Source of the DNA: a virus
Direction: 5' to 3' (one strand)
DNA length: 41,676 nucleotides
IMG/VR virus record: IMGVR_UViG_3300031951_000398
Location: 1 to 41,676 of that record
Both the position numbers and the translations under genes were made by a program. Positions within the stretch are counted from its first letter, which is position 1, and every line of letters starts with the position of its first letter. The notes beneath the pieces are model-generated. The model did not search any database. It was not told the DNA's origin and saw nothing but the letters and a program-made list of their open reading frames with translations. Of this stretch, positions 1 to 41,676 are shown piece after piece.

Positions 1-77
1 GGAAAACACTTCACTTTATATAAACCTTACATCTTCAACGCTTTACAAAAAACGCATATTTGGCCCAGTTTCTCTGC

Positions 78-305
78 TCAAATGTCAATCGTGTTCTTTT
101 TGATATTTTCTTTTACAGTTTTAGTTAAGGAATGTATTGACAAGAGGTTCTCTCTGTGTTCTAATATGTTCCTTAACGTCCCATTACAGTAGGCCACAAA
201 CACAACTACCGTTGTGATAAGGCTTAACACAACTGCTATTGGAACAATAACAAACAAAAACAAAACCATTATAAGGAGAAACGATGAGAGTCTAGCTAAT
301 AGCAT
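78..305 (-). CDS. Small membrane protein, unknown
   Basis: This 75-residue protein begins with about 40 strongly hydrophobic residues (Leu, Val, Ile, Phe), enough for one long or two short membrane segments. A polar, lysine-rich tail of about 30 residues follows and would lie in the cytoplasm. I recognise no family. The start is an ATG at 303-305 with no clear Shine-Dalgarno sequence. It is the last gene of the minus-strand train at the left edge and lies about 170 bases downstream of a TTGACA promoter candidate. A small inner-membrane protein is the most that can be said. Confidence 0.55.
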   Translation of the reverse strand: MLLARLSSFLLIMVLFLFVIVPIAVVLSLITTVVVFVAYCNGTLRNILEHRENLLSIHSLTKTVKENIKKNTIDI

Positions 306-473
306 AAAAGTTTATTTAAAATTGCGAGAATGAATTAAAATTAATAAAAAATGGGGCCGCGCACATATGTATTCCAACTATCAAGCTTCTCTTAACAGTT
401 CAACTATCTCTTCTTCTTCCTTACTGTATCTCTCTATTATCCTTACCTTATCTCTCTTATATCTTATGAGAGA

Positions 474-502
474 AACTTACCCCTATTTTTCTTACTTGTC
501 AA
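474..502 (-). promoter_or_regulatory. Sigma70-like promoter, TTGACA-17-TAAGTT
   Basis: On the minus strand an exact TTGACA (497-502) is followed after 17 bases by TAAGTT (474-479). The same two hexamers with the same spacing occur at 24,449-24,477, which argues against chance. Downstream lies the gene ending at 78. Six bases after the -10 box an open frame of 28 codons (381-467) begins with ATA and encodes a charged, Glu-rich peptide ending in LREA. It has no ATG, GTG or TTG start, so I do not call it a gene. Confidence 0.5.
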
Positions 503-740
503 GCCTCTTTTGGGCTTTTCTTTTGGTTTTGAAAGATTGGGGCTTTTTCACTGCTATTTCGACCTTAGATTCCTTCATTTTTCTTGATAAAATTTCGGCC
601 TCGACGCGAGAGCATTCGTCCATCATTTTTTGGCGTGTTTTTTGGTCATATTCGAAGCTCTTTTTAAGCAGATAAACAGAGAATCCTATGACAAATAATA
701 GGCCCGAAACTGGCAAAATAATGTCCATTAAAATATACAT
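492..740 (-). CDS. Small protein with one membrane segment
   Basis: The protein has 82 residues. Residues 5-26 form a single hydrophobic segment. The rest is charged and probably helical, with many Lys, Arg and Glu, so the likely topology is a short outer N-terminus and a cytoplasmic tail. The ATG at 738-740 is used; an internal ATG at 726-728 would remove four residues. No family was recognised. Spanin-like or membrane-anchored phage accessory proteins look similar, but nothing here decides that. The strong terminator at 795-836 just upstream separates it from the unit at 865-1,167, so it needs its own promoter, which I did not find. Confidence 0.5.
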   Translation of the reverse strand: MYILMDIILPVSGLLFVIGFSVYLLKKSFEYDQKTRQKMMDECSRVEAEILSRKMKESKVEIAVKKPQSFKTKRKAQKRLDK

Positions 741-794
741 ACAGTTTAAATTAATAATAATTAAGTGCGCCCATCAATTCTTTATTAAAATACA

Positions 795-836
795 AAGAAA
801 AACCCCCAAATTAGCGTTTGATTACCAATTTGGGGG
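795..836 (-). terminator. Rho-independent terminator
   Basis: On the minus strand a perfect 10-bp stem (CCCCCAAATT with AATTTGGGGG, 827-836 with 803-812) encloses a 14-base loop and is followed directly by TTTTTCTTT. This is a textbook intrinsic terminator 29 bases after the stop of the 100-residue gene at 865-1,167. It is the clearest terminator in the window. Confidence 0.9.
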
Positions 837-864
837 CGTTAATGGGAGGAATTTTAATTAAGTT

Positions 865-1167
865 TTAGCTTGCGGCAGGGGTCTCAGACTCCTTGGCAGC
901 TTGAACCAAAGGAGCAATGACGCTGAAACTTGCCTTCAGCGCCTCATGCTCCTCAACGGTAACAGTGGCGCGAGTATAAACTTGAAAGAAGTTGTTAAGG
1001 GCAGTATCAGGAGCCAGCTTAGATTCAGTCTTGTTGGCTGGGTTTGCCAGACCACCAAGAACTTGGAGGCTTTCCTTCAGAGCTTCATGCTGCTCAGGAA
1101 GAAGGCGCGATTGACGATGAAGTGCGGCAAAGTTTGCCAATGCTTGATCGGGAGTGATGTTATTCAT
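865..1167 (-). CDS. Duplicated 100-residue protein, monocistronic
   Basis: The protein consists of two tandem repeats of about 41 residues (about 2-42 and 51-91). Both show the pattern PDxALxNF followed by a conserved EHEALK block; I count 16 identities in 41 aligned positions. Each repeat looks like two amphipathic helices. There is no signal peptide, membrane segment or cysteine. The gene stands alone between a near-consensus promoter ending 9 bases before its ATG and a strong terminator, a layout typical of an abundant product. The function is unknown to me; a small structural or nucleoid-like protein is a guess. Its base composition is more GC-rich than its flanks. Confidence 0.8.
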   Translation of the reverse strand: MNNITPDQALANFAALHRQSRLLPEQHEALKESLQVLGGLANPANKTESKLAPDTALNNFFQVYTRATVTVEEHEALKASFSVIAPLVQAAKESETPAAS

Positions 1168-1176
1168 AGTTTGTAT

Positions 1177-1205
1177 ATATTATGTTTTTACGGAAAATTT
1201 GTCAA
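1177..1205 (-). promoter_or_regulatory. Strong sigma70-like promoter, TTGACA-17-TAATAT
   Basis: The minus strand has TTGACA at 1,200-1,205, a 17-base spacer and TAATAT at 1,177-1,182. Only nine bases separate the -10 box from the ATG at 1,165-1,167. Transcription should therefore start within a few bases of the start codon and give a leaderless or nearly leaderless mRNA. Confidence 0.7.
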
Positions 1206-1206
1206 T

Positions 1207-1757
1207 CTATTTCTTGAAGAATTTCAGCCCATTTCTTTGAATAGATCTGAAGATGAAATAGGGAAACCAGATGATTTTGGGAATTTTAATTATTCTAACA
1301 TTAGGGGCGTTGATAAGCTGGGGTTTTTCTCCATGCCATATCCTGACCGTCACTTTGCCCCCGCCTTTAAGATTTACGTTTTCTATGATACCATTGCGAG
1401 TGGGTGGAGTGGAAGGTGTCCAGTAGTTGTCGTACTGCCCGATTTCAATAGTGTATTCGGAACCTTCGCTATCAAATAAAATGTTTTTTAAATGCCAACC
1501 GTTGATGCTTCCTTTTAACGTGATGCCATTTTTAATGGATAAAGGGTCAAATCTTGGAAAACATAGTTAGTTCCACGAACTGCATCAATGCAATCTTCTT
1601 GCCCGCCAACTATCTCCACGCCTTTAACCAAAACATTTTCGCAATTGGAGAACTTCATAACGTCATCATAAATGCTTGGAACATCAGGATTGCGCCAAGC
1701 ATCTATAATTAAGTCCTTTTCAGCTACATAAGATTTAAAATTATTGTCTTTTTTCAT
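1207..1757 (-). pseudogene. Beta-helix protein, reading frame broken at an A-run
   Basis: Two adjacent frames together encode about 183 residues of one protein. The first (1,515-1,757) holds a right-handed beta-helix-like stretch, NCENVLVKGVEIVGGQEDCI, resembling pectate-lyase-fold coils. The second (about 1,207-1,540) continues the same pattern, with GITLKGSINGWHLKNILF and later GIIENVNLKGGGKVTVRI, to a TAG at 1,207-1,209. They join if one A is added to the AAAAA run just before GGCATC (minus strand, about 1,534-1,538). This could be a real inactivating deletion, transcriptional slippage or a sequencing error. The role may be a tail-fibre or glycan-binding protein, but no catalytic residues are identifiable. 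It overlaps the nuclease gene upstream by ATGA. Confidence 0.65.
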
Positions 1758-2173
1758 AAAGAAATTTCGCCGCGCTCTTTTAGCTTTTTGGCGTTTGCTA
1801 TGTGGAGTTCTTGAACCTTGTCCTTGTTCTCACCATTGTAAGGAACAGCATAGCATTTCTCTACCATCCAATCATTTACGTTAATTCCGCTTTCTGTTTC
1901 TATCCTACCGAGAATGCGCCCATACTTTTCTTCTGGGTCGATTTCTGTTTCTACTGTCAGGTATTTGGAATTGCAAAGAAGTTCGTTTAATTTAGTCTTG
2001 GATATTAGACCGCGAGCCTTTTCTTCTTTATTGCTTGTTCTGCTTTCTGGAGTGTCTATACCATAAAGACGAATTCTTTGGTTTCTCAGCCAAACTCCAA
2101 AACCCAGATCAAAGTCAACTTCAATTGTATCTCCGTCGATAACTTTGATCAATTGGGCTTTGTATTGGTACAT
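1754..2173 (-). CDS. Staphylococcal nuclease-like (SNase) protein
   Basis: This 139-residue protein has the thermonuclease fold signature: an N-terminal strand with VIDGDTIEVDFDLGFG, then RLYGIDTPES, which holds the catalytic Arg and the metal and base-binding Asp and Glu, and later KYGRILGRI with the second catalytic Arg. The length matches a bare SNase domain. It lacks a recognisable signal peptide, so it should act inside the cell. Family members cut DNA or RNA with calcium; degradation of host DNA is an inference. The ATG at 2,171-2,173 is the only good start. Its last codons overlap the frame-broken beta-helix gene downstream by four bases. Confidence 0.85.
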   Translation of the reverse strand: MYQYKAQLIKVIDGDTIEVDFDLGFGVWLRNQRIRLYGIDTPESRTSNKEEKARGLISKTKLNELLCNSKYLTVETEIDPEEKYGRILGRIETESGINVNDWMVEKCYAVPYNGENKDKVQELHIANAKKLKERGEISL

Positions 2174-2185
2174 GGTAAATATACT

Positions 2186-2284
2186 TTACATCAAAGCCGC
2201 TTCCATTTTGAACCTAAAAAGATTCTTGATTCCATACTTATTGGACAAAACTGTTAGTTCAGTTAAAAAATCTTTAATATTCAT
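2186..2284 (-). CDS. Possible 32-residue protein, coupled by ATGA
   Basis: A short frame starts at an ATG (2,282-2,284) that overlaps the TGA of the gene upstream as ATGA, and ends at a TAA at 2,186-2,188, 12 bases before the nuclease gene. The peptide begins MNIKDFLTELTVLSNKYGIK and is mostly helical in character, ending in a hydrophobic tail. The overlap is the arrangement used by most gene pairs in this region, and it fills an otherwise empty gap. No family was recognised. Confidence 0.45.
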   Translation of the reverse strand: MNIKDFLTELTVLSNKYGIKNLFRFKMEAALM

Positions 2285-2535
2285 TTTAAAACGATTCGAT
2301 CTATTTCTTTTTTCATCCAATCTGGTAAACAACTAGGAATGAATCCATGCGGCGCATCTCCTCTGGAGTTCAGCACAACCGCCGCACCAAGATATGCCAG
2401 CGATCTTACTCTTTCGGGATCAAGAGTTTCGCCGTCATTGTGCGGGAAAGTGCATAAACAACCAATATCGTCGTTCATTTCCGAGAACATCATTGGATAG
2501 TTTATGTCTCGTAGGTAGTATTTGTCGCAGCCCAT
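2281..2535 (-). CDS. Hypothetical protein, 84 residues
   Basis: This is a small soluble protein with Cys and His residues near the N-terminus (GCDKYY, IGCLCTFPHN) and a middle GAAVVLNSRGDAPHGF segment. The start is well supported: GGAGGAGA lies upstream of the ATG at 2,533-2,535, one of the clearest ribosome-binding sites here. No family was recognised. It sits two bases from the gene upstream and overlaps the short frame downstream, so it is part of the left minus-strand operon. Confidence 0.65.
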   Translation of the reverse strand: MGCDKYYLRDINYPMMFSEMNDDIGCLCTFPHNDGETLDPERVRSLAYLGAAVVLNSRGDAPHGFIPSCLPDWMKKEIDRIVLK

Positions 2536-2537
2536 AA

Positions 2538-3029
2538 CTATTTCTCCTCCCCAATTAAAATCTTAATAATCTTTTCTGCATTCTCCTGCATAGAAGGATA
2601 ATGCAAAGTATTGAAAGACTCTCCATGCTTCTTGATAAACTTATCCCAATCTTTTTTCTCTTCTGGGGAGAGCGGCGTTTTGTTGGGACTAGCCTCGCAA
2701 GCCTTTCGGATAATATTTATCAGTTTATCTTCCATTAAACGAGCCGCAGCATGAATAGCGGCTTTGTCAGGATAGATTTCTTGGCGAATAGAAGTGCAAC
2801 CATCTTTGACTTGAATTAGCCAAAAGCCATTGCGGAGACCATCATAAGCATATGGATCATTAACTGGCACGAACTTCTTGCCAATCTTACGGTAAAGACG
2901 TTGATCTTCCTTAATGGCAATACGACTGCGATTAAGATCATCTTCAGATGAGTAGAGGTCACTGAACCGCATACTAAACATTCTGCGATAGCGTTCAGCT
3001 TCGTTCTTGTAGTGTTCTAGTTCTTTCAT
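2538..3029 (-). CDS. Hypothetical phage protein, 163 residues
   Basis: The N-terminus (about residues 1-45) is charged and predicted to be helical or coiled-coil. A compact middle around GFWLIQVKDGCTSIRQEIYP and a helical C-terminal half follow. There are no catalytic motifs or membrane segments. It overlaps the gene upstream by ATGA (3,026-3,029), which implies coupled translation. I cannot assign a function. Confidence 0.65.
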   Translation of the reverse strand: MKELEHYKNEAERYRRMFSMRFSDLYSSEDDLNRSRIAIKEDQRLYRKIGKKFVPVNDPYAYDGLRNGFWLIQVKDGCTSIRQEIYPDKAAIHAAARLMEDKLINIIRKACEASPNKTPLSPEEKKDWDKFIKKHGESFNTLHYPSMQENAEKIIKILIGEEK

Positions 3030-3613
3030 GCGTTTTGCTTGTTGGCTAATTTATATTCTTTATAATTCTCTCCCTTAGCAACTTCTTTGTTCAAAACTTT
3101 AAACCAACCTCTTCTTGAGTGCATTTGTCCCTCTGCGCCGCTCACTTCACAAGTTCTGCCAGATGCGATGTCGGCAAAGTGAACTATTCCGTCAAAGTAA
3201 TCAGCATACCGCTTATTGATAGCGTCAAGTTCTGGATACTTTTTCGTTTCAACTAGAGAAGTGTTACCCTCATCGTATTCAAGATGGTAGTAAAAGCGAA
3301 GAGTACCAAACTTTTCTTTTACTTGGTCAGCTACTACTTGAGGAGGCTTTACATTAAAAAAATACCTATACCTAATCTCGCCGTCTTTATAAGAGTAAGG
3401 TTTAATACCTAAACGTTTGCCATCTTCTTCATCTACTTCAATAGCAGTAGTATAGGTATAGGTAAGAGCTTCGCAAAGCACATCGATAAGATTGTACCAT
3501 CCGTCACCCACTTCCAAGCCGAAAGCCATGCAAGACTCTTGCGGAGACTTGTTGGCGTCTCCGAAAATTTTCGGATACTTGGCGAAAAGTTTTTGTTCTA
3601 GTTCTGTATTCAT
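3026..3613 (-). CDS. Conserved phage hypothetical, 195 residues
   Basis: The sequence resembles a widespread phage family of unknown role that begins with KYPKIFxD, continues with a SCMAFGLEVGDGWYNLID segment and contains VADQVKEKFGTLRFYYH. Two later cysteines (RTCEVSG region, about residues 158-165) are in the position where relatives often carry CxxC. GGAGGAAATTTAAAATG gives a clear ribosome-binding site at the ATG at 3,611-3,613. It overlaps the genes on both sides by four bases. Confidence 0.7.
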   Translation of the reverse strand: MNTELEQKLFAKYPKIFGDANKSPQESCMAFGLEVGDGWYNLIDVLCEALTYTYTTAIEVDEEDGKRLGIKPYSYKDGEIRYRYFFNVKPPQVVADQVKEKFGTLRFYYHLEYDEGNTSLVETKKYPELDAINKRYADYFDGIVHFADIASGRTCEVSGAEGQMHSRRGWFKVLNKEVAKGENYKEYKLANKQNA

Positions 3614-3819
3614 TTTAAATTTCCTCCATAAAAATCAAACGTTTTTTCTAAGTGATCTAGTGCCGAAACCACATCAGCAAACTCTTGCTTTTGACATTCG
3701 GTTAAACGCTTTTTCTTTTTAAGATACTTAATATCGTTACGAAGATAATTGATGGTTTCCCTTAAAGAACAAACCACAATACGATCCGCTGTATCTCCAT
3801 CGATTTCTACTTTATCCAT
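3610..3819 (-). CDS. Small helical protein, 69 residues
   Basis: A short charged protein, probably two helices, with a lysine-rich middle (YLKKKKRLTECQKQEF). AGGAGA with an AT-rich spacer precedes its ATG at 3,817-3,819, so the start is well supported. It overlaps the next gene by ATGA. No family was recognised; its size and charge fit a small phage regulatory or host-interaction protein, but that is speculation. Confidence 0.6.
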   Translation of the reverse strand: MDKVEIDGDTADRIVVCSLRETINYLRNDIKYLKKKKRLTECQKQEFADVVSALDHLEKTFDFYGGNLK

Positions 3820-3820
3820 T

Positions 3821-4036
3821 TTAAATTTCTCCTAAAAGTGTAAGGGCGTCGTTGATTTCTGAACGAATATCGGCCAACTCTTTCTCGTATGAACTATCTT
3901 TGTCAAGACCGTATTTCAAAATACTTCTCAATCTAGTATCAATGTCATACAGAGCAGACCAAGCTGCGCCAGCATTAACAGCGCGAAGATGTTCGCTATT
4001 GTCTTCTGGCAAATTAAATTCTAATGTGGCTTTCAT
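3821..4036 (-). CDS. Small protein, 71 residues
   Basis: The protein starts MKATLEFNLPEDN, a beta-strand-like N-terminus, followed by two helices containing AAWSALYDIDTRLRSILKYG and a final SEINDALTLLGEI. Similar short phage proteins of unknown role with an N-terminal KATLxFxLPED motif are familiar. It shares one base with the start of the gene upstream and lies one base before the 3,819 gene. Confidence 0.65.
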   Translation of the reverse strand: MKATLEFNLPEDNSEHLRAVNAGAAWSALYDIDTRLRSILKYGLDKDSSYEKELADIRSEINDALTLLGEI

Positions 4037-4230
4037 TACTTTTCGAGTTCAACTGTCCAATGAGTATCGTTATAAACGTGATCAAAAAGAATTTCTTCTT
4101 CTGAAGAAGTCAGCATCATCTTGGATGCCAGTGCGGCGAACAACCTATCTTCGATCTCTCTGTTTTTAACTACAATCTTTTTGAAGTTTTTGACTAGCTT
4201 TTGGTTTTGCTTGCTGATCTTAAGTTTCAT
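4036..4230 (-). CDS. Small basic protein, 64 residues
   Basis: This is a small protein with a lysine-rich N-terminal helix (KLKISKQNQKLVKNFKKIVV) and an acidic C-terminal half. The basic helix could bind nucleic acid, but this is not shown. Its ATG overlaps the stop of the DUF-like gene upstream (ATGA, 4,227-4,230) and its stop shares a base with the gene downstream, so it is translated as part of the operon. No family was recognised. Confidence 0.6.
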   Translation of the reverse strand: MKLKISKQNQKLVKNFKKIVVKNREIEDRLFAALASKMMLTSSEEEILFDHVYNDTHWTVELEK

Positions 4231-4625
4231 GAATTTATAATGTTAAAAAATGATTCTGGCAGGATAACGTTTTCTGGAATGAATTTACCTTTGAATAAAT
4301 TTGCGATCTCCTCTTCTGAGTAACCAGCAAGACCGCAACCAATTTTCGTGACCAAGAACTCTGTGTCTGGGTATTCCATAACTTCACTGAGGAAAGAATA
4401 GATGTAGAATTCTATCTTGTCAAGAGAAAGTGTGCGAATAAACGTGTCTTTTGTAGGAATCGCAAAAGATTGGCCTTGTAAGCCATAACCCATGCCCATT
4501 TTCGCTCCAAATTTTTCTACAGCTAATTTCGCTGCACCAGCACCGTGAATGCCAGCTTCATTGGAGCCAAACACAAATACTTGGTTTTTCTTGAGTTTTG
4601 TGATTTTATCTGGGGTGAATTTCAT
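4227..4625 (-). CDS. Macro-like phage protein (A1S_2505 type)
   Basis: The 132-residue protein begins MKFTPDKITKLKKNQVFVFG and carries SNEAGIHGAGAAKLA, GYGLQGQSFAIPTKD and VTKIGCGLAGYSEEEIANLF. These glycine-rich loops match a phage and bacterial family related in pattern to macro (ADP-ribose-binding) domains. Binding of ADP-ribose or a derivative is therefore plausible but unproven. I chose the ATG at 4,623-4,625 because an upstream in-frame start would run into tRNA-Leu. It lies just downstream of that tRNA. Confidence 0.75.
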   Translation of the reverse strand: MKFTPDKITKLKKNQVFVFGSNEAGIHGAGAAKLAVEKFGAKMGMGYGLQGQSFAIPTKDTFIRTLSLDKIEFYIYSFLSEVMEYPDTEFLVTKIGCGLAGYSEEEIANLFKGKFIPENVILPESFFNIINS

Positions 4626-4632
4626 TGTAAAT

Positions 4633-4720
4633 TGGTAGCCGCAGTGGGATTCGAACCCACACGCTCTTACGAGCATTCGATTTTAAGTCGAATAGTGTCT
4701 GCCAGTTCCATCATGCGGCC
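4633..4720 (-). tRNA. tRNA-Leu (anticodon TAA)
   Basis: It has a 7-bp acceptor stem (GGCCGCA with TGCGGCT, one G-T pair), anticodon loop CTTAAAA on a perfect TTCGA/TCGAA stem, a long variable arm typical of Leu (TGCTCGTAAGAGCG), a T arm GTGGG-TTCGAAT-CCCAC, A73 and an encoded CCA. It reads UUA, a codon expected to be common in this AT-rich genome. Confidence 0.95.
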
Positions 4721-4725
4721 AAAAG

Positions 4726-5070
4726 TTATTCCAGAACTATAGTCTTACGGTTCAAATAGTCAATGGCTTTTTTCAAAATTCGCTCATCGTCATTGAATCT
4801 GCCAAGAGCAAGATTGCAGTTATTACATATATAACCGCGAAACTCATGAGAGAAATGGCAATGATCCAATATCCAATCATGCGTATAATTTGAGCAAATT
4901 GGGCATTCGCCAGCTTGAGGCGGGGGATTTTCATCTTTTAATTTTTTTCTGAGAACTGATAGTTCTTTGCAGCAAACTGTGCAAGTGTTTTTTCTGCCGC
5001 CAGTTGACGAGGCGAAGAATGGGAATTGTTCAATTTCTTTTTTCTCTCCGCACTTGCGGCAGCACTTCAT
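4726..5070 (-). CDS. Recombination endonuclease VII-like HNH nuclease
   Basis: The 114-residue protein has CRKCG and CTVCC zinc pairs near the N-terminus and a C-terminal core with CPIC, WILDHCHFSHEFRGYICNNC and NLALGRFNDD. This is the Endo VII family signature: a zinc-bound beta-beta-alpha-metal site with catalytic DHCH and Asn. T4 gp49 of this family resolves branched DNA; many short relatives are free-standing mobile nucleases. Its place between two tRNA genes, only five bases from tRNA-Leu, favours the mobile or homing type here. The ATG at 5,068-5,070 is used. Confidence 0.85.
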   Translation of the reverse strand: MKCCRKCGEKKEIEQFPFFASSTGGRKNTCTVCCKELSVLRKKLKDENPPPQAGECPICSNYTHDWILDHCHFSHEFRGYICNNCNLALGRFNDDERILKKAIDYLNRKTIVLE

Positions 5071-5106
5071 TGAATCATGATAATCTTTAGTTTGTAAATT
5101 TCAATC

Positions 5107-5217
5107 GGTGGCGCGCAAGGAATTGAACCTTGATGGCAGTTGCCCTGCCTTGTCCATGTCGGCTGCTAAACATCGGCCAAGATGACGACGGAATCGAACC
5201 GTCTTAGCCCTACGCCA
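5107..5217 (-). ncRNA. tRNA-like five-arm element or decayed tRNA
   Basis: The minus strand folds by hand into a closing stem TGGCGT/GCGCCA (5,212-5,217 with 5,109-5,114), a first T-arm-like hairpin GACGG-TTCGATT-CCGTC (5,187-5,203), a hairpin ATGTT/GACAT with an 8-base loop TAGCAGCC, a variable-arm-like hairpin GGCAG-GGCAA-CTGCC (5,135-5,149), and a normal T arm CAAGG-TTCAATT-CCTTG (5,116-5,132). The 3' end reads ACCG instead of ACCA. No standard D arm or seven-base anticodon loop is present. It may be a fusion of two tRNA remnants or a tRNA mimic. Confidence 0.45.
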
Positions 5218-5221
5218 AAAT

Positions 5222-5296
5222 TGGTGGTTCCACTGGGATTCGAACCCAGAACCAACGACTTAAAAGGACGCTGCTCTACCATTGAGCTATAGAACC
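5222..5296 (-). tRNA. tRNA-Lys (anticodon TTT)
   Basis: Acceptor GGTTCTA/TGGAACC, D stem GCTC/GAGC, anticodon loop CTTTTAA, T arm CTGGG-TTCGAAT-CCCAG, A73 and encoded CCA. The anticodon stem GCGTC/GTCGT has a T-T mismatch at pair 30-40 and a G-T at 27-43, which is weak but tolerable. Confidence 0.93.
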
Positions 5297-5303
5297 GAAA
5301 ATT

Positions 5304-5429
5304 GACCCTCTCTCAATAGCGTCGTTGTGTAGTCAGATTACAAGTGTCTATTCCACCATGAATCTGATTCCATTGCTACCAAACGCCCAGCATTCAATAG
5401 ATTCGTGAATGCAGCTAAGGGAGAGGGTT
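5304..5429 (-). ncRNA. Structured RNA candidate, three-way junction
   Basis: This gap between tRNA-Lys and tRNA-Ile has no reading frame but folds strongly. P1: ACCCTCTC (5,305-5,312) pairs perfectly with GAGAGGGT (5,421-5,428). P3: GCATTC (5,390-5,395) with GAATGC (5,407-5,412). P2 is a long interrupted arm: 5,319-5,322 with 5,383-5,386, 5,325-5,327 with 5,380-5,382, 5,329-5,332 with 5,376-5,379, and TCAGATT (5,333-5,339) with AATCTGA (5,361-5,367), capped by GTG/CAC. It has no T arm or CCA, so it is not a tRNA. T4 carries stable RNAs C and D of unknown function in its tRNA cluster; this could be an analogue. Confidence 0.55.
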
Positions 5430-5467
5430 TCTGGGTAATTACTCCCAAAAGTGTAAAGAACAAAAAT

Positions 5468-5544
5468 TGGTCGTCCCGCTGGGATTCGAACCCAGAACCT
5501 AGCCCTTATAAAGAGCTTGCTCTAACCAGTTAAGCTACGGGACA
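5468..5544 (-). tRNA. tRNA-Ile (anticodon TAT)
   Basis: Acceptor TGTCCCG/CGGGACG with a T-G first pair, D stem GCTT and AGAGC region, anticodon stem AGCTC/GGGCT with loop TTTATAA, T arm CTGGG-TTCGAAT-CCCAG, A73 and encoded CCA. It reads AUA directly. Most bacteria read AUA with a lysidine-modified CAU tRNA, so a UAU anticodon frees the phage from that modification. Confidence 0.92.
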
Positions 5545-5548
5545 AAAT

Positions 5549-5625
5549 TGGTGGGCGATGAGGGATTCGAACCCCCGATCAAAGAATTATGAGTTCTCTG
5601 CTTTGAACCACTAAGCTAACCGCCC
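5549..5625 (-). tRNA. tRNA-Met elongator (anticodon CAT)
   Basis: Acceptor GGGCGGT/ATCGCCC, D stem GCTT/AAGC, anticodon stem GAGAA/TTCTT with loop CTCATAA, T arm GGGGG-TTCGAAT-CCCTC, A73 and encoded CCA. The anticodon stem lacks the three G-C pairs of an initiator and the first pair is matched, so it is elongator-type. CAT could also mean a lysidine Ile tRNA, but the neighbouring TAT tRNA makes that unnecessary. Confidence 0.9.
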
Positions 5626-5627
5626 AT

Positions 5628-5704
5628 TGGCGCGAGGACCGAGAATCGAACTCGGAACCAACAGTTTAGAAAACTGTTGCTCTATCCAGTTGAGCTATCC
5701 CCGC
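5628..5704 (-). tRNA. tRNA-Arg (anticodon TCT)
   Basis: Acceptor GCGGGGA/TCCTCGC with one G-T pair, D stem GCTC/GAGC, perfect anticodon stem ACAGT/ACTGT with loop TTTCTAA, T arm CCGAG-TTCGATT-CTCGG, G73 and encoded CCA. It reads AGA and AGG, codons often rare in hosts and frequent in AT-rich phages; AGA is common in the tail genes here. Confidence 0.95.
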
Positions 5705-5709
5705 GAAAT

Positions 5710-5784
5710 TGGAGCAGCAGATGGGACTCGAACCCACAACATCCAGCTTGGAAGGATGGCGCTCTACCGTTGAGCTACTGCTGC
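5710..5784 (-). tRNA. tRNA-Gly (anticodon TCC)
   Basis: Perfect acceptor GCAGCAG/CTGCTGC, D stem GCTC/GAGC, loop CTTCCAA, T arm GTGGG-TTCGAGT-CCCAT, T73 and encoded CCA. The anticodon stem CCATC/GCTGG has a T-C mismatch at pair 30-40, the same pair that is mismatched in tRNA-Lys. It reads GGA and GGG and is the first tRNA transcribed in the cluster. Confidence 0.94.
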
Positions 5785-5793
5785 TAGTTTTAA

Positions 5794-6036
5794 TTAATTT
5801 AAAACCTGCTCTTGGGGTTGATTCTTTAGACGTTCACGCTCCCGATTAAGACGGCGCATTTGATTCTGATACTTGCGATCCTTCTTCTCGTCGTAATTAA
5901 GAGCAGCTTGAAACTCATCACGATACTTGGCAAGGATGAAGTTGTACGTCTTCATCGTGGAGGCGGCAACTGCCGCATCCGAATATCCGTTGAATGAATC
6001 AGCGGAACTACTAGGCAAGGGAGCGTTTTCGTCCAT
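5794..6036 (-). CDS. Small Ser/Ala then coiled-coil protein
   Basis: The 80-residue protein has a Ser, Ala and Pro-rich N-terminus (DENAPLPSSSADSFNG) and a very basic, Gln and Arg-rich C-terminal helix (YQNQMRRLNRERERLKNQPQ) that could form a coiled coil. I chose the ATG at 6,034-6,036; an in-frame TTG lies 9 bases upstream inside the previous stop. It lies ten bases upstream of tRNA-Gly, so the tRNA cluster may be processed from its transcript. No family was recognised. Confidence 0.6.
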   Translation of the reverse strand: MDENAPLPSSSADSFNGYSDAAVAASTMKTYNFILAKYRDEFQAALNYDEKKDRKYQNQMRRLNRERERLKNQPQEQVLN

Positions 6037-6041
6037 GTTAA

Positions 6042-6332
6042 TCAAACAAAGGCTTGCTTGTCCTTGAAATACTTTTGGCAGCGGAATTTAAAAGCCTCGT
6101 AGCGTTCAAGCAACGACATTGGAATAGGAGCGGCACTGCACTTGCGAGACCGTTCATAAGCAATCTCGACTCCCCGCTTTGGATCAAAACGATCTCCAAG
6201 TGAAAAATTGCAAAGCGACCAGCCTATGAAAACGGTCTCAGGCTGATGTTCATTAGCGACGGCGGCGAGAACGCCAATTCGCTGATCCTTGTTGTCAAGG
6301 ATGTAAACGTGGATTCCTTTTGGATTATTCAT
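6042..6332 (-). CDS. Hypothetical protein, about 96 residues
   Basis: The protein starts at an ATG (6,330-6,332) with MNNPKGIHVYILDNKDQRIG. An in-frame TTG at 6,377 would add 15 residues. It contains a beta-rich first half (VYILD, GVLAAV, TVFIGWSLCN) and a helical C-terminus with LLERYEAFKFRCQKYF. There is no membrane segment or known motif. The layout resembles small phage proteins with a KGVEIAYER segment but I cannot name the family. It is spaced five bases from the gene downstream. Confidence 0.6.
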   Translation of the reverse strand: MNNPKGIHVYILDNKDQRIGVLAAVANEHQPETVFIGWSLCNFSLGDRFDPKRGVEIAYERSRKCSAAPIPMSLLERYEAFKFRCQKYFKDKQAFV

Positions 6333-6384
6333 GATTGTGGTTGATGACTTGATGGCGGTAAGGTACTCGATGGTCAACGTTTCG

Positions 6385-7056
6385 TCAAGGGTTTTCTGTG
6401 AGAATTTTGTAGTCGAATTCAGTCAAATGATCATAATTACCAATTTTGTGACGAATCATGGAATTGAAAGCAAGACTAATTCTCTTTGTTGAGGCTTGAT
6501 TTGATGGAACCGAATGAGGCAAGTAAGATGCAAACAACAACAAATCACCGTTTTTCAAAGAAACAGGATGAGAATTATCAGCGTATTTTCTTTCAACTTT
6601 TGGATTAGGCTTAATGAACAATGGTGGCTGAATAATATTTTTTCCTGAACCAATATCTTGGTTCAGGCGATGAAAAAAAATAATATTATTTTTAAACTCT
6701 TCTACCTGTAAGTACAAAATTCCAGAAACAATTGAATTAGGATGCGTATGCAAGTGGGTGTGTTCTTTTGGGTGATTCCAATTTACCCAGCTTTGAGTAA
6801 TTCCGCATTCTCCATCAATAGCCATTTTACTTTCCATGAAATTCTGAGTCCGTTCACGAATGAAATCTTTTAAGTTTCTATAACGCTCATCATTCAAGAT
6901 GTACCTATTTGCACTAAAATGATGGGAGGCGCGATTATTTTTTTCGGATGGATTCAAGTCATCATTTTTTAATGAATTAAATTCATCCATAAACGTTTCC
7001 CCAAGATTTATTTTAGATACGGGAACTGGGAAAAGATCAATAGTTTCAGCGGTCAT
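6385..7056 (-). CDS. Phage 2OG-Fe(II) oxygenase (TIGR02466-like)
   Basis: The 223-residue protein starts with the typical DLFPVPVSK segment and carries a cupin core. WVNWN leads to a histidine-rich HTHLHTHPNSIVSGILYL (first iron ligands), then SLKNGDLLLFASYLPHSVPSN (distal His) and RISLAFN (the 2-oxoglutarate-binding Arg). This matches a family common in marine phages and bacteria. It would hydroxylate an unknown substrate using iron, oxygen and 2-oxoglutarate, possibly DNA or a protein. It lies two bases after the gene upstream. Function beyond the enzyme class is unknown. Confidence 0.88.
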   Translation of the reverse strand: MTAETIDLFPVPVSKINLGETFMDEFNSLKNDDLNPSEKNNRASHHFSANRYILNDERYRNLKDFIRERTQNFMESKMAIDGECGITQSWVNWNHPKEHTHLHTHPNSIVSGILYLQVEEFKNNIIFFHRLNQDIGSGKNIIQPPLFIKPNPKVERKYADNSHPVSLKNGDLLLFASYLPHSVPSNQASTKRISLAFNSMIRHKIGNYDHLTEFDYKILTENP

Positions 7057-7058
7057 AA

Positions 7059-7328
7059 TTAATTGTTTGTAAGTTTATTATACTTGTCTTCTGCATCTTG
7101 TCTAGCATTTGGCCCGCCATAATACCAGCCTTTTGTGCCGAAATCTTCATCCTTGGGCAAATATTCTGCGGGGTCAATTTTAATTCCTTTAATTTCGTAA
7201 CCGTTGTGTTTTTGAACCAACACAACTTCAAAGCCACCGCACTTGGAATACATTGCAACTTTGTCGGTGCGCTTGATCTGTTTCATGGAATAACCATGAT
7301 TTTTCATTTCAATTGGGAGCAGTTTCAT
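7059..7328 (-). CDS. Hypothetical protein, 89 residues
   Basis: The start is set by ATGA overlap with the zinc-ribbon-like gene upstream (7,325-7,328); a longer in-frame version overlapping that gene further is less likely. The protein reads MKLLPIEMKNHGYSMKQIKR and has a conserved-looking core: CGGFEVVLVQKHNGYEIKG, followed by a short acidic stretch and a WYYGGPNARQDAEDKYNKL tail. A beta-sheet core with a C-terminal helix is likely. No family was recognised. Confidence 0.6.
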   Translation of the reverse strand: MKLLPIEMKNHGYSMKQIKRTDKVAMYSKCGGFEVVLVQKHNGYEIKGIKIDPAEYLPKDEDFGTKGWYYGGPNARQDAEDKYNKLTNN

Positions 7329-7519
7329 TTCAGTCGATTGTTGAATACTTTTGAACACTGTTTCAAGCCATTTACTTTGAGATGAGCGTAAGCCCACTTT
7401 AATTGAAAGTTACAATCTTTGCAAACGTAACCAACGTCAATGTCTTGGTAACATTCTTCTACGTTAGGATCAAACTGGTGCTCGCAGCACTGGCAAATAA
7501 CGATTGCTGGCGCGCTCAT
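7325..7519 (-). CDS. Small zinc-ribbon-like protein
   Basis: The 64-residue protein has CQCC near residue 9-12 and CKDC near residue 34-37, separated by an acidic segment, which is a plausible zinc knuckle pair. The ATG at 7,517-7,519 overlaps the stop of the previous gene as ATGA; a TTG two codons upstream is less likely. The role is unknown; such proteins often bind nucleic acid or a protein partner. Confidence 0.65.
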   Translation of the reverse strand: MSAPAIVICQCCEHQFDPNVEECYQDIDVGYVCKDCNFQLKWAYAHLKVNGLKQCSKVFNNRLK

Positions 7520-7869
7520 TGCCAAATGCGATGCTTTTCAGCGATCCATTCATTGCCATCATATTCACACAAAATCCATTCTACTTCAAATGGAATCTCA
7601 ACCACTTTAACTGTGCAAAAGGTGCTGCTAAATCTTTCTGATCCAAGTTGCTCAAAAATTTCAATCATTATAGGATCGTCTCGCTTGAGATCGTGTTCGC
7701 TGAAGTATTCTCCATCAATATAAAAATAATACTTTTCATCGAAAAGGAATGAACGCCTTTCCTCTTTAGTGAAAGAGATCCCCTTTTTGGTAAGATAAAG
7801 CTCTTTAGCTTCATCACTAAGTCCAAAGCCACCGTAATCAGCGTTGATTAATATTTTGCGAGTTTTCAT
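7516..7869 (-). CDS. Conserved phage hypothetical, 117 residues
   Basis: This sequence resembles a phage family whose members begin with a strand then YGGFGLSDEA, contain RDDPIMIEIFEQLGSE, and end in VEWILCEYDGNEWIAEKHRIW. All three blocks are present here, and the length is normal. There is no catalytic motif known to me. Its ATG at 7,867-7,869 lies only four bases from the 3' end of tRNA-Thr, so the mRNA probably carries the tRNA upstream. Confidence 0.75.
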   Translation of the reverse strand: MKTRKILINADYGGFGLSDEAKELYLTKKGISFTKEERRSFLFDEKYYFYIDGEYFSEHDLKRDDPIMIEIFEQLGSERFSSTFCTVKVVEIPFEVEWILCEYDGNEWIAEKHRIWQ

Positions 7870-7873
7870 AATA

Positions 7874-7948
7874 TGGAGCCTCCAGTCGGATTCGAACCAA
7901 CGACCTACAGTTTACAAAACTGTTGCACTACCACTGTGCTATAGAGGC
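7874..7948 (-). tRNA. tRNA-Thr (anticodon TGT)
   Basis: Acceptor GCCTCTA/TGGAGGC with one T-G pair, D-arm GCAC/GTGC, perfect anticodon stem ACAGT/ACTGT with loop TTTGTAA, T arm GTTGG-TTCGAAT-CCGAC, T73 and encoded CCA. It reads ACA. It stands alone, 2.1 kb from the tRNA cluster. Its anticodon stem has the same sequence as that of tRNA-Arg, which may reflect shared ancestry. Confidence 0.95.
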
Positions 7949-8050
7949 GAGTTATTTTTTAATGAAATAATTTGGTTTGTTGAGCAAATGTATGGTCAGC
8001 AATATGAATAATACGATGCTGAATAGCGACATTCAAGTGTAAAATAAAAC

Positions 8051-8314
8051 ATGGACAGTCCTCGTTTACTTCAAGCAGAGATTCACAGTAATTTTAGCAC
8101 AGTTTCTGGAGATTGGGCGGCGTACAAGACCCAAATAACTGGATTATATTCTGCAACTGGTTATGGTGCAAGTGGCAACGGAACATTCGGGGACTTCTCA
8201 GACCATTTGATTAGAGAATATAACGGAAAAATCATAGAGTTGGGTATGCCAACAGGACTGACAATCCAACCCTATGATGCCGGTTACAGATTAACTGGGA
8301 TTAACCTGTCCTGA
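8051..8314 (+). CDS. Lone plus-strand protein, 87 residues
   Basis: This is a soluble protein with a Gly, Ser, Thr and Tyr-rich middle (YSATGYGASGNGTFGDFSDH) and an IELGMPTGLTIQPYDAGYRL tail, which looks like a structural or fibre-type beta domain. It is the only gene I accept on the plus strand between 1 and 24,986. It ends inside the last codons of the convergent gene (24-base overlap). TG-TAAAAT five bases before the ATG could be a -10 box. Codon choice looks natural, but the evidence is moderate. Confidence 0.5.
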   Translation: MDSPRLLQAEIHSNFSTVSGDWAAYKTQITGLYSATGYGASGNGTFGDFSDHLIREYNGKIIELGMPTGLTIQPYDAGYRLTGINLS

Positions 8315-8626
8315 TTCCTTGCTCTTGACGTAAGCTGACATAAGAACGCAGTAGTTCATAATATCAAGGATAGCGTCTTCGTAGCTTTCGTTTTTGACGG
8401 CGAGCTTGCCATCATTCGCGAAAGTTGAGAGTCGGGAAACCTTGTCAACGATCCTCACAAGGAACCCTTGCTCTGCGGAGCAAACACCCATTGATTCGCA
8501 TCGTTGGAAGTTTGCAAAGGGATTATCTCCCTTGCTGCCAGCATAATCATTGTTCTTCGCTCTCATAATGTCGAGTGCCTTGTTGGTCAACTCAGTATGG
8601 TGCGCGAACAGTTGCTCTCTGGTCAT
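8291..8626 (-). CDS. DUF1599 / Nmad1-like protein
   Basis: The 111-residue helical protein has KNNDYAGSKGDNPFANF, then LVRIVDKVSRLSTF and ESYEDAILDIMNYCVLM. These are the family signatures of DUF1599 (nucleotide-modification-associated domain 1), a phage group with an all-helical fold and conserved Asp, Lys, Arg and Glu residues. A role in nucleotide handling or modification has been proposed for the family from gene context. The C-terminal overlap with the convergent gene at 8,051-8,314 is 24 bases. The start at 8,624-8,626 is the only reasonable ATG. Confidence 0.75.
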   Translation of the reverse strand: MTREQLFAHHTELTNKALDIMRAKNNDYAGSKGDNPFANFQRCESMGVCSAEQGFLVRIVDKVSRLSTFANDGKLAVKNESYEDAILDIMNYCVLMSAYVKSKESGQVNPS

Positions 8627-8634
8627 GTCGATTT

Positions 8635-8958
8635 TTAATTAATTGTTTTTAGTGCAGCGCGGAACTTATTCAGAACCGTATAGAACTTAGTTTCCCTATC
8701 TGTAGGCTCTGGGATGATGGAGCGAACCATCTCTTTATCCTCACCAACAGTAGAGTGAACAATAACATAAGCGTCATCAGTGCGAGAACTCTCTTGAGAG
8801 AGGCATTGAAGCGCCCACGTTACTGAATTTTGCAGCGCAAGATCATAGAAGTTCACACAGCTTTTAAGTGAACCGTCTTGCTCAAGGCTCCAAATCTCAA
8901 ACCAATTCAAGTTAGGCTTGATGTCTACGCTCAAAGGAGTAAATGTTTCTTCGTTCAT
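8635..8958 (-). CDS. Hypothetical protein, 107 residues
   Basis: This is a soluble protein with an N-terminal strand region (FTPLSVDIKPNLNWFEIWS) and a C-terminal helix. The middle contains LQNSVTWALQCLSQESSRTD and AYVIVHSTVGE. No family was recognised. It shares a base with the gene upstream (TAATG) and its TAA is followed by the AT-rich spacer TTAATTAAAAA typical of gaps in this region. Confidence 0.55.
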   Translation of the reverse strand: MNEETFTPLSVDIKPNLNWFEIWSLEQDGSLKSCVNFYDLALQNSVTWALQCLSQESSRTDDAYVIVHSTVGEDKEMVRSIIPEPTDRETKFYTVLNKFRAALKTIN

Positions 8959-9218
8959 TAGTTAGTGGGAGTGTGGAATTGCTTGGCGCGAGCCAGCATG
9001 AAATCGTGAATGAAGTGGCGAGTTTCCCTGTCGAGAAGTCGCCCATTCTCTTGAGGCAGTCCCTTGATGACCTCCTCAAAGTTCAGACCAAAAGCAAGGG
9101 CAAGACCCTTAATCTTTCGGTAGATACCGATTTCCTTGTACTTGAGTAGAGCAAATGCAACATCGAGTTCAGTCTCAGAAGCATTCTCTAGCTTTTCAAC
9201 GAGTGGATTTTTATTCAT
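8958..9218 (-). CDS. Small helical protein, 86 residues
   Basis: A highly helical protein with ELDVAFALLKYKEIGIYRKI and a C-terminal RETRHFIHDFMLARAKQF segment, both amphipathic. It lies six bases after the rIIB gene, so it is part of the rII transcription unit. No domain was recognised. Its function may be tied to rII or early genes, but only the position suggests this. Confidence 0.6.
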   Translation of the reverse strand: MNKNPLVEKLENASETELDVAFALLKYKEIGIYRKIKGLALAFGLNFEEVIKGLPQENGRLLDRETRHFIHDFMLARAKQFHTPTN

Positions 9219-9224
9219 AATTAA

Positions 9225-10322
9225 TCAAAATGAGGGAACAATTGCTACCTGACTATAAGGAATTTCAGAACCATCTTCATTAGCAAGTTGGCTGTGATCG
9301 TAATTTAACTCTTCAACAGCAATTTGAAAAATTTGATCACTAGAAAGATCGTAGCCCTTCATGCGGCTCTGAATCTGCTTCACAGTAGGATATTCGCCAA
9401 TTGAATGCTTGGTGTCGATGTAATTGCGAATCTTCAGCTTAATAAAGTCGTTTTCAACTTCATCGTCTGGAACTTCATCATCAGTTTCGGTATCGAAATT
9501 ATAATCAGGACTATAGTCTGGATCATAATCATCACCAGCATTTTCATTGTAAATGGCATCAGGGATTTCCTTGCGCTCAGGAGTGATGTCGCTCAAGACA
9601 CGATACTTTGAGACGCGCAGCTTCTGGAAATTACAATCAGTCGGCACGCTGACAGCATCAGCAGGGTCAACCTCAACCACAAGGAGACGCCCATCAGAAC
9701 CAGCCCAATTATTTGCATAATCGTAGCTGCCAACGTGCAGACCAAAAGAGCAGTGATTTTCTTTGTTATCATCGACAGAGCGGCGAGCAACCTCAATCAT
9801 TTCGCCAACACCATTATAAATGGAACCATTAGCGGCAACATTGCCGCGCACAACAACAGTATCCTTGTTGCCCTGCTTCGAATAAAAATCATTATTAACT
9901 CCCTTGTAGGCGAGGAACTTTCCATCAGCAGTGATGGGAAGACTCTTGTACGAAAGGAAAGTATAGAGTTCGTTGACTGAATTCGCAGAGGGATTCTGCA
10001 TCAGACGGTCAATGAAGTTGAGCAGAGGCTCGGCATCCTTCGCCCCCTCCTTCAGCATGGCGAATAGCTTGTCCACCACAACGCCATGAACCTCAACGCC
10101 GCTGTGGAATAGCTTGCCATCATAAATGTCGATGGCTCCATGAGTCATGTTCTTGATCTTATTCTCAATCGTGATCAACTCAGGAATGAGATCGTACTGA
10201 GCGTCAAGGATAGCTTGGCGCAAGGAAGAGAAGTTCGGGTGCGAACTCTCAACGGTGTGCGGCTTGCCATCAACGAAAACGGTGATGGAATTGTCGCGCA
10301 TGATGTAGGCTGGCTTATTCAT
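9225..10322 (-). CDS. rIIB: rIIB-like protein
   Basis: The 365-residue protein carries the rIIB pattern: LFHSGVEVHGVVVDKLFAML, then a long middle with LLNFIDRLMQNPS and ELYTFLSYKSLPITADGKFL leading to AYKGVNNDFYSK and a CSFGLHVGSYDYANNWAG block. The acidic linker at about residues 265-295 (Asp, Glu, Tyr-rich) precedes a helical C-terminus. In T4, rIIA and rIIB are membrane-associated and needed in lambda lysogens; their biochemical role is not settled. It follows rIIA by 22 bases, the order found in T4. ATG at 10,320-10,322. Confidence 0.85.
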   Translation of the reverse strand: MNKPAYIMRDNSITVFVDGKPHTVESSHPNFSSLRQAILDAQYDLIPELITIENKIKNMTHGAIDIYDGKLFHSGVEVHGVVVDKLFAMLKEGAKDAEPLLNFIDRLMQNPSANSVNELYTFLSYKSLPITADGKFLAYKGVNNDFYSKQGNKDTVVVRGNVAANGSIYNGVGEMIEVARRSVDDNKENHCSFGLHVGSYDYANNWAGSDGRLLVVEVDPADAVSVPTDCNFQKLRVSKYRVLSDITPERKEIPDAIYNENAGDDYDPDYSPDYNFDTETDDEVPDDEVENDFIKLKIRNYIDTKHSIGEYPTVKQIQSRMKGYDLSSDQIFQIAVEELNYDHSQLANEDGSEIPYSQVAIVPSF

Positions 10323-10344
10323 AACTAGGATATATTATTGTGGT

Positions 10345-12456
10345 TTAGGACTTACGATTATCAACTAAATTAATGTAGTCAAGGAGAAGTTTAGCGGCAC
10401 TTTTGACACCGTAGAAGGAACCGTAACGCCCCTCAAACAGTGCGAACATCATCGGATAAGACTGGTTGATTGTCAAGACTTCTTGCTTGATTTTTTCAGA
10501 AATTTTCGAGTCGAGAGTACAAATGTTACCATCGACGCAGTGGCGAGGAAAATCTCCCAAAACGTGAAACTCTTTGATTTGCTCTGGAGTGAAGCCATAG
10601 TCACCCATGTCGTCGCTTTTATTCCAAGCGTCGAAATAAACTGAAATCGGGTGATTGTCAGGCAAAGCTTTCCTCAGATCACTGAGGTGAGAAATCATAG
10701 GGAAAGAGCTTGTGCGAAATGACTTCTCCTCTTTGGCATTAAAAATTGATTTAAATTGAGCAATTGCCGCATTGAATTTGGGCATGAGGGCATCATGCAA
10801 ATTAATAGCGTGAGCGGGGAGATCAGTCCTATCCAAGACGCCATAAACATTGTCATAATTGATGCCAAAATGCTTTGCAATCTTCCAGATAGTTCTGAAG
10901 TCGTGCATCTGAAAGTTTTTGTGATCACCGAAAACAATATCGTAATTGTTGCCGCCGTTATGCTTGATGTCAACATAATAGAAAGGATCGCTAGGCATTG
11001 GAACCTTTTCCTTGAAACTGTAGCTGTAATGGCTGTTGGAAAAGATTTTGCGTACATTGTTGAACTCTTTACTCTTGGATGAAACAGGAGTGAGTTTAGA
11101 AGCGAGGTGAATATGATCGCAAGAGTTATGCTTGTAAAGCAGTTTGCTTTCGGCGTCAGCAAGGGAAACTACATAGATTATCCCATCGATTCCCTTGGAA
11201 CTCATTAATCCATTAACGCGATCATGAATGTTTTTAACGTTATCATTGATAACGATACGCCAATTGTTTCCACCAGCATAAAACATCTTGGCACTGATAG
11301 TCTTTTGGACGTTCTGGGCCTTCTTTGACAACCGCACAAGATTGCGAGTGCTGCGAGACTTTTTGTAAATAGCCAACGGGACAATCGGATCACCGTTGAT
11401 TTTAATTACATTTTTATTGGCATCAGTGAAGTTATAATTAGCGTCGCAGCAAAGCGACTCAAGGTTATTGGAGCCGCTCAAAAGATACAGCTTTTTGAAA
11501 AACTCTGCTGAGTCAGAAATCGCATCGATTTCTTTTTGAACTTGCGCTTTGATTTCCGTCTCCAACTTAGAGATGGCGCGAGCAATGAAGTTCTTGGTCT
11601 GCGCGTTGTATTCTAGATTCTCGCGAGAGTGGTGCAGCGCAACCGAGCCAACTGGAAAGAAAAAGACGAAGAAATTAGAAAGGTAAGAGTTGGAGAATGC
11701 CTTGTAAATATTTGACGAGGCAATTGGATGATTCGCAAGATTGTCAAGATTCAGTGGGTAAGAAATGCCACCCATCACAATGATAGGATCGGAGCGTCTG
11801 TTCCTCTCCATTCCCCAATCAGCGTTCTTAATCACCCACTCTGGGACCAAACGCGAAAAACCTTTGCAGACAAACCTCTCGTCAGAGAAGCGAATGACAT
11901 TGTTGATTTCGCATTCGAAGTTGGAAATGTCCTCGCTTTTGATTGCAACAGAAATCTCAACGCCACTCGGCTCAGAAGTGGAAGTGTCAGAGAGCTTGGT
12001 GAAACGAGTGTCGCCATGCTCGTCAACATAAACAGAGATGACGATCTCAGTTCCATTGTGACGAGAACTAACCGTAAATGAATCAGTATACGACAGCGGA
12101 GCGAAACGACCAATGCCGAAACCGCCGATTGAATCGTTGTCGCTGCGCTTGGTTGAGCGACCATACTTGGTGTAGAGACCAAAGAGGTCAGACTCGGAAA
12201 GACCCGCGCCAAAGTCACGCACAACGAAAGTGGGACTCAGGCGAGTGGGAGCAGTGATCTCAACGTGACGGGACGAACCCTTGTTCGCGTCAACCGCATT
12301 GGCGATAGTTTCGCGTGCAGTTGCCAAGATGACATTGGAATAATTATTCCGCAAAAGCGACGAGATGTAGCGCATCTCATTCGCATCAATGGTCGCGATT
12401 TCAGATTTGAAATCGTGAGATTCAACAACGTTTCGCTGGATGGATTTGACAATCAT
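10345..12456 (-). CDS. rIIA: rIIA-like GHKL-ATPase protein
   Basis: About 703 residues. The N-terminal GHKL ATPase fold is visible as an N-box (ARETIANAVDAN, about residues 47-58), a G1 box (VVRDFGAGLSESDLF) and a G2 box (DSIGGFGIGRFAPLSYTDSF). A SALHHSRENLEYN-type segment near residue 275 fits the transducer region of the family. The remainder is unlike well-known domains but is normal for rIIA. It should bind ATP and act with rIIB. The ATG at 12,454-12,456 was chosen; an in-frame TTG at 12,480 adds eight residues. Confidence 0.88.
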   Translation of the reverse strand: MIVKSIQRNVVESHDFKSEIATIDANEMRYISSLLRNNYSNVILATARETIANAVDANKGSSRHVEITAPTRLSPTFVVRDFGAGLSESDLFGLYTKYGRSTKRSDNDSIGGFGIGRFAPLSYTDSFTVSSRHNGTEIVISVYVDEHGDTRFTKLSDTSTSEPSGVEISVAIKSEDISNFECEINNVIRFSDERFVCKGFSRLVPEWVIKNADWGMERNRRSDPIIVMGGISYPLNLDNLANHPIASSNIYKAFSNSYLSNFFVFFFPVGSVALHHSRENLEYNAQTKNFIARAISKLETEIKAQVQKEIDAISDSAEFFKKLYLLSGSNNLESLCCDANYNFTDANKNVIKINGDPIVPLAIYKKSRSTRNLVRLSKKAQNVQKTISAKMFYAGGNNWRIVINDNVKNIHDRVNGLMSSKGIDGIIYVVSLADAESKLLYKHNSCDHIHLASKLTPVSSKSKEFNNVRKIFSNSHYSYSFKEKVPMPSDPFYYVDIKHNGGNNYDIVFGDHKNFQMHDFRTIWKIAKHFGINYDNVYGVLDRTDLPAHAINLHDALMPKFNAAIAQFKSIFNAKEEKSFRTSSFPMISHLSDLRKALPDNHPISVYFDAWNKSDDMGDYGFTPEQIKEFHVLGDFPRHCVDGNICTLDSKISEKIKQEVLTINQSYPMMFALFEGRYGSFYGVKSAAKLLLDYINLVDNRKS

Positions 12457-12495
12457 GGGAGCAATTTGATTTACAGGCAAAGAATGCCACAGGGA

Positions 12496-12741
12496 TCACT
12501 GTTCGTCAACTACTTTTTCAAACTTTCTTTCGACAATTTTTAAAGTCTCTTCCCTCAACCAGTTACGCTCTTCTTCAGAAGCGTCGTCCACAGAGAGAGA
12601 AAACTCTCGCGAAGAAGAGAAAGTGGTGATTCGGAATTCTGCGGCAAACTTGAATTTCTTCAAGAACTCGCCATTCAAAATTTCGTAGAGCTTGTAAACT
12701 TCTGTTACGTTGATTGAAGAAAACAAAAGGATGCGATTCAT
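12496..12741 (-). CDS. Small protein upstream of rIIA
   Basis: The 81-residue protein starts MNRILLFSSINVTEVYKLYE, has a beta segment (AAEFRITTFSSSREFSLSV) and a strongly charged helical C-terminus. No family was recognised. It is the gene just before rIIA, with the AT-rich spacer ATTAATTAAA at its own start. It may belong to the rII transcript. Confidence 0.55.
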   Translation of the reverse strand: MNRILLFSSINVTEVYKLYEILNGEFLKKFKFAAEFRITTFSSSREFSLSVDDASEEERNWLREETLKIVERKFEKVVDEQ

Positions 12742-12751
12742 TTTAATTAAT

Positions 12752-13087
12752 TTAAATTGCGTGGGACTGCTTGAATACTTCCACGAAGTTAGACTGTTTC
12801 AACAAGTGAATCCAGATTTTTCCATGCTCTTCGATGTAAGCGTCATCGTGACCTTCAGAGATGAGATGAGAAACCAGCTTGTCGTTGAAGATTAAATATT
12901 CTGGGCGCTTGTTTTTAAAATTAGGAACAATGCAGCCTATTAGATTACTTGCAACGATTTTATATCCGGTCAACTTTGTGGAAAGATCCTCCTTTTCAAT
13001 ATCCATGTCTTCTACGGAGAATTCGATGCCGAGTTCATTGAGCTTACTGACAATTTGGTCTCTAACCTTATTGATTTTTGTTTGCAT
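12752..13087 (-). CDS. Hypothetical protein, about 111 residues
   Basis: The protein starts MQTKINKVRDQIVSKLNELG, with a helical N-terminus, then strands around LTGYKIVASNLIGCIVPNF and a helical end with YIEEHGKIWIHLLKQSNFVE. I chose the ATG at 13,085-13,087. An upstream ATG at 13,111, with a weak AAGG before it, would add eight residues and overlap uvdE by 44 bases. No family was recognised. A TTGACA promoter candidate lies inside uvdE about 90 bases upstream. Confidence 0.55.
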   Translation of the reverse strand: MQTKINKVRDQIVSKLNELGIEFSVEDMDIEKEDLSTKLTGYKIVASNLIGCIVPNFKNKRPEYLIFNDKLVSHLISEGHDDAYIEEHGKIWIHLLKQSNFVEVFKQSHAI

Positions 13088-13973
13088 TGTTGAGGATGTG
13101 ATAAATTGCATGGTCTTTGCCTTTGAGTTCTACGTCGAAGAATACAGGCTTGCCATAGTTATTGGGTGAATTGACGGGCATCATAGCGTGTTTGCGCGTG
13201 TTGTCAATACCTTCTGAGTAATGAAACAAAGGAATTGTGGGCCAAGTGGAGTAGGCAAGGTGAAAATCTGCGGCGTCATCGTTACCGTGATTGCAGAACT
13301 GACGATGCAGAGAATCGTAGGTAATTGGAATGCCAGCAGGGACAAAAAAATATTTGTGCAAGTTGGAGACGGACCAAGTGCCACTGACGTTATCGTTCAC
13401 CTCTAGAACAAGACGAGAGCGAACATTGGCTGGCAAGCGATTGAAGTTAGAAAGAAAACGGGCAGAGATAACAGCAGGGTCGCCGTCTTGACGGCAATGA
13501 ATGTTGAGCGGTGAACGATAGTCAAGCGGAAGGTCGAGCAAGTCGAAAAGATCAGCGTGAGCAGTAAGGTCACGAATGCTGTTGGTGATGGCGGCGTCGT
13601 CGGTGCTGGTAAGAGTGATGAATTCTGAAGGATGCGCGGAGATGCGAACACCAGTGCGCTTGACGGTGGCGGCGATAGTGTCGAGAGCAGCGCGGAGGTC
13701 AGACCAATTGGGCAACTGGTCGAGACGAAGATTAACGTCAGGATGGTCGATGACAGGAGTAAGAGTGGACGACAAACGATAACCAGCAATGCCAGTGTCG
13801 GCACAGTGCTGAATGATGCGGTTGGTAACAACGAAGTTGTTGAGGATGCGGTCACTGAGAATGCGAATAGCGTCGGCACGAGGCAGCGACAAGAAACGAG
13901 TCAAGGTCATGGTCTGGAACTTGTGACCTTGCTCGGCAAGAACGTTGGAGATGCAGCAGAGTGCGAGTTGCAT
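13068..13973 (-). CDS. uvsE: UV-damage endonuclease (UvdE/UvsE family)
   Basis: The 301-residue protein has a TIM-barrel pattern and family motifs: LALCCISNVL at the start, CADTGIAGYRLSSTLTPVI, VRISAHPSEFITL, LVLEVNDNVSGTWS and DSLHRQFCNHG, with the His and Glu residues that bind the metal ions. The family nicks DNA 5' to UV photoproducts and other lesions, starting an alternative repair route. The length is normal. The gene is visibly richer in GC than its neighbours (34 of 60 bases at 13,561-13,620 against 13 of 60 at 14,101-14,160), which points to a separate origin. It overlaps the downstream gene by 20 bases. Confidence 0.9.
   Translation of the reverse strand: MQLALCCISNVLAEQGHKFQTMTLTRFLSLPRADAIRILSDRILNNFVVTNRIIQHCADTGIAGYRLSSTLTPVIDHPDVNLRLDQLPNWSDLRAALDTIAATVKRTGVRISAHPSEFITLTSTDDAAITNSIRDLTAHADLFDLLDLPLDYRSPLNIHCRQDGDPAVISARFLSNFNRLPANVRSRLVLEVNDNVSGTWSVSNLHKYFFVPAGIPITYDSLHRQFCNHGNDDAADFHLAYSTWPTIPLFHYSEGIDNTRKHAMMPVNSPNNYGKPVFFDVELKGKDHAIYHILNNANKNQ
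13180..13207 (-). promoter_or_regulatory. Promoter candidate inside uvsE, TTGACA-16-TATGAT
   Basis: On the minus strand TTGACA (13,202-13,207) is followed after 16 bases by TATGAT (13,180-13,185). It lies near the 3' end of uvsE and could start a transcript for the small genes and rIIA, rIIB downstream. The match is good, but being inside a GC-rich gene it could be chance. Confidence 0.4.
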
Positions 13974-14014
13974 GGTTCTACTGTGACACAGAATGCACAG
14001 GCGTCAAGAGTTTT

Positions 14015-14539
14015 TTAAGATTTAAAATCTTTCATCCCAAACTTACCGTCTTTGAAGAAAGCAAGCGTCTTTGACATTTGATCTGCATTAACGCACCAAT
14101 TATCCACTTGAGTATGTTTTTTATGATATTTTAATTGATCAAATTTTTTTCTTGAGATTGACCCAACGAATTCAACGGTAGTGTAATTCTTGTCGATTCT
14201 TGCCAGAATGTAAACCAAGGGATTTTTCTTTTGGTATTCTTCAAAAGGAATTTTTAATTCAATATCTTTATGGGGCCAAGTAGAAGCCTTAATCTCAACC
14301 CCATCAAAATCAATTTGATCTCCAAGATCATAGATATTGGTATCGATTTCTTGATCTGTTAAATCTGCGTAAGCGATTTCGACAGAGATACCGAGAATAT
14401 GCCAATAACAGCGTTCTTTTTTAATTTTGAACCTGTCTCTATTGCGAAACGATTCGTGTTTTGCGTTGTTGCGAGTCATGCCAAGTTTTTCAGCAAGTTC
14501 ACGCTGCTCCTTGGACAACTTATAAATATTATTAATCAT
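14015..14539 (-). CDS. Possible PD-(D/E)xK-type nuclease
   Basis: The 174-residue protein has a helical basic N-terminus (KLSKEQRELAEKLGMTRNNA) followed by a restriction-endonuclease-like core: GISVEIAYADLT, then DFDGVEIKASTW (an Asp, Glu-x-Lys arrangement), and VYILARI. The D...ExK pattern is the hallmark of PD-(D/E)xK nucleases, in which the acids bind metal. I saw no close family, so a nuclease is a proposal only. A palindrome-like or T4-type degradation role cannot be judged. It sits one base from the gene upstream. Confidence 0.5.
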   Translation of the reverse strand: MINNIYKLSKEQRELAEKLGMTRNNAKHESFRNRDRFKIKKERCYWHILGISVEIAYADLTDQEIDTNIYDLGDQIDFDGVEIKASTWPHKDIELKIPFEEYQKKNPLVYILARIDKNYTTVEFVGSISRKKFDQLKYHKKHTQVDNWCVNADQMSKTLAFFKDGKFGMKDFKS

Positions 14540-14791
14540 TTAAATAGTAATGATTGTTTTGCTCACTGAATCGCCGCATTGACCGCACTTTGGCCCAACT
14601 TCATGCGAATCGTATTGAAAATGCTCCATGATTCCTTCAAACGCCATATGATTATTAAGGACATGCTCTTTCACCTTTGCGAGAACATAATCAATAATTT
14701 TTGCTTTTTCTTCAGCAGGAAGATCGTGATATCGCTTCCCGTCCACAGAAAAATCATATGCGGTACACCCCTGACTGATCTCAAATTTCAT
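14540..14791 (-). CDS. Small CxxC protein, 83 residues
   Basis: This protein has a strand-rich start (EISQGCTAYDFSVDGKRYHD), a middle amphipathic helix, a His-rich MEHFQYDSHEVGPKCGQCGD segment and a final SKTIITI strand. The CxxC with nearby His residues could bind one zinc ion. No family was recognised. It is the first gene downstream of the cyclase and of the promoter candidate at 14,829-14,858. Confidence 0.55.
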   Translation of the reverse strand: MKFEISQGCTAYDFSVDGKRYHDLPAEEKAKIIDYVLAKVKEHVLNNHMAFEGIMEHFQYDSHEVGPKCGQCGDSVSKTIITI

Positions 14792-14813
14792 ACTTATTTG
14801 CGGTTAAGTTGTT

Positions 14814-16871
14814 CTACTTTGAAGTAGCAACATATACCCCATCCCAATTTTTTGTCAAGCCTTTTTCGCGCAATTCGCCGATTCTTTCTATCATCATGTC
14901 GTAATATTTTTTCAGTTCTGGGTTATTCTTCTTGAGGCTTTCGGCTAAGGTAATCGCATTGTCCCAGTTTTGGGCGCGGTAATCACAAATGAATCCATCG
15001 TGCATTCTGTAAATATGTTTTATTTTATCTTCATCGTGCTTGTTTTCAAGCACTGTGAATATTTTAACGCCTTCTTTCTTGCCCTTAACCGCAATCAAAT
15101 CTAATTCAAGTGTCTGGTAATCATTTTTGATATGCTCTGCGGTTCTGGGGCCAACTATGATTCTAACACCGTAAGGCTTAGATTGCCCTTCTAATCTAGA
15201 GGCGAGATTAACATGATCACCCAAGCAAGTGTAATCGAAACGCTGAGTGCTACCCATATTGCCAACGACAACGCTCCCAGTATTGATTCCGAGTCCCATG
15301 CCGAATGGCGGGACACCTTCTTTTGAGATTTCTTCATTGAAAGAGTCGAGACGTTTAAGCATCTCTAATGCTGTCTTTACAGCATTTTTCGCGTGATTAG
15401 CGTCATCAAGCGGCGCATTCCAGAACGCCATTTGAGCATCGCCAATGTACTTATCCAAAGTGCCATCGTTTTTCAATATCGATTCGGTCATTGCTGTCAT
15501 GTAGCGATTCATAATCATTGTTAAGCCTTGTACATTTTTACCATAGTGTTCTGAGATTGTAGTAAAGCCACGAACATCTGTGAACATGATAGAAAGCTCG
15601 CGTTCATCTCCACCTAAACGAAGCAAACCTGGGTTTTTTTGCAACTTCTCTACGAGTGCTGGCGCAAGATAAGTGCCGAATTGTTTTTTAATTAATTGTT
15701 TTTGTTTGAATTCGCTAATGAATCTCAAGAACGCGGATAACATGAACATCACTGATATTGCAATAATTATCCAACTGTAATCGAATAATTGCCCCTTGGA
15801 AAACGATACGAATCCGAATTTAATTGGCGCAGCCACCAAAGCAATATAAAAAAGCCCAGTCAACCAATAAGGGCCACTAATGAGTATTAATATTACGGCT
15901 AATCCTGCTAATGATCCATAAAGCAATTCATATAAATTAAATTGGCTAGGTCTTTCTAACCTAGCCTCATCTGCCAACATCTGAGCGGCGAACAATGGAA
16001 TTTCATATCCATATCTTATATTTACGGAGGTCGCAACAGTGTTTGATAACCCTTCAGCAGTCGGCGCAATCATAACAACTTTATCTTTAACTTTGCTCCA
16101 GTTGTGGTCGGCAAAAGATAATGAACTGAATTCATATTTAAAATTAATCCAGACGCGCCCATGCTCATCTGTTTTTATTGTTTTAAATTGCGGAATTCTA
16201 ACCGCATCTATTCCAGCTTGATTTATTCTTGCTTGATAGCTTGGGTCGCCAGCTAAAACACGAAGCATTTCAAGCGGTATAGTTGGATATATTTCTTTGT
16301 TTATTTGTACGATTAGCGGTAGCCTTCTAACTACACCGTCAACTTCTGGCGCAGTCAAAAGCATTCCAACGCCAGCCGCAGCTTCACCGAGTTGTTTCGT
16401 CGGACCAATCGCCGCATTATATTCAAATAACCATTCATTTATGCCCTCTCCAATTGTTGCGACGCCTCTTGGAACTGGTTGGCCTTTTCCTTTATTTGCC
16501 GCAGACTGACTCAAGATTACAGGGTAAGTTTTTAACACTTCTGTTAGTTCATCATCTCCATTGAATCGATCTTTCTCCGCAAAGATCACTGGCAGCACAA
16601 CTAACTGAGCTTGGTTATCGAATGCTTTTTTGATTGCTTTTGCAATAACTTGTCTTGGAAAGGGCCATTGACCTTCTTTCTCCAAAGTTTTTTCGTCTAT
16701 TTCCACTACAATAATATTTTCACTTATTTGCTTTGGTTGAGTTCGTTGATAATAATCAATAGTCTTGAGTCTGGCGGTCTCAATAAAAAATGGATCGTTT
16801 ATGCGCAGCACAACAAGTCCAATCAGCACAGCGAATGAAAATAAAAAAGAATATAATTTATATTTGCTCAT
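14814..16871 (-). CDS. Adenylate cyclase with CHASE2 sensor domain
   Basis: 685 residues. A first membrane helix (about 5-24) leads to a CHASE2 domain (about 30-295, with RLKTIDYYQR, VVEIDEKTLEKEGQWPFPR and GVVRRLPLIV), then three membrane helices (about 310-390) and a class III cyclase domain (about 420-610). MFTDVRGFTT supplies the first metal Asp, LDKYIGDAQMAFW the adenine-specifying Lys and second Asp, and FDYTCLGDHVNLASRLE the second specificity residue and the transition-state Asn and Arg. The residue pattern indicates ATP rather than GTP as substrate. It is the last gene of the curli-like operon and overlaps the FecR gene by ATGA. CHASE2 senses unknown periplasmic signals. Confidence 0.93.
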   Translation of the reverse strand: MSKYKLYSFLFSFAVLIGLVVLRINDPFFIETARLKTIDYYQRTQPKQISENIIVVEIDEKTLEKEGQWPFPRQVIAKAIKKAFDNQAQLVVLPVIFAEKDRFNGDDELTEVLKTYPVILSQSAANKGKGQPVPRGVATIGEGINEWLFEYNAAIGPTKQLGEAAAGVGMLLTAPEVDGVVRRLPLIVQINKEIYPTIPLEMLRVLAGDPSYQARINQAGIDAVRIPQFKTIKTDEHGRVWINFKYEFSSLSFADHNWSKVKDKVVMIAPTAEGLSNTVATSVNIRYGYEIPLFAAQMLADEARLERPSQFNLYELLYGSLAGLAVILILISGPYWLTGLFYIALVAAPIKFGFVSFSKGQLFDYSWIIIAISVMFMLSAFLRFISEFKQKQLIKKQFGTYLAPALVEKLQKNPGLLRLGGDERELSIMFTDVRGFTTISEHYGKNVQGLTMIMNRYMTAMTESILKNDGTLDKYIGDAQMAFWNAPLDDANHAKNAVKTALEMLKRLDSFNEEISKEGVPPFGMGLGINTGSVVVGNMGSTQRFDYTCLGDHVNLASRLEGQSKPYGVRIIVGPRTAEHIKNDYQTLELDLIAVKGKKEGVKIFTVLENKHDEDKIKHIYRMHDGFICDYRAQNWDNAITLAESLKKNNPELKKYYDMMIERIGELREKGLTKNWDGVYVATSK
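14829..14858 (-). promoter_or_regulatory. Promoter candidate at cyclase 3' end, TTGACA-18-TATGTT
   Basis: Minus strand: TTGACA (14,853-14,858), 18-base spacer, TATGTT (14,829-14,834). It lies in the last codons of the cyclase gene and would serve the two small genes starting at 14,791, with a leader of about 30 bases. Confidence 0.4.
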
Positions 16872-18010
16872 TTTTGAATAATGTTTACTTTTGATTTCTC
16901 TCCAAAATTTAATACATAAGGTTCGCCGTTTACATTGACGCTCACGTTGTCGCCAAGTCTAGCGGTATAAACTATTACGCTTTTTTCTGTTCGTAATTCA
17001 AGTGTGGCAGTTTTGCCATCATTTGACTTAAATCCTTTGCTAACTGCTACATTAGGAGTTAATGTTGCTGTGGGCTGAACAATAGCTGGGGCAGTTTGAT
17101 TTGATTTAGCTATTGCTTCCTCTGCCGCAGCTTGAACAACTTGGGGCTGGATTGCATTGATATCCAGTTTAGTTTCTGGAACTTGCACTGGCGTTTCAGT
17201 TGTTGCGGTTTGTGCAACTACTGCTTCTGCTGGAGCTTCACTAGGCTTATCTACTTGAGCAACTTCAGTTTTGCCCTCTTTCTTTTTATTTGGCTCGTCA
17301 TCTTTCTTTCCGTCATCAGTTTTTTCTTTGCCTTCTTTCTTTGTAGTTTTGCTGCCTTGAGTAACTGATTTTGGGGACTCAAGCAAAATCATATTATTGA
17401 TTTTTGATTCATCTTGGAAATTTAAAATAACAGGTTGAGTGGGGGCATTGAATCCAGAGCTAACAAATGTTGCTTGGTAAGGTTGGTTCATGACAACTTT
17501 GCCCCCAGCATTCTCCACTTCAATAGATCCTACAACTGGCTTTATGCCAGATGCTAGTGGGATGGACGGCAAAAGAACAATTAAACTCTTGCCGTCCTCC
17601 GATACTGTCATTGAAAAGTCCGTGCCTCTTACAGAAACAACTGCTGTAGGAGTTTGAACTTTTATGTTTTCTCTGCTATTCTTTGCTATTAATCCTGACG
17701 CATATCTAACTGTGCCAGATGTTGCTTTCATGTTCAGTTTGCCTTTACCACTGGCAGGGTCATAGACAAACTCGTCTATCCTCAACTTGGAAAACTCTGT
17801 AATTTGAACTTTGGTATTGTCTTCAAAGGTAATGCCAGCGCGACCTCGCAATGTTTCTATAACGTCATTCATTTCGACGCCAACGCTGACTTTACCTTCA
17901 ATCTTTTCGGTCTTTCTGGTTATTTGTGTCGGCCCAGTTATTTCAGTAAGTTGACCAGAAGAGGCGAAGCAAGATAAAGCCGCTAATAAAAATATAGCGG
18001 CTATTCTCAT
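16868..18010 (-). CDS. FecR-domain exported protein
   Basis: 380 residues. A signal peptide (MRIAAIFLLAALSCFASSG) precedes a FecR domain (about 25-145) with AGITFEDNTKVQITEFSKLR and ENIKVQTPTAVVSVRGTDFS, the most typical block. A Lys and Glu-rich, then Ala, Pro and Gln-rich linker (about 215-300) follows, ending in a short beta domain. Periplasmic FecR domains pass signals to or stabilise other envelope proteins; in many bacteria they occur next to CHASE2 cyclases. Here it is the fourth gene of the operon, between the curlin-like and cyclase genes. It has no membrane anchor like classical FecR, so it is likely periplasmic and free. Confidence 0.85.
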   Translation of the reverse strand: MRIAAIFLLAALSCFASSGQLTEITGPTQITRKTEKIEGKVSVGVEMNDVIETLRGRAGITFEDNTKVQITEFSKLRIDEFVYDPASGKGKLNMKATSGTVRYASGLIAKNSRENIKVQTPTAVVSVRGTDFSMTVSEDGKSLIVLLPSIPLASGIKPVVGSIEVENAGGKVVMNQPYQATFVSSGFNAPTQPVILNFQDESKINNMILLESPKSVTQGSKTTKKEGKEKTDDGKKDDEPNKKKEGKTEVAQVDKPSEAPAEAVVAQTATTETPVQVPETKLDINAIQPQVVQAAAEEAIAKSNQTAPAIVQPTATLTPNVAVSKGFKSNDGKTATLELRTEKSVIVYTARLGDNVSVNVNGEPYVLNFGEKSKVNIIQK

Positions 18011-18816
18011 TAATTAGTCGGTGGGGCAATTGTTGCTGTTGTTTGAGCCGCTCCAGCGACACCGTTTTGGTTATTGCTATTCAATGTCATCAATGGTGAA
18101 AAAGCTGTAGTGGTCTGAACAATGCGAACAGTATTGTTGCTACCAGTTAAATTATAATTAAAAAGCTGTTTCTCTAAGCCAGCTTGGTAAATAGTCAAAT
18201 CATTAGATCCACCTGTGATTGTAACAGTTTGTTCATGACCATCTTTAGTCGCTGTACCACCAGCCACTAAACCAATTTGGGTAGACTTAATTGTATTTGA
18301 ACTGCCAGTTACTTCGTAATCAATATAATTATATTTACCATTCTCGATGCCGAATTTAAATACGTTTGAGTTGCCAGTTACATTGAACTTAAAGTCGCTG
18401 TAACTAACGGTGGCTTTTGACGTATCTGTATCAGATGTATGGTCAACGGTAACATCTTTATTGAGCAGGAATGAATTATTGTTTCCGTTAAAAAGCAAGT
18501 TCATATTGTTGTTTGATCCGCTCATAAAAATCTTTTGAGTATTCGCGTTGCCATTAAATACCGAAACTAATTTTAGATTGTTTGCATCGATAATTGAGAA
18601 ATCCGTATTGTTGTTATTTCCCATTTGTCTCATTTCAAAAAGGATGTTATCTCCAGTGATATTACTGGGTGTTTGAGACGAACCTACTTTATTGAGAGAT
18701 CCAACCTGTACAAAGGTTGTATTTCCCGAGGTTGTAATCTGATTAACGTAAAGCTGGTTCTGCCCGAAGGCGAGGGAAACCAACGTTACGAATAACGCGA
18801 TCAGTTTAATCTTCAT
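18010..18816 (-). CDS. Curlin-like exported repeat protein
   Basis: 268 residues. An Ala-ended signal peptide (residues 1-18, MKIKLIALFVTLVSLAFG) is followed by irregular curlin-like repeats in which a GxxN turn is flanked by alternating polar and hydrophobic residues, often with Q near the end: VTGSSNTIKSTQIG, ITGGSNDLTIYQAG, LTGSNNTVRIVQT and others. Asn, Thr, Ser and Gly are enriched and Cys is absent, as in amyloid subunits. Family members cross the outer membrane through CsgG and polymerise on the surface. It overlaps csgG by 11 bases and meets the FecR gene at one base. Whether it forms fibres cannot be decided here. Confidence 0.8.
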   Translation of the reverse strand: MKIKLIALFVTLVSLAFGQNQLYVNQITTSGNTTFVQVGSLNKVGSSQTPSNITGDNILFEMRQMGNNNNTDFSIIDANNLKLVSVFNGNANTQKIFMSGSNNNMNLLFNGNNNSFLLNKDVTVDHTSDTDTSKATVSYSDFKFNVTGNSNVFKFGIENGKYNYIDYEVTGSSNTIKSTQIGLVAGGTATKDGHEQTVTITGGSNDLTIYQAGLEKQLFNYNLTGSNNTVRIVQTTTAFSPLMTLNSNNQNGVAGAAQTTATIAPPTN

Positions 18817-19609
18817 TGTTTTGGGGTTGAGGTTTTAGTTTCCAAAGTTTACACTCTTGGCCTTGTTTAATGATTTCTATTACTGCTTGTTCTATCGCAC
18901 TTCTAACCGCAATAGTATTAGGTTCGTTTGCAGTGAAACCAAGCTCTGATTCTGCTGGTGTTACTCCGTGTTCGTAAAATTTAAACAAGTTGCCCGAAGC
19001 TGCCACACTGGAAATTGTTTTTGTAACTGCAACACTCAGAATGATTTCGCCAGTTTGTACACTGACAAATCGTAATGAAACAGTTACAACATCTTTGCGA
19101 TATTGGGTGCTGCCAGATATACCAAGAAGGCTGGCACCGGCACCACCAGTTAAGATATTAGTATCGTAGCCAATAATTCCTCCTTCTGCAATTATGCCCG
19201 CAAATAACATTGGCATCAGTTTTTCTGCGTCTTTGCCTTGAAATGACTCTCTGGTTTGATTTATAAGTTGACGCTCTCTTATAACATTATCTAAATTAGA
19301 GCGTTCCAAAACTTGGAACCATTTGCCATCTCCTGCAATTCGCAAAGCATCTATGAGCCAACTTTCTGCGCCTTGAGTTACTGCTGACGAAAAGGAGGCG
19401 TAGGCGTCAACTGTTTTACGTTGTCCAGTTTTATCGGCAAACGCATAAACTGCGATTGTCATTCTGGGGTTGTCTGGCTCAGGTAAATTTTTAAGCTGCT
19501 CTTCAAGCGGAGAAGTCTGCAACTTGGGCAAAGTTATGATAGCTGGCTTCTCTGGCAGAGAGGCGCATCCAACTAGACTAAGCAATAAAAGGCTTGCCAG
19601 CCATTTCAT
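18806..19609 (-). CDS. csgG: CsgG-like outer-membrane secretion lipoprotein
   Basis: 267 residues. The lipobox LVGC (about residues 12-15) after a hydrophobic start marks a lipoprotein. The CsgG family region follows: RMTIAVYAFADKTGQRK, then SWLIDALRIAGDGKWFQVLE, RSNLDNVIRERQLI and GIIAEGGIIGYDTN, with the membrane-hairpin region after residue 150 and VVTVSLRFVSVQTGEIILSV. The length is close to E. coli CsgG (277 residues). The family forms nine-fold outer-membrane pores for curlin subunits. The start shares a base with the csgF-like stop (TAATG). Confidence 0.93.
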   Translation of the reverse strand: MKWLASLLLLSLVGCASLPEKPAIITLPKLQTSPLEEQLKNLPEPDNPRMTIAVYAFADKTGQRKTVDAYASFSSAVTQGAESWLIDALRIAGDGKWFQVLERSNLDNVIRERQLINQTRESFQGKDAEKLMPMLFAGIIAEGGIIGYDTNILTGGAGASLLGISGSTQYRKDVVTVSLRFVSVQTGEIILSVAVTKTISSVAASGNLFKFYEHGVTPAESELGFTANEPNTIAVRSAIEQAVIEIIKQGQECKLWKLKPQPQNNED

Positions 19610-20061
19610 TAAGGAGTTGGAGCTAAGACGCCAACAGGAACTTGTATTTGAGTTGTGTTTCCTGTGGCGGGGTCAACAATAAAAAGAGTAACCATATCTC
19701 CGTTTTTCTGCCATGTAACAGTCGCTCCTCCTTGTAAATTAATTATCCCAAAATTTGCGCCTCCTGCGTTAAAAATTTGATCGGTAACTTGAGAAGCAAG
19801 CTGAGAGTAAATTCTTGCCTGTAAGTTGTTTATAAAATTATTTAATGGAGTGTTTTGAGATTGTATTTTTTCTTGTTCAAGCTCTGCTTTGGCAATATCT
19901 TTTATCGATTGTTTTCTGGTTCTAGCTAAATTTTCAATCGTAATAATGTGACCAGAAAAATTTACTCCATTAAACGCTGGAGATTTAAAAGAATAAACCA
20001 TGTCACTGCCAAATGCGTTGGTAGCGCAAACTAAAAAGAGTAATATTTTAGCGAGATTCAC
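19609..20061 (-). CDS. csgF: CsgF-like curli assembly factor
   Basis: 150 residues. A signal peptide (MNLAKILLFLVCATNAFGS) is followed by MVYSFKSPAFNGVNFSGHII, which matches the CsgF N-terminal motif that caps the CsgG pore, a helical middle, and a C-terminal beta region with GDMVTLFIVDPATGNTTQIQVP. The family protein sits at the pore exit and links it to the growing fibre. The length is close to E. coli CsgF (138). The start is GTG at 20,059-20,061, with no other good choice before the signal peptide. It is the first gene of the operon, and no csgE-like gene was seen. Confidence 0.88.
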   Translation of the reverse strand: MNLAKILLFLVCATNAFGSDMVYSFKSPAFNGVNFSGHIITIENLARTRKQSIKDIAKAELEQEKIQSQNTPLNNFINNLQARIYSQLASQVTDQIFNAGGANFGIINLQGGATVTWQKNGDMVTLFIVDPATGNTTQIQVPVGVLAPTP

Positions 20062-20067
20062 TAAAAG

Positions 20068-20073
20068 ATATTA
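20068..20073 (-). promoter_or_regulatory. -10-like box before the curli-like operon
   Basis: TAATAT on the minus strand ends six bases before the GTG of the csgF-like gene. The surroundings are very AT-rich, but I see no good -35 box at 16-18 bases. It resembles the -10 box at 1,177, also close to a start codon. The operon may need an activator, or may be read from upstream genes. Confidence 0.3.
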
Positions 20074-20077
20074 CACT

Positions 20078-20728
20078 TTATTCTTTTTTAAATTGATAAA
20101 AGTAATCCCAATTGTCACCGGCAATCCATTTGCCTTCTCCTTCGCAGGTAAACTCTTGAGTAAAGACTTGCCAATCAGGTTTCTCTAACTTTTTAGAGAT
20201 AAAAGCCCCACCATCTTTCCATACAACTCTGTTATTTGGTTGCAAAAACAATTGGTTTACAGGCTTGCCATCTTTATCTTTCAGCCCCCAAATAACATGA
20301 CCACACTTATGACCGCCAGCCATTTCAGAGTATCCGTAAGAAGCGTCTGGATTGTCGCGCCAGTCAATAGTAAAAAGATATTTACCCTCGACCCACTCAT
20401 GGTTCTTTAGCTGAATATTAACTCTCGCATTTTTATGATACTCCCATCGGGTAACTGAAATGTCATAAGAGAAACAGTCCCACAACTGCAACCAATCTAA
20501 GGGTAAATTAGAATGTTGTGGCTCGTTTACCAAAAAATGAATTGGAACACGATCATGACGCGAGCCATATTCCGTCATGACTTGAAACGTTAAACATCTT
20601 CTGGTTAAGCTGGTAACCCCAAAAACTTCACAAAGAACGTATTCTGTTTTTTTGTTCTCGTTGTTATAGAGGAAGTCGCTTTTTAAATAAGCTGGAAATA
20701 CAGGGATGTTTGCATTAAGGTGAGGCAT
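20078..20728 (-). CDS. Conserved hypothetical, 216 residues
   Basis: The protein is beta-rich and aromatic. Segments resemble a hypothetical protein seen in marine phages: KYLFTIDWRDNPDASYGYSE, GHKCGHVIWGLKDKDGKPVN and QLFLQPNNRVVWKDGG. There is no signal peptide. It ends 16 bases before the csgF-like start but does not look like CsgE. The role is unknown. It overlaps the upstream 62-residue gene by TAATG. Confidence 0.65.
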   Translation of the reverse strand: MPHLNANIPVFPAYLKSDFLYNNENKKTEYVLCEVFGVTSLTRRCLTFQVMTEYGSRHDRVPIHFLVNEPQHSNLPLDWLQLWDCFSYDISVTRWEYHKNARVNIQLKNHEWVEGKYLFTIDWRDNPDASYGYSEMAGGHKCGHVIWGLKDKDGKPVNQLFLQPNNRVVWKDGGAFISKKLEKPDWQVFTQEFTCEGEGKWIAGDNWDYFYQFKKE

Positions 20729-20916
20729 TATTGTTCGTCGTAATATTCGTTTAATTGTTCATTAGCAGAACGCTTTCTTTTTTTATTGGAATATGATCTA
20801 TTATTTTCGCAATACTTGCAAGAACCATGATTCCTGCAACTCCGATCAAAACTTTTTGATCCTTGATACGGTTTTCTTTTTTCCTTGCCGTGCTTTATTG
20901 CTTTTTCTAGGCTCAT
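20728..20916 (-). CDS. Small basic phage protein, 62 residues
   Basis: The protein begins MSLEKAIKHGKEKRKPYQGS and contains a CRNHGSCKYCENNR cysteine-histidine knuckle, which would bind one zinc ion. Short phage proteins of this type are common and of unknown function. Its first 71 bases overlap the end of the 227-residue gene upstream in another frame, an unusually long overlap. The match to a known small-protein pattern makes it real in my view. Confidence 0.65.
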   Translation of the reverse strand: MSLEKAIKHGKEKRKPYQGSKSFDRSCRNHGSCKYCENNRSYSNKKRKRSANEQLNEYYDEQ

Positions 20917-21529
20917 TTTTATTATTAATAAACTCTTCCATATTCTCGACTGTCATTACGTCAAGTTTAGTAGTAATATGTTGATAAAAATCAGGGAAAT
21001 TTTCTTTTAGCATAATTAAATTATTTAAAGATGATTGCATCGATGGGCGACTGAATGAGTGATACAATGCTTTAACCGCAACTTCATCGCCATCAATAAC
21101 GGCTTGCCTTAAAGCTGGAGACATAAAATAAGCCGAGAAACAATCTGATAAACTTTTAGCCATCATGGCGACAGATAACTGATAAGCCTCTTCTTTGGAG
21201 CAGAAGACATCTATTGGTATGTTCCACGCAGTCAAAGGTTTGTCTTTGTACGAAATGCAAATTTTAATATTTTTGTCGGTAATACTCTGCCAAATGACTT
21301 CTCCGAGAAATTGCTGACAAACAGAAAAGAAATTTTGAATCTTTTCTTGAGAGTCTATCGAAAGCTGAGATAAGACATCTCCCTTGTTAGCGGCTCTCTT
21401 GGTCATTTCTATAATAGCTTTTTTATAGTTCGTCTTTGTTACTTTGAAACCGACGATGGTTTCCATTTCAGATTTGACTTTTACTATTTCTTCAAAAACT
21501 TTATCTTCTTGCTCTTTTAAAGTCATCAT
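20846..21529 (-). CDS. Hypothetical helical protein, 227 residues
   Basis: This is mostly alpha-helical, with a coiled-coil-like N-terminus (LKEQEDKVFEEIVKVKSEME), a hydrophobic middle around PLTAWNIPIDVFCSKEEAYQ and a Lys-rich C-terminal tail that overlaps the 62-residue gene. No family was recognised. It starts with ATGATG overlapping the stop of the previous gene (21,526-21,529). A structural or replication accessory role cannot be chosen. Confidence 0.6.
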   Translation of the reverse strand: MMTLKEQEDKVFEEIVKVKSEMETIVGFKVTKTNYKKAIIEMTKRAANKGDVLSQLSIDSQEKIQNFFSVCQQFLGEVIWQSITDKNIKICISYKDKPLTAWNIPIDVFCSKEEAYQLSVAMMAKSLSDCFSAYFMSPALRQAVIDGDEVAVKALYHSFSRPSMQSSLNNLIMLKENFPDFYQHITTKLDVMTVENMEEFINNKNEPRKSNKARQGKKKTVSRIKKF

Positions 21530-21756
21530 AAATCATTCACCTCCACAAGATGCGCTAAATGTTTTTTTTCTATTTTTAGTAACCATCCATCATGAGTGGC
21601 CCAATATTCACAATCCGCATCGAACAAATCTTTCTGCTTGTTCCATACAGAGAACTCTTCATCTTCATGAAGATAAATAGACTGTGATCTTGCATTAGGA
21701 TAATAATAATTATCAGCAATTACTTCAAAAGTGCATAAAGGCTTGTACCATTTCAT
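21526..21756 (-). CDS. Small hypothetical protein, 76 residues
   Basis: This protein has strands around YKPLCTFEVIADNYYYPN, a Trp-rich middle (FSVWNKQKDLFDADCEYWAT) and a helical end. No family was recognised. Start at the ATG at 21,754-21,756, which overlaps the stop of the upstream gene by one base, and it overlaps the downstream gene by ATGA. Translation is likely coupled. Confidence 0.55.
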   Translation of the reverse strand: MKWYKPLCTFEVIADNYYYPNARSQSIYLHEDEEFSVWNKQKDLFDADCEYWATHDGWLLKIEKKHLAHLVEVNDL

Positions 21757-22544
21757 CAGTAAAATTTTTTGAAGATTTTTGAAAAAAATTCTCTCATGCT
21801 ACCGTTATCTCTACCAGCATCAGTTCGATAATTATGCATAAGATTCCGTGCCGCATCAAATAGATATTGATCTTCCATATACAAACACTCAATCTCTGGT
21901 TGAATTAAATTTCTTGGAATAGGAATATATTGGGCTATAGGAGTTCCAGCTTTAACTAATTCGCGTCCTTCAAGGACGTTCCAATATAAAAATACATTAA
22001 CCTGATTTGAAATCAATGGATCTAATATTCCAGATGGAGATGTGAATCTCGGTTCATTGTTGTAATATACAGAAGTTACCAAAAATAAATAATCTTTTGG
22101 ACAAACCATATTCCATCCAGTAGTAATTTTTAATGCTTTTTTTACAGAATTTAAAGGCATGGCTGAATATGGGTCCATCTGTGATTCTGGATGGACGGAA
22201 ACTTTAAATTTATCTCCTTCAACTGGAGGATTTATAGCAGCGACTTCAATTCTAGAGCGATCTCCATAAGTTTCAACATAAAAATCTACTGGATTTGTAA
22301 TGATGTATCCAGTATTCATAAACTGTCGAATACCAGGACACCTTGAGATAAACGCTGAATTTCCCACTACATCACGCAATTTAGAAATAGGACATTTCTT
22401 TACATTATCTAAGAATTCGCCCAAATCTTTTCCATTTTTTTCAAGCCAAGGTCTTTTAACATTTTTCGCTTCAATAATTGGATATGTTTCAGCTATGCTT
22501 GGTATCCTATTATAAAATTTAATTTTATTTTTTTTAGAAAACAT
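21756..22544 (-). CDS. Phage hypothetical protein, 262 residues
   Basis: The protein begins MFSKKNKIKFYNRIPSIAET and has blocks typical of a family seen in marine phages and some bacteria: SRCPGIRQFMNTGYIITNPVDF, KITTGWNMVCPKDYLFLV and ELVKAGTPIAQYIPIPR. The pattern is beta-rich and may be a double-stranded beta-helix, but I see no metal site. The function is unknown to me. It follows the 87-residue gene by four bases. Confidence 0.65.
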   Translation of the reverse strand: MFSKKNKIKFYNRIPSIAETYPIIEAKNVKRPWLEKNGKDLGEFLDNVKKCPISKLRDVVGNSAFISRCPGIRQFMNTGYIITNPVDFYVETYGDRSRIEVAAINPPVEGDKFKVSVHPESQMDPYSAMPLNSVKKALKITTGWNMVCPKDYLFLVTSVYYNNEPRFTSPSGILDPLISNQVNVFLYWNVLEGRELVKAGTPIAQYIPIPRNLIQPEIECLYMEDQYLFDAARNLMHNYRTDAGRDNGSMREFFSKIFKKFY

Positions 22545-22548
22545 ATTC

Positions 22549-22812
22549 TTAATCGTTATAAAGTTCAGCTACACATTGGCACAAATATTCAGAATTATAA
22601 TTTAACCAGCCATGAAATACCATTCTGTTATTAATAAAGTTAATTTCCTTTACCTCCATGACAAAAATTGAATTAAATTCGACAACGTATATTGATACAA
22701 AATTTTGTAGAGAAGCCTGACTTTGAACACTGCATAAATAACGTTTTTTTAAATCTATCCCGATTTTTTTGGCGGAAGCCTCAGTAACTGAAAATTGGAT
22801 AAAAAATTTCAT
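22549..22812 (-). CDS. Small hypothetical protein, 87 residues
   Basis: The sequence alternates strands (FFIQFSVTEASAKKIGIDLK, FVSIYVVEFNSIFVMEV) and ends in a short helix with YLCQCVAELYND. A small beta-sandwich or OB-like fold is possible. There is no known motif. The ATG overlaps the stop of the glycosyltransferase-like gene (ATGA, 22,809-22,812). Confidence 0.55.
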   Translation of the reverse strand: MKFFIQFSVTEASAKKIGIDLKKRYLCSVQSQASLQNFVSIYVVEFNSIFVMEVKEINFINNRMVFHGWLNYNSEYLCQCVAELYND

Positions 22813-23801
22813 TTGATAAATTCCTTTATTTGGTTAATTGCCGTTAGTTTTTCGTCCATTGCCTGATCGAAGAACGTTTGTTGATACATCAGATTCGTTT
22901 GAAAAGCAAGAGATTCCGCGTAATTAACCACTCCATTTTTGAGTTTTTTGTCATCAAGGATGAGGCATTCTGGAATAACATAGCCACATTGCTTTATGGT
23001 ATTGGAGCAATCAGCATCAAACAACATCACAACATCAGACATTAAAGACTCATAGAAACGATTGGCAAGGAAAGCGTAGTGGGTATGAGTATGTTCATCT
23101 TCAATATAAATTGAATATTTAAACTTTCTCAAATCTTCATTGTTCTTTTGCCACTCAAGTTTAGGTATGTAGTTGCACTTACAGCCGAGAGCCTCAAACT
23201 TCTTCCAATTTTTATTAGAAGCAGAAAGAAATACTCCTTCAATTAGAAATTTTTTGAATGATTCTGCGCGCCACTTACGGTAAGTCCCATAATAAATAAC
23301 TCCATTCTTTTGTGAAATGTCAACTGGAGTTCTGGCATCATCCATAATTAATGAATTTAAATTAACAGTAAGCCACTTGTTAATAAAATCATTAAGTTTC
23401 TTATTTGCGATGTTCTTGTTCAGTATCCAGTGCCTGTAGCCCTCTCTGGGGTTGTTACAGATCATGTCATAGCTGAGATTCATGTTCTGAATGCCCCAAC
23501 GCAAAAGTTGATTGTCTTCAACATCGTGATCATTTACTAGCCAAATGTAGCGAGCCTTGGGATTCTTTTCTAGAATCTGACGATACGGTACATGAGGCAT
23601 GTACGGCGAAGCGTAGCAACAAATGATAACGTCATACTGCTTCTTCAAGACTTCTGGCAGGAAGTATTCGCCGTCAAGAAGGTCTGCGCCCAAAGCCTTC
23701 TTTAAGATCAAGCTATTTCGACAGTGAACAATTGATGTGTCACTATAGTCTTCTGCAAGAGGCTTTCGCTTACTGGTCGCTTCGATTATCAGAATGTTCA
23801 T
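22809..23801 (-). CDS. Possible GT-B glycosyltransferase
   Basis: 330 residues. The N-terminal half has a Rossmann-like alternation (MNILIIEATSK, YDVIICCYASPYM, ARYIWLVNDHDVED). The C-terminal half has GVIYYGTYRKWRAESF, then LRKFKYSIYIEDEHTHTHYA and NRFYESLMSDVVMLFDADC, as in GT-B enzymes that bind a nucleotide-sugar with a Glu near the end (NRFYE). Phage enzymes of this type glycosylate DNA or surface glycans. The substrate is unknown, and a distant fold match is not proof. It overlaps the downstream gene by ATGA. Confidence 0.6.
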   Translation of the reverse strand: MNILIIEATSKRKPLAEDYSDTSIVHCRNSLILKKALGADLLDGEYFLPEVLKKQYDVIICCYASPYMPHVPYRQILEKNPKARYIWLVNDHDVEDNQLLRWGIQNMNLSYDMICNNPREGYRHWILNKNIANKKLNDFINKWLTVNLNSLIMDDARTPVDISQKNGVIYYGTYRKWRAESFKKFLIEGVFLSASNKNWKKFEALGCKCNYIPKLEWQKNNEDLRKFKYSIYIEDEHTHTHYAFLANRFYESLMSDVVMLFDADCSNTIKQCGYVIPECLILDDKKLKNGVVNYAESLAFQTNLMYQQTFFDQAMDEKLTAINQIKEFIK

Positions 23802-24096
23802 TGTCTAGTAATTTTAAATGGTTAAGAAATTGACGTTTTGCGCGCTCTTCACTTGAGTAAGGCCCATAACAATTATTTCTGGTTACATTCCAGAAATACC
23901 AACCAGCACCAGCCCAACCAAAACGCTCAAGATCAGAATCGTGATCTGATAGCATTTCGATTGAATCGCACCAGCATTGCGATTTACCGGGCCGTACAAT
24001 ATGCAAGCCACAATCTTCATTAAAATTGCATTTGTACCAGATATTTCCGAAACCATCATCTAGTTTATTTGGATCTTTCGAATTCGCCTTGCTCAT
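23770..24096 (-). CDS. Cys-rich hypothetical protein, 108 residues
   Basis: It contains CNFNEDCGLHIV, SQCWCDSIEML and a Trp and Gly-rich WAGAGWYFWNVTRNNCYGPYS block. The cysteines are spread rather than paired as a classical zinc finger. The C-terminus is helical and overlaps the glycosyltransferase-like gene by 32 bases. No family was recognised. Confidence 0.55.
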   Translation of the reverse strand: MSKANSKDPNKLDDGFGNIWYKCNFNEDCGLHIVRPGKSQCWCDSIEMLSDHDSDLERFGWAGAGWYFWNVTRNNCYGPYSSEERAKRQFLNHLKLLDNEHSDNRSDQ

Positions 24097-24442
24097 TAGA
24101 ATAGAATATTTCTTTAAAGTCTACGTCTTTCAATAGTTTTTGACAGTGCTTGCATGGCTTACCCATAGCGATTTTATCATTTCTGTCAATACGAAATGTG
24201 ACCAAAGTGTGTCTTGAGTGGTCAATGCGACCAGATTTAATTATCGCACAAGCTTCCGCGTGTAAGCCGCTGCCATCAAAATAACCGTATTTTTGATTAA
24301 TTGGATGAGACTTCTTGGAGTTTTTGCCAATCGAAACGATTTTATTCTTATTTAAGATAAAAGCGAAGTGTCGGCAGCGCAACTCAATATCGTCATAAAT
24401 GATGAGATTTCTGGCAAGCTGGATAAGCCTTTCAAATTTCAT
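24065..24442 (-). CDS. Cytidine/deoxycytidylate deaminase-like protein
   Basis: The 125-residue protein has the zinc-dependent deaminase motifs: HAEACAII, with the His ligand and proton-shuttling Glu, and PCKHC, with the two Cys ligands, about 50 residues apart. It is shorter than most dCMP deaminases, so the substrate could be cytidine, dCMP or an RNA or DNA base. In T4-like phages dCMP deaminase feeds dUMP to thymidylate synthesis. It starts at the ATG at 24,440-24,442, six bases after a -10 box, and overlaps the gene downstream by 32 bases. Confidence 0.8.
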   Translation of the reverse strand: MKFERLIQLARNLIIYDDIELRCRHFAFILNKNKIVSIGKNSKKSHPINQKYGYFDGSGLHAEACAIIKSGRIDHSRHTLVTFRIDRNDKIAMGKPCKHCQKLLKDVDFKEIFYSNEQGEFERSK

Positions 24443-24448
24443 TAACTA

Positions 24449-24477
24449 AACTTACTTGGGTTTTTTTATCCTGTCAA
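24449..24477 (-). promoter_or_regulatory. Promoter TTGACA-17-TAAGTT before deaminase gene
   Basis: Minus strand: TTGACA (24,472-24,477), 17-base spacer, TAAGTT (24,449-24,454). The -10 box is six bases from the ATG, so the mRNA would start about at the start codon. The same pair of hexamers occurs at 474-502. Confidence 0.55.
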
Positions 24478-24956
24478 GTCTTTTTGTACCTTAATTTCCA
24501 AAAAACATCATTTTCTTCTACAAGTTCAATGAATCCGTACATTTTCATTAATTTTAAATACCTATCGCTGTTCTTTCTGCTTTTTAAAATCTTAGTATAA
24601 AACTCATTAAATTTTGTTTTCTTTAATTCCGCATGAAAAGCTTTTAACATTTCTTGAGTTAAAACATAATTAGAATCAAAATAGGATGTAACTACATAGG
24701 CGCTAACATTGGTTATTTCTTTAATAATAGTTGCCCCAAAGACAGTTCCGTCTGTGGTTTTAAGAACAAATGAATTTTTAATGTTTTGATCTATCATTTG
24801 CCCTATTTTATTAAAAAAAATAGTTGGACTTTGTATAGATGCAACTTTATGATTAAGGTGGGCCTTTAATGCTATTTTCAATACTGCGTTCTTATCTAAC
24901 TTGGACATTTTATGTATTTCAAACGAATCTATTTTTATTTTGTTTTTAATGTCCAT
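24474..24956 (-). CDS. GNAT-like acetyltransferase, distant
   Basis: This 160-residue protein fits the N-acetyltransferase layout: a helical start, then strands with FVLKTTDGTVFGATIIKEIT, VSAYVVTSYFDSNYV and a C-terminal YLKLMKMYGFIELVE, resembling the end of the GNAT fold (a residue run before GF). The acetyl-CoA loop (Q/R-x-x-G-x-G/A) is not evident, so the enzyme may be degenerate. It is the first gene on the minus strand, back-to-back with the tail operon, with 30 bases between the start codons. Confidence 0.5.
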   Translation of the reverse strand: MDIKNKIKIDSFEIHKMSKLDKNAVLKIALKAHLNHKVASIQSPTIFFNKIGQMIDQNIKNSFVLKTTDGTVFGATIIKEITNVSAYVVTSYFDSNYVLTQEMLKAFHAELKKTKFNEFYTKILKSRKNSDRYLKLMKMYGFIELVEENDVFWKLRYKKT

Positions 24957-24965
24957 GAGTGTAAA

Positions 24966-24986
24966 TATAATCTGAGGTAAAAGGAA
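24966..24986 (+). promoter_or_regulatory. Tail operon start: TATAAT box and ribosome-binding site
   Basis: TATAAT at 24,966-24,971 and AAGGA six bases further on precede the ATG of the gpL homologue. No -35 box is visible. A -10 box alone is usual for late promoters that use a phage-modified RNA polymerase, such as T4 TATAAATA; the match is partial. This is the only divergent gap (30 bases) in the window. Confidence 0.45.
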
Positions 24987-26519
24987 ATGTCAAGGGAATC
25001 TAATCATAAAGTAAATGCGGAGCTTTTTTCGCTTGAGCCTACGGCCTTGCTTGAATTCTTCGTGATTTATTATGATTATGTTAATAGACCAGACGAAAAA
25101 CTCTACATTCATGGTGGCACAAACGGCATAAATGGCTCAGTTTGGTGGCAAGGTCAGGAATATTCTCCATTTCCCATACAGAGTTCTGGTTTCGAATCAA
25201 AGGGGGATGGTTCTTTACCTAGACCAAAGTTAATGGTATCAAACCAAGACTTTTTCATGTCGAACTTGATTCGTCGATATGATAACCTTATTGGTGCCAA
25301 GATAGTTAGAAAAAGAACTTTCGTCAAATTTTTAGATAACAAAAACTTTTCTGGGTCAGTTCATCCTTATGGATCTGCTGATCCAAGTGCAGGTTTGGAA
25401 GATCAGGTATTTTATATCTTAAGAAAATCTTCTGAGAACAGATCAATTGTGGAGTTTGAGTTAGCTTCGCCGTTAGAGCTTGATAATGTCACTTTCCCTA
25501 AAAGAATTGTAATGGCGAGATATTGTTCATTTCATTACAGAGGTATAGGTTGCAGGTACTCTGGCCCACCAATAGCAGATGAAAATGACGTTAAAATATC
25601 TTCTCCTACCGATGTTAGAAACGGCTTAATTAAACGTAGATATGATAAAGCTGGCCTTGTACTGCCAACAAATACAGCGACCTTTATATCTGGCATTAGT
25701 TCAGTAACAACAGCAACAGAATCTGTTGTGTCAAATATATCTGTAGATAACGAAGATAATTTCTATCTTGAGTTTCTTGGGTTTTTCAAAGTTGGTAAAG
25801 GACAAGCAGGAGAATACATATTTGGAGTTAATAATGACGAATCTGTAGAGTTCATTTTAAATAATAATATCATTGTAAAAGATTATGGACCCGGCCCGCA
25901 AGACCCTGCGTCAAAGCCAAAATGGTCTGGCAGAGTAGAATATTTAAGCGAAGGGTATCATAGATTATTAATTAGATATGCGGAATCAACTGGTGCTCAA
26001 GGACTTGCATTATATTACAAAACTCCAAATTCAGCTAATATGTCTCTCGCTGTTGATTCAGCTTCTTGGGTAGCATTGCCAGCGTCGAGACTTTATTACG
26101 ACATAGATGAAGTTGGCAAGTTGGCAGCAAATCAAAACTTCAGTTCTAATATCTCTTTGAGCAGAACAGTGTCATTAAATCAAAGCTCTCTTGGAGATGG
26201 AGTAACAATTGATCGTGGAAGATGGGTAACTAAAAGTAATTATAAGGTAGGCGACTTTGTTTATGTCGAAAACCATAACGTAAAAATTCCTAAAGACAAT
26301 ATAAATGCAATTCCAAATTGGGAGCCGTTACAAAAGATTTATATATGCCTTAAAGATCATACCAGTTCGCCAACCAATGCGCCTTATTTAAATAAAACAT
26401 TATGGGTGGCAGATCAATGCTCTAAAACTTTAAGTGGATGTAAATTAAGATTTGGGCGCGAAGCATCTTTACCTTTTGGTGGATTCCCAGGAACAGAAGA
26501 ATACTCAATAAACGGATAA
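24987..26519 (+). CDS. L: Tail tip protein L homologue with inserted domains
   Basis: 510 residues against about 230 in lambda gpL. The N-terminal part is gpL-like: a typical WWQGQEYSPFPIQSSGFESK, LPRPKLMVSNQDFFMSNLIR and GAKIVRKRTFVKFLD. Four C-terminal-type cysteines are kept in the lambda spacing: Cys180-x8-Cys189 and Cys478-x6-Cys485. Lambda gpL binds an iron-sulfur cluster with its four. Between the two pairs is an insertion of about 288 residues holding a PA14-like domain (about 250-350, with FKVGKGQAGEYIFGVNNDES) and a carbohydrate-binding-like module (about 410-470). The protein sits at the tail tip; the insertion suggests glycan recognition. Confidence 0.88.
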   Translation: MSRESNHKVNAELFSLEPTALLEFFVIYYDYVNRPDEKLYIHGGTNGINGSVWWQGQEYSPFPIQSSGFESKGDGSLPRPKLMVSNQDFFMSNLIRRYDNLIGAKIVRKRTFVKFLDNKNFSGSVHPYGSADPSAGLEDQVFYILRKSSENRSIVEFELASPLELDNVTFPKRIVMARYCSFHYRGIGCRYSGPPIADENDVKISSPTDVRNGLIKRRYDKAGLVLPTNTATFISGISSVTTATESVVSNISVDNEDNFYLEFLGFFKVGKGQAGEYIFGVNNDESVEFILNNNIIVKDYGPGPQDPASKPKWSGRVEYLSEGYHRLLIRYAESTGAQGLALYYKTPNSANMSLAVDSASWVALPASRLYYDIDEVGKLAANQNFSSNISLSRTVSLNQSSLGDGVTIDRGRWVTKSNYKVGDFVYVENHNVKIPKDNINAIPNWEPLQKIYICLKDHTSSPTNAPYLNKTLWVADQCSKTLSGCKLRFGREASLPFGGFPGTEEYSING

Positions 26520-26520
26520 T

Positions 26521-26883
26521 ATGAAATCAATTGTAGAACACGCATCAACATCTAATCTTGAAGTTTGTGGATTTGTATTTGTGGAAAATGGAGAATTAAA
26601 AACTGAACCTGCAAAGAACATCGCAGTTTATCAAAATGATTTGTTTGAGATACATCCATTAGAAATACTGCGCCATATGAAAAGTGGTAAATTAGCCGCT
26701 ATTTACCACACTCATCCAGAGACAGGCGATAATGAATCAGAGTTTGACAAGTTTAATTGCGAGAATTCTTGTATTCCTTATGTCATTTATAGCAAAAAAA
26801 CAGAATCATTTAATCTTTTAGTGCCAAGAAAACCTCATGTAAATAAACAGTATATAGAATTATTAAAACAAAAATATGACTAA
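26521..26883 (+). CDS. K: Tail assembly protein K-like JAMM peptidase
   Basis: 120 residues forming the JAB1/MPN metalloprotease half of lambda gpK. Glu14 (NLEVCGF) and the JAMM motif H63-T-H65, then S73 and D76 (YHTHPETGDNESEFD) give the zinc ligands and catalytic Glu. The NlpC/P60 peptidoglycan hydrolase half of lambda gpK (about 200 residues) is missing. The role is assumed to be tail-tip maturation. It starts one base after the L stop and overlaps the I-like gene by eight bases. Confidence 0.85.
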   Translation: MKSIVEHASTSNLEVCGFVFVENGELKTEPAKNIAVYQNDLFEIHPLEILRHMKSGKLAAIYHTHPETGDNESEFDKFNCENSCIPYVIYSKKTESFNLLVPRKPHVNKQYIELLKQKYD

Positions 26884-29365
26884 TGTTTATCTATATGGTG
26901 AGTTGCGAAACAAATTTGGATCAGAATTTAAATTTCACATAAATTCTGGCAAAGAAGTTTTTTTGGCGATTAATGCCAATAGAAAAGGATTTTTTGATGA
27001 AGTAAAAAAATTAGCCGCAAAAAATATTCATTATAGAATAGTTGTTGACGATCAAGTTGTAGAAAACCCAAATGAATTTTTAATAACAAAAGCTCCTAAA
27101 GAAGTTCATATAATTCCTGCTGTATGGGGGGCTGGCGGCAATGGTGTTGTTCAAACGGTAGTAGGCGCTTTATTAATCGCCGCATCATTTTTACCTATTC
27201 CTGGTGCTCAATTTTTAGCTTATATCGGAAGTGCATTACTGGTTCAAGGCGTAATGACGCTTCTTTTCCCTCCTCCAAAACCAGACTTTAATCAAGAAGT
27301 TGCGGCAGGAGGCAAATCTTATCTCTTCGGACAAAAACCGCCAAACACATCACAAGGGCAAGCTGTGCCAGTTGGATATGGAAGACTACTAGTAGAGTCT
27401 TCGCAAATTAGCTTTGGCATTAATCATTATCCTCTAAAGACTGACATTAAAACTTTGATGGCCCCAGTTGATAGACCAATTGATGATTTTCTTGAACTTG
27501 AATATAAGAATGAAGATTCGCCAAGTATCACTCTTGACAGTTTTTATACTAATCAGGCAATGGGAATGGATGAGCCACTTTCATTTGCTTCCGTAAATAT
27601 ATTAAATTCTTATATTAATATTGTTACAAATGCAACATCAAAAGTAACTACTGAGCCAGTAGAAGTAGTAGTCAAGAGAGATGGAGAAGTAGTATCTAAT
27701 CCAAACTTAACTACTTTTGACGAAGACATTGAATATCAATGGTCAAACATGAATGCTGATGGAGGCAAGCCAAAGATAAGAATTGAGAATCCATATTCGT
27801 TTGATGCTGGATTAGTTTATAGATCTTATCAAGCTCCCGATTTCGCGCTCAACCCAGATTTGAATGTTAAAAATACTGACGCTTCATTCTTTGCGAGCTA
27901 CAAACAAAATCAATATGTTAAATATGGTCCAATGCAATTTAAAAATCTTAAATTCGCTATATGGGATTCAACTTATACATATGTAAGCGGCGAACTTATT
28001 TCTTTTAATGATAAGTATTATCAATCGATAGCAGGCAATTCAAATCAATTACCAACTGGAGTTGGAGGTATAACAAATACAACATATTGGCAGCAGGTAA
28101 CATCTCCAGATACTGAAAGTTTATATTATGCTTTGTCTGATAATTCTAGATTTCTTCCTACGGATGTTGTTAAATGGCAAAGAATAGCAACTTCTCCACA
28201 AACCAGCGGAGATATGAATGAAAGATTTGATCGTTTTGGCGCTCCCAAAAATCTTGATGATAAAATTTATCTTGGTGATTTTAAAAATATAAATGAAAAT
28301 AGTGTCGGCGATAGTAATGCAAATGTTGATAACTATGGAATGGAATTTTTAGGTTATTTCCATGTGCCATTAGTGAGAGATAGATTAATTAGCGTAATGG
28401 ATGCTACAGCAGATGTAATGTATGAGATAGTAAAAGTTGGTACTTTTAATCAATGGGCTAGTATAGGATTAACCGGAGAAAATGGCGCGGCAATAGCTCC
28501 AGTACCGGGTATGACATTCAAAAAGAATTCTACGGTGGTAGTTGGAGATGGTCAAGTTTATCCAGTTGTTAAATATAGATTTAAATTAGATTCGGATGAC
28601 GCTTCTGATTTCTTTATTGATGGTTGGACTGGAAGTTCATACTACGGCAATCACGGAATGTATTCTGGATTTGCGAATCCCAATAATCCAACTCAATCCG
28701 AGATTGCAGCTTTACCATCTCTGGTAACAGAAGCTTTATTAACAGTTGGCTATCATAGAATGTATGCAAGATTTCAGGATGATCTGGGCGGGGAAGGCAT
28801 AACGGTTTATTATCAATATGATAGTAATTGGGATGGAACTTATTCAAATTATGCTCCAATACCATCATCTGCACTTTTCCATAAAAAATCTACAGATTTG
28901 ATTATACCCAAGAACCAGAAGTTTATGTCCAAAACCCAACTTATTCCTGCAACAAGTATGGTCACGGGCAAAAAATATAAAATTGTTAAATTGGGAACTG
29001 TAAACTGGGGCAAGTTAGGAGCAAGTTCTCCTGTAGTTGGTTCAGTATTTATTAAGATAGCAACTCCTGGTGGTTATACAATTCCCGCAGATGGATTTGT
29101 TTACGAGGATACTTTCAGTTATTACGAAGGTAAATCCGCCAATTCAAATAGAATTATTAGATTTGTCGCTGACAGACCAACAGATATAGATAAGGTTGAC
29201 GAAGGTTTATCGTTCTATCAGGTAAAATATAAATGCAATGTCAAACTTGATAGAGTAACTTTAAACACATCGCCTGTAAAGGTTAATATTAAATTCCTCC
29301 CAACAGAAACTAAATTTAATGGAACTGTTGGCATAGCACTTCCACCGCAGGTAAACTCAATCTAA
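26876..29365 (+). CDS. I: Tail assembly protein I homologue, greatly extended
   Basis: 829 residues; lambda gpI has about 220. The N-terminus is gpI-like: VYLYGELRNKFGSEFKFHIN with a ubiquitin-type start, then a membrane-like GAGGNGVVQTVVGALLIAAS and an FPPPKPD segment, and QAVPVGYGRLLVESSQISFG. Later parts carry a carbohydrate-binding-like module (about 361-409), a PA14-like region (about 485-670, with TVGYHRMYARFQDD) and two copies of a short repeat: YEIVKVGTF...GMTF (about 514-565) and YKIVKLGTVNWGKLGA (about 699-744). The extension resembles receptor-binding modules. No Shine-Dalgarno was seen. Confidence 0.82.
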   Translation: MTNVYLYGELRNKFGSEFKFHINSGKEVFLAINANRKGFFDEVKKLAAKNIHYRIVVDDQVVENPNEFLITKAPKEVHIIPAVWGAGGNGVVQTVVGALLIAASFLPIPGAQFLAYIGSALLVQGVMTLLFPPPKPDFNQEVAAGGKSYLFGQKPPNTSQGQAVPVGYGRLLVESSQISFGINHYPLKTDIKTLMAPVDRPIDDFLELEYKNEDSPSITLDSFYTNQAMGMDEPLSFASVNILNSYINIVTNATSKVTTEPVEVVVKRDGEVVSNPNLTTFDEDIEYQWSNMNADGGKPKIRIENPYSFDAGLVYRSYQAPDFALNPDLNVKNTDASFFASYKQNQYVKYGPMQFKNLKFAIWDSTYTYVSGELISFNDKYYQSIAGNSNQLPTGVGGITNTTYWQQVTSPDTESLYYALSDNSRFLPTDVVKWQRIATSPQTSGDMNERFDRFGAPKNLDDKIYLGDFKNINENSVGDSNANVDNYGMEFLGYFHVPLVRDRLISVMDATADVMYEIVKVGTFNQWASIGLTGENGAAIAPVPGMTFKKNSTVVVGDGQVYPVVKYRFKLDSDDASDFFIDGWTGSSYYGNHGMYSGFANPNNPTQSEIAALPSLVTEALLTVGYHRMYARFQDDLGGEGITVYYQYDSNWDGTYSNYAPIPSSALFHKKSTDLIIPKNQKFMSKTQLIPATSMVTGKKYKIVKLGTVNWGKLGASSPVVGSVFIKIATPGGYTIPADGFVYEDTFSYYEGKSANSNRIIRFVADRPTDIDKVDEGLSFYQVKYKCNVKLDRVTLNTSPVKVNIKFLPTETKFNGTVGIALPPQVNSI

Positions 29366-29366
29366 A

Positions 29367-30299
29367 ATGAAAATATTGAATTCATATAGATTCGGCAAAG
29401 GCGCAAAAGATGACGAATCACAAATTCCTGCTTTGATTCCGCCCAAAGACCAGAAGTTAAACAAATCTATATCTATTGCCGAAAGCATTGATATTATATG
29501 CGAAGGCCCGATCTATGGCTTGGTAGATCAATTCGGCAAAAAGGTTTATGGCTTGGATATGTTGAAAGGAATTTATTTAAATGGAAATGCGGTAATGAAT
29601 TCAAAGGGTGAATATAACTATAGAAACATATTGATGGAGATTAATCTAGGTACAGAGAATCAAAAACCACTTCCAAGTTTTAAATATGTAAGTATACCGA
29701 AAGCCGTTAATTTTAAATTATTAGGTCCAATTAAAAATTCATACGCTAGTGGTCAAAACCCAGATGTAAAAACAGGCCCAAATCCAGACCAAGTAAGAGA
29801 CTTTGTTCGTTGGGGAAGAGCGCCAAAAGGCGACTGGCCTAGTGAAGACAAAGATCCATTTGTATTTATTCATAAGATAAGAAACCGAGATGTTTCAAAA
29901 GTTAAAATAAGTCTTTTAGTAGAAAAATTAAATGACACTGTAGATATAGGCGAAAAAGGTAAAGCTGGAAGTATTGGCACGATTGCACAAACATCAATTA
30001 CTTTAAGAATAAAGCATGGTTTAGAAAGTTCTAATATAGTAACTTGCCAAGATGTTACAATATGGGGAAGTGCAACAAGCCCATTTGCTTATATGTTAGG
30101 AGAAAATGAAGAAACCTATTCTGCTCCTTGGGTGACCGATTTGGGAAGATCTTCTTCGGTTGGAGGTATGGGACCAATCGGAGGAACAACATCTTCAGCT
30201 TCTGCATCTGCTACAAGATCATTGCCATCATCAATTGGAAGCGATGCTGATTGGTTATCTAGACTGCCACAAGCTCCAACAATAGGTCAATACGTTTAA
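29367..30299 (+). CDS. J: Tail tip protein J homologue, N-terminal part
   Basis: 310 residues corresponding to the N-terminal part of lambda gpJ: SISIAESIDIICEGPIYGLV (compare gpJ CEGEIEGL) and LKGIYLNGNAVMN, then a beta-rich region ending in a Gly and Ser-rich tail. It begins MKILNSYRFGKGA, closely similar to the start of the third J fragment (MKILNPNRFAKGA). The J protein is the host-range spike of lambda; here its pieces are separate chains, and this one would form the base. Confidence 0.82.
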   Translation: MKILNSYRFGKGAKDDESQIPALIPPKDQKLNKSISIAESIDIICEGPIYGLVDQFGKKVYGLDMLKGIYLNGNAVMNSKGEYNYRNILMEINLGTENQKPLPSFKYVSIPKAVNFKLLGPIKNSYASGQNPDVKTGPNPDQVRDFVRWGRAPKGDWPSEDKDPFVFIHKIRNRDVSKVKISLLVEKLNDTVDIGEKGKAGSIGTIAQTSITLRIKHGLESSNIVTCQDVTIWGSATSPFAYMLGENEETYSAPWVTDLGRSSSVGGMGPIGGTTSSASASATRSLPSSIGSDADWLSRLPQAPTIGQYV

Positions 30300-30303
30300 T
30301 AAA

Positions 30304-30867
30304 ATGCCAATATTAAAAACACAAGAGGAGATATTAGCTTCTAAAATAAATCCAAGAAATAATACTTCGGCTCTTGGAGTCATTTATTATTTAAAAAATA
30401 GAAGCTTTGCTGATTATGTTCCGTCGTCGCCAGACAGAATAGTTTGGGGATTTAGTTTACCTGGTTATGGCGCTGGAACTGTTAAAACATTTACTGGCAT
30501 ATATAATACAAGTAACGTAGAAACATCTACATTTGCTAGAGGGGCAACAATAGTTTTAAAAGGGCAAGCTACATATTTATTAAGTAGCGCCAATTCTAAT
30601 ATAATTAAACCTGTTTTGGGGATAACTGCCCAAATAGATATAGATGGCACAACAACATCTTTTCCGAGCAAACAAGTTTTAGCGGCTGCTACAGAAATTC
30701 AAAGTGACGGTCAGTTTGCTTTTAATATACCGTCTTCAATTACTTCTTTAATGGCGGTTGGTAGACATTCTGTTTATTTAGACGGCTTTTCGCCAAAAGG
30801 AACTGTAAGATTAGCTGTCGCGAATTCAACTGATGACGTAAGATATTTTAATATAACGGCATCTTAA
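30304..30867 (+). CDS. Beta-rich protein inserted within J region
   Basis: 187 residues with repeated strands and Ser, Thr, Asn-rich loops: KTQEEILASKINPRNNTSAL, VWGFSLPGYGAGTVKTFTG and AQIDIDGTTTSFPS, ending in YFNITAS. No signal or catalytic motif. An Ig-like or fibre-type fold is likely. It lies four bases after the first J fragment and 10 before the second, so it is part of the tail operon. It might decorate the tail tip. I know no family. Confidence 0.65.
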   Translation: MPILKTQEEILASKINPRNNTSALGVIYYLKNRSFADYVPSSPDRIVWGFSLPGYGAGTVKTFTGIYNTSNVETSTFARGATIVLKGQATYLLSSANSNIIKPVLGITAQIDIDGTTTSFPSKQVLAAATEIQSDGQFAFNIPSSITSLMAVGRHSVYLDGFSPKGTVRLAVANSTDDVRYFNITAS

Positions 30868-30877
30868 TTTATAATAA

Positions 30878-33800
30878 ATGATGAAAATTTTAAATCCAAA
30901 TAGATTTGCCAAGGGAGCAGAAGACCCAGGTGAAGGCAGCAACTCTGATCCCACAGTTGATTTGACAAATCAGTCAACAAAGATTGGCGAGATTGTATTG
31001 CCGCCATCTGTTGATGGGAAAGATAGATTTATATCGATTGAGAAATTAACCCCAGAAACAATATCTCCATTAGTGTCTAAAGATGTTAGCGTTGAAGGTA
31101 TAATTGAAGTTGTAGACAGATCATTTTCATATCCATTGACTGCTCACGTTGGATTAAAAATTGATTCAAGAACATTTTCGAATATTCCAGAAAAGAAATT
31201 CGATGTTAAGATGAAGAAGGTAAAAGTACCTTCAAATTATTTTGGTATTGGCGGTAATGGATTAGACAGAAGATATGTATATTCAAATCCGAATTATGAT
31301 GGCGATCCCAATAATTTAGATTTGGTATTTGTTATTGATCAGAACTTAAATTTAGCAAATAGAAGGCTGATTAAAAGAAATTTAAAAGAGATGTTGGGTA
31401 AACTTTGTTCTGGATATACTTATATCAGAGCATCGATATGGCAAACATCAGCGGATAAAAATACAGTAATAAATCAAAAAACTGGTGAAACTATAACTAA
31501 TTTCACCCATTACGAAACATATGAATTTTTTGAGGTTGAGACGCCAGATTCATCTGGAAATAATAATACAAATCTTTATACAAAATTAAATGCTGCTCTT
31601 GATGACGCCAACAAAATTAGCATAAATGAAAGTTTAGTAAACGATGCCGTTATTGCATCTTTCTTTTTAAGAAGAAGCCAATTTGGTCTTTCTGATGAGG
31701 CGGGAGTTGTTTCAGAAGAGAAGGTTTTAAAAACAATCTGGAACAATACTGTAAGAAAAGTTATATATATATCTGGCACAAATCCAGATCAAGTTATTTC
31801 TGGTTATAATACTATGCTTAATTTTGCCAGAGAAAACGCCATTCAGTTTTACTTTTTATTCTCTGACGCACAAGACTCTAACACAAATACTTTAAGAGAA
31901 TTCGCGATTGATACTGGTGGCGGTAAATTCAATATGATGCACAAATCGGATATTGAATTGCAGCAATTTTTCGACGAGCAGTTTTACGACAACAATAGAA
32001 TCTATTATGGAGATTGGGATGGAACATTTAAAATTGCATGGACAGATAATCCAGCTTGGATTCTTTATGATATTCTCACTAACGCAAACTATGGTTTAGG
32101 AAATCATATTGATCAATCTTCCATAGATAAATGGACTCTTTATGATGTTGGTAGATACTGCGACGCAGTAGATGATAAAGGCAGATTCCAAGGAGTGCCA
32201 GATGGCAAAGGCGGTCTTGAGCCAAGATATACATGTAATATCATTTTCTACAATAAGGACGAAGCTTATAAGGTAATAAAAGACATAAGCGCAATTTTTA
32301 AAGGCATAACTTATTGGAATACAGAAGGATTCTCATTCTTTGCCGATAGGCCAAAAGATCCTGTAATGTTTTTTGGAAATGCCGATGTGCTTGATGGAGC
32401 TTTCAATTATAGTGAGACGGCTAAAAATACAAGACATACGAGTGTCGAAGTTGTATATAATGATAAATACGACGGCTATAAAACAAAAATAGAGTTCATC
32501 GAAGATGTCGATGGCATTAAAAAGTTTGGACTCAATCCATTTAAAATTAATGCGGCTGGATGCACATCAAGATCAGAAGCTAGAAGAATAGGGCGATATG
32601 TTCTTTATTCTTCAATGTTTGAAGCTGATACCGTTGCGTTTACCGCTGGATTAAATGCGGCTTATCTGCAACCTGGTGATGTATTTGGAGTTAGCGACGA
32701 AGTTAAAAATGTTGCGAGAACATTTGGAAGAGTATTGAATGTCGATGAAGTAGCAAATCAAATTAGAATTGATAGTGAGTTTGCTCAAGGATTATCTTCT
32801 GGTATTTTCTTGCACGTTCCATCTGGAAATTTTGCAGTTTCAGATTTAAATTCAATGACTGGAAGCAATGGAGGCTTCACTGGCAACATAGAAACTATTC
32901 GCGCAAGAAGACAATCTCAGGTAAGAAAATTTAATATTCATACTGTAGAAGAAGAAGTCGGCAATTCATATGGAGCATTATTAACTGTAACAGGAGATTT
33001 TCTTTTAAAGTCAGGAGTCATTGACGTTTACGTTGAAGAGGGAAGAGTTTCAGGTTCCAATCAAATTACTGGAGAGAGCGAATTGACTGGCTTGGTATAT
33101 ACATTCCCACAAAATACAGTTATAGAGGGAAATCCTCGTTGGGATGTTGCAAAATTCTCAAGCTTGTCTGGCGTTTTAAATGATCTTAAAATTGAATTTG
33201 ATGTTTCTGGAACCGCTGGTACTGGTCAATTGATAGCAAACGAAACTAATTGGGAGTGTTTATTGTCTTATGGTATATCTACTCCATCTACAATTTCGGT
33301 TAATAATGTTCAAGTTCAGACCGTAACTACAAATAAAATTAAGGTATCATTTTTTAATACTCTTGGAGTTCACCAGCAATCTACAGAAGTAGACGACCTC
33401 AATGATATATGGTCTGGTTCTGCATTTAGTGCAGCCAATGCAGATGGCGTAATAACAGTGGTGTCTAATGGAGCGAAAATCTCTAATAGTTTTGTACCAA
33501 ATTCTAACTGGAATAATTATGCGGCAACGGAGGTATTTAAAATAGGCAAAGATGTAAGTTCAACAACTACATCTTTTGGCTACACTGCCGCATTTATAAA
33601 AGGTGGAAGCAGAATAATTGAAAGAGCTTCCAAGGGAATGAACGATTACGGTAGATTAAAATTTAGATATAGAGACTTACTAGCTTTAAGTAAATTAAGA
33701 CCTTATTATACTTTCCTTCAGGCTGACATAGGAAACAGAAGGGAATCGTTTTACGAAAACTGGACAAGCAATAGATATTACGAAGTAGGTAATATTGTTA

Positions 33801-36736
33801 AAAAGGATGATGTAGTTTACACATGCAGAGTAAACCATTATTCAAGCGATACTTTTACTAATGATTATTTATCGGCAGATGCGACGAGAACAAAGTGGGC
33901 GCTTGGAGCTAACTTTGGGTATTCTACAATAGCGTTTCCAAAGAACTTTTTCGGATCAGATAAAGTTCCAGTTACAACCGCATTGACTTCAACTCATGTC
34001 GCTAACGCATTAAAGTCTCTAGGTATAGAGGCTTATGTAGGTGGTGGAACTTTAGGTCAAAGCGATGTTAAAACATTAGCTTCTTCAAATGGAGTCGGAT
34101 ATAGCGGTCTAGTTTATGGAACTGGATATGAAAAAGGATTTTATTCTTTATCAGTAGATACTTTACCAAAAAATCTTGATTTAATAAATGAGGGAAGCCT
34201 TTATGTGTTAAGCGGATCTGGAGTTGAACCAAAGCTATATAAAACAATATCGACAAAAGAGGAAGAGGCAAATCAATACTCTGTAATGGGTATTGAATAT
34301 ATAAAGAATAAAGAAGACTTCATTGAGAAGGATATGATCGATACATCGCCAGATTTATATGTTAAATCTGTTTATGATGTTGTTTTGAAGCCAGATGCCC
34401 CATCAACATTATTATCCATTGGCACGCTTTTGAATGGAAGCAATAAACCAACTGGCATTTATGCAACTTGGTCGCCTGTTACAACAACTCCGATCACTGG
34501 ATATAAAATATATCTTAGCAGACCAGACTATTCTTCTTCAAGTGTCTCATCTTTAACTGAGGCGTTATTTGTAGAATCTGGCGCTGCTCAAAAATATATT
34601 CAAGCAGCCGTTAATGATAATTGGGGCCAATATGATATTAATATTTATTCTCAAGGCCCATCCCCTTATAAATTCTTATCTGAAGATAACTTAGGAGCAT
34701 CAATCCAAGTGTTGCCACCAGCAAGTTTATCTGTTGGTGGGCAAACTATGCAATCTGTTTTCGTAAGCGGAATGTACGTTGAAACAGCAGATACTGATAG
34801 TCTTAAGTATTCCGTTTCTCATAATGGCACAACTCATGTTGGAGCAGGAAATGGTAACTTTACTTCAAGGGATTTAGTTTTCAGATGGGCTTATATGGAC
34901 CCAACTGGAGGAGTTATTAATTCAGTCGAGTCTATGCGTAAAAATCCTTTCTTGAATTTTACGCCAAAAGTAAAGATTTCTGTTCTAGATATTGGCGGAA
35001 ATGTTTTACATCAAGAACAAAATTATCAGGGCTTTTCTTATAAGATAGATATCAATGATAATAAAAAGTTTATAAATAGAGAAGACAGCAATTGGGAAAC
35101 TGTTGAAGATTCAAGAAACTTTGGTTTAAGAGTTGAAGTGACAGATATAAATAATAAAACTTTTACTGGAACCTATAATGCGTACAACATTCCGCCAGAG
35201 TATTCTGATATTGAAGTTGTAGATTGCTTCCAAAATTCACCTTACTATATACTGACAGGGATATATGGCAATCAAACATTTGCAAGAACAGCGGTTTGGA
35301 ATAGTGGAACTGATGGTATTGTAACTGGTTCTGGTTTAAGAAATTATTCAAACGGAGCATTACTCAGAAGCGAAGATGAAACAAGAATTCCCATCTATGA
35401 AGATATTGTAGCTGCTTTCGCTTATGCTAAAGGATTGGCTGGCAATGGATCTGTTGTTGATAACGGCATAACCATTAACAAAAAGGGAGTTGGAACTGAT
35501 AATGATTATGCCGCCTATGTCTTTTCTTATGAAGATCTAACTAATTATTATTATGACGATGTTTTAAAGAGAGATAAAAATGCAACGCCAGAGAGCTTTG
35601 GTAAAGAACATTATCAAGCTTTTGGTCAAACTGAAGGCAGAATTATACCAAAAACAAAAGGTAATATATTAGGTATATCTGACTTATCAACAATTCCATC
35701 TAATCAAACTGGCTTTTCTGGATTAGCTTTTACTATCTTCCCAGAAAAAGTAGCTGATGGTAGAATAGAATTTAATTGTTATTCAGCGGCTTCAAACAAA
35801 GATGTTCTATCTGTAGAATTATATACTGGAGTAGGTTATCCAGATATTATAACTATCGTTAATGGTCAATCCATGACATTAGGCCAAACTTATGAAATAA
35901 CAAGTTTAGGCGCAACAGTAAACTGGACTGCAATGGGAGCGCCAATAGCAGAACTTGGAGTTGAATTTATTTACAATGGGACAACTCCAGCGGGGTCAAA
36001 TGGTAAAGTAAAAAGAGTTTTTGATGTCGATTTGACCTCTCAGGCTGGCAAGTCAAAGACATTCTTTAAAAATATTCAATTGCAAAACACAAGATCATAT
36101 GTTAATTCGTTTTCGGTTGACGAATTAGATGGATTAGAATCTCCAGAAACAGGAAATTGGTATTATTTTAGATTGCTTGCAAAAGATGATTTCGGCTACG
36201 GCCCAATTTCAAATGTTGTAAGTGGCTTCCTAAAGCCATCTCCAAAAGAAATTGCTGGCGTACTACATACAAGAGTTACGCTTGATGGCGGCGCTGATGA
36301 AGAAACAATCCAGATAGACCCAGATGATATGACAAAGAATTACAATTATAAAATTGTAAGTCTTGGGCAATCTGTAAACTGGACTGCAATTGGCGCTGGA
36401 GATGCGGCATTAAATACAGTATTTCAATATAATGGTGTTACGACAATTGGCACAAATGGCAAAGTTGTTCGTATAGAAAGTCCATATTATGTTACTGAAA
36501 ATGACTTAGGCAGAAGAATAATTGTATTCGATACTCAAAGCAACTCAACGGTAATCTTGCCAAGTTCAGTTCCAACAAACTTAACTTATACCTTTATTAA
36601 CAAGGGCCAGCACTTAATCTATATAAAATATAAGGATGGAGAATTGATCTCCATCCTTAGAAAAGATGAGCGCGTAACTCTTATTAACGATGAAAACGGT
36701 TGGACAGATCCAAGAGGAAGTGTCCTGAGCGTTTAA
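30878..36736 (+). CDS. J: Tail tip protein J homologue, main part, multidomain
   Basis: 1,952 residues. Early on it has gpJ-like IIEVVDRSFSYPLTAHVGLK and KMKKVKVPSNY; then a von Willebrand A-like region (about 147-360) with DLVFVIDQNLNLANRR and AIDTGGGKFN but no standard DxSxS metal site. gpJ continues with YYGDWDGTFKIAWTDNPAW, DILTNANYGLGNHIDQ and CDAVDDKGRF. A carbohydrate-binding-like module (about 958-1,009), a fibronectin-III-like domain (about 1,170-1,270), an HYQAFGQTEGR repeat (about 1,545-1,590) and two NWTAxGA modules (about 1,666-1,714, 1,820-1,867) follow, ending in a fibre-type C-terminus. This is the probable host-recognition spike. It overlaps nrdB by four bases. Confidence 0.85.
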   Translation: MMKILNPNRFAKGAEDPGEGSNSDPTVDLTNQSTKIGEIVLPPSVDGKDRFISIEKLTPETISPLVSKDVSVEGIIEVVDRSFSYPLTAHVGLKIDSRTFSNIPEKKFDVKMKKVKVPSNYFGIGGNGLDRRYVYSNPNYDGDPNNLDLVFVIDQNLNLANRRLIKRNLKEMLGKLCSGYTYIRASIWQTSADKNTVINQKTGETITNFTHYETYEFFEVETPDSSGNNNTNLYTKLNAALDDANKISINESLVNDAVIASFFLRRSQFGLSDEAGVVSEEKVLKTIWNNTVRKVIYISGTNPDQVISGYNTMLNFARENAIQFYFLFSDAQDSNTNTLREFAIDTGGGKFNMMHKSDIELQQFFDEQFYDNNRIYYGDWDGTFKIAWTDNPAWILYDILTNANYGLGNHIDQSSIDKWTLYDVGRYCDAVDDKGRFQGVPDGKGGLEPRYTCNIIFYNKDEAYKVIKDISAIFKGITYWNTEGFSFFADRPKDPVMFFGNADVLDGAFNYSETAKNTRHTSVEVVYNDKYDGYKTKIEFIEDVDGIKKFGLNPFKINAAGCTSRSEARRIGRYVLYSSMFEADTVAFTAGLNAAYLQPGDVFGVSDEVKNVARTFGRVLNVDEVANQIRIDSEFAQGLSSGIFLHVPSGNFAVSDLNSMTGSNGGFTGNIETIRARRQSQVRKFNIHTVEEEVGNSYGALLTVTGDFLLKSGVIDVYVEEGRVSGSNQITGESELTGLVYTFPQNTVIEGNPRWDVAKFSSLSGVLNDLKIEFDVSGTAGTGQLIANETNWECLLSYGISTPSTISVNNVQVQTVTTNKIKVSFFNTLGVHQQSTEVDDLNDIWSGSAFSAANADGVITVVSNGAKISNSFVPNSNWNNYAATEVFKIGKDVSSTTTSFGYTAAFIKGGSRIIERASKGMNDYGRLKFRYRDLLALSKLRPYYTFLQADIGNRRESFYENWTSNRYYEVGNIVKKDDVVYTCRVNHYSSDTFTNDYLSADATRTKWALGANFGYSTIAFPKNFFGSDKVPVTTALTSTHVANALKSLGIEAYVGGGTLGQSDVKTLASSNGVGYSGLVYGTGYEKGFYSLSVDTLPKNLDLINEGSLYVLSGSGVEPKLYKTISTKEEEANQYSVMGIEYIKNKEDFIEKDMIDTSPDLYVKSVYDVVLKPDAPSTLLSIGTLLNGSNKPTGIYATWSPVTTTPITGYKIYLSRPDYSSSSVSSLTEALFVESGAAQKYIQAAVNDNWGQYDINIYSQGPSPYKFLSEDNLGASIQVLPPASLSVGGQTMQSVFVSGMYVETADTDSLKYSVSHNGTTHVGAGNGNFTSRDLVFRWAYMDPTGGVINSVESMRKNPFLNFTPKVKISVLDIGGNVLHQEQNYQGFSYKIDINDNKKFINREDSNWETVEDSRNFGLRVEVTDINNKTFTGTYNAYNIPPEYSDIEVVDCFQNSPYYILTGIYGNQTFARTAVWNSGTDGIVTGSGLRNYSNGALLRSEDETRIPIYEDIVAAFAYAKGLAGNGSVVDNGITINKKGVGTDNDYAAYVFSYEDLTNYYYDDVLKRDKNATPESFGKEHYQAFGQTEGRIIPKTKGNILGISDLSTIPSNQTGFSGLAFTIFPEKVADGRIEFNCYSAASNKDVLSVELYTGVGYPDIITIVNGQSMTLGQTYEITSLGATVNWTAMGAPIAELGVEFIYNGTTPAGSNGKVKRVFDVDLTSQAGKSKTFFKNIQLQNTRSYVNSFSVDELDGLESPETGNWYYFRLLAKDDFGYGPISNVVSGFLKPSPKEIAGVLHTRVTLDGGADEETIQIDPDDMTKNYNYKIVSLGQSVNWTAIGAGDAALNTVFQYNGVTTIGTNGKVVRIESPYYVTENDLGRRIIVFDTQSNSTVILPSSVPTNLTYTFINKGQHLIYIKYKDGELISILRKDERVTLINDENGWTDPRGSVLSV

Positions 36737-37788
36737 AACTTAATATCGAATACGGATTCGTCAATCTTACTGTCTACGCCTTTTACATAAGAAGAGATTT
36801 CAGTCTCTTGTGGAGCAACTTGAATCTTCTTGCTGTCATAGAAGCTGTCCAACCATCCAGCAATAGGATTACCTTTAGCGTTGTAAAGCTTCTTGTATCC
36901 CATTGAAGTAAGGCGATTATCAGCAAGCCATTCAACATAATGTTTGAGGGAATCAGCAGTAAGACCGATCAAGCTTCCCTTTGAGAACAAGTAATCGGCC
37001 CAGTCTTTTTCTGCATCTACGGCCATACGATAAGCTTCATAGATACGATCTTCATTCTTTTTAAAGATATCTTGGAAGCCTTCCTTTGGCTGATCACGAA
37101 GAATCTTCATGATGTTCTGAGTGATCGCAACGTGAAGATTTTCATCACGCGAAATTAAATTAATAATTTTAGCGTTCCCTTCCATCTTTCCGCGATACCC
37201 AAAGTAAAATGAGCAAGCGAATGAAACATAAAAGGTTACCCCTTCGGTGATCTGGGTTGAAAGAAGCGCATCGAAGATTTGCTGCCTTGGATCATTGCTC
37301 TTGGTATTAAGCAAAGCGTCGTATTTATTGGAGATAAACTGCGCCCTCTTGACGATCTCCTTATCATCCAAAATAGAGTCGAAGAACTTTGTGGCGTCAG
37401 GATGAACGTTCTGCAAGATATATGTATAACTATTGCTGTGAATAGTTTCAAAGAATGACCAAACATTCATGCAGATCTCAAGTTCTGGATTGCTGACGTA
37501 ATCAGAAAGAGAGTTAATGCTACGGGATAGCATTGAATCTGTCATAGTTTGGAAGCGCAGATTGCTGTCGAAAACAAACTTCTCTTCTGGAGAAAGGTTC
37601 TTGTAATCAGCCGCATCCTTTGTAAGATTAACTTCTTGTGGTCGCCAGAAGAAATTAATCTGTTGATCATAAAGATCATAGAACTTGGGATACTTTAAGC
37701 GATCATACCTTTGAATCGCCAAGTCTTCGCCAAGGAAGAGCGGTTGTTTAAGTGAGTCCACGTTTACAGTGTTAAGTACGGTTTTCAT
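36733..37788 (-). CDS. nrdB: Ribonucleotide reductase class I, small subunit
   Basis: 351 residues, a full-length R2. The first metal Asp is in FVFDSNLRFQTM, the second Glu and His in WSFFETIHSNSYTYI (with the radical Tyr in SNSYTY), Glu in TEGVTFYVSFA, and Glu and His in SRDENLHVAITQ. The family makes the tyrosyl radical used by the large subunit. The ATG at 37,786-37,788 starts three bases after the nrdA stop; an in-frame TTG at 37,803 is rejected. The 3' end overlaps the J stop by four bases. The C-terminal tail needed to bind R1 is present. Confidence 0.95.
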   Translation of the reverse strand: MKTVLNTVNVDSLKQPLFLGEDLAIQRYDRLKYPKFYDLYDQQINFFWRPQEVNLTKDAADYKNLSPEEKFVFDSNLRFQTMTDSMLSRSINSLSDYVSNPELEICMNVWSFFETIHSNSYTYILQNVHPDATKFFDSILDDKEIVKRAQFISNKYDALLNTKSNDPRQQIFDALLSTQITEGVTFYVSFACSFYFGYRGKMEGNAKIINLISRDENLHVAITQNIMKILRDQPKEGFQDIFKKNEDRIYEAYRMAVDAEKDWADYLFSKGSLIGLTADSLKHYVEWLADNRLTSMGYKKLYNAKGNPIAGWLDSFYDSKKIQVAPQETEISSYVKGVDSKIDESVFDIKF

Positions 37789-37790
37789 TT

Positions 37791-40091
37791 TTATAGGGTG
37801 CAAGCTCCACCCGCGCAGCCTTGGGTGTCATCTTGCGGTTCTTCGATTTTTACTTCTTGTTTAACTTCTTGTTTCGTATGTAATGCGGTCTGCGTGTCGC
37901 CGTCAAACGTATTTGTGTAGTAAAGATTTTTAATACCATACTTATAAGCCAACATTAAGTCTCCAACAAGTTCTCCTTGGCTTGGAATTTTATTTGGATA
38001 GCGAGTGGCGTTGTAATAAAGGTTAGTTGAAATGCTCATGTCAACAAACTTTTGAAGAGCAGCAACTACTTTTAAATATCCTTGATTGTTCGGCATTTCA
38101 AATGCAAGAGTATAATTATCCTTGTTATTTTTGATATGAGGAACAACAACAGGAATAACACCAGCCTTTGAACGCTTATAAGAAATCAATGAGCGTGGAG
38201 GCTCAATGCCATTAGTTGATGATTGAATTACAGAACTAGATTCGACAGGCATCAAAGCAGTCAAAGTGCTGTGACGCATACCGTGAGCTTTGATTTCCTT
38301 TCGCAGATCTTCCCAATCGCAATGAAGCTTTTCAGTAACGAACTCATCAATATTCTTGCAATAAGTGTCAATTGGCAGAACGCCCTTTGAGAACTTTGTT
38401 TCAGAGAACAAAGCGCATGGACCCTTTTCTTGAGCCATCTTAACTGAAGCCTTGATGAGATTATAACTCACAAGTTCCATGATAGCGGCAGCTTTGTTGG
38501 CAGCATTCTTATCGGTATACTTAACTCCAATATTAGCAAGATAGCCAGCGAGATTACTGACGCCAACTCCAAGACTGCGACGATTCTTGGCAAAATTAGC
38601 AGCGGCAGGAACGAAATAATTTTGATGATCGATTAGGGCGTCAAGCATACGAACAATAATTTCGCATACAGATTCCATCTCATCCTTAACTACTTCAAGA
38701 AGATTAACGGCAGATAAAATACAAACGCCGATTTCTCCATTAGGATCATTCAAATCTTTGATTGGCTTGAGCGGATGATTAACCTCAAGGCAAAGATTGC
38801 TGGTATCTACTTGGGCATTCCAAGAGCCATGTGAATTTGCATGGTCAACATTCATCAAATAAATGCGGCCAGTTTCTACACGCTCCTTAGAGAACAAGAA
38901 GAACAGATCGCGAGCATTTACTATCTTTTTAAACTTGAGAGACTTATTCTTTTCTGCCGCTTCGTAAAGCTCTTTAAACTCGGGCATACCAAAGCTATTC
39001 CAAAGTTCTGGAACCTCATGATAAGAGAAAAGAGTGATGCTTTCGTTTTTAATTAGACGATCATAAAATGTACGATCAAACCCAATGCAGTAATCAAGCT
39101 TACGAACTCGGTTATCATCAGTGCCAGCGTTATTCTTTAGAACAAGAATGTCTTCAATATCATGATGGAACCAAGCCATATTCACTGTTGCCGAGCCACC
39201 ACGAATGCCGTTCTGATGGCAAGACTTCACGGTAGACTCAAACATCTTAAGGAATGGAACTGGTCCAGTATGACTAACCATGCCACCCTTAACTGGCGCA
39301 TTGACGGCGCGAAGACGACTTGCGTTAATACCGATGCCATAACGATTTGCAGTAGCAAAACCAATGGCGCTATTATTAGCGAAGATAGAATCCAACGAAT
39401 CATCTACGCTGAACAAGGCACAAGAAGCATAAGACTTTAGAGTTGTTCTAACTCCAGCCATGATTGGCGTGGGAAGATTAATCTTATGTTGGCTAAAATA
39501 ATTGTAAGCCTTCTTGATATAATTAGTCCGATCACCCTTATAATCCTTGAACAAGGTCATTGCAATAAGCATATAGGCGAATTGCGGGGTTTCGTATAGC
39601 TTCTTGGTAGTTCTGTTCTGAACTAGATACTTTTCACAAAGCTGCTTAATGCCAGCGTATGTAAAAATAAAATCACGATCATGACGAAGGCATTCATCGA
39701 ACTTATGAAACTCACGCTCATCATACCATTCAAGAATGGCGGGATCATAAACTTTATTTTTAATATTATCTTTTACGAAATCAATAAGCTTGGGGGCATT
39801 TTTGCCGCCCCAAACTTCTTTGCGTAATTGATAATTTAAAAGACGAGAAGCAACATATTGATACTGAGGCTTTTCTTCAGAAATTAATCCAGCAGCAGCT
39901 TCAATCAATGTGTTGTGGATATCTCTAGATGAGATTCCATCAAAGAAAGAAAGGTTTGCATTCATAGCAACTTCCTCAAAAGAGGTATCGTTGATGCCAG
40001 TGCAAGCCCATTCAAGAACTTTATTGATTTTATCGGCGTCGAACTTCTCAATTTCTCCGCTTCTCTTCTTTACTGTCATTAATTTTTTCAT
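37791..40091 (-). CDS. nrdA: Ribonucleotide reductase class I, large subunit
   Basis: 766 residues; R1 of class I. An N-terminal ATP-cone-like region (VKKRSGEIEKFDADKI) is followed by the catalytic cysteines in SYASCALFS and VCILSAVNL, the active-site NLCLEVNHP (Asn, Cys, Glu), the radical-transfer tyrosines in STNLYYNATRYP, and the redox pair in the C-terminal GCAGGACTL. It makes deoxynucleotides from NDPs for phage DNA. I used the ATG at 40,089-40,091; another at 40,077-40,079 would remove four residues and a TTG at 40,133 is unlikely. No intron or intein seen. Confidence 0.95.
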   Translation of the reverse strand: MKKLMTVKKRSGEIEKFDADKINKVLEWACTGINDTSFEEVAMNANLSFFDGISSRDIHNTLIEAAAGLISEEKPQYQYVASRLLNYQLRKEVWGGKNAPKLIDFVKDNIKNKVYDPAILEWYDEREFHKFDECLRHDRDFIFTYAGIKQLCEKYLVQNRTTKKLYETPQFAYMLIAMTLFKDYKGDRTNYIKKAYNYFSQHKINLPTPIMAGVRTTLKSYASCALFSVDDSLDSIFANNSAIGFATANRYGIGINASRLRAVNAPVKGGMVSHTGPVPFLKMFESTVKSCHQNGIRGGSATVNMAWFHHDIEDILVLKNNAGTDDNRVRKLDYCIGFDRTFYDRLIKNESITLFSYHEVPELWNSFGMPEFKELYEAAEKNKSLKFKKIVNARDLFFLFSKERVETGRIYLMNVDHANSHGSWNAQVDTSNLCLEVNHPLKPIKDLNDPNGEIGVCILSAVNLLEVVKDEMESVCEIIVRMLDALIDHQNYFVPAAANFAKNRRSLGVGVSNLAGYLANIGVKYTDKNAANKAAAIMELVSYNLIKASVKMAQEKGPCALFSETKFSKGVLPIDTYCKNIDEFVTEKLHCDWEDLRKEIKAHGMRHSTLTALMPVESSSVIQSSTNGIEPPRSLISYKRSKAGVIPVVVPHIKNNKDNYTLAFEMPNNQGYLKVVAALQKFVDMSISTNLYYNATRYPNKIPSQGELVGDLMLAYKYGIKNLYYTNTFDGDTQTALHTKQEVKQEVKIEEPQDDTQGCAGGACTL

Positions 40092-40163
40092 AAAAAGTAA
40101 AATAGGGTAAATGGTTTTACATGAAAACCACAATCAGCCATGAAAGAAAATTTCTGGCTAGAA

Positions 40164-40634
40164 TTATTTGTAACGCTTAACAAAAGTTAGTGTATCCAAA
40201 CTAAATCCGTTGTTCATATAAAACATTTGGATTCTTGGATCACCGCCATTAGACATATAATGGCACGACAAAAAGTCAATACCTTTTGCAACGATATGTT
40301 TTTCAACAGCTTCAATTACTCTGAAGCCTCCAATGCCTGACTTGCTAGTTGAGACCCAAATGATTTCATTTAGACCCATTTTACCGCAAGCCCAATCTTG
40401 GGTAATTATACCTACAAAAATAGATGTAGGTTTGTCATTTTCAAAATGAACAAAGACAACAGCATTTTCCTTGAAAGATAAAAGGATCTGATATATCTGA
40501 TCTTTCAGATGATCGATGTTCCAATCCCCAGCAACATGACGCTGCTTTTTAAGAACCTTTTGCAGAAGATCACCCTGCTCCATCTCAGTTAAGATGGAGC
40601 GGAGTTCCTTGATATCCATTATTCTCTTAACCAT
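40164..40634 (-). CDS. GNAT-family acetyltransferase-like protein
   Basis: 156 residues with the GNAT pattern: a long helical start, VVFVHFENDKPTSIFVGIIT (strands), EIIWVSTSKSGIGGFRVIEA (possible acetyl-CoA loop G-x-G-G with the helix after it), VEKHIVAKGIDFLSCHYMSN and a closing MFYMNNGFSL. Phage GNATs of this type are common near structural or reductase genes and may acetylate host proteins; the target is unknown. The start shares TAATG with the gene upstream. Confidence 0.75.
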   Translation of the reverse strand: MVKRIMDIKELRSILTEMEQGDLLQKVLKKQRHVAGDWNIDHLKDQIYQILLSFKENAVVFVHFENDKPTSIFVGIITQDWACGKMGLNEIIWVSTSKSGIGGFRVIEAVEKHIVAKGIDFLSCHYMSNGGDPRIQMFYMNNGFSLDTLTFVKRYK

Positions 40635-41395
40635 TATTTAATGAATTTAAGAAGTGCGCGAGCTTCTTTCGAAGGGATATCTGACCAAGACTTCCAATTG
40701 GCTGCATCTTCATTTCGATAAGATTCGTCTTTCCAAAGTTCACGAAGCCACTTTTTGAAGTCTGAGAATTCGCCTCCAGTTTCAGCAAATTTTTTGCTAA
40801 GAATTCCTTGCGGAGAAACATCAGCAGATCCATCTACAGTTAGAGCGGAGGCTTTGGCTCCATTGCCTTTGGCAATTTCATCTTCACCAACGATATGAAT
40901 TCCAAGATAATTTCTTACTGTGCGAACAAAGGAACGGTTTGCCGCAATAGTCTCAAGAAACTTTTGCCCAAAGCCATCTGTATTTTCAAAAGTTGCATTT
41001 GCAACATCCATAGACGAAATCGTAGTCCATTCATCTTCTGAGCTATTAACATTAGTTTCGAAATTATTGATCCAATCAATAGAACATGAAGCTACGACAT
41101 AATCACGCTCCAGCTTTGGAAACTGGAATTGAACGCGAGAATAGCCACGAAGCTTTGCGACCTCCTTGATTCCCCCCAGCTTAATCAGAAGCTGTTCGTC
41201 GCGAAGACCATCGCCTGTCTCTGGAACAGGTTGGTTTCTACGATTGAACCAATCTTTATTTGGGTAAAGGTGCGTAGGGTTGACCATTGCGCGCCAATTT
41301 ACTGTACCATCTTTATTAAAGATGTAGTTTACATTGTTGATAAGTCCGCGTTCATCACGAACTGATGGCCTGTCGATTTTTGGTGTTTCGCTCAT
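40634..41395 (-). CDS. Phage protein, possibly DNA-annealing-like
   Basis: 253 residues starting at the ATG at 41,393-41,395 (MSETPKIDRPSVRDERGLIN); a TTG at 41,446 would add 17 residues. Blocks include GTVNWRAMVNPTHLYPNKDW, YVVASCSIDWINNF, MDVANATFENTDGFGQKFLE and ETIAANRSFVRTVRNYLGIH, a helical NRxFVRxVRxxLG segment reminiscent of the Ala/Asn-Arg-x-x-x-R helix in Rad52- or RecT-type annealing proteins. The C-terminus is helical and Trp-rich. The resemblance is weak, so no symbol is given. Its N-terminus overlaps the partial gene upstream by 41 bases. Confidence 0.55.
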   Translation of the reverse strand: MSETPKIDRPSVRDERGLINNVNYIFNKDGTVNWRAMVNPTHLYPNKDWFNRRNQPVPETGDGLRDEQLLIKLGGIKEVAKLRGYSRVQFQFPKLERDYVVASCSIDWINNFETNVNSSEDEWTTISSMDVANATFENTDGFGQKFLETIAANRSFVRTVRNYLGIHIVGEDEIAKGNGAKASALTVDGSADVSPQGILSKKFAETGGEFSDFKKWLRELWKDESYRNEDAANWKSWSDIPSKEARALLKFIK

Positions 41396-41676
41396 CTTTA
41401 AGAATATAGAAGTGTTCTGCCTCTTCCCAGAAGTCAGGATGATCAACTACTTTTGAATATCTGTCAACCTTTGGTTGATCATTTTTCCATGATAGTTTTG
41501 AAGCGTAAATTTTTCCATCCGAAATAACAATTTTTTCTGATGAGAAAATGCAGTCTTCATTTACCTGATCTGAGTTTTCTATATCCTTTTTACCAAAAAA
41601 ATCTTCTTTGTCAAGCCCAAAGTCAAAGAATTTTTCAGCAAGCCGTCCCCAATCTTGATTATCTTCTGCAATTAAA
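41355..41676 (-). CDS. Partial gene at right edge, unknown protein
   Basis: An open frame enters from beyond the window and continues to a TGA at 41,355-41,357, giving at least 106 residues. It is acidic and hydrophilic, with WGRLAEKFFDFGLDKEDFF, SEKIVISDGKIYASKLSW and HPDFWEEAEHFYILKDER. The frame is open over its whole length and has natural codon use. The start lies outside. No family was recognised. Its end overlaps the following gene by 41 bases in another frame. Confidence 0.65.
   Translation of the reverse strand, partial: LIAEDNQDWGRLAEKFFDFGLDKEDFFGKKDIENSDQVNEDCIFSSEKIVISDGKIYASKLSWKNDQPKVDRYSKVVDHPDFWEEAEHFYILKDERNTKNRQAISS

Follow-up and report, generated by a model that had tools for sequence, protein, structure and literature searches.

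A viral operon combines curli export genes with a FecR-CHASE2 cyclase pair found apart from curli in bacteria

Why would a phage carry genes for curli export side by side with a FecR-domain protein and an adenylate cyclase? The question arises from the window, a stretch of 41,676 nucleotides (positions 1 to 41,676 of viral record IMGVR_UViG_3300031951_000398), in which the following genes bear on the answer:

14814..16871, minus strand: CHASE2-class III adenylate cyclase gene (685 aa)
16868..18010, minus strand: FecR-domain protein gene (380 aa)
18010..18816, minus strand: curlin-repeat (CsgA/B-like) subunit gene (268 aa)
18806..19609, minus strand: csgG-like gene (267 aa), predicted outer-membrane curli export pore
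19609..20061, minus strand: csgF-like gene (150 aa, GTG start), predicted pore-associated chaperone
20078..20728, minus strand: phrog_3704 gene (library label, ferredoxin), directly upstream of csgF
24987..36736, plus strand: lambda-like tail tip genes (L-like, I-like, and J-like; phrog_18, 270 bits; phrog_32, 130 bits; PF13550, 73 bits)

The five genes at 14814-20061 were originally predicted to form one operon, and all five frames are present, with neighbors overlapping by 1 to 11 bases. The phrog_3704 gene, 16 bases from csgF on the same strand, may lie on the csgF transcript; we left it outside the curli/FecR/cyclase system. It had no Pfam match up to an E value of 1, and no histidine kinase stands at that place. 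A scan for promoters and terminators gave results similar to those from shuffled sequences (17 sites against a mean of 20.9, SD 5.5; 7 against 5.9, SD 2.6).

The protein families named in the original prediction are also borne out. Pfam scores lie over the cut-offs for CsgF (PF10614, 68.3 bits; cut-off, 25.8), CsgG (PF03783, 174.8 bits; cut-off, 20.8), FecR (PF04773, 41.2 bits; cut-off, 24), CHASE2 (135.9 bits; cut-off, 26.3), and Guanylate_cyc (77.9 bits; cut-off, 21.9). CsgF also matched phrog_35372 (107 bits), and its sequence search of the PDB gave no match of note. CsgG matched the Escherichia coli CsgG structures 3x2r (E, 5e-44) and 4uv3 (E, 4e-42). Its N-terminus, judged by eye, resembles a lipoprotein signal. 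The curlin-like protein gave no curlin match in its own Pfam scan and was assigned through its relatives. Aligned with phage orthologues, it has the Q-x-G-x-x-N pattern in common with them, the Q/G/N repeat residues being invariant; Curlin_rpt exceeds the cut-off in 6 of 9 scanned orthologues or paralogues; and a profile match links it to the solved curlin 8c50 (E, 3e-8). This evidence identifies the product of 18010-18816 as a predicted curlin-repeat fiber subunit. Its AlphaFold2 model (pLDDT, 79) has many short strands, and Foldseek returned no PDB match below 1e-3. Going by predicted functions, genes for an exported fiber, a pore, and a second messenger thus stand in a single set, as had been proposed.

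In the cyclase, the CHASE2 domain (residues 17 to 312) is followed by a hydrophobic stretch at about 325 to 390, judged by eye, and by the catalytic domain (425 to 605). Alignment with CyaB (3r5g) and a CyaC-type enzyme (2w01) placed all six residues D432, K474, D478, T548, N555, and R559, which we take to be the metal, adenine, and transition-state residues. The two Asp, the Lys, and the Arg are kept in 46 of 46 phage cyclases, and the transition-state Asn is Ser in 5 of the 46, phage Melnitz among them. The window protein should be a class III adenylate cyclase with a CHASE2 domain and is a predicted cAMP maker.

The operon belongs to a phage. It is flanked by tail proteins, RIIA, ribonucleotide reductase, and seven tRNAs, with phage genes on either side, and the source record is viral, in agreement with the original view that the locus is not a host contaminant. 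A CsgG 100% identical to that of the window is encoded on contig records from different metagenomes (whole on L004 and L005, partial on L063), and the 55-kb contig L004 has all five genes with the same profile scores; an assembly break at the operon, a danger flagged in advance, is therefore unlikely. Only viral contigs make up the 42-row clade that contains the window CsgG (SH-aLRT, 100). A related operon does lie beside chromosomal genes on two Caulobacteraceae MAG contigs carrying FecR and curli genes, as host contamination or chimeric assembly might lead one to expect. Against this explanation stand the phage genes on both sides, the recurrence of the five-gene unit on further contig records, and the viral CsgG clade, which together rule it out and leave it extremely improbable.

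The unit is conserved among viruses. Among the best 80 of 299 CsgG relatives on viral contigs, several of which are near-duplicates of a single virus recovered from more than one sample (e.g., L066, L067, L068, and L079), csgF adjoins csgG in 72 of 73 testable loci, curlin lies downstream of csgG in 70 of 70, FecR is present in 64 of 64, and the cyclase is present in 49 of 49; the complete five-gene set, for which the original prediction had proposed a search in viral genomes, occurs in 44 of 45. The gene profiles used in the neighborhood scans derive from these same phage proteins. In 6 of the 49 loci, the cyclase gene is on the opposite strand, yet it lies 2.7 to 3.9 kb from csgG. Carriers of the five-gene unit include lambda-tailed phages like that of the window and 286- to 364-kb contigs with a T4-type capsid gene, which widens the known range of the full FecR/cyclase version beyond marine T4-like phages and podophages. 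Given these carriers, the unit appears to be a mobile package maintained by selection rather than a quirk of SAR11 phages.

The original prediction erred in taking the full set to be undescribed. The same order is found in the phages HTVC008M and Melnitz, and the set was published by Wittmers et al. (2022; PMC9599517), where, in the portion of the article available to us, CsgF, CsgG, CsgA/B, FecR, and adenylate cyclase are reported together in podo- and myoviral pelagiphages. HTVC008M (NC_020484) has the order csgF-csgG-curlin-FecR-(second curlin)-CHASE2 cyclase, with 48% identity to the window in CsgG and 41% in the cyclase. The pelagiphage cluster has a second curlin between FecR and the cyclase, whereas the window has a single curlin gene; its podoviral members have a histidine kinase before csgF, unlike the window, which has none directly before csgF; and the window phage has lambda-like tail genes and a CsgG in a different clade. 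Methylophilales phage Melnitz (MZ577097; PMC9004378) has the same families in the same order (CsgG, 50% identity; cyclase, 44%) and differs from the window in its T4-type capsid gene, a second curlin-repeat gene, and the Ser at the cyclase transition-state Asn. According to the available passages of Buchholz et al. (PMC9004378), Melnitz-infected cells did not clump and csgA/B are absent; contrary to the latter statement, the Melnitz record annotates two curlin-repeat proteins. Excerpts of further reports describe curli export genes in viral contigs, as in the window: csgG in marine phage contigs (PMC7003362), csgA/G/F in a T4-like Bacteroidetes virus (PMC7198788), and csgGF in sediment temperate viruses (PMC9636769). 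Unlike the window, these excerpts leave FecR and cyclase unmentioned; both words were looked for in the available text of PMC7198788 and were absent from it. While the gene set itself was already known, the lambda-tailed and 286- to 364-kb T4-capsid carriers, the two-module pattern, and the curlin-like end of FecR are new here.

The two-module pattern emerges from bacterial neighborhoods. Among 40 alphaproteobacterial CHASE2 loci, hand-picked from the upper part of the match list and therefore non-random (36 of 40 with a cyclase domain), FecR was found in 19, a lower bound since some contigs are short, and csg genes in none. Neither FecR nor CHASE2 was found in any of the 30 bacterial CsgF (curli) loci fetched. 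The difference in FecR (19/40 versus 0/30; Fisher P, 3.6e-6) comes from a comparison unmatched by lineage, because the curli loci are mostly Caulobacterales and the CHASE2 loci are class-wide. A class III cyclase domain accompanies the CHASE2 protein in 17 of the 19 FecR-neighbor cases; FecR and CHASE2 share a strand in 10 of these cases and face opposite ways in the other 9, so many pairs are not a single operon. In Campylobacterota, too, CHASE2 cyclases cluster with a FecR-domain outer-membrane protein, according to the available part of PMC9239204. These neighborhoods resemble the window in having FecR near a CHASE2 protein; unlike the phage operon, the alphaproteobacterial ones have no curli genes, and their FecR has no curlin-like C-terminus. 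Bacterial curli operons (e.g., in Caulobacterales) share CsgF, CsgG, and curlin repeats with the window. Since FecR occurs near CHASE2 without curli, and curli occur without FecR, the phage operon unites two modules that are separate in bacteria. Phage-type CsgG stands apart from 30 bacterial rows at SH-aLRT 99, in a tree that, like that of the cyclase, was quick, had long branches flagged, and drew its bacterial CsgG from Alphaproteobacteria alone. When genomes of bacteria and archaea were searched for FecR relatives, curli genes adjoined 8 of the best 80 of at least 465 (7 csgG and 1 curlin fragment at a contig end); on 5 of the 8 contigs (L164, L165, L167, L169, and L170, with L166, L168, and L184 left out), some of the flanking genes were scanned. 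These 8 cases and the 30 curli loci rule out a common bacterial operon, a possibility that the original prediction had raised against itself.

What might connect the two modules is the FecR-domain protein. It has a hydrophobic N-terminus, a FecR domain at about residues 19 to 205, a disordered linker at about 207 to 323, and a small beta region at about 334 to 377 (AlphaFold2), and it ends with a curlin-like strand, ...LNFGEKSKVNIIQK. In Foldseek, the domain matched PupR (6ovk; E, 2e-4) and one more FecR-type domain of an anti-sigma protein, the E values of these matches ranging from 2e-4 to 4e-4; the FecR profile found no match among PDB sequences. The likeness to FecI/FecR/FecA-type signaling lies in this fold. 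Unlike in those systems, no anti-sigma part was found, Pfam showing the FecR domain alone over the cut-off, directly after the hydrophobic leader; neither the window nor the 55-kb contig that shares its operon gave a match to sigma-70 region 2 (Sigma70_r2); and the proposed output is cAMP.

The curlin-like C-terminal pattern, a motif defined post hoc on sequences already seen, is shared by all 48 distinct phage FecR proteins compared, as opposed to none of 77 FecR ORFs taken from other loci in bacteria (among the matches listed) and 0 of 18 complete FecR proteins adjoining CHASE2 genes. A separate search for viral FecR relatives gave the best 80 of 461 (L084-L163), used as a listing alone. Its background frequency is 11 of 1130 ORFs with FecR and curlin removed, or 21 of 1185 with curlins still in. 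Of the 48 phage proteins, 45 terminate in the precise spacing seen in curlin, G-x4-h-x-h-x-Q (h = V, I, or L), which is absent elsewhere in them. Alignment of the FecR C-terminus with curlin by hhalign is suggestive at most with the full sets (probability, 20%; P, 0.0012) and gave a probability of 1% (P, 0.043) when the curlins were restricted to marine ones; in control alignments using other parts of the operon, P was 0.19 or more. In the AlphaFold2 model, pLDDT is about 50 to 70 in the C-terminal region and partly below 50 in the last strand.

This C-terminal piece suggests how fiber export and a cAMP signal might connect. We favor, at a little short of an even chance, a reading in which the operon combines a type VIII (curli) export module with the FecR-CHASE2 sensor-cyclase pair of bacteria, FecR serving as a periplasmic link and not as an iron regulator. 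Upon infection, the outer membrane of the host would receive the phage CsgG pore together with CsgF; the curlin-like protein would leave through this pore and form an amyloid-like coat on the infected cell. FecR would be secreted into the periplasm, where its last residues, as a curlin-type strand, could engage curlin or the curlin-carrying pore, and its FecR domain could relay the state of either to the CHASE2 domain of the inner-membrane cyclase. Cytoplasmic cAMP would thereby report fiber export, and the phage might benefit from an altered surface, aggregation, or the exclusion of other phages. The FecR domain of FecR contacts outer-membrane FecA, according to the available portion of PMC5498481. 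A closed sensing circuit, in which the FecR end docks on nascent or secreted phage curlin or on the pore and gates the cyclase, making cAMP a read-out of amyloid export, is a tentative extension that we find possible but doubtful. If true, it would be a phage-borne sensor of the phage's own fiber secretion, with a cyclase replacing the sigma factor of cell-surface signaling.

The same genes have been, or can be, read differently. In the published reading, as given in the portion of PMC9599517 at hand, FecR acts as a regulator that depends on iron, curli are controlled through cAMP raised by the cyclase, and the fibers aggregate or shield hosts. The company that curli keep with FecR and cyclase in the marine phages of that report fits this account, as does a fiber gene at every testable locus of our viral survey; also, of 11 operon-bearing records, 2 give weak sigma-70 region 2 matches above the cut-off, and one of these records is a relative of the window (the contig of L012). 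Yet the window protein lacks the anti-sigma part, sigma-70 region 2 is missing from both the window and its 55-kb counterpart, and bacterial FecR-CHASE2 neighbors occur without curli; we consider iron regulation rather unlikely. Another proposal, argued in the available passages of PMC7029224 and PMC9004378, is that CsgG, with or without CsgF, permeabilizes the envelope for uptake or lysis timing, curlin and the rest being secondary. None of 11 operon-bearing records, the window among them, matched the CsgE gate (PF10627), while the E. coli control was detected, so that the phage pore could be open; CsgE is usual in curli systems rather than a strict requirement. A bare pore, however, needs neither the curlin nor the FecR that accompany it at all testable loci among the relatives surveyed, and the Melnitz annotation conflicts with the csgA/B absence stated in PMC9004378. 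This makes a primary role for the pore quite improbable.

Curli might instead act as a coat only, for aggregation or superinfection exclusion, with the cyclase separately driving host cAMP signaling and FecR tuning the cyclase. Such independence accords with bacterial FecR and CHASE2 adjoining without curli and with the opposite-strand cyclases of some viral loci, but it leaves aside the curlin-like FecR end, found in all the distinct phage FecR proteins compared and in none from other loci among the matches listed; we judge it unlikely. The published clusters left unexplained why FecR and cyclase travel with fiber genes, and for the joined-module reading, with FecR as the link, the neighborhood and C-terminal evidence suggests a specific connection, from the FecR end to curlin and from FecR to CHASE2 and cAMP.

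A cNMP_binding protein, the candidate cAMP receptor, is a lead for some phages only. Of 18 operon-bearing records, 2 match it above the cut-off, and the 55-kb contig that shares the operon of the window has no match; one 185-kb contig that encodes it has neither CsgG nor CHASE2. Across 15 viral loci with such a protein, the contig also encodes CsgG in 5 and CHASE2 in 6.

The original prediction placed five overlapping or touching frames in one operon and assigned each to a protein family. The frames are present as described, with every neighboring pair overlapping by 1 to 11 bases, and an HMM search upheld the family assignments for four of the five proteins, which pass the curated Pfam cut-offs for CsgF, CsgG, FecR, and CHASE2 with Guanylate_cyc. 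The operon and two other features of the window are as follows.

14814-20061, minus strand: csgF, csgG, curlin-repeat gene, FecR-domain gene, and CHASE2 class III adenylate cyclase gene
13068-13973: UV-endonuclease UvdE gene, 119 bits
6385-7056: 2OG-Fe(II) oxygenase gene, PF13759, 68.8 bits

The UvdE stretch has 49% G+C and a strong G skew, against 37 to 44% G+C in the adjoining kilobases, and the gene is perhaps a recent arrival.

The Pfam scan gave no curlin match for the window's curlin-like protein itself. When this protein is aligned with 21 others (22 sequences), the Gln, Gly, and Asn of the curlin repeat are invariant, and six of nine curlin orthologs or paralogs scanned exceed the Curlin_rpt cut-off. 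A 24-row curlin profile matched the solved curlin 8c50 at an E value of 3e-8 and Escherichia coli CsgA only at 0.34. The AlphaFold2 model of the protein (mean pLDDT, 79) contains many short strands, and Foldseek returned no PDB match for it below 1e-3. CsgE was missing from all 11 records searched.

The window is a virus record, and the operon is surrounded by genes for an L/I/J-type tail tip (phrog_18, phrog_32, and PF13550), RIIA, ribonucleotide reductase, and seven tRNAs. L004, a 55-kb contig recorded separately, carries the same five genes with profile scores equal to those of the window, and two further records from other metagenomes encode a CsgG identical to the window's, whole or in part. 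Contamination or chimerism of the window is therefore very unlikely, in keeping with the earlier suggestion that the operon is not a host contaminant.

The suggestion that the full set had not been described does not hold, since Melnitz, HTVC008M, and Wittmers et al. (PMC9599517) already show it. Of the 50,697 records of a phage collection, 7 contain a CsgG relative and 8 a cyclase relative. The Methylophilales phage Melnitz is annotated with the order csgF-csgG-curlin-FecR-curlin-cyclase, and the Pelagibacter phage HTVC008M with csgF-csgG-curlin-hypothetical-hypothetical-cyclase, where the two hypothetical proteins are the counterparts of FecR and the second curlin. CsgF and CsgG are reported from pelagimyophages (Zaragoza-Solas et al. 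2020, PMC7029224), Melnitz was discussed by Buchholz et al. 2022 (PMC9004378), and curli genes with FecR and adenylate cyclase are reported from marine phages (Wittmers et al. 2022); curli genes of other viruses appear in PMC7003362, PMC7198788, and PMC9636769, in passages that mention neither FecR nor the cyclase. Among the papers listed by searches of the open-license PMC literature (preprints excluded), none besides these was recognized as a description of the FecR/cyclase set in phages. The window adds another phage type to the carriers of a published cluster, and what is fresh here is the split into two modules and the curlin-like end of FecR.

Two side observations concern deposited records. 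The Melnitz paper (PMC9004378) states that csgA/csgB are lacking, but in record MZ577097.1 two products are annotated as curlin-repeat proteins, and each exceeds the Curlin_rpt cut-off.

MZ577097.1 52015-52734: curlin-repeat protein
MZ577097.1 53793-54809: curlin-repeat protein

In addition, the CsgG encoded by OR851715.1, a 1.5-kb record named Salmonella phage S.Kent 1-2-1, shares 37% identity with that of the window; the record may be host sequence submitted under a phage name.

Among viral contigs, we analyzed the best 80 of 299 CsgG relatives, counting a locus only where its contig reaches far enough. Within this set, csgF adjoins csgG in 72 of 73 testable loci; curlin (70/70), FecR (64/64), and the cyclase (49/49) are always present; and the five-gene set is complete in 44 of 45. 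In the single exception, L080, csgF lies about 1.9 kb upstream. Six loci (L066, L067, L068, L079, L081, and L082) have the cyclase on the other strand, 2.7 to 3.9 kb from csgG; they include contigs of 138 to 364 kb resembling near-copies of one virus. At L045, on a 297-kb contig, the cyclase match (12803-15670) is split over two frames, as if broken or misassembled. The unit has varied carriers: 7 of the 18 operon-bearing records scanned have a T4-type capsid gene, among them contigs of 286, 297, and 364 kb, and in another set of 18, overlapping the first in part, 3 (L004, L012, and L030) encode the lambda-like L protein; most of the records scanned are fragments. The CsgG tree places the window in a clade of 42 rows, all of them viral contigs (SH-aLRT 100), that contains neither HTVC008M nor Melnitz. 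Because this clade mixes lambda-tailed contigs with T4-type-capsid contigs (L045 and, by way of its equal L046, also L047), the tree suggests exchange of the unit between phage types. The split between all phage-type CsgG sequences and the 30 bacterial rows has an SH-aLRT of 99, in a quick tree with long branches flagged.

We scanned 84,980 species genomes for FecR relatives and examined the best 80 loci. Curli genes are present at eight of them: csgG at seven, and at L169 a curlin fragment where the contig ends. Two Caulobacteraceae contigs from metagenome-assembled genomes carry csgF-csgG-curlin-curlin-FecR-CHASE2 cyclase (L165, 7034-13091; L167, 7071-13091), flanked by chromosomal genes: a TonB receptor and an S9 peptidase; an amidohydrolase, an acyl-CoA dehydrogenase, and a methylmalonyl-CoA mutase. 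Bacteria therefore do carry a related operon, contrary to a published statement. The CsgG of both loci groups with a phage CsgG, but their cyclases form a separate branch inside the phage-type cyclase clade, and the two bacteria may have been either donors or recipients of the unit. At L170, another of the eight curli-bearing loci, an adjacent DUF6267 gene belongs to the phage family phrog_455.

Neither csgF nor csgG was found at the remaining 72 of the best 80 FecR loci, 19 of which have a CHASE2/cyclase match above 120 bits nearby (24 with any match). Conversely, FecR lies at 19 of 40 alphaproteobacterial CHASE2 loci, at distances from overlapping to 3 kb, and csg genes at none of the 40; at 30 bacterial CsgF loci, neither FecR nor CHASE2 was found. 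The difference in FecR presence (19/40 versus 0/30) gives a Fisher p of 3.6e-6 for locus sets that differ in lineage. A cyclase domain is present in 17 of the 19 alphaproteobacterial pairs, which lie on the same strand in 10 cases and on opposite strands in 9, a mixture that, like the difference in lineage, counts against a simple reading. CHASE2 cyclases of Campylobacterota are reported to cluster with a FecR-domain protein, for which one pathway was proposed (PMC9239204), and the Sinorhizobium cAMP regulator Clr targets a FecR-domain gene (PMC5498481).

The phage FecR proteins end in a curlin-like motif, [VIL]-x-[VIL]-x-Q, which was defined after the sequences were inspected, a point against the curlin likeness. 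Each of the 48 distinct phage FecR proteins that are complete has it within two residues of the stop, as do the seven complete FecR proteins at curli-bearing genome contigs (six strictly, one loosely). By comparison, 77 other bacterial FecR frames gave no strict and one loose case, 18 complete FecR proteins beside CHASE2 gave none, and 11 of 1130 background frames (FecR and curlin removed) carry it. The longer form, G-x4-[VIL]-x-[VIL]-x-Q, has a density per 1000 residues of 7.9 in curlins versus 0.13 in background frames; it closes 45 of the 48 phage FecR proteins (14 of 17 when the set is thinned at 60% identity), is found nowhere else in them, and ends 3 of 1130 background frames, two of which look like FecR fragments. 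Profile-profile comparison of the FecR C terminus with curlin over the full sets reached only P 0.0012 with a probability of 20%, which also counts against the likeness; marine subsets gave P 0.0017 to 0.0021, all FecR sequences compared with the marine curlins P 0.043, and controls P 0.19 or worse. In the structural model, the FecR domain is predicted confidently (pLDDT mostly about 90); after a disordered linker comes a small beta region at the C terminus, modeled with modest confidence, whose last strand is at 373 to 377. Foldseek matched the model to the PupR signaling domain and to a putative anti-sigma factor represented by two entries.

FecR could be a classical iron regulator, and 2 of 11 operon-bearing records do have a sigma-70 region 2 match over cut-off. 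Yet the protein consists of a hydrophobic leader followed by the FecR domain, Pfam detects no anti-sigma part in it, and neither the window nor the 55-kb contig that shares its operon has a sigma-70 region 2 match, which argues against that role. Instead, FecR would connect the state of the fiber or pore in the periplasm with CHASE2 and thence with cAMP. We consider such a link quite possible, if just short of probable; its boldest form, a closed circuit in which cAMP would be a read-out of amyloid export, seems rather unlikely.

The window's cyclase keeps D432, K474, D478, T548, N555, and R559, which we take to be the metal, adenine-site, and transition-state residues. Four of these positions are invariant across 46 phage cyclases, and the adenine-site residue is Thr in 36, Asp in 7, and Ser in 3. 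In five, including that of Melnitz (L001, 12556-14607), the transition-state Asn is replaced by Ser; all five combine Asp at the adenine site with V-S-T-A-A-R, and their activity or specificity may differ. The default reading of the cAMP target is host CRP-type receptors. In a few relatives, a 218-amino-acid cyclic-nucleotide-binding protein is a possible phage cAMP receptor (1396-2052 at both L244 and L245, on the contigs of operon loci L051 and L045), encoded about 13 to 15 kb from the operon. The L244 protein matches PF00027 at 61.5 bits and has a hydrophobic C-terminal part; Pfam detected no DNA-binding domain. This protein occurs on 15 viral loci, and CHASE2 is present on 6 of those 15 contigs.
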